From: an uncultured Planctomycetota bacterium
Lineage (GTDB): Bacteria > Planctomycetota > Brocadiia > CAIUPP01
NCBI GenBank assembly: GCA_903901045.1
Contig: CAIUPP010000078.1
Span: forward strand, 1-36,553
Reading direction: 5' to 3'
Length of the DNA stretch: 36,553 bases
The position numbers and the translations under genes are program-made. Numbering within the stretch: position 1 is the stretch's first letter; the number at the start of each line of letters is the position of its first letter. The notes below the pieces were generated by a model, which searched no databases, was not told where the DNA came from, and saw nothing but the letters and a program-made list of their open reading frames with translations. Below, piece after piece: positions 1 to 36,553 of this stretch.

Positions 1-305
1 AGGCTCCGTCGCCCCCTTCGGGGGCTCGGGGGGTGGGTACGACTTGCCCCCACGACTCGCTCCGCTCGCCGCGGGCTAGAGTCCGACGGCCGCTTCGCGG
101 CCTGACAAGCGAAACAGGATGATTTCAACAGAGCAAAGCTGTTTCAAAACTCGGCAGGTGGTGCGGCCCCACCTCCGAAGCGAAGAGAACTCCGTTGCGC
201 CTTGATTGCGCCCCCCTCCCGTGTTAAGGTCGAGAAAGCGCAGGGGCTGCGGGTGGACCGGGGCGTTCCCGGGGTTTCGGGGGATCTATTGCAGGAGGGA
301 CGCAG
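1..305. other. Leading non-coding region with small hairpins
   Basis: I see no convincing gene here; frames open on the minus strand are shadows of the gene at 306-974. The stretch holds two GC-rich hairpins with TTC(G) loops, at 11-25 (six-base arms GCCCCC/GGGGGC) and 88-102 (GGCCGC/GCGGCC), and one copy of a repeat family at 118-146. A weak promoter-like pair, TTGATT at 202-207 with TTAAGG or TAAGGT 16-17 bases downstream, could serve the next gene but is poor evidence by itself. Confidence 0.5.
118..146 (+). repeat. Short dispersed repeat, copy 1
   Basis: This 29-base sequence starts GATGATTTCAACAGAGCAAA and continues to GTTTCA. Two more copies lie at the other end of the window: inverted at 36401-36428 and direct at 36523-36553. 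The copies share a GATGRTTTCAWCAGAGCAAA core followed by a short variable piece and GTTTC. A small dyad, AACAG/CTGTT around AGCAAAG, lies within this copy. Its presence at both window ends suggests a multi-copy intergenic repeat at which an assembly could break. Confidence 0.7.
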
Positions 306-974
306 ATGAGAGTTGCAGCGATTTTGGCGTTGGCGTTCGCGGTGATGCTGGGGGCCGCCGCCTGCCATTGCGGGGAGCGAGGCGACGGCCGGGACGGCCA
401 TCATCGGATGATGTCGTGCCCCATGGCCCAGCCGATGATGCACTGCCCCGCGTGCGGAAAAATGATGCAGTGCCCGATGGCCGAGCAGATGATGTACTGC
501 CCCATGTGCGGGCGGATGATGGTCTGCCCCCAGTGCCGCGAGATGGCGGAACACAAGGGGATGGGCGAGCGCGGGGAACGCCAGCCGGTGATGGCCTGCC
601 CCATGTGCAGCCCGACGATGGACAAGGAGTCCTGCAACGAGGCGATGGAGCGCATGGGAATGGCGGCCCAGATGCGGATGCATGCCCTGGCCATGCTGAC
701 CGCCAAGATGACCACCACCGACCCAGCCAAGCTGATGGCCATGGAAGAGCATCTCAAGCTGACCAAGGACCAGATGGACAAGCTGCAGAAGATTCAGAAG
801 GACGCCGCCGCGCAGGCGGAGGCGCTGCTCACCCCCGACCAGAAGGCGCTGGTCGAAAAGATGAAGGAAATGCCCCCCTCCATGATGGCGTTGCACAAGC
901 ACATGCAAATGATGATGATGCAGGACGGCGCGAAGGAGGAGCCAAAAGATCAGCCGAAAGGCGACATGAAGTGA
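306..974 (+). CDS. Met/Cys-rich exported protein with CPM repeats and LTxxQ motifs
   Basis: A 222-residue protein with a hydrophobic N-terminal signal (residues 1-19) leading to Cys20; the context AAAC is only a weak lipobox, so it may be a lipoprotein or a cleaved periplasmic protein. Residues 35-79 are five consecutive nine-residue repeats of the form MMxCPxxxx, including the variants CPMAxx and CPxCGx, and a related CPMC piece lies near 98-101. I count about 40 Met and 13 Cys, which suggests soft-metal binding such as Cu(I). The C-terminal half is helical and carries LTKDQ (152-156) and LTPDQ (175-179), the LTxxQ signature of Spy/CpxP/ZraP-type periplasmic proteins. AGGAGG at 293-298 supports the ATG at 306. 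A terminator-like hairpin follows. Metal resistance or sensing is inferred; I cannot name the metal. Confidence 0.85.
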   Translation: MRVAAILALAFAVMLGAAACHCGERGDGRDGHHRMMSCPMAQPMMHCPACGKMMQCPMAEQMMYCPMCGRMMVCPQCREMAEHKGMGERGERQPVMACPMCSPTMDKESCNEAMERMGMAAQMRMHALAMLTAKMTTTDPAKLMAMEEHLKLTKDQMDKLQKIQKDAAAQAEALLTPDQKALVEKMKEMPPSMMALHKHMQMMMMQDGAKEEPKDQPKGDMK

Positions 975-990
975 CCTGATTTCATCGGGC

Positions 991-1030
991 GACGGCGGAG
1001 GGGCGCGGCCTCTCCGCCGTCGCGCTATTT
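991..1030 (+). terminator. Rho-independent terminator-like hairpin
   Basis: A perfect ten-base inverted repeat, GACGGCGGAG at 991-1000 and CTCCGCCGTC at 1012-1021, is followed a few bases later by a short T run (ATTTT, ending at 1030). It lies just after the Met/Cys-rich gene and before the DUF981 gene, so it probably ends transcription of the former. Confidence 0.6.
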
Positions 1031-1048
1031 TCACGCAGGGAGATTTCC

Positions 1049-1621
1049 ATGTTCATTGACTTCGTGACGCTCATGCTGATCAACCTTTCGGCCGGCTTCG
1101 CGTCGTTGGCGCTGGGGCTGGCTTACAATGAACTGGACCCCTGGACGATGCCCCTGCTGATGAGTTCTTTCATCGCGCTGGTCACCGGCTTCCGCATGGT
1201 TTTCACCTGGCCGCTGCCCGGCCCGTATAACATGGCCTTTGGAGAGATGAGCGTGCTGGCCGGAACCCTCTTCGGCGGAATTGCGCTGAGCGCGCTGGCC
1301 AACTGGCCGCTGGGGCCCCTCGCGGTATACGGGCTCCTGGCCGCGCTGGCGGCGGTCACCATTGGCTGGAGAATCCTGCGGCTGCGCCTGACCAGGTCGC
1401 CGGCGCTTTCCTGCACCGGCTTCACGGCTTCCGGCGTGGGAGGCTTCCTGACCGTGTTGTCCTTTGTCTATACCGACATCGCGCCGCTGCGCTGGATGGC
1501 CGCGACACTGCTTCTGGTCGCGGCGCTGATCTGGGCGCTGGTGGGGCTGCGCGCCTGCGCCGAGCACATGGAGTCCTTCGCCGACTGGCCCGGCCAGACG
1601 AAGCCCCCCTCCAAGCCGTGA
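1049..1621 (+). CDS. DUF981 family membrane protein
   Basis: A 190-residue integral membrane protein with about six hydrophobic segments. The N-terminus (MFIDFVTLMLINLSAGF), the block FIALVTGFRMVFTWPLPGPY and the following NMAFGEMSVL match what I recall of the DUF981 family, found in archaea and various bacteria and without an assigned function. GCAGGGAG at 1035-1042 is a suitable ribosome binding site for the ATG at 1049. It stands between a terminator-like hairpin and a possible promoter for the next gene, so it may be monocistronic. Family assignment is from remembered motifs; the biochemical role is unknown. Confidence 0.8.
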   Translation: MFIDFVTLMLINLSAGFASLALGLAYNELDPWTMPLLMSSFIALVTGFRMVFTWPLPGPYNMAFGEMSVLAGTLFGGIALSALANWPLGPLAVYGLLAALAAVTIGWRILRLRLTRSPALSCTGFTASGVGGFLTVLSFVYTDIAPLRWMAATLLLVAALIWALVGLRACAEHMESFADWPGQTKPPSKP

Positions 1622-1647
1622 CTTTCTCCGCGCCGGTCGCATATAAT
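1618..1647 (+). promoter_or_regulatory. Possible sigma-70 promoter for the AAC(3)-family gene
   Basis: TATAAT occurs at 1642-1647, a perfect -10 hexamer, with GTGACT at 1618-1623 as a weak -35 at 18-base spacing. The -10 lies inside a small palindrome, CGCAT-ATA-ATGCG (1639-1651). It begins at the stop codon of the DUF981 gene and sits 60 bases before the ATG at 1707. Only the -10 match is strong. Confidence 0.4.
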
Positions 1648-1706
1648 GCGACGATGCAGGCTCCGCCCGCAAAGCCTTCATTCGCACCTTCAACGTCGGA
1701 GAGACC

Positions 1707-2498
1707 ATGACTACGCTGTTGAACGATTTGCGCGCGCTGGGCATCGCCCCCAGCGACCGCGTGGCGCTGCACAGTTCCTGGCACGCCATCCGCCCCATCG
1801 AGGGGGGCCCCGAGGCGGTGATCGACGCCCTGCAACAGGCGATGGCCCCCGGCGGCACCCTGTTGATGCCCGCCTTTCGCGACCACCTCCAGGAACCGTT
1901 CCAGGTCGAGACGACCCCGTCGAACTGCGGGCTGCTCACGGAACTGTTCCGCCGCCGCCCCGGCGTCCAGCGCAGCCTGCACGTCAGCCACAGCGCGCTG
2001 GCCTGGGGCGACCGCGCGGATTGGATCGTCTCCGCGCACGAAGAAGGGCGCACGGCGCTGGGGGTGGACAGTCCCTTCGACCGGCTGGCGCAACTGGGGG
2101 GCAAGGTGCTGCTCGCCGGCGTGGGGTTCAATCGCAACTCGATGGTGCACGTGGCGGAGGCGCACTTTGGCGTCCCCTATCGAAATGTCGCATGGTCGGA
2201 GGAGTTCGCGCGCCCCGTCGATTACTTCGACCGCGCGGGGGTGCGCCGGGCGACGACCATCGCCGAGTGCCCGGGATGCAGCGAGGGGTTCGGCGTGGTC
2301 GAGCTTCGCATGCGCCGCGACGGGCTGCTGCGCGACGGCAAGCTGGGTAACGCGCCGGCCATGGCGATGCTCGCAAGGGACCTGATCGCTGCGGTGAAGA
2401 AGATGCTGGCGGAGTCGAAAACGGCGCTGCTCTGCCCCGAAGCCTCCGGCTGCCCGTACTGCCCCAAGGCGCGCGCGGCATGCGCGCTCGTCGCATGA
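1707..2498 (+). CDS. AAC(3)-family N-acetyltransferase (Antibiotic_NAT fold)
   Basis: A 263-residue cytosolic protein of the aminoglycoside 3-N-acetyltransferase family, which moves acetyl from acetyl-CoA to an amine. Family landmarks in order are VALHSSW near the N-terminus, GGTLLMPAF, the His-containing SLHVSHSALAWG, DSPFDRL, and GKVLLAGVGFNRNSMVHVAE. Family members also carry a GCSEGF block and a C-terminal LLC ending, both present here. The tail is Cys-rich, spaced C-x6-C-x2-C-x6-C. The length is normal. Many chromosomal members, such as Bacillus YokD, have no proven role in antibiotic resistance, so a resistance function should not be assumed. Neighbours give no hint of substrate. Confidence 0.88.
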   Translation: MTTLLNDLRALGIAPSDRVALHSSWHAIRPIEGGPEAVIDALQQAMAPGGTLLMPAFRDHLQEPFQVETTPSNCGLLTELFRRRPGVQRSLHVSHSALAWGDRADWIVSAHEEGRTALGVDSPFDRLAQLGGKVLLAGVGFNRNSMVHVAEAHFGVPYRNVAWSEEFARPVDYFDRAGVRRATTIAECPGCSEGFGVVELRMRRDGLLRDGKLGNAPAMAMLARDLIAAVKKMLAESKTALLCPEASGCPYCPKARAACALVA

Positions 2499-2558
2499 GT
2501 CCCGAGGAAGGTCGTGTAGCGTGGGCTTCACCCCCGCGCGAAAGGAGTTCGTAACCGG

Positions 2559-4361
2559 ATGAGCCGCCTCTCCCGAAAATACGCCCTCGCGTTCCTGGCC
2601 GCCGTGGCAGTCTCCCTGCTTTACCTCGCCACAGCGCGCGGCGCGGAGCCGGCCCCGCCGCCCTCCCCTTCGCTCAGCGCCGCCGAGGCGCAGCTTTTGG
2701 CGAAATATATCCGGCTGCAGGTTGCCGGCGGCCCGTCGAGCATCTTGTTGCCTGAAACATTCTCCCGTCCCCTGAGCCTTCCGCTGATCGTAGCTCTCTA
2801 CTCCGACGTCGCTCCCCTCCAGCGCGTCTCCAACAAGCCAACCCTGGCGGCGGCCGCGGAGGATATCGCGGCGCAATTCCGCACGTTCGCAACCAGAACG
2901 GGCGCGCCCGACGCGCTGGACAAAGCGCGGATGGAGATCGTCCTGCCGACGCGCATGGAACCGGCCGGCCTCAAGGACCGCGCGATTGCGCTGGCGGGTC
3001 TCGAGCCGGGCCTCGCGGGGCTCGTCTGCGATCTGGGGGAGCGGAAGGTCACCTTCACCCCGCTGACGCTGCTCATCCACGAGCAGGGGATCGACGCGCT
3101 GAACGACGCCTTCATCGCGCAGGAGTCCACCGAAGCCCCGCGCCGCCTGAACGCGCAACCCTTCTACGCCGCGGATTTCATCGAGAAGGAACCGCGCGGC
3201 GAAATGCTGCCCCTCTACCGCGGCAACGTCCTGCTCCCGCCCCCCACCCCCACGCAAATGGTCGAGGCGATCGCCGCCGGCGGCTTCTGGTTCCTGCGCA
3301 CGCAGCAGGAGAATGGCAGCTTCGTCACCGGCTACGTCCCCACCCTCGACAAATCGCTGCCGGAATACGATCTGGGGGACCATCTGCGCGCAACCACCGC
3401 GCTGCTGCTCCTGAACCAATTGTTCCAGAAAGAGGAGCTGGCGCGGGCGGGTGACAAAGCGCTGGCTTACGCGATGGCCTCCGACCAGCTCAAACGCGAG
3501 GAGGGAACGGGGCTGCTCTATCTGCCGCTCCCCGCCGACGAAGTGAGCGGCTCCGCGCTGCTGTTGACCGCGCTGAGCATCAAAGCGCTGCATGCCGACA
3601 AGCCGGCGGCGACCGCCACCATGCGGCAACTCGCGGAGTACCTCTGCACGATGACCTCCTCCAGCGGCCGGCTGTACGCCAGCCTCAAGGGGGCGCGCCA
3701 GGGGAAGCCCCCCACCATCGCGCGCGGTGGGATCTACGCGGACGCCCTGATCGCGCTGACGCTGCTGCAGCGCGTCTCCCCCACCGACCGCGCCGGCGAG
3801 ACGGCCCGTCGCCTGGCCGACACGCTCGCCGCCGAGCCGGAAGACGTCCAGATTCGCTCCGACCAGCGGACGCTGGGGCGCGTGGTGGAGGGACTGGCGG
3901 AGTATTACAAGCTCTCGCGACAGGAGCGCTACGCGGACAAAGCGCTCCAACTCTGCGCCCTGCTCCGGCGCGCGCAGGTCGCCGCGAAGGGAGCCGAGTA
4001 CCCGGATTGCGCCGGCGGCTTCCCGGACAAGGGGGGCGTCCCGTACACATTCAGCAGCGCCTCATCCGCCTGCGGGCTCGCCGCCGCGTATGAAGCCGCC
4101 CTGCTCTCGCACCGTCCGCGCGAGCAATTCTACGAGCCGCTGCGCGCCGCGGCCGCCTTCCTGATCAACATGCAGTACCGCCCGGAGAACTCCTTCTACC
4201 TGCGCCGCCCGCAAATGGCGCAGGGCGCCTTCCGCCGCTCCCCCACCGACCTGAACATCTACTGCGGCGCCGCCGCCGAAGCGCTCCGCGCCCTGATGAA
4301 CGCCACCACCGTCACCGTCGAAACCAGCCCGCTGGAGCCTGCGGAGGAACCCGCGCACTGA
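2559..4361 (+). CDS. Secreted protein with helical-toroid-like C-terminal domain
   Basis: A 600-residue protein with a clear Sec signal peptide (residues 1 to about 29, hydrophobic core LAFLAAVAVSLLYLA, likely cleavage in ATARGA-EP). AAGGAG at 2542-2547 supports the ATG. Residues 35-190 faintly resemble the AMMECR1 fold (a LIVALY strand, then ARMEIVLPTRMEPAG), but the key motifs are not clear. Residues from about 230 to 590 are a series of paired helices with small-residue turns (for example GDHLRATTALLLLNQLF and GGIYADALIALTLL), the pattern of alpha/alpha-toroid enzymes such as terpene cyclases and some sugar isomerases or lyases. No catalytic DxDD or similar motif is visible. It could act on polysaccharide or be a scaffold; substrate unknown. 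Confidence 0.7.
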   Translation: MSRLSRKYALAFLAAVAVSLLYLATARGAEPAPPPSPSLSAAEAQLLAKYIRLQVAGGPSSILLPETFSRPLSLPLIVALYSDVAPLQRVSNKPTLAAAAEDIAAQFRTFATRTGAPDALDKARMEIVLPTRMEPAGLKDRAIALAGLEPGLAGLVCDLGERKVTFTPLTLLIHEQGIDALNDAFIAQESTEAPRRLNAQPFYAADFIEKEPRGEMLPLYRGNVLLPPPTPTQMVEAIAAGGFWFLRTQQENGSFVTGYVPTLDKSLPEYDLGDHLRATTALLLLNQLFQKEELARAGDKALAYAMASDQLKREEGTGLLYLPLPADEVSGSALLLTALSIKALHADKPAATATMRQLAEYLCTMTSSSGRLYASLKGARQGKPPTIARGGIYADALIALTLLQRVSPTDRAGETARRLADTLAAEPEDVQIRSDQRTLGRVVEGLAEYYKLSRQERYADKALQLCALLRRAQVAAKGAEYPDCAGGFPDKGGVPYTFSSASSACGLAAAYEAALLSHRPREQFYEPLRAAAAFLINMQYRPENSFYLRRPQMAQGAFRRSPTDLNIYCGAAAEALRALMNATTVTVETSPLEPAEEPAH

Positions 4362-4417
4362 CGCAGCAAGCCTTCCTGCACGCTTTTCGGTCCGTTAAAG
4401 GGATTCCAAGGTCGTGC

Positions 4418-4446
4418 TTGACTCACCAGCGCTCCCGCCATAGCAT
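4418..4446 (+). promoter_or_regulatory. Sigma-70-type promoter of the nuo operon
   Basis: TTGACT (4418-4423, five of six -35 positions) and TAGCAT (4441-4446, four of six -10 positions) are separated by the ideal 17 bases. Transcription would start about 4453, giving a leader of roughly 48 bases before nuoA at 4501. The gap after the toroid-like gene (140 bases) is the only substantial gap before the operon. Confidence 0.55.
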
Positions 4447-4500
4447 TGATTGGATACAGGCGTAAATTCGGTGGGGAAGGCAACTTGTGAGGAATGGCCC

Positions 4501-4911
4501 ATGGCGACGCTCTGGCCTCTGGCGGTGTATCTCGGGGCGACGCTTGCCATTGTGGCAGGGATCGTCACTCTGTCGTACCTGCTCGGGGAACGGCATGAGG
4601 GAAAGGCCAGGGGCGAGCCGTACGAGTCGGGAATCCTGCAAACCACCTCCGCGCGGCTGCGCGTCTCCGCCAAGTTCTACCTGGTTGCGATGTTCTTCGT
4701 CATCTTCGACGTGGAAACGGCATTCGTGCTGGCGTGGGCGGTCTCGTTCCGTGCGACGGGGTGGGCCGGCTACGCCGCGGCCATGATCTTCATCGGCATT
4801 TTGCTGGTGGCGCTGGTCTACCTCTGGCGGGCCGGCGCGCTGGATTGGGGGACGAGCCCGAACAGGAAGCGTTCCTGCAACGAAACGGGAAAACAGAATG
4901 GCTCCACCTGA
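4501..4911 (+). CDS. nuoA: NADH-quinone oxidoreductase subunit A
   Basis: A small membrane-arm subunit of respiratory complex I, 136 residues from the ATG at 4501, with three transmembrane segments. The diagnostic loop PYESGI followed by [19 protein letters not shown] is intact; this loop lies by the quinone site and contacts NuoH/NuoJ. The frame is open upstream to an ATG at 4450, but GAGGA at 4489-4493 sits seven bases before 4501 and family alignments begin at [11 protein letters not shown], so I use the later start. The C-terminal tail after WRAGALDWG is hydrophilic and longer than in E. coli. It overlaps nuoB by 14 bases and is the first gene of the complete nuo operon. Confidence 0.95.
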
Positions 4912-5524
4912 CACGGCGCGCATTCGTCACGGCGGCGACGGAACGCTGGAAGAGGCACTGGGCCGGAACGTCGTCATGGCCCGTCTTCAAGACCTGGCGG
5001 CCTGGGGGCGGGGACACTCCCTCTGGCCGTTCAACTTCGGGCTCTCCTGCTGCTACGTCGAGATGGCCACGAGCATGACGAGCAAGTATGACGTGGCGCG
5101 CTTCGGCTCGGAGGTGCTGCGCAGTTCTCCGCGCGAGGCGGACCTGATCGTGATTGCCGGAACGGTCTTCGTCAAGGTCGCGCCGGTGATCCAGCGGCTG
5201 TACGAGCAGCTGATGGCGCCGCGCTGGGTGATCTCGATGGGTTCGTGCGCCAACTCCGGCGGCATGTACGACATCTACAGCGTGGTGCAGGGGGTGGACA
5301 AATTCCTTCCCGTGGACCTGTACGTGCCGGGCTGTCCGCCGAGTCCGCAGGCGTTCATGGAAGGGCTCCTGCTCCTGGCCGACGAGGTCGGGAAGGAGCG
5401 GCGGCCCTTGAGCTGGGTGGCGGGGCCGCAGGGAGTGTTCCGCCCGGAGATGCCCTGTCAGCGCGACATGAAACGGGCGGAACGGCAGCGGATGACCGAA
5501 CTGCGTCCGCCGGATAAGGTCTGA
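4898..5524 (+). CDS. nuoB: NADH-quinone oxidoreductase subunit B
   Basis: A 208-residue peripheral subunit that holds cluster N2, the last iron-sulphur centre before quinone. The tandem cysteines in [10 protein letters not shown], the cysteine in [10 protein letters not shown] and the one in VPGCPPSP are the four N2 ligands. The context [24 protein letters not shown] is the usual NuoB core. The N-terminus has an extra hydrophilic piece typical of many bacteria. It starts inside the end of nuoA and ends four bases before nuoCD, so translation is probably coupled. Confidence 0.96.
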
Positions 5525-5528
5525 ACGG

Positions 5529-7277
5529 ATGAATGAGCGTCCGGGGGTTTTCAGCGAGTTGCAGGCGCGCTTCGGCGAGGCGGCGCTGACGGCGCAGGCC
5601 ACGCGCGACGGCCTGCCGACGTTCTGGGCGCCCGCCGGCCGGGCGGCGGAGCTGCTCCGTTACCTGAAAACGGAGGCGCCCGGCCCGTATCGCATGCTCT
5701 ACGACCTGACCGCGATTGACGAGCGCACTCGCACCCGGCGCGAAGGCCAGCCGGAGAGCGATTTCACCGTCATCTACCACCTGCTCTCCTTCGACCGGAA
5801 CGAGGACATCCGGATCAAGGTGGCGCTCAAGGGGGACTCTCCGGCCATCCGCACCGTGACGGACTTATGGCCTTCGGCCAACTGGTACGAGCGGGAACTG
5901 TGGGACATGTTCGGGATCCGCGTGGAGGGGCATCCGCACCTCAGGCGCATCCTGATGCCGGCGACCTGGCAGGGACATCCCCTGCGCAAGGAACACCCCG
6001 CGCGCGCAACGGAGATGCCGCCGTTCCGATTGCCCGACGAGAAGGAGACCGCCGAGCAGGAGCGCCTGCAATTCCACCCCGAGGAATGGGGGCTCAAGCG
6101 TCACGGCGCGGATACGGATTTCATGTTCCTGAACCTGGGGCCGCACCACCCCGGCACGCATGGTCTCCTGCGGCTGGTGCTGCAATTGGACGGAGAGGAG
6201 ATTGTGGACGTGGTGCCGGACATCGGCTTCCATCACCGCGGAGCGGAGAAAATGGGGGAGCGGCAGTCCTGGCACACGTACATCCCCTATACGGACCGGG
6301 TGGACTACCTGGCCGGGTCGCTCAACAATCTGGCGTACCTGCTCGCGGTGGAGAAGCTGGCGGGAATCGAAGTGCCGGACCGGGTGAAGACGATTCGCGT
6401 CATGATGTCGGAATTGTTCCGCATCATCAGCCACCTGGTCTGGTACGGGACGTTTGCGGCGGACCTGGGGGCCATGTCGCCGGTGTTCTACATGTTCAAC
6501 GACCGCGAGCGCGCCTTCGACGTCGTGGAGGCGATCTGCGGCGGAAGAATGCATCCGAACTGGTTCCGCATCGGCGGGGTGGCGCAGGACCTGCCGGAGG
6601 GGTGGGACCGGCTCATGCGGGAGTTCCTCGCCTACCTCCCCGCCCGGCTGAAGGACTATGACGGCCTGGTCATGCGGAACAGCATCTTCAAGGGGCGGAC
6701 GAAAGGGATCGGCCGGTACAGCCTCGACGAGGCGATTGAATGGGGCGTGACAGGGCCGGGGCTGCGCGCGTGCGGGCTGGAGTGGGACTTCCGCAAGAAA
6801 CGCCCCTATTCCGGATACGAGTGGTTCGATTTCGAGGTCCCGACGGCGCAGAACGGAGACTGCTACGACCGGGCGGTGGTGCGCGTGGCGGAGATGCGCC
6901 AGAGCCTGCGAATCATCGAGCAGTGCGTGCGCAACATGCCGGCGGGGCCGTACAAATCGGACCACCCTCTGACGACGCCGCCCCGCAAGGAGCGCACGAT
7001 GCATGACATCGAGACGCTCATTCACCATTTTCTGAACGTCAGTTGGGGGCCGGTCATCCCGGCGGGAGAGGCGTTCCACGGAATCGAAGGGGCGAAAGGC
7101 AGCAACGGCTACTACCTGATCAGCGACGGGAATACGATGCCGTACCGCGTGCGCATACGCACCCCCTCCTTCCCGCACATACAGATGACGCCGCTGATCA
7201 GCCGGGGGCTGATGGTGTCGGACCTGATTGCCATCCTCGGAAGTATTGACTACGTGCTGGCGGACGTGGACCGATAG
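5529..7277 (+). CDS. nuoCD: Fused NADH-quinone oxidoreductase subunits C and D
   Basis: A 582-residue fusion of the 30 kDa (NuoC, about residues 1-175) and 49 kDa (NuoD, about residues 195-582) subunits. The NuoC part ends with the family signature [16 protein letters not shown] followed by LRRILMP. The NuoD part opens with [16 protein letters not shown], continues with the GFHHRGAEK segment around the quinone cavity, and ends at DYVLADVDR. Fused nuoCD occurs in E. coli and several other phyla, while other lineages keep nuoC and nuoD separate. It sits in the peripheral arm and forms the quinone-binding chamber with NuoB. Spacing to nuoB is four bases and to nuoE fifteen bases. Confidence 0.96.
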
Positions 7278-7292
7278 GCGGGAGAATCCAGC

Positions 7293-7757
7293 GTGCTGAC
7301 CGAGTCGGAAAAGGAAGAAATCGCGGAGGAAGTGAAGCGCGCCGGGCATGCCCGCGCGGCCTGCGTGGACGCGCTGAGGATCGTTCAGCGCCGGCGCGGC
7401 TGGGTCTGCGATGAAGCGCTCCGCGAAGTGGCCGCGCTGGTCGACATGACGCCGGCGGAGCTCGATAGCGTGGCGACGTTCTACAGCCTCATCTACCGCA
7501 AGCCGGTCGGCCGCCACGTGATTCTCTTGTGCGACAGCGTCGTCTGCTGGGTCATGGGGCATGAAACGGCGCTGGAGCATCTCACCCGGCGGCTGGGCAT
7601 CACGCTTGGCGAGACCACGGCCGACGGGCGGTTCACCATCCTGCCCACCGCATGCCTCGGCGCATGCGACCGCGCACCGGCGATGATGGTGGACGAGGAA
7701 ATTCACGGCGACTTGACGCCGGAGAAGATTGACCGAATTCTCGAACAGTACAGGTAG
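7293..7757 (+). CDS. nuoE: NADH-quinone oxidoreductase subunit E
   Basis: A 154-residue thioredoxin-fold subunit carrying the off-path [2Fe-2S] cluster N1a. The ligands are in LCDSVVCWV (C-x4-C) and TACLGACDRAP (C-x3-C), as expected. The helical N-terminal part contains AALVDMTPAELDSVATFYSLI, typical of the 24 kDa subunit. The start is GTG at 7293, with GGGAGA at 7280-7285 as ribosome binding site. It partners NuoF in the NADH dehydrogenase module. Confidence 0.95.
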   Translation: MLTESEKEEIAEEVKRAGHARAACVDALRIVQRRRGWVCDEALREVAALVDMTPAELDSVATFYSLIYRKPVGRHVILLCDSVVCWVMGHETALEHLTRRLGITLGETTADGRFTILPTACLGACDRAPAMMVDEEIHGDLTPEKIDRILEQYR

Positions 7758-7770
7758 AAGCTGCCGCGCC

Positions 7771-9045
7771 ATGGAAAAACCGCTCACGAAAATGATGCGT
7801 CCGGACGGGGAGCCCCTCTCCCTCGGAGAATACGAGGCGGCGGGCGGCTATCAGGCGTTGCGCAAGGCGCTCGGCGCAATGACGCCCACCGCGGTAGTGG
7901 AGGAGGTGAAGAAATCGAACCTCCGCGGCCGTGGCGGCGCGGGGTTCCCGACCGGCCTCAAATGGGGGTTCATGCCCAAAGCGGACCGCGTCCGAAGGCC
8001 GCGCTATTTCGTGGTCAACGCCGACGAGATGGAGCCGGGGACGTGGAAGGACCGCATGCTCATGGAGGGGAACCCGCACCAGGTGGTCGAGGGGGCGCTG
8101 CTCGGCGCGTACGCCGTGGAGGCGGACGTGGGGTACATCTTCCTCCGGGCGGAGTACGCGAAAGCCGCCCGCGTCCTGCGCCGGGCGATAGCGGAGGCCT
8201 ACGGCGCGGGATACGCCGGGAAGAACGTTCTCGGCTCAGGTTGGGCGCTTGAACTGTCGCTGCACATCAGCGCGGGACGATACATGTGCGGCGAGGAAAT
8301 GGGGCTGATCAACGCGCTGGAAGGCCGGCGCGCCAATCCGCGCAACAAGCCGCCTCATCCGCAACTGGCCGGGTTGTGGGGCTTGCCGACGATCGTGAGC
8401 AATACGGAGACGGTGTGCAACGCGCCGCATATCATCCTGAACGGGGCGGAGTGGTACAAGGGGATCAGCCGCTCCAGCGACGGCGGCACCAAGATTTACG
8501 GCGCCAGCGGGAAAGTGAAGCGCCCCGGGCTCTGGGAACTGCCGATGGGAACGCCCCTGCGGGAAGTTCTCGAGGAGCACGCCGGGGGAATGCGCGACGG
8601 CCTGAAGTTCCGCGGCGTGCTGCCCGGCGGGGCCTCCACGGATTTCCTGGGCCCCGAGCACCTCGACGTCAAGATGGACTTCGATTCGGTGCCGAAGGCA
8701 GGCAGCCGGATGGGCACGGGGACGATGATCATTCTGGACGACCACACCTGCCCGGTGGGAATGGTGAGGAACCTGGAGCGCTTCTTCGCGCGCGAGTCCT
8801 GCGGATGGTGCACCCCCTGCCGCGACGGCCTGCCCTGGGCGGCGCAGGTTCTCGATGCGATCGAGGAGGGGCGCGGCGAGCCGGGCGATCTGGACGTTCT
8901 GGCCGACCTTTGCCGGCTCATGGCTCCGGGACACACCTACTGCGCGCTGGCGGCGGGCGCGGTGGAGCCGCTCCAAAGCGCGCTGAAGCTGTTCCGCGAG
9001 GAGTTTGAGCGCCACATCCGCGATAAACGATGCCCCTGGAGATAA
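7771..9045 (+). CDS. nuoF: NADH-quinone oxidoreductase subunit F
   Basis: A 424-residue subunit that binds NADH, FMN and cluster N3. The glycine-rich FMN loop RGRGGAGFPTGLKW, the NADH region VVNADEMEPGTWKDR, and the [4Fe-4S] ligands in ESCGWCTPCRDG plus the later cysteine in HTYCALAAG are all intact. The open frame extends upstream to 7729 inside nuoE, but the ATG at 7771 (MEKPLTKMM) lies just after the nuoE stop and gives the usual length. The ribosome binding site is weak, suggesting coupling with nuoE. The stop codon shares a base with the preferred nuoG start. Confidence 0.95.
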   Translation: MEKPLTKMMRPDGEPLSLGEYEAAGGYQALRKALGAMTPTAVVEEVKKSNLRGRGGAGFPTGLKWGFMPKADRVRRPRYFVVNADEMEPGTWKDRMLMEGNPHQVVEGALLGAYAVEADVGYIFLRAEYAKAARVLRRAIAEAYGAGYAGKNVLGSGWALELSLHISAGRYMCGEEMGLINALEGRRANPRNKPPHPQLAGLWGLPTIVSNTETVCNAPHIILNGAEWYKGISRSSDGGTKIYGASGKVKRPGLWELPMGTPLREVLEEHAGGMRDGLKFRGVLPGGASTDFLGPEHLDVKMDFDSVPKAGSRMGTGTMIILDDHTCPVGMVRNLERFFARESCGWCTPCRDGLPWAAQVLDAIEEGRGEPGDLDVLADLCRLMAPGHTYCALAAGAVEPLQSALKLFREEFERHIRDKRCPWR

Positions 9046-11765
9046 TGGTGGCCACGCTCCACATAGACGGCGCGGCGTACTCGGTGAAGGAGGGGCAGAA
9101 TCTGCTCCAGGCGTGTCTGTCGCTCGGGTTCAATCTCCCCTACTTCTGCTGGCACCCGGCGATGCATTCCGTGGGAGCGTGCCGGCAGTGCGCGGTGAAA
9201 CAGTTCAAGGACGAGAAGGACACGCGTGGAAAAATCATCATGTCATGCATGACCCCCGCAACGGAGGGCATGCGCATCTCCATCGAGGACCCGGAGGCGC
9301 GGGCGTTTCGCGCGGGGGTCATCGAGGCGCTCATGGTCAACCACCCGCATGACTGCCCCGTCTGCGACGAGGGGGGCGAATGCCATCTTCAGGACATGAC
9401 CGTCATGACGGGGCACGTCTGCCGCAGGGCGCGCGTCCGGAAACGGACCCACCGCAACCAGGATATGGGACCGTTCGTCAACCACGAGATGAACCGCTGC
9501 ATCGCCTGCTACCGGTGCGTGCGGTACTATCGGGAGCTTGCGGGCGGGCGCGACCTGGACGTGTTCGGCTGGCATCATCACGTCTACTTCGGACGCCAGG
9601 TCGATGGTCCGCTGGAGAGCGAGTTCAGCGGCAACCTGGTGGAGGTCTGCCCGACCGGCGTCTTCACGGATAAGACGCTCAAGGGGCACTACGCCCGGAA
9701 GTGGGACCTGCAGACGGCGCCTTCGGTCTGCGTTCATTGTTCGCTGGGATGCAACACGATTCCCGGCGAGCGCTACGGGGAATTGCGCCGCGTCCGGAAC
9801 CGTTTCAACGAGGAGGTCAACGGGTACTTCCTCTGCGACCGGGGGCGATACGGGTATGAATATGAGAACAGCGATTTGCGATTGCGCCACCCCCTGCGCC
9901 TCGGCGCGGAGGGACCGCGTCCGATTCCGTCCGCGGAGGCCGTGAGTTACGTGGCCGGACTGCTTCGCAACGGGGGGAGAGTCCTGGGCATCGGCTCGCC
10001 GCGCGCGTCGCTGGAGGGGAATTTCGCGCTGCGCGCGCTGGTCGGCGCGGGGCGTTTCTTCATCGGCTGGCCGGAACGGGAGCGCGCTTTGGTCACGACG
10101 GCGCTCCGGCTGTTGCGCGAGGGGGCGATTCGGACCCCCTGCCTGCGCGAAGTGCGGGAAGCGGACGCGGCGCTGGCGCTGGGGGAGGACGTTTCAAATA
10201 CCGCGCCGATGCTCGCCTTTGCGCTTCGGCAGTGCGCCATGCAGAGAAAGATCAAGGTGGCGGCGGCGTTCGGGATTGCGCCATGGGACAGCGACGCCGT
10301 GCGGCTGGTCGGGCAGGATGAGAAGAGCCCGATCTTCATAGCGACGCCCTGCGGCACGCGGCTGGACGACATAGCGACGCGGCTCTGGCGCGCCGCGCCG
10401 GAGGAGATCGCCCGGCTGGGATTCGCCGTGGCGAAAGCGTTGGACCCGGACGCGCCGGAGGTCCCCGACCTGTCGGACGAGGCGAAATCTTCGGCGCGCG
10501 ACATTGCGGCGGCGCTCAGGGAGGCGGAACGCCCCGTGGTGGTTTCCGGGACGGGGGCGGGCAGCCCAGCCGTCCTGGAGGCGGCGGGCGCCGTCGCCGC
10601 CGCGCTGCGCCGCCTGGGACGCAACGTCCAACTCTCTCTCGTGCTGCCGGAATGCAACAGCGCGGGCGCGGCGCTTCTGGGAGGCGGCAGTCTCGCCGGG
10701 GCGCTGTCGGAAGTCCGGAAGGGGCAGGTGGACACGCTGATCATCCTGGAGAACGACTTGTATCGCAGGCTGAACGCCGAGGCCGCCGACGCGCTGCTCG
10801 CCGGGGTGAAGCACCTCATGGTCCTCGACCACCTGGCGAACGCGACGACGGCGAGGGCCGAGGTGGCGCTGCCATGCGCCACGTTCGCCGAGAGCGAAGG
10901 AACCCTGGTGAGCCAGGAAGGGCGCGCGCAGAGGTTCTTCGCCGTTCATCCCGCACGCGGCGAGGTCCGGGAAAGCTGGCGCTGGCTGCGCGAAATCGGC
11001 ATGGCCGCCGGGCAGTCCGAAATGGCGGCCTGGCAAACCACGGACGACCTCATCCAAACGTTGTCACAGGAGCCCGGTTTGAGCGGAGTGAAGGAGGCCG
11101 CTCCCGGCCGGGAGTTCCGCGCCGCGGGGCAGAAGATTCCGCGTCAGCCGCACCGATACAGCGGGCGCACGGCGATGGGAGCCGACGTAAGCGTTCACGA
11201 GCCCCCGCCCCCGGAAGACCGGGATTCCCCGCTGGCCTTCTCGATGGAGGGATACCAGGGCCAGCCGCCGGCGGCGTTGGTTCCCCGATACTGGGCGCCG
11301 GGTTGGAATTCGGATCATGCGCTTAACAAGTTCCAGGGCGAAGTGGGAGGGGCGGTGCGCGGCGGCCCCGCCGGAGTCCGGCTGATCGAGCCGGCGGCGG
11401 ACGCGCCGGCGCGCTATGCCGCCGAAATCCCGCCCCCCTTCCAGCCTGCGGAGGGGCAATGGCTCGTGGTGGCGTTGCACCATGTGTTCGGGTCGGAGGA
11501 ACTGAGCGCCCATACGCCGGGTGTGGCGCAGTTGGCGCCCCGCCCCTATCTGGGGCTCAGCCCCGAGGATGCGCAGCGCTGCGGCGTTGGCGAGGGCGAT
11601 CCGGTGGAGTTGGCCGTCGGCTCCTCGGTGCAGCAGCTTCCCGCGCGGATCATCCCGGGCTTGCCCCGGGGCCTCCTCGGCCTGCCGGCCGGTCTGGCGG
11701 GAGTGAAAGTGGTTGAACTCCCCGCCGGTGGCAGAGTGCGAAGCGTGACGGGAGGGCCCCCATGA
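9045..11765 (+). CDS. nuoG: NADH-quinone oxidoreductase subunit G
   Basis: A 906-residue iron-sulphur subunit. The N-terminal ferredoxin domain binds N1b (Cys in PYFCWHP, GACRQC and MSCMTP). N5 uses the [12 protein letters not shown] region, and N4 uses RCIACYRC with the later [16 protein letters not shown] motif with a later FLCDRG cysteine shows that the extra N7 cluster site of molybdopterin-type domains is kept. The remaining 600 residues are a degenerate MopB-like domain. I prefer the ATG at 9045, in a TAATG overlap with nuoF and preceded by GGAG, because it begins VATLHIDG like known NuoG; an in-frame ATG at 9030 is the alternative. It overlaps nuoH by four bases. Confidence 0.94.
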
Positions 11766-12718
11766 GCGACACGGCGCGCAGCCTGGTCACGATCTTCGCC
11801 GTCCTCCTGGGCGCTTTGACGCTCGCGGGCGGCTTCATCTGGGTGGAGCGCAGGCTGCTGGCGCTGTTCCAGGAGCGCTGGGGGCCGAACCGCCTGGGGC
11901 CGCTGGGGTTGTTCCAGGGGGTGGCGGACATGATCAAGATTTTCATGAAGGAGGACTGGGTTCCCCCCTTCGCCGATAAGCCGGTGTTCGTGCTTGCGCC
12001 GATGCTGATCATGGTCACGACGCTCGCGTCGCTGGCCATCATCGCATTTGCGCCGGGGCTGGTGGTGGCGGACCTCAACATCGGCGTGCTCTTCTTCCTG
12101 GCGATGTCCTCGCTGGGAGTGTACAGCGTGGCGCTGGCCGGATGGGCCTCCAACAGCAAGTACGCGCTGCTCGGCGGGATGCGCGCGGTGGCGCAGATGC
12201 TGAGCTACGAGGTGTTCATGGGGCTGTCGCTGATGGGCGTGGTGATGATGGCGGGCTCGTTCCGGCTGACCGACATCGTGGCCGCGCAGAAGAGCCTCTG
12301 GTTCTGCATCCCGCAGTTGCCGGGGCTGGCCGTGTTTTTCATCGCGGGGGTGGCGGAGACGCACCGCTCGCCGCTGGACCTGCCGGAGGCGGAGAACGAG
12401 CTGGTGGCGGGCTACCACACGGAATATTCCGGAATGAAGTTCGCCCTGTTCCTGCTGGGCGAATACGTCGGCATGACGGTGGTTTCGGCGATGATCGTCA
12501 CGCTCTTTTTCGGCGGGTGGGCGGGTCCGCTCCTCCCGCCGGTGGTCTGGTTCCTCGTCAAGACGCTGTTCCTGATGTGCCTGTTCATCTGGCTGCGGGC
12601 GTCCTTCCCACGGCCGCGATACGACCAGTTGATGCTGTTCGGGTGGAAGGTGTTGCTGCCGGTGTCGCTGCTGAATCTGGCCGTGACCGGCGCCGTTCTG
12701 CTGGTCCGAGGCGCTTGA
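11762..12718 (+). CDS. nuoH: NADH-quinone oxidoreductase subunit H
   Basis: A 318-residue membrane subunit with about eight helices that joins the two arms of complex I and lines the quinone channel. The motif [18 protein letters not shown] and following [14 protein letters not shown], the loop [18 protein letters not shown], and the acidic [20 protein letters not shown] region are the classical NuoH signatures. The start ATG overlaps the nuoG stop by four bases and is preceded by GGGAGG. Confidence 0.96.
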
Positions 12719-12727
12719 GGATCTGAA

Positions 12728-13243
12728 ATGTTCAGTCTGTTCAAAGGCCTGTGGATCGTCCTGCGCCACGCGTTCGTCAAGCGCGTGACGGTGGAGTATC
12801 CGGAGAAGAAGCCGGTCCTTCCGCCCCGCTGCCGCGGCAGGATCATCCTGTCGCGCGACCCCGACGGCGGGGAACGCTGCGTGGCGTGCCACCTCTGCTC
12901 CGCGGTCTGCCCGGTGGCGTGCATCGCTCTCCAGGCGGCGGAGGATGCGCACGGGCGGCGGTATCCGAAATTCTTCCGCATCAACTTCTCGCGCTGCATC
13001 TTTTGCGGCCTGTGCGAGGAAGCGTGCCCGACGTACGCGATTCAATTGACCCCCGGTGTGGAGATGGGAGAGTACAAGAGGCAGCACCTGGTCTACGAGA
13101 AGGAGGACTTGCTGATCAGCGGCGTCGGGAAGTATCCCGGCTACAATTTCTACCGCGTGGCCGGGCTGCAGATCGAAGGCAAGGACAAGGGGGCGGCGGA
13201 GAACGAGCAGCCGCCGGTGGATGTGCGCGATTTGATGCCGTAG
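12728..13243 (+). CDS. nuoI: NADH-quinone oxidoreductase subunit I
   Basis: A 171-residue ferredoxin-like subunit with two [4Fe-4S] clusters, N6a and N6b. The ligands are in [16 protein letters not shown] and [16 protein letters not shown], both of the C-x2-C-x2-C-x3-CP type. The N-terminal amphipathic helix ([16 protein letters not shown]) anchors it against the membrane arm, as usual. It begins nine bases after nuoH. Confidence 0.96.
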
Positions 13244-13259
13244 GCATGCAGGGTAAAAA

Positions 13260-13775
13260 ATGGAGACCGTCTTTGACATATCGGCCGTCGTGGCGGTCGT
13301 GGCCACGCTCATGGTGATCGCGCAGTCGCGCGCGGTGCACGCGCTGCTGTACCTGACCGTGTCGCTGCTGGCGGTGGCGGTGGTCTTCTTCACGCTGGGC
13401 GCGCCGTTCGTGGCCGCGCTGGAGGTGATCATCTACGCCGGCGCCATCATGGTCTTGTTCGTCTTCGTCATCATGATGCTCAACCTCGGCGCGGAAGCGG
13501 CGCGGCAGGAGCGGCGCTGGCTCACCCCGGCAGACTGGTTCGGCCCCGCGATCCTGGGGGCCATCCTCCTGGCGGAGATGGTCTGGGTGCTGGCTTCCCC
13601 GCAGTCCGCATTTCCCGCGCCGGCGGCCAACGATCCGCGAGCCGTCGGCGCGGCTCTCTTCGGGCCGTACGTGCTGGTCGCCGACCTGGCGGCGCTGGTC
13701 CTCCTGGCGGGCCTGGTCGGGGCGTACCATTTCGGGCGGCGCAGCGCGGAAGCCGGGGAAGGAGAGGCGCCATGA
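13260..13775 (+). CDS. nuoJ: NADH-quinone oxidoreductase subunit J
   Basis: A 171-residue membrane subunit with five predicted helices. The motif [20 protein letters not shown] contains the pi-bulge helix (TMH3) implicated in coupling quinone chemistry to proton movement; it is intact here. The ribosome binding site before 13260 is weak (AGGG). The stop overlaps the nuoK start in an ATGA arrangement. Confidence 0.95.
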
Positions 13776-14077
13776 ACGTTCCCTTCCAGCACGCGCTCGC
13801 GCTGGCGGCGGCGCTCTTCGCGATCGGCCTGACCGGCGTGCTCATGCGGCGGAATATCGTGTTCGTCCTGATGTCCGTGGAAATCATGTTGAACGCCGCC
13901 GGGCTGGCCTTTGTGGCGGCCGGGGCGCGCTGGGGCCAGCCGGACGGTCAGGTGATGTTCCTGTTCATCCTGACGATGGCGGCGGCCGAAGTATCGGTGG
14001 GGCTGGCGCTGGTCCTTCAGTTCTACCACCGTTTCAAGACGCTGGCCACGGACGCGGCCGGCAAGATGAGAGGCTGA
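13772..14077 (+). CDS. nuoK: NADH-quinone oxidoreductase subunit K
   Basis: A 101-residue, three-helix subunit related to MrpC antiporter subunits. The glutamates in [15 protein letters not shown] and in [15 protein letters not shown] are the two conserved membrane carboxylates of the proton path. It overlaps nuoJ by four bases and is followed after one base by nuoL. Confidence 0.96.
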
Positions 14078-14078
14078 G

Positions 14079-15905
14079 ATGGCTGAGTTGCTCTGGCTCA
14101 TCCCGGCGTTGCCGTTCGCCGGATTCCTGGCGCTGGCGCTGCTCGGATCGCGGATGCCGCGACCCCTTGTGGCGACGATCGGCGCAGGGACCGTCGGCCT
14201 CTCGGCGCTGGCCGCGATTGCCGCGAGCCTCGCGCTGGCGGGGAGCGCCGGGGCGGAGGAGGGGATCACCCGGACTCTCTGGACGTGGATCAGCGTGGGA
14301 GGTTTCGCGCCGGCGGTCGCTCTCCGGCTGGACGCGCTGTCGGCGGTGATGACGCTGGTCGTGACGATCGTTGGCTTCCTCATTCTGCTCTACTCGACGG
14401 AGTTCATGGCCGGCGACGAGGGCTACAGCCGGTTCTTCTGCTGCATGGACCTGTTCGTCGGGGCGATGCTGACGCTGGTGCTCGCCGACGACCTGCTGCT
14501 GCTCTACCTCGGCTGGGAGGGGGTGGGGCTGAGCAGCTACCTGCTCATCGGCTTCTGGTACAAGGCAGAGGCGAACGTGCGCGCGGCGCGCAAGGCGTTC
14601 ATCGTCACGCGCGTCGGGGATACGGCGTTCGCCCTGGGGCTGGCGCTGATCGCGACGCAACTGGGCACGCTGAGGATTCAGGAAGTGGCGGAGCGCGCGC
14701 CGCTGTTCTGGGGGGCGGGGTCGGGGATGGCGGTCGCGGCGGCGGCGCTGATGCTGGGCGGAGCGCTCGGCAAGTCGGCGCAACTGCCCCTGCAGACGTG
14801 GCTGCCCGACGCCATGGCGGGGCCGACGCCGGTGAGCGCGCTGATCCACGCCGCCACGATGGTGACGGCGGGCGTCTACCTGATCGCGCGGATGCACGCG
14901 CTCTTTCTGCTCGCGCCGGTGGTGATGGGGGCGACGGCGGTGATCGGCGCGGCCACGCTGCTGATGGCCGGGCTTTCCGCCCTGACGCAGTCCGACCTGA
15001 AACGCGCGCTGGCTTACTCGACGATCAGCCAGGTCGGCTATATGTTCCTGGCGCTGGGGGTGGGGGCATGGTCCGCGGCGATCTTCCATTTCATGACGCA
15101 CGCGTTCTTCAAATCCCTCCTGTTCCTCGCGGCGGGCGCGGTGAGCATGCGGCTGCGCGGCGAGCATGACATGTTCCGGATGGGCGGCCTGCGCCGCGCG
15201 CTGCCCGGGGCGTTCTGGGCGTTTGTCATCGGCGCGGCATCGCTCTCGGCGCTGCCGATGGTGACGGCGGGGTTCTACAGCAAGGAGATGATTCTGGAGC
15301 GGGTGTGGTCTTCGCCGAGGGGAGCGGGATGGCTGTGGGCGGCAGGGCTGATCGGGGCGCTGATCACGGCGCTTTACGCCTTCCGCATGGTGTTCCTCGT
15401 TTTCTTCGGCGAGAAGCGGCAGGAGACGGAGGGGCGCTCGGGCGCGCGCGTGATGTTTCCGCTGGCGGCGCTGGCGGCGCTTTCGATTGGCGGGGGCTTT
15501 GTCCCGATGTCGCGCGGAACGTGGGAAGCTCACGCTTTGCCCCTGACACTGGCCGCGTCGCTGGCTTCGCTCCTGGGGATCGCCGGAGCGTGGTTCCTGT
15601 TCCACCGGCGAAGGGGGATGACGGAACGGCTGGCCGGTTCGCCCGCCGGCGCCCTGCTGCGGCGGTTCTGGGCGGGCGGATGGGGGTTCGATCAGGCGTA
15701 TGACGCGCTGCTCGTGCGCCCCTTCGTGCGCCTGACCCGGGCGAGCAGGGAGGAGTTCGCCGACCCGTACTCCAAGGGGGTGGCGCGGACGGCCGGAGCG
15801 CTCCACCACCTCCTCAGCCGCACGGTGACCGGGCAGCTTCGCTGGTACGCCATGGCGATTGCCGCCGGGACCATCCTCCTGATCGGAATGGCGGTGTTCC
15901 TATGA
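14079..15905 (+). CDS. nuoL: NADH-quinone oxidoreductase subunit L
   Basis: A 608-residue antiporter-like proton-pumping subunit at the tip of the membrane arm. The core helices carry LYLGWEGVGLSSYLLIGFWY (conserved Glu), GKSAQLPLQTWLPDAMAGPT (conserved Lys) and the HAATMVTAGVYLI segment. The C-terminal part after about residue 510 contains the long lateral helix region and final membrane helix. The length is close to E. coli NuoL (613). It overlaps nuoM by four bases. Confidence 0.96.
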   Translation: MAELLWLIPALPFAGFLALALLGSRMPRPLVATIGAGTVGLSALAAIAASLALAGSAGAEEGITRTLWTWISVGGFAPAVALRLDALSAVMTLVVTIVGFLILLYSTEFMAGDEGYSRFFCCMDLFVGAMLTLVLADDLLLLYLGWEGVGLSSYLLIGFWYKAEANVRAARKAFIVTRVGDTAFALGLALIATQLGTLRIQEVAERAPLFWGAGSGMAVAAAALMLGGALGKSAQLPLQTWLPDAMAGPTPVSALIHAATMVTAGVYLIARMHALFLLAPVVMGATAVIGAATLLMAGLSALTQSDLKRALAYSTISQVGYMFLALGVGAWSAAIFHFMTHAFFKSLLFLAAGAVSMRLRGEHDMFRMGGLRRALPGAFWAFVIGAASLSALPMVTAGFYSKEMILERVWSSPRGAGWLWAAGLIGALITALYAFRMVFLVFFGEKRQETEGRSGARVMFPLAALAALSIGGGFVPMSRGTWEAHALPLTLAASLASLLGIAGAWFLFHRRRGMTERLAGSPAGALLRRFWAGGWGFDQAYDALLVRPFVRLTRASREEFADPYSKGVARTAGALHHLLSRTVTGQLRWYAMAIAAGTILLIGMAVFL

Positions 15906-17371
15906 TCCTTGCGCTACTGATCATCCTGCCGCTCGCCGCCGGCCCGCTGGCGTGGCTGACGGGCCGTTGGAGCCGGTCGGCGCCGCGGTGGATATCCCTG
16001 GCGGCCATGGCGCTCGATCTGGCCCTGGCTGTTGCGCTCTGGATTCATGGGCCGATGGAGACGTCGTGGGGCTGGATTCCGCAACTCGGGATCGGATTCA
16101 CCCTCTCGCTGGACGGCCTGAGCATCCTGATGGTGGCGCTGACGGCGTTCCTCGGGGTCATAGCGGTGGCCGCCTCGTGGAAAGAAATCAAGGACCGCGT
16201 CGGGTTCTTCCACTTCAACCTCATGTGGACGCTGGCGGGCATCACCGGGGTGTTCCTCGCTTCCGATTTGCTCCTCTTCTACTTCTTCTGGGAGTTGATG
16301 CTCGTTCCGATGTACTTCCTCTTTCTCTGGGGGCAGGAGAAGCGTTCGGCGGCGGGGATGAAGTTCCTGATTTACACGCAGTCCAGCGGGTTGCTGATGC
16401 TGCTGGCGATACTGGTCCTGTACTTCATGCATGCAGGGGCGACGGGCGTCTACACGTTCGACTATGCGGCGCTGCTGCAAACGCCGGCGGCGGGACCGGC
16501 GGCGAATATGCTCATGTTCGGCTTCTTCATCGCGTTCGCCGTCAAGATGGGCGTGCCGCCGTTCCACGGCTGGCTGCCGGACGCGTACACGCACGCGCCG
16601 ACGGCGGGAACGCTGCTGCTGGCCGGGCTCATGGCGAAAACGGGGGCGTACGGGTTGCTGAGGTTCGTCCTGCCGCTCTTCCCAGAACAGGCGCTTCAGT
16701 TCGCGCCGATGGGAATGGCGCTGGGCGCGGCGGCGATACTTTACGGCGGGCTGATGGCCTTCTCGCAGACGGACCTGAAGCGCATGGTCGCGTACACGAG
16801 CATCAGCCACATGGGGTTCGTGCTCCTGGGAATATTCGCGCCGACCGCGCAATCCCAGCAGGGAGCGGTGATCCTGATGCTCGGCCACGGCGCGGCCACG
16901 GGCGCGCTGTTCGTGATGGCCGGCGCGTTGCAGGAACGGCTCGGGACGCGCGAACTGGGTCGCATGGGAGGCCTTTGGGAGACGGCGCCGCGCATGGGAG
17001 GGACGATGCTCTTCCTGGCGCTGGCGCTGATGGGGCTGCCGGGGACGGCGAATTTCATCGGCGAGTTCCTCGTGCTGGTGGGAGCATGGCGGACGAGCAT
17101 TCCGCTGGCGACCGTTGCGGCGCTGGGGATGATCCTCTCGGTGATCTATGCGCTCTGGATGATTCAGCGCGTCTTCCAGGGGCCGAACAGGGAGAACTGG
17201 AAGTTCCCCGACTTCTCGCTGCGGGAAACCGTTGCGGCGGCGGCGATGATTGGCGTCGTGCTCTGGATCGGCCTGTACCCGAAGCCGATTTCCACGGCGG
17301 CCGGGCCCGTTCTGGACCGCACGATGCCGCGCGCGGACCTCTCAGCGCAGGATGAAGGAGGGGAGCCATGA
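15902..17371 (+). CDS. nuoM: NADH-quinone oxidoreductase subunit M
   Basis: A 489-residue antiporter-like subunit with about fourteen helices. Conserved features include FYFFWELMLVPMYFLF (key Glu), KMGVPPFHGWLPDAYTHAPT (key Lys) and the KRMVAYTSISHMGFV segment. It is the second proton-pumping module and packs between NuoL and NuoN. It overlaps nuoL and nuoN by four bases on each side. Confidence 0.96.
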   Translation: MILALLIILPLAAGPLAWLTGRWSRSAPRWISLAAMALDLALAVALWIHGPMETSWGWIPQLGIGFTLSLDGLSILMVALTAFLGVIAVAASWKEIKDRVGFFHFNLMWTLAGITGVFLASDLLLFYFFWELMLVPMYFLFLWGQEKRSAAGMKFLIYTQSSGLLMLLAILVLYFMHAGATGVYTFDYAALLQTPAAGPAANMLMFGFFIAFAVKMGVPPFHGWLPDAYTHAPTAGTLLLAGLMAKTGAYGLLRFVLPLFPEQALQFAPMGMALGAAAILYGGLMAFSQTDLKRMVAYTSISHMGFVLLGIFAPTAQSQQGAVILMLGHGAATGALFVMAGALQERLGTRELGRMGGLWETAPRMGGTMLFLALALMGLPGTANFIGEFLVLVGAWRTSIPLATVAALGMILSVIYALWMIQRVFQGPNRENWKFPDFSLRETVAAAAMIGVVLWIGLYPKPISTAAGPVLDRTMPRADLSAQDEGGEP

Positions 17372-18795
17372 CGTTCCGCGACCTGCTCCCGCTGCTCCCG
17401 CTGATGCTCCCCGCGCTCACGGCGGTGGCAATTCTCTTGCTCCTGGCGTTTCATCGCAGCCATCGTTTGACGGCGTGGCTGGCGGCGGGAGGGCTGGCGG
17501 CGGCGCTCCTCCTGATCCCCTTCGCCTGCGAGGGCGCGCCGCGCCGCTTCGGGGCATTGTTGGTCGTGGATGGCTGCGCTCTCTTCTATACCGGGATCAT
17601 CATGGCGGCGGCGCTCGCCGTCGCGGCGTTCTCATACGGCTATCTGGCGAGGCGGCGCGGGCATGTCGAAGAATTCTATGTGCTGCTGCTCCTGGCGACA
17701 ACCGGCGGGGCTGTGCTGACCGCCAGCAGCCACTTCGCCACGTTCTTCCTCGGTCTGGAAGTGCTGACGGTAGCGCTGTACACGCTCATCGCCTATGAGC
17801 GCGGCGCATTCGGCATCGAGGCGGGCGTCAAGTACCTCGTTCTGGCGGCGGTTTCGACGGCGGCGCTGCTGTTCGGCGTGGCGCTGATCTACGCGGAACT
17901 CGGGACGATGGAGTTCAGCAAGATCGCCTCCCTGCTGGACGCGGGCGCGCCCGTGAGCCTGTTGATGCCGGCCGGCGTGGCATTGATTCTCGTTGGGGTC
18001 GGGTTCAAGCTGGCGCTTACACCGTTCCATCTCTGGGCGCCGGATGTGTACCAGGGCGCGCCTGCGCCGACGGCCGCGTTTCTCTCCACGGTGTCCAAGG
18101 GGGCGGTCTTCGCGGCGGCGATGCGCTACCTGGTCCCGCTGGACCTCCCGTCGCACCGCTCACTCTGGCTGGCGGTGGCGGCCCTGGCGGTCGTATCCAT
18201 GCTCGCAGGGAACCTGCTGGCGCTGCGGCAGGGGAACATCAGGCGCGTGCTGGCGTACTCCTCCATCGCCCACATGGGCTACCTGGCCGCCATGCTGCTG
18301 ACGGGCAGCCCGCTGGCCACCGCGGCGGCGATGTTCTACCTGCTGGCCTATTTCGTCACATCGCTGGGGGCGTGGGGAGTCATCGCGGCGCTCTCGGAGA
18401 AGGAAGGGGACGCCGAGCGCATCGAGGACTACCGCGGGCTGGCAGGGCGACACCCATGGCTGGCCGGCGCGCTGACGCTCATGCTCCTTTCGCTGGCGGG
18501 AATGCCGTTGACCGCCGGGTTCATCAGCAAGTTCTTCCTGCTGACCGCCGGCGTGGAGGGGCGGCTGTGGGCGCCGATGGCGGCGCTGCTGCTGGGGAGC
18601 GCCATCGGGATATTCTACTACGTGCGGATCATCGCCATGTTGTTTGCGCCGCAGGAGGACGCCCCGCCGGTCCGGGCGACGCACTGGGCGGCTGGCGCGG
18701 CAATCGGCGCGCTGGTTCTGCTTCTGATAGCGCTGGGAGTCTATCCCGCGCCCGTGCTGGCGATCATTCAGTCGCTGATCGCCGCGAGTTCCTGA
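17368..18795 (+). CDS. nuoN: NADH-quinone oxidoreductase subunit N
   Basis: A 475-residue antiporter-like subunit. FKLALTPFHLWAPDVYQGAP holds the conserved Lys, FLGLEVLTVALYTLIAY the conserved Glu, and RRVLAYSSIAHMGYL and AGMPLTAGFISKF are further family marks. GGAGGGGAG precedes the ATG, which overlaps the nuoM stop. It is the last gene of the operon. The next open gene is on the other strand, and the 104-base gap holds an inverted-repeat element. Confidence 0.96.
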   Translation: MTFRDLLPLLPLMLPALTAVAILLLLAFHRSHRLTAWLAAGGLAAALLLIPFACEGAPRRFGALLVVDGCALFYTGIIMAAALAVAAFSYGYLARRRGHVEEFYVLLLLATTGGAVLTASSHFATFFLGLEVLTVALYTLIAYERGAFGIEAGVKYLVLAAVSTAALLFGVALIYAELGTMEFSKIASLLDAGAPVSLLMPAGVALILVGVGFKLALTPFHLWAPDVYQGAPAPTAAFLSTVSKGAVFAAAMRYLVPLDLPSHRSLWLAVAALAVVSMLAGNLLALRQGNIRRVLAYSSIAHMGYLAAMLLTGSPLATAAAMFYLLAYFVTSLGAWGVIAALSEKEGDAERIEDYRGLAGRHPWLAGALTLMLLSLAGMPLTAGFISKFFLLTAGVEGRLWAPMAALLLGSAIGIFYYVRIIAMLFAPQEDAPPVRATHWAAGAAIGALVLLLIALGVYPAPVLAIIQSLIAASS

Positions 18796-18811
18796 CAGCC
18801 CCGTCGGCGTC

Positions 18812-18902
18812 TGGAAGCTGTTTGGTAGTGGTTCACTTACGCGCGGGAAGGCATGTCATGTGTCACCCTGAGCGCATGGGAACCTCTGCCAAACAGCTTC
18901 TA
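18812..18902. repeat. Miniature inverted-repeat element between nuoN and tal
   Basis: The arms at about 18812-18837 and 18877-18902 match over 26 bases with about four mismatches; the inner twelve (GAAGCTGTTTGG at 18814-18825 and its complement at 18889-18900) are perfect. The spacer contains TGTCACCCTGAGCG, which resembles intergenic repeats seen in many bacterial genomes (recalled, not searched). The right arm contains the stop codon of the minus-strand transaldolase gene. Because it lies between convergent genes it may also act as a transcription barrier for both. Confidence 0.65.
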
Positions 18903-20045
18903 GCGGCGCGCAAGCCGCGGCTCACGCCAGGAATCGGCCTTGCGCGTCAGCGCTTCGATCAGCTTGTCGTATGGTTTGTTGAACTTGTCGACGCCTTCGT
19001 CCTCGAGCTGCTGGGCGACGGCGTCCATGTCAATGCCCAGCTCCGGGAGCCGCTTCAGCGCGTCCCGGGCCTGGTCCACCTCCTGCTCCAGCCGCACCTG
19101 CGGGTTGCCGTGGTCGCGGTAGGCGTCGAGCGTCTCCATGGGGAGCGTATTGATCGTGCCGGCGCCGATGAGCGGCTCCACGTACTTCACGTCGCTGTAC
19201 TCCGGGTTCTTGGTGCTGGTGCTCGCCCAAAGGACCCGCTGCGGCCGCGCCCCCTTGGCCTTCAATTTCTCAAAGAGCGGGGAGCCGAAGATTTCCTTGC
19301 AGATCTGATAGGCGATGCGCGCGCTCGCGATGGCCGCCTGGCCGCGCAGGCGGCGCGCCTGTTCGGCTGCGGGGCCGGCATCTTTCATCTTCGCCTCAAG
19401 CATCGGGTCCACCAGCGTGTCAATGCGGCTGAGAAAGAAGCTGGCGACGGACGCGACGCGCTCGGGCGACTTCCCCCGCCGAACCAGCTGGTCGATCCCG
19501 GTAAGGTAGGCGGCGGCCACCTCACGGTAACGCGGCAAGCCGAAGAGGAGCGTCACATTGATGTTGATTCCCTCGCTCACGCACTGGGCGATTGCCGGGA
19601 GCCCTTCGCGCGTGCCGGGTATCTTGATGAAGACGTTCGGCCGGGCCACCAGTTTCCAGAGCCGGCGCGCCTCGACGATGCTCCCCTCCGTGTCATGCGC
19701 CAGGTGCGGGTTGACCTCCAGGCTCACGTAGCCGTCGCGCCCGTCCAACCGGTCATAGGTCGGGCGGAAGGCGTCGGCCGCCATCTGAACGTCGGCCACG
19801 GTCAACGCCTCGTAGATTTCCAGGGCGCTTTTCCCGGCCTGCGCCAGCGCGCGAATATCCCGGTCGTAATCGTCGCTTCCGTTGATGGACTTCTCGAAAA
19901 TGGCGGGGTTCGAGGTCATGCCGCGCAGAGCGTCTTCGGCGATCAACTTCTTCAGCTTTCCGGAGGTCACGAGGTCTCTGCTCAGAAAGTCGAGCCAGAT
20001 GGACTGGTCCAGCGCGGAGAGGCGCTGCAAAGGGTTCCCGTTCAT
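18900..20045 (-). CDS. tal: Transaldolase (long, actinobacterial-type)
   Basis: A 381-residue enzyme of the non-oxidative pentose phosphate pathway that moves a dihydroxyacetone unit from sedoheptulose 7-phosphate to glyceraldehyde 3-phosphate. TSNPAIFEKSI near residue 45 and NVFIKIPGTREGLPAI near 138-152 are diagnostic; Lys141 is the Schiff-base lysine. Length and motifs fit the longer mycobacterial/cyanobacterial type rather than E. coli TalB. The start is fixed by an excellent ribosome binding site (AGGAGGTG in gene sense, within 20051-20060). The frame stays open upstream to 20327, but that part is not protein-like. It stands alone, convergent with the nuo operon. Confidence 0.94.
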   Translation of the reverse strand: MNGNPLQRLSALDQSIWLDFLSRDLVTSGKLKKLIAEDALRGMTSNPAIFEKSINGSDDYDRDIRALAQAGKSALEIYEALTVADVQMAADAFRPTYDRLDGRDGYVSLEVNPHLAHDTEGSIVEARRLWKLVARPNVFIKIPGTREGLPAIAQCVSEGININVTLLFGLPRYREVAAAYLTGIDQLVRRGKSPERVASVASFFLSRIDTLVDPMLEAKMKDAGPAAEQARRLRGQAAIASARIAYQICKEIFGSPLFEKLKAKGARPQRVLWASTSTKNPEYSDVKYVEPLIGAGTINTLPMETLDAYRDHGNPQVRLEQEVDQARDALKRLPELGIDMDAVAQQLEDEGVDKFNKPYDKLIEALTRKADSWREPRLARR

Positions 20046-20130
20046 GGTTTCACCTCCTAAGAAGCCGTTTCCGCGCCCGCCCACAGGCGCATTTGCATCG
20101 GGGGCTCCGGCCCACTTCGGCCACCATTGG

Positions 20131-20159
20131 AGTATCCCAGCGGGATTTAGCCGAGTCAA
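20131..20159 (-). promoter_or_regulatory. Sigma-70-type promoter of the transaldolase gene
   Basis: Read on the minus strand, TTGACT (20154-20159) and GATACT (20131-20136) are spaced by 17 bases. Matches are five of six and four of six. Transcription would begin near 20125, leaving an 80-base leader before the gene. The same GATACT -10 is seen in the opposite-strand promoter at 20541-20568, which mildly supports both. Confidence 0.45.
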
Positions 20160-20279
20160 GACGGGGAATCGAACCGCCGATGCAAACGACTTCTCACGGA
20201 CCACGGAGGCCGCCTGATGGCAGATGACCGCATCGCGCGCCGGCAATTGCGGGTATTTCGCCGCGCCCCACCGCCTCGG

Positions 20280-20345
20280 GTGAGTGCATGAGGGCGCCGC
20301 ACCGGGGGCCGGTTGTCGCGAGTTCAAGTCCCGTTGCCCCGACCA
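20280..20345 (+). pseudogene. Decayed tRNA-like sequence (3' half with CCA)
   Basis: The end GAGTTCAAGTCCCG, then TTGCCCCGACCA, looks like a tRNA T-arm, acceptor 3' strand, discriminator base and encoded CCA. The T-stem (GCGAG/CCCGT around TTCAAGT) has one mismatch and one G-U pair. Just upstream ACCGG-GGG-CCGGT (20301-20313) could be the anticodon stem, but its loop is three bases instead of seven. No 5' strand pairs with the TGCCCCG acceptor over seven bases. It therefore cannot fold as a normal tRNA and is best read as a remnant, perhaps left by integration or rearrangement. Confidence 0.45.
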
Positions 20346-20426
20346 GCCTTCGCCAAGGCTTCGGCTGGCAAGCCATCAACGGTTTGCTGACTGAAGCCTT
20401 GGTGGTTTTAACGGCGTTGTTTTGAC

Positions 20427-20458
20427 GGGGGAACCGCAGCGGTCCCAGCGGTTCCCCC
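20427..20458. terminator. Strong hairpin, terminator-like
   Basis: A perfect eleven-base stem, GGGGGAACCGC (20427-20437) and GCGGTTCCCCC (20448-20458), with a ten-base loop and only TT afterwards. It could stop transcription from the left or mark an element end; the short T tract makes termination uncertain. Confidence 0.4.
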
Positions 20459-20540
20459 TTGCGATCCCCTTCCACTTCCCCCCGGCAGGCCGCAACGGCG
20501 CGGCTGCCACCCCAACGACAGCAACAGCAGGAGGAACGGC

Positions 20541-20568
20541 TTGACATTCAGCGACTGGCGGTGATACT
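20541..20568 (+). promoter_or_regulatory. Sigma-70-type promoter for the H-X9-DG protein gene
   Basis: A perfect -35 hexamer TTGACA (20541-20546) is followed after 16 bases by GATACT (20563-20568). A transcript would start near 20575, about 34 bases before the chosen ATG at 20609. Confidence 0.45.
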
Positions 20569-20608
20569 AGTGTCTGGACAAAGGAAAAGGAGCGAGGACA
20601 ATGAACCG

Positions 20609-21304
20609 ATGGGGGCAGGAATGACGCGGACGGACAAATGGACCATCCTAATCGTGGCGTCATTCTGCCTACTCTTGTTGGCCGGAATGCTGCTGCCAGC
20701 TCTTGCTCGATCGCGTGAGGAATCACGGAGGCAGCGCTGCGCGCGGAATCTCGAGACGATTGCCAAATCATTGTACGCATATCGCAGCGACAATAACGGC
20801 TACTTTCCTTTCTCGTGGGGGCCGAGCGGCTCCGCGCCGCATGAGTTCAACAACGCAGCGGACAGCAGCTTGGGACTTCTTCATCCGAAATATCTGAGAG
20901 ACGCGCAGCTTTTCCACTGCCCCTCCACCGATGACGCGCCTGCATTTGTTCGCGGCGAGTCGGGGACCAATGCAACTTACACGCTGCAAGCCAGCAGCTA
21001 CCTTTACGATCCGCGCATCGCTCCGTGGCATTGGAGCGGAAAAACCGTGGTCATGGGGGACTTGGCAGAACCTTTTTACGACGGCTCAATGGATCGGGGG
21101 CCATTGTCAAACCATGATCGGAGTGCGAATGTCTTGTTCGCCGATGGTCACGTAGAGTGGACCAATAACGCCTTCTGTTCACGTAACCGAAACGACAATA
21201 TCTACACCGAGGACCCGTGGGATGCGGACACGGACGCCTACCTCGTGCGCGGGGATACGAACAACCTGAAGGCGTCGTTCGACGATTACGACCACCTGAA
21301 GTAG
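20609..21304 (+). CDS. Pseudopilin-like H-X9-DG protein
   Basis: A 231-residue membrane-anchored protein. Residues 12-32 form one hydrophobic helix ending in AGMLLPALARSREESRR, followed by CARNLETIAKSLYAYRSDNNGYFPF. This is the arrangement of the very numerous type II secretion G-like/DUF1559-like proteins of Planctomycetes, Lentisphaerae and related phyla. HDRSANVLFADGHVEW contains the H-x9-DG motif. The canonical GFTLIELLV prepilin cleavage site is absent, so it may not be processed as a pilin. The start at 20609 has GAGGA at 20594-20598; a second ATG at 20621 is possible. By eye it is clearly lower in GC than neighbouring genes, hinting at separate origin. Function unknown. Confidence 0.8.
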   Translation: MGAGMTRTDKWTILIVASFCLLLLAGMLLPALARSREESRRQRCARNLETIAKSLYAYRSDNNGYFPFSWGPSGSAPHEFNNAADSSLGLLHPKYLRDAQLFHCPSTDDAPAFVRGESGTNATYTLQASSYLYDPRIAPWHWSGKTVVMGDLAEPFYDGSMDRGPLSNHDRSANVLFADGHVEWTNNAFCSRNRNDNIYTEDPWDADTDAYLVRGDTNNLKASFDDYDHLK

Positions 21305-21471
21305 ACGGCAAGAAAGAACCTTCCCCCGATATGATTCTAGGCAGTCACAATCAAGGCCGTGACGCGCCCTTCTAGGCCTCGTATGCCATGCCTGAAAAGT
21401 TCTATTGGTGTCCCGTTGCCCCGGCCGTTGACTGCGGCAAAGGACCGGCATTGTGCCGGGATTTTCTGCGG

Positions 21472-22920
21472 TCAGGTCTTGCTCTGGTGGGGGCTTCGGA
21501 AGTCTTCTTTGCGCAGGCCGAACTCCTTCATCTTCTCGTAGAGCGAGCGCTCCTGAAGCCCGGCCCGTTTGGCGGCTTCTCCGATTCGCCCGCTCGTGGC
21601 AGTCAGCAGCCCCGCGATGTACTGCCGCTCCAGGTCGGTCACAAAAGCCTCGCGCACTTCGCGCAGCGGCTTGGCGAGCCATTGTTCCGGAAGCCGCAGG
21701 CGCTGCGCCGAATCCAGCGCGGGGCCCGCACCCACTACTCCCGCCACCGTCCCCCCGACGGACTCCGGCAGGTCGTCCAGGGTGATCTCCGTATCGTCGC
21801 AGAGCAGGATGGCGCGTTCGAGCACGTTGTTCAACTCCCGCACGTTCCCCGGCCAGGGATACCGGCACAGCGCCTGCATGGCCAGCGGGTTGACGCCCGT
21901 CACTCGCCGGCCAATTTCCCGGGCGATGTAGCGGATATGCCTGTCGACCAGGACGGGAATGTCGTCCCCTCGTTCGCGCAATGGGGGGACGGTGACCGTC
22001 ACGACGCTGAGCCGATGATACAGGTCCCTTCGGAAGCGTCCGGCTTCGACCTCCGGCTCCAGCGGGCGGTTGCTGGCGGCGATGACGCGGACATCCACGC
22101 CAAAGGACTTCTCGCTGCCGATGGGCTGCACCTCGTGCTCCTGGAGGACGCGCAGCAGTTTCACCTGGAGATGGAGAGGAATTTCCCCGACTTCATCGAG
22201 GAAGAGCGTGCCGCGGTGGGCGATCTCGAACCAGCCTCGGCGCGCCGCCGTGGCCCCGGTGAACGCCCCTCGCACATGGCCGAAGAGCTCGCTTTCCAGC
22301 AGATGCTCCGGCAACGCGCCGCAGTTCAGCGCGACGAAGCGCCCCGTGGAGCGCGGCCCCTCCGCGTGGATGGCGCATGCCAGGCGTTCCTTGCCTACGC
22401 CGGTCTCCCCCTCGATGAGCAAGGCCGTGTCGCTCCCCACCACGCGCGGCACCACGTTCATAAAGACGGCCATGCCGGGGCTCTTGGACACGAAGTCCGC
22501 CAGCCGCGGTTCCGCCAGCGGCTGAGGGGCGAAAAAGCGTTTCTGCGTCAGCCGCCGCCGTTTCTCCAACAGGGTTTCGATCACGTCGCGCACCTGCTCG
22601 ACCGCCAGACCGGCATACAGCACCGCGTCACACCCCTCCGCCAGGAGCCGCGCATGCACCTTGTAATCGGCGCTCTCGGAGAGCACAACCGCCGCGGGGG
22701 AATCGGGATGGAGCTGCAGCTCCCCCATCTTCTCTTTCAGCGGAGTCGGCAGAAGGGATTGGCTGATAATCAGCACGTCGGATGGCTCTGAAACGATCCG
22801 TTCCCAGAGGTTCTTGCGCGCCCGCGGCACCTGGACAAGGATGTCCGGGCGGGCCAGAAGATCCTGGAGCCGCTTGCCCAATACGGAGTCATGGACGGCA
22901 AGGGTGATTCGGATAAGCAC
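21472..22920 (-). CDS. Sigma-54 enhancer-binding activator with degenerate receiver
   Basis: A 482-residue NtrC-type transcription activator. Residues 1-115 have the outline of a response-regulator receiver, but the phospho-acceptor position holds Ser53 (DVLIISQSLLP) and the usual KP lysine is missing, so phosphorylation is unlikely. Residues 140-365 are the AAA+ domain: Walker A GETGVGKE (171-178), the sigma-54 contact loop GAFTGA (218-223), Walker B TLFLDE (238-243) and YPWPGNVREL. The C-terminus has a Fis-type helix-turn-helix (GRIGEAAKRAGLQERSLYEKM). The start is GTG at 22920 with a weak ribosome binding site. It is divergent from the collagen-like gene, whose promoter is of the sigma-54 type, so it is the obvious candidate activator. 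Confidence 0.93.
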   Translation of the reverse strand: MLIRITLAVHDSVLGKRLQDLLARPDILVQVPRARKNLWERIVSEPSDVLIISQSLLPTPLKEKMGELQLHPDSPAAVVLSESADYKVHARLLAEGCDAVLYAGLAVEQVRDVIETLLEKRRRLTQKRFFAPQPLAEPRLADFVSKSPGMAVFMNVVPRVVGSDTALLIEGETGVGKERLACAIHAEGPRSTGRFVALNCGALPEHLLESELFGHVRGAFTGATAARRGWFEIAHRGTLFLDEVGEIPLHLQVKLLRVLQEHEVQPIGSEKSFGVDVRVIAASNRPLEPEVEAGRFRRDLYHRLSVVTVTVPPLRERGDDIPVLVDRHIRYIAREIGRRVTGVNPLAMQALCRYPWPGNVRELNNVLERAILLCDDTEITLDDLPESVGGTVAGVVGAGPALDSAQRLRLPEQWLAKPLREVREAFVTDLERQYIAGLLTATSGRIGEAAKRAGLQERSLYEKMKEFGLRKEDFRSPHQSKT

Positions 22921-22960
22921 GGCTCGACCCCATCAAGGGATAGTGATCGGACCCCAATCT

Positions 22961-22989
22961 CTTATATCCCCCATCCATTCGGCTGTCAA
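22961..22989 (-). promoter_or_regulatory. Near-consensus sigma-70 promoter of the activator gene
   Basis: Read on the minus strand: TTGACA (22984-22989, six of six) then 17 bases then TATAAG (22961-22966, five of six). Transcription would start near 22954, giving a leader of about 34 bases to the GTG at 22920. The activator therefore seems to be made constitutively from the main sigma factor. Confidence 0.65.
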
Positions 22990-23040
22990 GGCCCGATTTT
23001 AGCCTTCCTTTCTGCAAGGTCACTGGACGCAAGAGGGACC

Positions 23041-23072
23041 CAACTGCTGGATGCCTATGGCGATAGGCATCC
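23041..23072. promoter_or_regulatory. Putative activator-binding site upstream of the collagen-like gene
   Basis: A perfect ten-base inverted repeat, GGATGCCTAT (23049-23058) and ATAGGCATCC (23063-23072), lies about 60 bases before the predicted transcription start. The block 23041-23067 matches 25675-25701 at 22 of 27 positions, and both blocks lie exactly 53 bases before the first base of a sigma-54-type promoter. This makes it a candidate enhancer site for the neighbouring activator. Confidence 0.55.
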
Positions 23073-23093
23073 GCCTCGGATTCGTTCACTCTG

Positions 23094-23109
23094 CGGCACG
23101 GCAAGTGCA
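23094..23109 (+). promoter_or_regulatory. Sigma-54 (-24/-12) promoter of the collagen-like gene
   Basis: CGGCACGGCAAGTGCA fits the consensus TGGCACG-N4-TTGCW at all but two of its twelve specified positions, with the invariant GG (23095-23096) and GC (23107-23108) at the right spacing. The start of transcription would be near 23120, about 42 bases before the preferred ATG at 23162. Confidence 0.65.
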
Positions 23110-23161
23110 TTGGGTGTACGGCTTGATAGTTCCTCCCCTACCCGGTTTGCGGAGAATGGAT

Positions 23162-25516
23162 ATGCAACGAGCAAGGACGCACTCGTTCTGTCTTGCGGTT
23201 GTGACGGTACTTTTCATGACCGTGATTGCGATGCCGTGGGCGATTGCCGAAACGCCCGTGAACAGCACGTTCTTCTATGAGGGGATCATGGCGGACCCCG
23301 GAATGCGCAGCGGGCAGTACGACATGCAGTTCAGCCTGTGGGACGCCGCCACAGGCGGAACCAGGATCGGCTCGAACGTTACCATTAACGACGTGGTGGT
23401 CGACAAGCTCACATTCCGAGTGCAGTTGGATTTCGGTATGTCCCCGTTCGCCGGCAAGGCGCGCTGGATCGAGATCCGGGCTTCCAGACCTGGCGGATAT
23501 CGATTCACAGGTCCGCGCCAGCCCCTCTTGGCAGTGCCCTATGCTCTGTATGCGCTCAACAGCGCTGTGGGTGACAAGGGTGCGACCGGCGATAAGGGCT
23601 CAACGGGCGACAAAGGACCGACCGGCGCAACGGGCAACAAGGGGCCGGTGGGTGATGCCGGCGCCGCGGGTGCAATCGGTGACAAAGGGCTGACCGGCGA
23701 TGGCGGCGCAGCCGGCATTCAAGGTCCGACCGGCCCGACCGGTGCGTCCGGCGGCACGGGCGCGACCGGGGACAAAGGTGCTGCCGGCGACCAGGGTACT
23801 CAAGGTACTGTGGGCGATAAGGGTGCAACGGGTGACAAGGGCTTGGTCGGCGACCAAGGTGCGACGGGCGACAAGGGGCCCAGCGGCGATATGGCTCCAA
23901 CGGGGCCCGCCGGCCCGACCGGCCCTCAGGGCCTCAATGGAGCAACGGGCGCGCAAGGCATTCAGGGTGCGACCGGCGCTCCGGGCGCAACGGGTGCTCA
24001 AGGTCCGACCGGCGCGACAGGAATGGACGGTTCGACCGGTGCGGCCGGTGTTCCGGGCATCCAAGGCGTGACGGGCGCTCAAGGCCCGACCGGTGCCACG
24101 GGAGTCCAAGGTGAAACCGGTGCGCAAGGAGCGACCGGCGCTCAGGGTCCGACCGGATTGACGGGTGGGATGGGCGCCGAGGGCGTCCAAGGTGCGACCG
24201 GGCCACAGGGTATTCAGGGCGCAACGGGCGCGCAAGGTCCGACGGGTGTTTCAGGTGTCGATGGCGCGACAGGCGCAGTCGGCCCGACGGGCGCACAAGG
24301 TCCGACGGGTGCTTCAGGCATCGACGGCGCGACGGGCGCAGTCGGCCCGATCGGTCCGCAGGGCAATACGGGTGCAACGGGCGCGCAAGGTCCGACGGGG
24401 GCCACGGGAATCCAAGGTGAAACCGGCGCGCAGGGTGCGCTGGGTCTTCAAGGTCCGACGGGTGCTTCAGGTGTCGATGGCGCGACGGGCGCAGTCGGCG
24501 CTCAGGGCATCCAAGGTGCAACGGGCACCCAAGGCCCGACTGGCGCTTCAGGAATAGATGGTGCGACGGGTGCTCAGGGTCCGACCGGGCTGACAGGTGA
24601 GACCGGCGCTGAGGGCGTTCAGGGTGCGCCGGGTTCTCAAGGCATCCAGGGCGTAACCGGGCCGACCGGTGCGACCGGCGCGACCGGTGAAACTGGCGCG
24701 GTTGGCTCGGAAGGTCCGACTGGCGCTTCGGGAATCGACGGCGTGCCCGGCGCAACCGGTCCAACCGGCGCGGACTCGATCATGGCGGGTCCGGCAGGCC
24801 CCACCGGCCCGCAGGGAATTCCGGGCAATGATGGCGGCAACGGCTCGAACGGGTTGGATGGCGCGACAGGTCCCACCGGCCCAACCGGCGCGGACTCGAC
24901 CGTGCCGGGTCCGACAGGTCCCACCGGCCCGCAGGGAGTTCCGGGCAATGATGGCAGCAACGGCTCGAATGGGTTGGATGGCGCGACAGGTCCGACCGGC
25001 CCAACCGGCGCGGACTCGACCGTGGCCGGCCCAACAGGTCCGACCGGCGCCACGGGTCCGCAAGGTCCGGTCGGCGGCATCATTGCATTTGGATATTTCT
25101 ACGCGCTCATGCCCGGGGACAACGCGGCGACGGTTGCGGCTGGCGCTGCCGTAGAGTTCCCGCAGGATGGCGCGGCAAGTGGCGGAATCGTTCGAACCGG
25201 CACGGCAGGCCACCTCCTCAACAGCCAGTTCATCCTCCCCTCGATCGGAGTGTATGAAGTCTCATGGCAGATGAGCATCGACGAAGCCGGGCAGCTCGTC
25301 CTGGGGCTCGACGGCGTAGAGCAGCCCAATAGCGTGGCCGGGCGCGCAGCCGGAACGTCCCAGATCGTGAACCAGGTCTTGATCGCAACGACCGTAACGA
25401 ACTCCATCCTGACCGTCCGAAACCCCGCCGGAAATAGCACGGCTCTGACCGCGACGCCGCGCGCCGGTGGAGCCAGCCCTGTATCCGCGTCGCTCGTGAT
25501 CAAGCAAATCCAATAG
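23162..25516 (+). CDS. Secreted collagen-like protein with BclA-like C-terminal domain
   Basis: A 784-residue surface protein. A Sec signal (residues 1-30, ending PWAIA-ET) is followed by a domain (to about 136) of the kind [10 protein letters not shown]..., ending [16 protein letters not shown], common at the start of bacterial repeat-bearing surface proteins. Residues 137-638 are about 165 Gly-X-Y triplets, first rich in GDKG, later in GATGPT and GAQG; three GADS-V-[AP]G pieces break the triplet register. The last 145 residues ([17 protein letters not shown]... to SLVIKQIQ) look like the trimeric jelly-roll tip of Bacillus BclA. GGAGA at 23151-23155 favours the ATG at 23162 over 23156. Such proteins form trimeric stalks, often glycosylated on Thr. 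A sigma-54 promoter precedes it and a hairpin follows. Confidence 0.9.
24767..25075 (+). repeat. 120-bp tandem repeat inside the collagen-like gene
   Basis: Units starting at 24767, 24887 and 25007 repeat with an exact 120-base period; the third is partial. Each full unit encodes about forty residues beginning GADS, passing through [10 protein letters not shown] and [16 protein letters not shown]. The very high identity points to recent duplication or gene conversion. Confidence 0.75.
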
Positions 25517-25530
25517 AAGAGGCCGGCATT

Positions 25531-25562
25531 CCCGGAGTCCCGGAGCGTTCCGGGATTCCGGG
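25531..25562. terminator. Strong hairpin after the collagen-like gene
   Basis: A fourteen-pair stem (CCCGGAGTCCCGGA at 25531-25544 against TCCGGGATTCCGGG at 25549-25562, one G-U pair) with a four-base loop, starting fifteen bases after the stop codon. There is no T tract, so it may be an RNA 3'-end stabiliser rather than a classical terminator. Confidence 0.5.
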
Positions 25563-25674
25563 AAACTGGCAAAAGGGCGCTCGGCGCGCATCCCGTTGCA
25601 CTTCCGATTCGGTCGGATGTCCTGGCCCGATTGTGACCTCCTCAGTCCCGGGAAGATTGGGCCGAAGGTCGGCG

Positions 25675-25701
25675 CAACTGGCGGATGGCTATGGTGATGG
25701 G
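25675..25701 (+). promoter_or_regulatory. Putative activator-binding block, second copy
   Basis: CAACTGGCGGATGGCTATGG and the next seven bases match 23041-23067 at 22 of 27 positions without gaps. Its distance to the downstream sigma-54 promoter (53 bases) is identical to that of the first copy. A shared binding site for the activator at 21472-22920 is the simplest explanation. Confidence 0.55.
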
Positions 25702-25727
25702 ACCTATCCATAGAGGAATCCACTCCG

Positions 25728-25743
25728 CGGCATGACGTGTGCT
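25728..25743 (+). promoter_or_regulatory. Sigma-54 (-24/-12) promoter of the DUF3185 cluster
   Basis: CGGCATGACGTGTGCT keeps the invariant GG (25729-25730) and GC (25741-25742) at the correct spacing and matches TGGCACG-N4-TTGCW except at three positions. Transcription would begin near 25754, 68 bases before the DUF3185 start codon. Confidence 0.6.
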
Positions 25744-25821
25744 TTATGTTACGGAGCGATTGGGCGCGCTCGATAGCGCGCTAACGGGGCAAGGGCAGGA
25801 AAGGGGAAGGAGACCTCTTAT

Positions 25822-26031
25822 ATGAACAAGGCAATCTCACTGGCGCTTCTTGCCGGAGGAGTGGTGCTGCTGGTCCTCGGGATCAGAGCGGCGGACTCGC
25901 TGGGCTCGGACATCAGCCGCTTCTTCACCGGCTCACCCACCGACAAAGCGGTCTGGATGCTGATCATCGGCGTGGTGCTGTGCGTCGTCGGACTGGTGGG
26001 CGTGTTGCGCGGATCAAAAGCAACCACATGA
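25822..26031 (+). CDS. DUF3185 family small membrane protein
   Basis: A 69-residue protein with two membrane helices (about residues 5-23 and 44-63) joined by the polar loop [21 protein letters not shown], which is the hallmark of DUF3185. AAGGAGA at 25807-25813 is a good ribosome binding site. It is the first gene after a sigma-54-type promoter and is followed after 13 bases by a DUF1328 gene. The molecular function is unknown; members often occur near envelope-stress genes (recalled from other genomes). Confidence 0.88.
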
Positions 26032-26044
26032 AAGGAGCACAACC

Positions 26045-26209
26045 GTGCTGTACTACGCAGTGATCTTTCTGCTCGTGGCCCTGGTGGCCGGCGTTCTCGG
26101 ATTCGCCGGCGTCGCGGGCACGGCGGCCTGGATCGCCAAAGTTCTCTTCGTCATTTTCCTCGTGATGTTCGTGATCGCACTGGTGACGCACACCCGGCGG
26201 AACGCGTAG
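26045..26209 (+). CDS. DUF1328 family small membrane protein (YtjA-like)
   Basis: A 54-residue protein from a GTG start with AAGGAG at 26032-26037. It is almost wholly two membrane helices: [19 protein letters not shown], then [20 protein letters not shown], ending in a basic tail THTRRNA. This matches the DUF1328/YtjA family (about 53-60 residues). Function unknown; it probably shares a transcript with the DUF3185 gene just upstream. Confidence 0.88.
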
Positions 26210-26255
26210 GCGTCCGTTGAAACAATCCTTCACTTTATGAATTGGGAGAAAGCTC

Positions 26256-26804
26256 ATGAGTAAAACACTGATCGCGTTCGCAGTCGTGATGGCGCTGTCC
26301 CTCGGCATGGCGGCGTGCAAGGAAAAGACTACTTCCGAAGCGGTATCCGACTCTGCCAAGTCGGCCGGACAAGCCACCAGTGACGCCGCGAAGGCCGCGG
26401 GCAACGCCGTTGGCGACGCCGCAAAGACTGCCGGGAACGCCGTTGGCGAAGCGGCAAAGACCACGGGGAATGCCGTTGGCGACGCCGCAAAGGCCACGGC
26501 CGACTACGTGGCTCCTACCAAGGACGCGGCCGTGAAGACCGCCCAGGAAACTCTCGACAAGCTCGACAAGCAGTGGCAGGAGTTGCAGGCCAAGGCCGCG
26601 CCGGCCACCGCCGAAGCCAAGGCGGATTTCCAGAAGGCCAAGGATCAGATGAGCGCCGCCTTCGCCGAAGCCAAGGCGAAGCTCGTCGAAGCCAAGGATG
26701 CCAGCGCCGACGCCTGGCAGAAGAATGTCAAGCCCGCGCTCGACACCGCCGTTGCGAAAGCGCAGAAGCTCTATGACGACGCGGCGGCCAAGTTCAGCAA
26801 ATAG
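26256..26804 (+). CDS. Probable lipoprotein with LEA-like 11-residue repeats
   Basis: A 182-residue exported protein. The signal sequence leads to Cys21 (GMAAC), a plausible though imperfect lipobox. Residues from about 33 to 87 are five eleven-residue repeats of the type AAKxAGNAVGD, the periodic Ala/Lys/Gly/Asp pattern of group 3 LEA proteins and of amphipathic surface helices. The rest is a charged, Ala/Lys-rich helix (likely coiled coil) without aromatic core. GGGAGA at 26244-26249 supports the start. It lies 46 bases after the DUF1328 gene and may belong to the same sigma-54-controlled transcript. A role in protecting or spacing the envelope during water loss is inference. Confidence 0.8.
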   Translation: MSKTLIAFAVVMALSLGMAACKEKTTSEAVSDSAKSAGQATSDAAKAAGNAVGDAAKTAGNAVGEAAKTTGNAVGDAAKATADYVAPTKDAAVKTAQETLDKLDKQWQELQAKAAPATAEAKADFQKAKDQMSAAFAEAKAKLVEAKDASADAWQKNVKPALDTAVAKAQKLYDDAAAKFSK

Positions 26805-26852
26805 CCACACGGGGCGCGGCCGTTTCGCCAACCCCGTCAGAAGAGGTATCCG

Positions 26853-27413
26853 ATGATAGCGCACAAGAGCACAAGCGTAATGAGTTCGTTGCGGAACAGC
26901 CGCGGCTGGACGATTCCCGCGTTGATGGTGGCGATGCTGCCGATCCTGGCGGGCGGCTGTTACGGCGGTTTCCCGTTGACAAAGAAGATCTACGAGTTCA
27001 ACGGGGAGATTTCGCGCCACAAGATCATCCAGACGGTGACGTTCTGGGTCTTCATCATCATCCCGGTCTACGGGATTGGAATGCTCGCCGACGCGATCGT
27101 CTTCAACCTGGTCGAGTTCTGGACCGGCGACAAGCTTCTTTCGGTCGGCCCGATTACGGACATCAACGGAAATACCACCTGCCTGACGCCATCACCGGAT
27201 GGCCGGCAGGCGGTGTTGACCGTGTCGCGCAACGGGAAGGTGCTGGCGCAGGAGTTCTTCGTGAAGGTGTCCGACACGACGTTCGAGGTGCGGGACGCCC
27301 ACGGGACGCTGCAGGGCAAGGTGCTGAAATCGCCGGATGGCGCCATCAGCCTGACCGACCGGAACGGCGCCGTGGTGCGCACGCTGCCGGCGGGCGCCCT
27401 GGCCGCGATGTGA
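26853..27413 (+). CDS. DUF3332 family envelope protein
   Basis: A 186-residue protein with an N-terminal hydrophobic segment ending ILAGGC (lipobox-like), then GGFPLTKKIYEFNGEIS, a second membrane helix TVTFWVFIIIPVYGIGMLAD and the motif VFNLVEFWTGDK. These match my memory of DUF3332, proteins of unknown function in Bacteroidetes and other diderms. The C-terminal half is a small beta-rich domain. AAGAGG at 26841-26846 supports the ATG at 26853; an ATG at 26880 is an alternative. It lies 48 bases after the LEA-like gene. Confidence 0.82.
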   Translation: MIAHKSTSVMSSLRNSRGWTIPALMVAMLPILAGGCYGGFPLTKKIYEFNGEISRHKIIQTVTFWVFIIIPVYGIGMLADAIVFNLVEFWTGDKLLSVGPITDINGNTTCLTPSPDGRQAVLTVSRNGKVLAQEFFVKVSDTTFEVRDAHGTLQGKVLKSPDGAISLTDRNGAVVRTLPAGALAAM

Positions 27414-27642
27414 TCCGACCTGCCCGCAGGCAGGCTGCATTTGACGGGCCGGAACGCGAAGAATGCGTTCAGGGCAGGAGGTAAATAGGCAGAAACTCGA
27501 TCGTGACGTGTCCGACGCCCGCTTGGAGGCAGCGGTCGGAAAGCACGTCGCTCTTTCAAAGAAGGAGGCTTGCCCGGCACTTGTCGCATCGTGGGTGGCG
27601 GCGGTTTCTGAACAGCGTCTGCCTTTACAAGAGGAAAATGAG

Positions 27643-30171
27643 ATGAAGACTGCAATTGCGATTGTGATGACATTGACTTTGGCGATGGTCTCGCTCCGGG
27701 CGGCGACCGCGGCAGGTCCGGACCCCGTTAACTTGGGTTCGACTTCCCATTTCGCGATTCTGTCCGGCGCCGCGATCACCTCTACTGGCGGCGGCATTAT
27801 CAACGGAGACATCGGCGCCAGTCCGATCGCCGGGTCTGCCATAGGCATTCCCCCGGTTCAAGTGAACGGAACCATCTATGAGGTCGACGCCACCGGGACT
27901 GCCGGTCCGAATGTAGTGATTGACCCTACCTTGCTGACGGCGGCCAAGGGGGATTTGACCATCGCGTACAACGACGCCGCCGGGCGAACTCCCGTGCCTT
28001 CGGGAAGCTTCCTGAATCCCAACGACGGGAACATCGGAGGGCTGAACCTCGCCCCCGGCCTCTACAAGTTCACGACCACGGCTTTGATCACGGGGTCGGA
28101 CGTTACCCTCACGGGTGGTCCGGACGATGTCTGGATCTTCCAGTGCGCGCAAGACCTTCAACTAGGCAGTGGAAGGCAAGTCATCCTGGCCGGCGGCGCG
28201 CTGGCGAAGAACATCTTCTGGCAGGTGGGCACTTCGGCGGTCCTGGGCACCTCCTCCATCTTCAAGGGGACCATTCTGGCTGACCAGTCCATCACGATGA
28301 TGAGCACCAGCACGATGGAAGGCAGAGCACTGGCGTTCAGCGGCCAGGTTGCGTTCGACGGCACCGGCGGCACTCTGCCGGCCTTCAATCTGACGGTCAC
28401 CGGCGGAACGGGAAGCGGCCAATATCCCGCCGGCGCGCTCGTGCCGGTCATCGCCACGATCCCGGTCGGGCAGGTTTTCGACGCGTGGAACGGCGACACC
28501 CAGTACCTGGGCGACCCGGCATCCGCGTCAACGATCGTCACCATGCCCCTCAATGACGTTGCGGTCACAGCCACCTTCATCGACGCGCCGCCCGAGACGT
28601 TCACGTTGACCGTGGTCAACGGCACAGGCGGCGGGGCGTACCTCCCCGGGGCGACAGTCCCCGTCGTCGCCGTCATCCCGGTCGGACAAGTCTTTGACAC
28701 GTGGGCCGGCGATATAGCCTACCTGGCCGACGCGACGTTCGCGTCAACCATCGCTACGATGCCCGCCGCCAACATTCTGGTGACGGCCATCTTCAAGGAT
28801 GCGCCCCCCTCCACCTATACGTTGACGGTCGTTAACGGCACAGGCGGCGGGGCGTACGCTTCCGAGACGGTCGTCCCCATCGTCGCCGTGGTTCCGGCTG
28901 GACAGGTCTTCAGCGCGTGGACCGGCGACACGATTTATCTGGCTGACCCGACAGCTGCGTCAACCACCGCCACGATGCCCGAAGCCAATATCGTGGTAAC
29001 CGCCACCTTTACGGAGGCGCCGCCGGAAACCTTCACGCTGACGGTCGTCAACGGCACGGGGGGCGGCGCGTACGTCGCCACAACGATAGTTCCCATTATC
29101 GCCGTTGTCCCGGCGGGTAAAGTCTTCGAGATGTGGGCCGGCGACATCCTTTATGTGGCCGACCCGACCTCCGCGTCGACCACCGTCACCATGCCCGACG
29201 CCAACATCACCGTGTCGGCCATCTTCACCGACATGCTGGGCGATGGCGACATGTTCCTCGCCGAAATGGACTGCACCATCAACTGGGCCAGTCACGCCAA
29301 GAATGTCGACGGGGACAGCCTCTCCGTCAGCGGCCGGATCAACCCGCGCGGAGCCAATCATAATCTGAGCGGCGCCACGGTGACGCTCATCGTCAACGAC
29401 GTGCAGTTGATTCCCGCCGTTCCGCTGGGCACGCGCGGCAGCGCCCGCGGCCACGTCGCCTACACAGTCCAGTTCGACTGGTTGAGCGGCGCGTACTCCT
29501 TCATCGTGAGGGGGCTTGATTTGCGCGCGGCGACCGGCGCACCGAACGTGACCGGCAGGACGCTCCTGAATCTGCCCATGAGCCTGTCGATCCAAACCGC
29601 GGGCCTGGATATTCCGCTGGTGGCGGGGACGTTCGAGTGCCCCTGCGCGACCACGGCCGGCAAGGCCTCCCGAATCACTTTTAACAACAAGTCGAACCGC
29701 ACCCTCACCGGACTGTACCTGTGCACCACGACCCTGGTGCAGCAGCAGGGCAACGCCGAGCCGGGCGCCCAGGCTGCGCGGAGTGGCGCCGTACACAACA
29801 TCAAGGTGGAAGGTGTGATCGAGACGCTGGGCGGCGGGGCGGTAAATCCCACCGGCGACATTACGGTCAAGCTCGGTGATGCAACGCTGCTGATCCCGTT
29901 CGAGCAGATGTCCGAACGCGGCAGCGTCTGGTCCTACAAGGGAGCCGGCCCGGGCATTACCGGGTTCTCCCTGGACAACGGCAAGCACACGTTCTCCCTG
30001 TCGGCCTCCAAGGTGGAGGATACCGGCATCCCGCTCACGGGACAGGGCGCGCCGAAGTCGTACCGGCTCGATATCCAGTTGCAGATGCAGACCGAGGGTG
30101 GCGCGATGGGATTCGACAGCACTGTCGAAATCCTGCGGCCATTCAGCAGCGACTGGACCTGGAGGCGCTAA
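27643..30171 (+). CDS. DUF3494 'ice-binding' protein with InlB-type repeats
   Basis: An 842-residue secreted protein. A signal peptide (residues 1-27, ATAAGP) is followed by a DUF3494 domain to about 245 (LGSTSHFAILSGAAITSTGG, GDIGASP, LAPGLYKF, VWIFQ, KNIFWQVG, FKGTILA), a beta-helix fold that binds ice in several microbes but is widespread outside cold habitats. Residues 248-535 are four divergent InlB B-repeats (FTLTVVNGTGGGAY ... MPxANIxVTAxF), each 72 residues. The C-terminal 300 residues are two similar beta domains (about 545-660 and 700-830) that I do not recognise. The open frame extends to 27463, but GAGGAA at 27631-27636 and the signal peptide choose 27643. It is probably an adhesin or surface protein. 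Confidence 0.88.
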   Translation: MKTAIAIVMTLTLAMVSLRAATAAGPDPVNLGSTSHFAILSGAAITSTGGGIINGDIGASPIAGSAIGIPPVQVNGTIYEVDATGTAGPNVVIDPTLLTAAKGDLTIAYNDAAGRTPVPSGSFLNPNDGNIGGLNLAPGLYKFTTTALITGSDVTLTGGPDDVWIFQCAQDLQLGSGRQVILAGGALAKNIFWQVGTSAVLGTSSIFKGTILADQSITMMSTSTMEGRALAFSGQVAFDGTGGTLPAFNLTVTGGTGSGQYPAGALVPVIATIPVGQVFDAWNGDTQYLGDPASASTIVTMPLNDVAVTATFIDAPPETFTLTVVNGTGGGAYLPGATVPVVAVIPVGQVFDTWAGDIAYLADATFASTIATMPAANILVTAIFKDAPPSTYTLTVVNGTGGGAYASETVVPIVAVVPAGQVFSAWTGDTIYLADPTAASTTATMPEANIVVTATFTEAPPETFTLTVVNGTGGGAYVATTIVPIIAVVPAGKVFEMWAGDILYVADPTSASTTVTMPDANITVSAIFTDMLGDGDMFLAEMDCTINWASHAKNVDGDSLSVSGRINPRGANHNLSGATVTLIVNDVQLIPAVPLGTRGSARGHVAYTVQFDWLSGAYSFIVRGLDLRAATGAPNVTGRTLLNLPMSLSIQTAGLDIPLVAGTFECPCATTAGKASRITFNNKSNRTLTGLYLCTTTLVQQQGNAEPGAQAARSGAVHNIKVEGVIETLGGGAVNPTGDITVKLGDATLLIPFEQMSERGSVWSYKGAGPGITGFSLDNGKHTFSLSASKVEDTGIPLTGQGAPKSYRLDIQLQMQTEGGAMGFDSTVEILRPFSSDWTWRR
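28384..29247 (+). repeat. Four tandem 216-bp repeats in the ice-binding-like gene
   Basis: Equivalent codons fall at 28384, 28600, 28816 and 29032, an exact 216-base period encoding 72 residues each. Units 2-4 are most alike (VNGTGGGAY is identical in all three); unit 1 has diverged (VTGGTGSGQY). Confidence 0.85.
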
Positions 30172-30189
30172 CGCGCGCGAGTTGAAAAA

Positions 30190-30219
30190 GCCGGCGCACT
30201 CCGTCCGGGGTGCGCCGGC
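30190..30219. terminator. Hairpin after the ice-binding-like gene
   Basis: A perfect ten-base stem, GCCGGCGCAC (30190-30199) and GTGCGCCGGC (30210-30219). An A tract precedes it but no T run follows, so on the + strand it is only terminator-like. Confidence 0.45.
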
Positions 30220-30301
30220 CCGCATGAGAGAGCCGCTGAACGGATGATGCGCGAAGCGGGTACGTCACATCCATAGTCCTCCTTTTTGAAAGAGAGAAGA
30301 G

Positions 30302-30721
30302 ATGAAGAGTGTAATGGCGATTCTTGTGGCGTTGGCCTTGGTGACGGCGTCGGGATGTTGGTTCGGTGGCACGAAGGAAAGTCCCCAGGGCGGGATCGTG
30401 CCCCAGGATGAAGGATTCAGCATCACCGTCCCGGCCTCCAACACAATCAAGCAGGGTGCGGGCATGACGGTGGCCGTCACGCTGAACAGGGGTCCGTATT
30501 TCAAGCAGGACGTGCATCTGGACATCAACGTCAAGCCGGAGGGCATCACGGTGACTCCGACCACCCTTCTGGTCAAAGCCAGCGAGAAGCCTCTGATACA
30601 CCTCCAGATTCTGGCGGCCAGGGAAGCGGCGCTCGGCGAGTATCGCATCTCCGTCAAGGCAACGCCGGAAACCGGGGAGCCGACCTCGACCACGTTCACG
30701 GTGACAACGGTCACTCCGTAA
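30302..30721 (+). CDS. Small lipoprotein with Ig-like beta domain
   Basis: A 139-residue protein with a signal sequence and lipobox-like VTASGC at residues 14-19. The mature part is a single beta-sandwich-like domain (ITVPASNTIKQGAGMTVAVTL ... YRISVKATPETGEPTSTTFTV), of the sort found in bacterial surface or periplasmic Ig-like modules. A purine-rich AGAGAGAAGAG stretch before the ATG serves as ribosome binding site. No enzyme motif is present and I do not recognise a named family. It precedes the transporter gene, from which it is separated by a strong hairpin. Confidence 0.75.
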   Translation: MKSVMAILVALALVTASGCWFGGTKESPQGGIVPQDEGFSITVPASNTIKQGAGMTVAVTLNRGPYFKQDVHLDINVKPEGITVTPTTLLVKASEKPLIHLQILAAREAALGEYRISVKATPETGEPTSTTFTVTTVTP

Positions 30722-30741
30722 ATGTCGCACGATGCGCTCGT

Positions 30742-30769
30742 AGCGCCGCCCGCTTCGGCGGGCGGCGCT
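30742..30769. terminator. Perfect TTCG-loop hairpin between lipoprotein and transporter genes
   Basis: AGCGCCGCCCGC (30742-30753), loop TTCG, then the exact complement (30758-30769). A twelve-pair GC stem closed by a very stable tetraloop. It lies 20 bases after the lipoprotein stop. No T tract follows. Confidence 0.5.
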
Positions 30770-30820
30770 GAGCGCGCGTCGCACGGCTTGTTCTCGCGAT
30801 TGCATTGTTTTATCAGAGAC

Positions 30821-31963
30821 ATGGAGATGGAAGACAAAGGACGGCTGTCCAAGACGATCCCGATCCTCCTCACGGCGGCCGCGCTGGTGGTGATTATCGC
30901 CGGCTTGCGCGCCGGTCGCGAACTCGTCGTGCCGTTTCTGTTGGCGGTGTTCATCGCCGTTCTCTGCATGCCCCTCCTCGCCTGGCTGCGGCGCAGGGGA
31001 GTGCCGAACCTTCTGGCGGCGTTCCTGATCGTCGCCGCATTTCTCGCGATCGGTTCGGCCCTGGCGGTCTTCGTGGGAATGTCCGTGAACGATTTCATCC
31101 GGGCCTTGCCGGACTACCAGTCCCGCATGAGCACGGAGACCGTGTCCTTTCTGGACTGGCTCAGGAGCAAGCATGTCGACGTGTCGGCGCAGGGGCTTCT
31201 CGATTACGTGACCCCCAGCAGGGCCATGAGTCTCACCGCCAGTGTCGTCTCCGGCCTGGGCGTGCTGCTCGGCAACGGGCTGCTGATTCTCTTCATCGTG
31301 GGGTTCATCCTGATCGAAGCATCCAGCTTGCCTCTCAAGCTGCGCGCGGCGGTCCGCAATCCGGAAAAGACGCTGGCCGCCTTCGAGAAGTTCGGCAAGA
31401 CCGCGCAGCGGTATCTGTTCATCAAGACGCTCACCAGCGCGGCGACGGGGTTTGGGATCTGGCTCTGCCTTACGATCGTCGGGGTGGATTACGCGGTGAT
31501 CTGGGGGCTGCTCGCGTTCCTGCTCAACTTCGTGCCCTATATCGGGGGCACGCTGGCCACGGTGCCGCCGGTGCTGCTGGCCCTCATTCAGTTGGGGGTG
31601 GGGCCCGCGATATGGACGACGTTCGGATGCGTGGTCGTCAATACGACCATCGCCATTCTGGAACCTATGCTTCTGGCCGGGGGCGGGGGAGGATTGTCGG
31701 CGCTGGTCGTGTTCCTTTCACTGGTCTTCTGGGGCTGGGTGCTGGGGCCGATCGGCGCCATTCTGTCGGTGCCGCTGACGACCCTCGTCAAGATCGCCCT
31801 TGAGAACCATGAGGACTCCCGCTGGGTCGCCACGATGCTCGGCTCCGTCCGCCCCGGCGGACCGCCGGGTCATCCTGCCCCTGCGCCTGATGTGGCAGTG
31901 AAATCAGAAGTGATGGAGAAGAGAGGCAAAGAAGAGCCGATGCGCGGCGTGATGATGAACTGA
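30821..31963 (+). CDS. AI-2E family transporter (UPF0118/PerM type)
   Basis: A 380-residue membrane protein of the AI-2E exporter family. It has two N-terminal helix pairs (PILLTAAALVVIIAGLRAGRELVVPFLLAVFIAVL), a central amphipathic soluble region, and the conserved C-terminal block FLLNFVPYIGGTLATVPP and LGPIGAILSVPLTTLVKI. Family members export autoinducer-2 or, in some cases, act as Na+/H+ antiporters; substrate cannot be told here. The frame is open back to 30722, but that part translates the hairpin at 30742-30769, so I use the ATG at 30821 (30827 also possible). Confidence 0.9.
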   Translation: MEMEDKGRLSKTIPILLTAAALVVIIAGLRAGRELVVPFLLAVFIAVLCMPLLAWLRRRGVPNLLAAFLIVAAFLAIGSALAVFVGMSVNDFIRALPDYQSRMSTETVSFLDWLRSKHVDVSAQGLLDYVTPSRAMSLTASVVSGLGVLLGNGLLILFIVGFILIEASSLPLKLRAAVRNPEKTLAAFEKFGKTAQRYLFIKTLTSAATGFGIWLCLTIVGVDYAVIWGLLAFLLNFVPYIGGTLATVPPVLLALIQLGVGPAIWTTFGCVVVNTTIAILEPMLLAGGGGGLSALVVFLSLVFWGWVLGPIGAILSVPLTTLVKIALENHEDSRWVATMLGSVRPGGPPGHPAPAPDVAVKSEVMEKRGKEEPMRGVMMN

Positions 31964-32034
31964 GGGATCGCGTGAGTCGTTAACCCCGGATTTCTGACGC
32001 TCCGAGTCGGAACCCCGGGTCAAGGAAGAACAAA

Positions 32035-32382
32035 ATGGCAAAGTACGTTGTCTTATGGGCCAGTCACAAACAAGCCATCGTCGTCACGATCGTGGACGGC
32101 GTGGAGGAGATCCTGCGCGTCAAATCCAAGTCCCAGGCGGGCGTGGGAGAGGAACCGTGGCGGCATCGGCGCGCGTACTACCGGGAAGTGATCCGCGCGA
32201 TCCAGGACGCGCAGGAGATATTCATCTTCGGGCCCGCGCAGGCCAAGATGGAGTTGAAGAACGAAATCCTCAAATGGACGCCGCTCTCCCACCGAGTCGT
32301 AGGGACTGAAGCGGCAAGCAGGATGACCGAGAAACAACTGATCGCGCGCGCCAGAGAGATTTGCGGGTCGCGGGATGTTTGA
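32035..32382 (+). CDS. Small protein resembling eRF1/Pelota C-terminal domain
   Basis: A 115-residue cytosolic protein. The first strands (MAKYVVLWASHKQAIVVTIVDG) and the later QEIFIFGPAQAKMELKNEIL followed by RVVGTEAASRMTEKQLIARARE match a family of small bacterial proteins that I recall as looking like the third domain of eRF1/Pelota-type release factors. The N-terminal half is usually His-rich; here it has EEPWRHRRAYYREV. AAGGAAG at 32022-32028 is the ribosome binding site. It is followed by the phosphodiesterase gene after 19 bases. Related proteins are sometimes found near stress genes; a role in ribosome rescue is not shown. Confidence 0.65.
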   Translation: MAKYVVLWASHKQAIVVTIVDGVEEILRVKSKSQAGVGEEPWRHRRAYYREVIRAIQDAQEIFIFGPAQAKMELKNEILKWTPLSHRVVGTEAASRMTEKQLIARAREICGSRDV

Positions 32383-32401
32383 AAGAATGAGAGAAGAGGA
32401 T

Positions 32402-34741
32402 ATGGCAGAGCACTGCGAGCATCGTCGAACTAGCGCCCATAATGCATGGACCTTACTCGTTATGGGCGTCGTCGCCGGCGTCCTGGGTTTCGCCGGCGGC
32501 TGCGCAACCGTGGAGCGAGTGGAACCCGTTGTGCCGGGGACTTTCGCCGTGCCCGCCAATCAGGCCTGGACTTCCACGGGTATCGCCCTCGAACTCAAGC
32601 AGAAGTTGCTCATCGAGGAGGTTGAACACCCGCGGCAAGTCCTCATCAAGGGAATCAAGTGGCAAACGGTCACCGCGCGCGGGACTTATCTCTTCGACGT
32701 TGAGACCGGCCCCTACCCGCTGGAACCCGACCGCGTCCATGGCGACACTCGCTATCCCGGTTATTGTCTCATCGGCCGGATCGGCGAGGATGGCGTTCCG
32801 TTCTTCGTGGGAACGCACTTCCAGGGTCTGGCGCCGCAGGCGGGCACTTTGTGGCTTGGCATCAACGACCCAACGCCGCAACTGAACCGCGGCGACTTCC
32901 GGTGCCGGATATCCACGGATTACCCCGACGCCCCGGAGCCCGCGCCGGCATTCACCGAGGCGGAAACACGCACCGAGGCGCTGGATAACCCCGAGGCGCC
33001 CAAGCCCGTTCCGAAGCCGGCCAAGCCTCTGGAGCAGCCGAAGCCGGTCCCCGACGCCAACGTGGTCATTATCTACGTGGACGGCTTGCGCCCGGACGTC
33101 GTGGTGGAGATGGCGCAGTGGGGCCAAATGCCGAACTTCCGCGAGCTCTTCCTGGACAACGGCTCGTGGGTGCGCAATTCCTTCAGCGTTCTTCCCTCGC
33201 TCACGCTGACCAACTTCTCATCCATGATCACCGGCGACTACTCCAATCGCAACGGGGTCAAGATGCAGGCCTACTATGATCGCAAGGCCAACGTCTACGT
33301 CGACGGACTCAGCGTCCGTTACTTCACGCGCTTTGCCGACGAATTGAAGGCGCGCGGGGTGAAGGCGATCTACGACTATTTCCCGGACACTTTCAGCAGC
33401 ACGGCGATGCCATACGAGCCGCTCCGGGCAAACGTGCTTCAGTTGAATCTGGCGGAGTGGTTGCACCGCGCCGTGAACGCGGCCAATTACGCCAGCAACA
33501 TCAGGAACAAGATGGACGAGGTGCAGACGCGCTACGCGCTGGACCTGGCGTCCTCGCCGAAGGTCAAAGTGATGCTGGTCTGGCTGCCGGGCAACGACGT
33601 GGTCAGCGAGCAGACCCCGCACGGGCAGTTTGGCGGCGCGCGCCCGACCATCGCCCGCATGGATGGAGACCTCGGCCAGATCGTGGAGCGGTTGAAAATA
33701 CGGCACCGGTTCGAGAACACCTATTTCATCCTCGTCTCCGACCACGGGCACGCAGGCGGGCATGACATCGTCAACCAGCGCTTTGACGTGAAGCGCGAGG
33801 TCTTCCACGCGTACTTGCAGATGAACGTGGTCGGAGCCTGGTATCGGTTCAACTATCCCGGCGCGCCGAAGAGCCGCCTGGGCGCGGTCGCCGACTACGA
33901 CGGCGCGGTGGGCATCTTCATTCCGCTGGGGAGCGTGGACTCGGGCGACCTTTCAACTCCCAACACGTATGAACAATTGGCCCATTACGGCCTCGCGGAC
34001 GGCAGCCAGGTGAACGCCGTCGAACTTTTTGCCGAGTACAGCGCGATGGGGCGGTGGCCGTTGAAGGACACCTCGAAACGGCCTGTGGATTTCGCCGTGG
34101 CGAAGGTGGACGCCGATACCGTGCTGCTCTACAAGACCATGGACCGCCAGGCGCTGATCCGCGCGCGCCTCAACGCCGACGGCATCTTCGAGTTCAAATA
34201 TGAACCGGTGCGCCACTACGAGACCGGCCAGCCGGTCGAACCCATTACCACCGGCGACCCGCTGGGGTATCTGGACAGCGAGGCGTTCCGCAAGGAAGTC
34301 CGCAACGTGCCGCGCTGGATGGCAGGCTATCACACCGGCACGGAGTGGCTGCAGGCGACCTACAGAACGGAATATCCCGGGTGCGTTAACTCCCTGAACC
34401 TCTACTTCCGGTGGGACGGCCCCGTGACCAAAGACTCGCCCGTCCCCTCTCAACCGGGCATCCTGCTGTTTGCGAGCAAGGGGTGGGTGTTCGAGCCGAA
34501 GATCAACCTGGCCAACGTGCATGAGGACACGCTCGGCAGTCGCCACGGCATGGCCTTCCGCGAGGCGACCAACAACTGCCTCTTCGTTTCCGGGCCGGGA
34601 ATCCGCAAAGGCGTGATCATAGAATCGCCGCACCGGATGGTGGACATCATGCCGACCGTCCTTCAGATGATGGGCCGGGACCCGAACAGCGCGGAGATGG
34701 ACGGCCGTCCAATCCGTGAAATCTGGGAGGGTCTCCAGTGA
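32402..34741 (+). CDS. Lipoprotein with LecA-like domain and alkaline-phosphatase-type phosphodiesterase domain
   Basis: A 779-residue exported protein. A hydrophobic segment ends in FAGGC (Cys34). Residues 40-170 resemble LecA/PA-IL-like beta domains (VPANQAWTSTGIAL, then YCLIGRIGEDGVPFFVG and GTLWLGINDP). A Pro/Ala/Lys linker follows, then from about 218 an alkaline phosphatase superfamily, type I phosphodiesterase/nucleotide pyrophosphatase domain. Metal and nucleophile sites are visible: IYVDGLRPD, the Thr/Ser-rich PSLTLTNFSSMITGDYSNRNG, a D...H pair in GNDVVSEQTPHG, and VSDHGHAGGHD. The substrate could be a nucleotide, phospholipid headgroup or phosphonate. The frame is also open from 32375; the 32402 ATG has GAGAAG upstream. 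It overlaps the next gene by four bases. Confidence 0.82.
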   Translation: MAEHCEHRRTSAHNAWTLLVMGVVAGVLGFAGGCATVERVEPVVPGTFAVPANQAWTSTGIALELKQKLLIEEVEHPRQVLIKGIKWQTVTARGTYLFDVETGPYPLEPDRVHGDTRYPGYCLIGRIGEDGVPFFVGTHFQGLAPQAGTLWLGINDPTPQLNRGDFRCRISTDYPDAPEPAPAFTEAETRTEALDNPEAPKPVPKPAKPLEQPKPVPDANVVIIYVDGLRPDVVVEMAQWGQMPNFRELFLDNGSWVRNSFSVLPSLTLTNFSSMITGDYSNRNGVKMQAYYDRKANVYVDGLSVRYFTRFADELKARGVKAIYDYFPDTFSSTAMPYEPLRANVLQLNLAEWLHRAVNAANYASNIRNKMDEVQTRYALDLASSPKVKVMLVWLPGNDVVSEQTPHGQFGGARPTIARMDGDLGQIVERLKIRHRFENTYFILVSDHGHAGGHDIVNQRFDVKREVFHAYLQMNVVGAWYRFNYPGAPKSRLGAVADYDGAVGIFIPLGSVDSGDLSTPNTYEQLAHYGLADGSQVNAVELFAEYSAMGRWPLKDTSKRPVDFAVAKVDADTVLLYKTMDRQALIRARLNADGIFEFKYEPVRHYETGQPVEPITTGDPLGYLDSEAFRKEVRNVPRWMAGYHTGTEWLQATYRTEYPGCVNSLNLYFRWDGPVTKDSPVPSQPGILLFASKGWVFEPKINLANVHEDTLGSRHGMAFREATNNCLFVSGPGIRKGVIIESPHRMVDIMPTVLQMMGRDPNSAEMDGRPIREIWEGLQ

Positions 34742-35475
34742 ACGTCCGGATCCTGACAAACTGCTCCTGCACGGTCGCCGCGGCCCTGCTCTTGCTGGGC
34801 AGCGCGGGCTGCGCCTTCAAAGTGGTGCGTCCGCCGCCGCTGGTCGTTGGATCGGCGGAAGGCGGCAACGTGCGCGTCGTCAAATACCCCGCGTACATCC
34901 TGGTCCACGATTCCCAGTCCAACTGGGACCTGCATCAGATCAAGGATAACGCCGTCGGGCTCACGGAGGGGGAGGTCGTGCACTGGCTGGACATGGGGAT
35001 TGACGGCGTGACGCCGGGGCCGCCCGGTCACCCAATCGAGAACGGCATCGAGTGGATCAAGAACAACTACGCGCAACTCCCGGACTGCGCGCCGGTGCGC
35101 GTCGTGGGCGGACTGTTCTACGCGCTGGGGCTCGAGAAAATCACGCTGCTGAGCGGCGCCACCAAGATCATCTGGGCTCCGACCGACCCCATATCGTACT
35201 TGGCCGTCTTGCGAGTGATCTACCTGACCGATTGGGTGCAGGAAACCCTGGGCGAAGTGAATACCGGGGCGGGCCATCTCGTGCCATGGCCGGGCCCATT
35301 CGTCCCCCTGGCCGTGACCGCGCCGGTGAACCGCGGCGTGGATTGGGCGCAGTACGGCTCGGTCGAACTCTATATCTACGTCGTTCACAAGATAAGCGTG
35401 GGCTTGGATGACGCTCTTGACGGTTGCGAGTCGGCGTACGGCGGCGTGGTGTGGTGCTTTGTGCGAACGCGTTAA
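34738..35475 (+). CDS. Lipoprotein of unknown function
   Basis: A 245-residue exported protein with a clear lipobox, LLLGSAGC (Cys25), from a GTG start overlapping the phosphodiesterase gene by four bases. The mature region has few recognisable motifs; WIKNNYAQL, a hydrophobic stretch near VGGLFYALGLEKITLLSG and an aromatic C-terminal part (VELYIYVVHKISVGLDD) stand out. I recognise no family. The strict coupling to the upstream gene suggests a shared envelope function, perhaps as its partner. Confidence 0.75.
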   Translation: MNVRILTNCSCTVAAALLLLGSAGCAFKVVRPPPLVVGSAEGGNVRVVKYPAYILVHDSQSNWDLHQIKDNAVGLTEGEVVHWLDMGIDGVTPGPPGHPIENGIEWIKNNYAQLPDCAPVRVVGGLFYALGLEKITLLSGATKIIWAPTDPISYLAVLRVIYLTDWVQETLGEVNTGAGHLVPWPGPFVPLAVTAPVNRGVDWAQYGSVELYIYVVHKISVGLDDALDGCESAYGGVVWCFVRTR

Positions 35476-35485
35476 GGAGAAAATG

Positions 35486-36298
35486 ATGCCAGAACAAGGC
35501 GATCGGGCGCACAGCGATGCTCCGCGTGACCGACTGATCAATGAGTGCGTCGCGAAGTTGGCGCAGGCGAGGCTGGATCTCCATGAGGAAGTTCTGCGCC
35601 GTCTGCAGGCGGAGGAAGCGCTCGAACTCCGCACCGCCCAACTCAAGAGCACGGCCCTGGAGTTGACTCATGCCGAACAGCGTGAGCGGCAGCGGCTTGC
35701 GGAGATGCTTCATGACCACGTTCAGCAATTGCTTGTGGGCGCGCAGCTCAAGATCGCCCTTCTGGCCACGGCAATGAATCAAAAACAGCTCCGTGAGACC
35801 GCTCGCGAAGCGACCGGTATTCTCAACGAGGCGATAGTTCAGACAAGAACGCTGGCGGTCGAGTTGAGTCCTCCGGTTCTCTTTGAAGGCGGTCTCGTCC
35901 CGGCCTTGGAATGGCTGGGGCAGTGGATGCATCAGAAGCATGGGCTGACGATCCGCCTGACGGCGTCGGATAAAGGATTGGAGGCTGGGGATGAGCAGAC
36001 CCGGCTGATGCTCTTCAGCGCCGTTCGAGAACTCCTCTTCAACGTCACCAAGCATGCAAAAGTGACCGACGCCAGCGTGCAAGTGCAGCGGGTCGGCGAC
36101 CAGATTCAGATTGTGGTCGAGGACAAAGGAACGGGCTGCGCGACTTTGCAGGGCAACACGGCCGGGCACACCGGCGACAACCTGGGCCTCTTCAACATTC
36201 GTCAGCGCCTGGACCTGATCGGCGGGCGTTTTGAAGTTGACAGCACCCCCGGAAAAGGCTGCCGCTTCACGCTGCAGGCCCCCGTCGGGCAGCAATAG
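35486..36298 (+). CDS. Cytosolic sensor histidine kinase, NarL/DegS type
   Basis: A 270-residue kinase without membrane segments. Residues 15-65 are a charged coiled coil. The HisKA_3 dimerisation helix has RERQRLAEMLHDHVQQLL, with His76 as likely phosphorylation site, and the HATPase part has RELLFNVTKHAK (N box), VEDKGTGC (G1) and GLFNIRQRLDLIGG then GKGCRFTL (G2). AAGGAG at 35474-35479 overlaps the stop of the preceding gene and favours 35486 (35483 also possible). No response regulator is visible before the window ends, so it is an orphan here; it would phosphorylate a LuxR-type regulator encoded elsewhere. The signal is unknown. Confidence 0.9.
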   Translation: MPEQGDRAHSDAPRDRLINECVAKLAQARLDLHEEVLRRLQAEEALELRTAQLKSTALELTHAEQRERQRLAEMLHDHVQQLLVGAQLKIALLATAMNQKQLRETAREATGILNEAIVQTRTLAVELSPPVLFEGGLVPALEWLGQWMHQKHGLTIRLTASDKGLEAGDEQTRLMLFSAVRELLFNVTKHAKVTDASVQVQRVGDQIQIVVEDKGTGCATLQGNTAGHTGDNLGLFNIRQRLDLIGGRFEVDSTPGKGCRFTLQAPVGQQ

Positions 36299-36400
36299 GA
36301 ATCCGCCGCCTGATGCTCAACGAGATGGCGAAAGCCATGGCGCTGGCAGCCGCAGTTTAGCGCGTACCGCCGAAGGAGTGACGGCGCAGTCAATGGATTA

Positions 36401-36428
36401 GAAACGGTTTTGCTCTGTTGAAATCATC
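36401..36428 (-). repeat. Short dispersed repeat, copy 2 (inverted)
   Basis: GAAACGGTTTTGCTCTGTTG and the following AAATCATC are the reverse complement of the repeat at 118-146 with only a few changes in the variable part. It is the left arm of an outer inverted repeat whose right arm is 36523-36553. Confidence 0.7.
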
Positions 36429-36447
36429 CCGGTTGGCGGGCCGGGCC

Positions 36448-36492
36448 GGTGGGGACACAATACTTTCCAAAGGAAAGTTTTGTGTCCCCACC
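36448..36492. repeat. Long palindrome with three-base loop
   Basis: Two 21-base arms (36448-36468 and 36472-36492) pair at 20 of 21 positions around AAA. The arms begin GGTGGGGACACAA and end ACTTTCC at the loop. It may act as a transcription terminator for the kinase transcript, or be a REP-like element of the kind mobilised by single-strand transposases. Confidence 0.7.
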
Positions 36493-36522
36493 TCGACCAC
36501 ACGAAGAGCGACACGCCGTCAC

Positions 36523-36553
36523 GATGGTTTCATCAGAGCAAACCGGTTTCACA
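36523..36553 (+). repeat. Short dispersed repeat, copy 3 (at the window end)
   Basis: GATGGTTTCATCAGAGCAAA then CCGGTTTCACA, in the same orientation as 118-146. It runs to the last base of the window, consistent with an assembly end inside a repeat. With copy 2 it brackets the palindrome at 36448-36492. Confidence 0.65.

Follow-up and report, generated by a model that had tools for sequence, protein, structure and literature searches.

A probable small sigma-54 regulon joining a collagen-like gene and a DUF1328 operon to a divergent activator in an uncultured Planctomycetota bacterium

In this work, we have analysed a contig of an uncultured Planctomycetota bacterium (the window: 36,553 nucleotides, the whole of contig C78 in a 4.77-Mb genome of 154 contigs that is 94% complete), and we propose that it probably carries a small local sigma-54 regulon, in which an enhancer-binding protein (EBP) would bind the dyad TCGG-N10-CCGA and activate a collagen-like gene and a DUF3185-DUF1328-LEA operon, possibly extended by DUF3332. 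The EBP, encoded at 21472-22920, most likely recognises this dyad, whose first base lies 116 bp upstream of the -24 GG in both promoters of the window, and the bound EBP, together with RpoN, would switch on the collagen-like surface protein along with the envelope/stress operon. In a phylum with few well-characterised sigma-54 regulons, this one would provide an activator, a binding site and a set of targets that can all be tested, and would place a collagen-like surface protein under one switch with DUF1328, DUF3185 and LEA-like envelope proteins. What we say about the host genome as a whole is based on pattern and model searches.

The activator and the genes of the window

The gene at 21472-22920 (reverse strand) is an uninterrupted frame, as the initial annotation had it, and codes for 482 aa comprising a receiver-like N-terminal domain, an AAA+ core and a Fis-type helix-turn-helix (HTH). 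Its start codon is GTG, and the orthologues begin at the same position. The domain matches are Sigma54_activat (E 8e-64), the AAA lid and the Fis-type HTH_8 (E 2e-6), and both the Walker A motif GETGVGKE and GAFTGA are present; judged by these sequence features, an AAA+ domain with Walker A and GAFTGA followed by a Fis-type HTH, the protein classifies as a sigma-54 EBP. The rpoN gene, whose presence the initial annotation had wanted checked, is intact in the host genome, with all three domains. Assignment to a named EBP failed throughout: the equivalog cut-offs of NorR, NifA, NtrC, AtoC and others were missed (best NorR, 331 vs 476 bits), as was that of the PEP-CTERM response regulator PrsR (TIGR02915; 281 vs 503 bits).

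In the structure model the AAA+ core was poor, so the N- and C-terminal parts alone were used. The N-terminal domain is modelled as a receiver fold, an alternating (beta-alpha)5 arrangement over residues 3-130 with pLDDT mostly 79-89 up to residue 120, and a structural search returned NtrX, NtrC1, FleQ and VpsR among the fold matches. The Response_reg profile did not match the window EBP and matched two orthologues weakly (that of L010 below the cut-off). At the end of strand 3, where the phospho-acceptor Asp of a receiver is expected, the window EBP has Ser/Gln and the family is variable; the fold is thus that of an NtrC-type phospho-response regulator but the acceptor Asp is missing. Since the receiver-like domain lacks the acceptor, the activity of the EBP is probably set by an input other than phosphorylation. 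The EBP gene has a probable sigma-70-type promoter of its own, TTGACA-N17-TATAAG (22961-22989, reverse strand), and its GTCAA and TATA spacing are seen again in several orthologues.

On the forward strand, domain matches identify the genes that had been named downstream. The collagen-like protein (23162-25516) has 784 aa, with collagen repeats and a separate C-terminal globular part; it had been called a stalk protein, a label that nothing we observed backs. It is followed by the DUF3185 (25822-26031) and DUF1328 (26045-26209) small membrane proteins, an LEA-like lipoprotein of the sll1863 type (26256-26804) and a DUF3332 protein (26853-27413), whose gene is probably the last of an operon of predicted extent. 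Directly 3' of it lies a gene for an Ice-binding-like (DUF3494) protein with InlB-type repeats (27643-30171). Elsewhere in the window, a Complex I (nuo) operon (5529-18795) codes, after NuoL, for two proton-antiporter-type subunits of the NuoM/NuoN kind. The host genome has another collagen-like gene (contig C123; 7224-9815 of locus L272, reverse strand; 863 aa), and its upstream region is without a matching enhancer/promoter unit.

Two related promoter units

The two -24/-12 promoters of the initial annotation, CGGCACGGCAAGTGCA (23094-23109) and CGGCATGACGTGTGCT (25728-25743), both on the forward strand, are GG-N10-GC elements in a -24/-12 context, and both depart from the consensus in their -12 element. 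Across the genome, the loose consensus GGCAYRN5TGCW is no more frequent than its reversed control (49 matches vs 53), and the case for the promoters therefore rests on their context, not on the motif alone.

Upstream of the -24 element the two units are identical at 85 of 150 positions without a gap, a similarity wider than first reported. Identity is gathered in islands: the TCGG-N10-CCGA dyad (15/18), a 27-bp block (22/27) and the promoter (19/27). The block (copy 1, 23041-23067; copy 2, 25675-25701; forward strand) stands in the same register before each promoter, as had been described, and none of about 200,000 random pairs of 27-mers from the window reached 22/27. Its distance of 53 bases holds from start to start, the gap itself being 26 bp. 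The matched spacing had been read as a sign of one regulator; the similarity is indeed beyond chance, but the spacing itself is best explained by descent, through duplication of one intergenic segment rather than two independently arranged sites.

A duplication also allows that the second unit is a functionless, decaying copy of the EBP intergenic region, which would account for the residual similarity outside the islands (40/92, above random with p about 0.002) and for what is left of the EBP -35 region in copy 2, where these surroundings (TCGGATGTCctGGCCCGATT) are retained yet there is no EBP gene to serve. We consider this very unlikely, because identity clusters in the dyad, the block and the promoter, whereas the -35, which has no use there, is gone, and because in two relatives (L218 and L219, below) a sigma-54 promoter stands before the DUF1328 operon itself.

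TCGG-N10-CCGA occurs exactly twice in the window, each time starting 116 bp upstream of the -24 GG of a promoter; about 1.3 dyads are expected in the whole window by base composition, and it is therefore their position that counts, not their number. Candidate enhancer 1, TCGGCTGTCAAGGCCCGA (22979-22996), overlaps the -35 in the probable promoter of the EBP gene, which suggests that binding of the EBP should also limit its own expression. In candidate enhancer 2, TCGGATGTCCTGGCCCGA (25613-25630), the dyad is kept and the former -35 has decayed.

The initial annotation overlooked the dyad and took the enhancer of this EBP to be the 27-bp block, a choice we now regard as unlikely. In its favour are the identity of 22/27 in the same register, the palindrome of copy 1, which is perfect as claimed (GGATGCCTAT-N4-ATAGGCATCC, 23049-23072), and the 9-bp remnant TAWGGYGAT, which is kept in relatives; this core (TATGGCGAT at 23056-23064, TATGGTGAT at 25690-25698) precedes the promoter by 38 bp in the window and L218 and by 36 bp in L230. 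However, the palindrome is missing from copy 2 and from the relatives, the core is missing from most family loci whereas the CGG dyad crosses phyla, and the block, centred only some 35 bp ahead of the -24 element, is near for an enhancer. The block is not a common repeat: it was found in the host genome at these two places only, and a sequence model of both units found no third site there (next E 0.1). The block pattern with one mismatch gave scattered matches in 392 genomes, none of them near an orthologue and many of the coding type GATGGNGATGG. The block core may be a site for another factor or for a second EBP dimer, and on the sequence evidence the TCGG-N10-CCGA dyad is the better enhancer candidate.

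Support for the dyad comes from the EBP family, in which word counts revealed the motif and exact palindrome scans, locus by locus, did not. Counting intergenic words with no prior motif, we found ATCGGA in 13 of 21 planctomycete loci (4.0 expected) and TCGGTA in 7 of 9 mainly Desulfobacterota loci (0.3 expected), both compatible with a dyad CGG-N10-CCG. With the half-sites fixed and the gap g varied, TCGG-Ng-CCGA peaks at g=10 only (8 sites in 6 loci, 0.63 expected), a gap chosen post hoc, after the sequences had been viewed. Only 6 of the 32 family loci have the exact dyad, and none of 56 other EBPs has it upstream; it recurs in EBP family members of other phyla.

A composite search for dyad plus promoter gave matches at about control level in other genomes, and 6 against 0 in the control in the host genome. 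Two of these are the window's own; the others lie in the second collagen gene (C123), within a different EBP-like frame (C87), at C120:77566, which is a gene border where the promoter is weak, and at C120:93886. Among the matches in C123, in C87 and at C120:77566 no other convincing pair was recognised, with C120:77566 kept as a possible one. At a shorter distance the composite search gave control-level matches, and the two of the host genome fall in long open frames.

The EBP family and its divergent operons

The family loci were taken from named genomes (fifteen), from one genome of the same class and from 25 further planctomycete genomes reached by protein search. At a score of 13.5 or more, 23 of 32 family loci have a -24/-12 site divergent to the EBP gene, and none of the 32 has one on the same strand; at a threshold of 13.9 the divergent site is found in 21 of 32, vs 14 of 56 other EBPs (Fisher p 3e-4). 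L218 and L219, whose EBPs are 77% and 76% identical to that of the window, have an intact intergenic region and promoter, and their divergent operon codes for DUF1328 and the LEA-like lipoprotein, the genes of the second unit of the window; L218 also has a DUF3185 relic ahead of DUF1328. Comparison with relatives, which the initial annotation had recommended, thus connects the EBP with a sigma-54 promoter divergent to its gene and with the DUF1328/LEA operon. These results also bear on the idea that the promoters are genuine but driven by a different EBP of the host genome, where there are at least five further EBP matches. We think this improbable: in this EBP family, divergent EBP genes and promoters of this kind have stayed paired, and L218 and L219 have the identical operon partner. 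The link of both units to the window EBP, first put forward as a conjecture, is now well supported on these two grounds.

The simplest history suggested by these sequences is an ancestral layout in which the EBP gene faced the DUF3185-DUF1328-LEA operon and the intergenic region was then duplicated, with the collagen gene placed between the copies; no intermediate stage was seen among the relatives. The orthologue of L220 (83% identity) has an upstream region without a divergent promoter, and with DUF3332 as the anchor gene no similar cluster or block was found in relatives. In L221 (G233:C252; 71% identity) the EBP orthologue is broken close to its N-terminus, and a transposase-like gene adjoins the break. 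In L218, two -24/-12 promoters stand in tandem before the DUF1328 operon, 40 bp apart and each after TCATCYGCTCCG; their distances from the start of the EBP gene are 175 bp and 215 bp.

Other family members face other genes. In L010, L080, L222, L224, L229, L230, L233 and L235 the first divergent gene beyond the sigma-54 promoter region codes for a lysine/proline/alanine-rich microprotein of 28-49 aa ending in PKR (TKR in L224), followed in L222, L224, L229 and L230 by a secreted protein of ~110 aa with no Pfam match where tested. In the Desulfobacterota locus L087 the divergent operon (1246-5252, reverse strand) codes for AdoMet decarboxylase-like, GNAT, ATP-grasp and Orn/Arg-type decarboxylase proteins, which would make up an unusual pathway, polyamine-like or peptide-like, governed by this EBP family; L086, L088, L089 and L093 have similar proteins. 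In L228 and L085 the divergent gene after the sigma-54 promoter codes for an Hsp20-like protein just under the Pfam cut-off. The Phycisphaerae locus L081 has a second EBP of the same family and decarboxylase-like genes beside the EBP (1222-2661 and 8165-9919), named by eye as pyruvoyl arginine decarboxylase-like and carboxynorspermidine decarboxylase-like.

We tentatively suggest, as a possibility we would not yet favour, an undescribed EBP family, present in Planctomycetota, Desulfobacterota and further phyla, whose receiver-like domain works independently of phosphorylation. Its members would bind CGG-N10-CCG and switch on a divergent operon, the content of which has been swapped between lineages (PKR-ending lysine/proline-rich microproteins, the AdoMet-decarboxylase/decarboxylase operon, Hsp20-like, or DUF1328/LEA plus collagen). 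This family-level pattern could outrank the single locus in interest, and if the family-wide dyad is true, the targets of the activator would be predictable in several phyla.

Comparison with known sigma-54 systems

What is known of similar regulators? In the literature searched, whose coverage is partial, we found neither this EBP family nor DUF1328 under sigma-54 control described. FleQ and VpsR are EBPs whose receiver-like domain is not a normal phospho-switch and whose ligand is c-di-GMP. Both are among the structural matches of the window EBP and share with it a receiver-like N-terminal domain, AAA+ core and HTH, although its targets differ. The NtrC/NtrX-type response regulators have the same overall domain order and fold but differ at the acceptor Asp position. 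The NifA enhancer is TGT-N10-ACA; three-base half-sites and a 10-base gap are common to both, whereas the window has CGG-N10-CCG.

In Desulfovibrio vulgaris Hildenborough, EBP genes are often divergent from or adjoin their own sigma-54 promoter, and most EBP regulons comprise one to four operons with inverted-repeat binding motifs (PMC4641369). The divergent layout of the window is thus ordinary in Desulfovibrio, and the small regulon and inverted-repeat motif are also alike, but the recurrent half-sites there are TGT/ACA (PMC4641369) and those of the window CGG/CCG. Terms for polyamine or AdoMet decarboxylase targets were not found in that report (PMC4641369). Francke et al. (2011, PMC3162934) describe sigma-54 as controlling the bacterial exterior, in an article that mentions neither Planctomycetes nor collagen. 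The surface targets of the window match this published theme, into which its surface protein, lipoprotein and small membrane proteins all fit.
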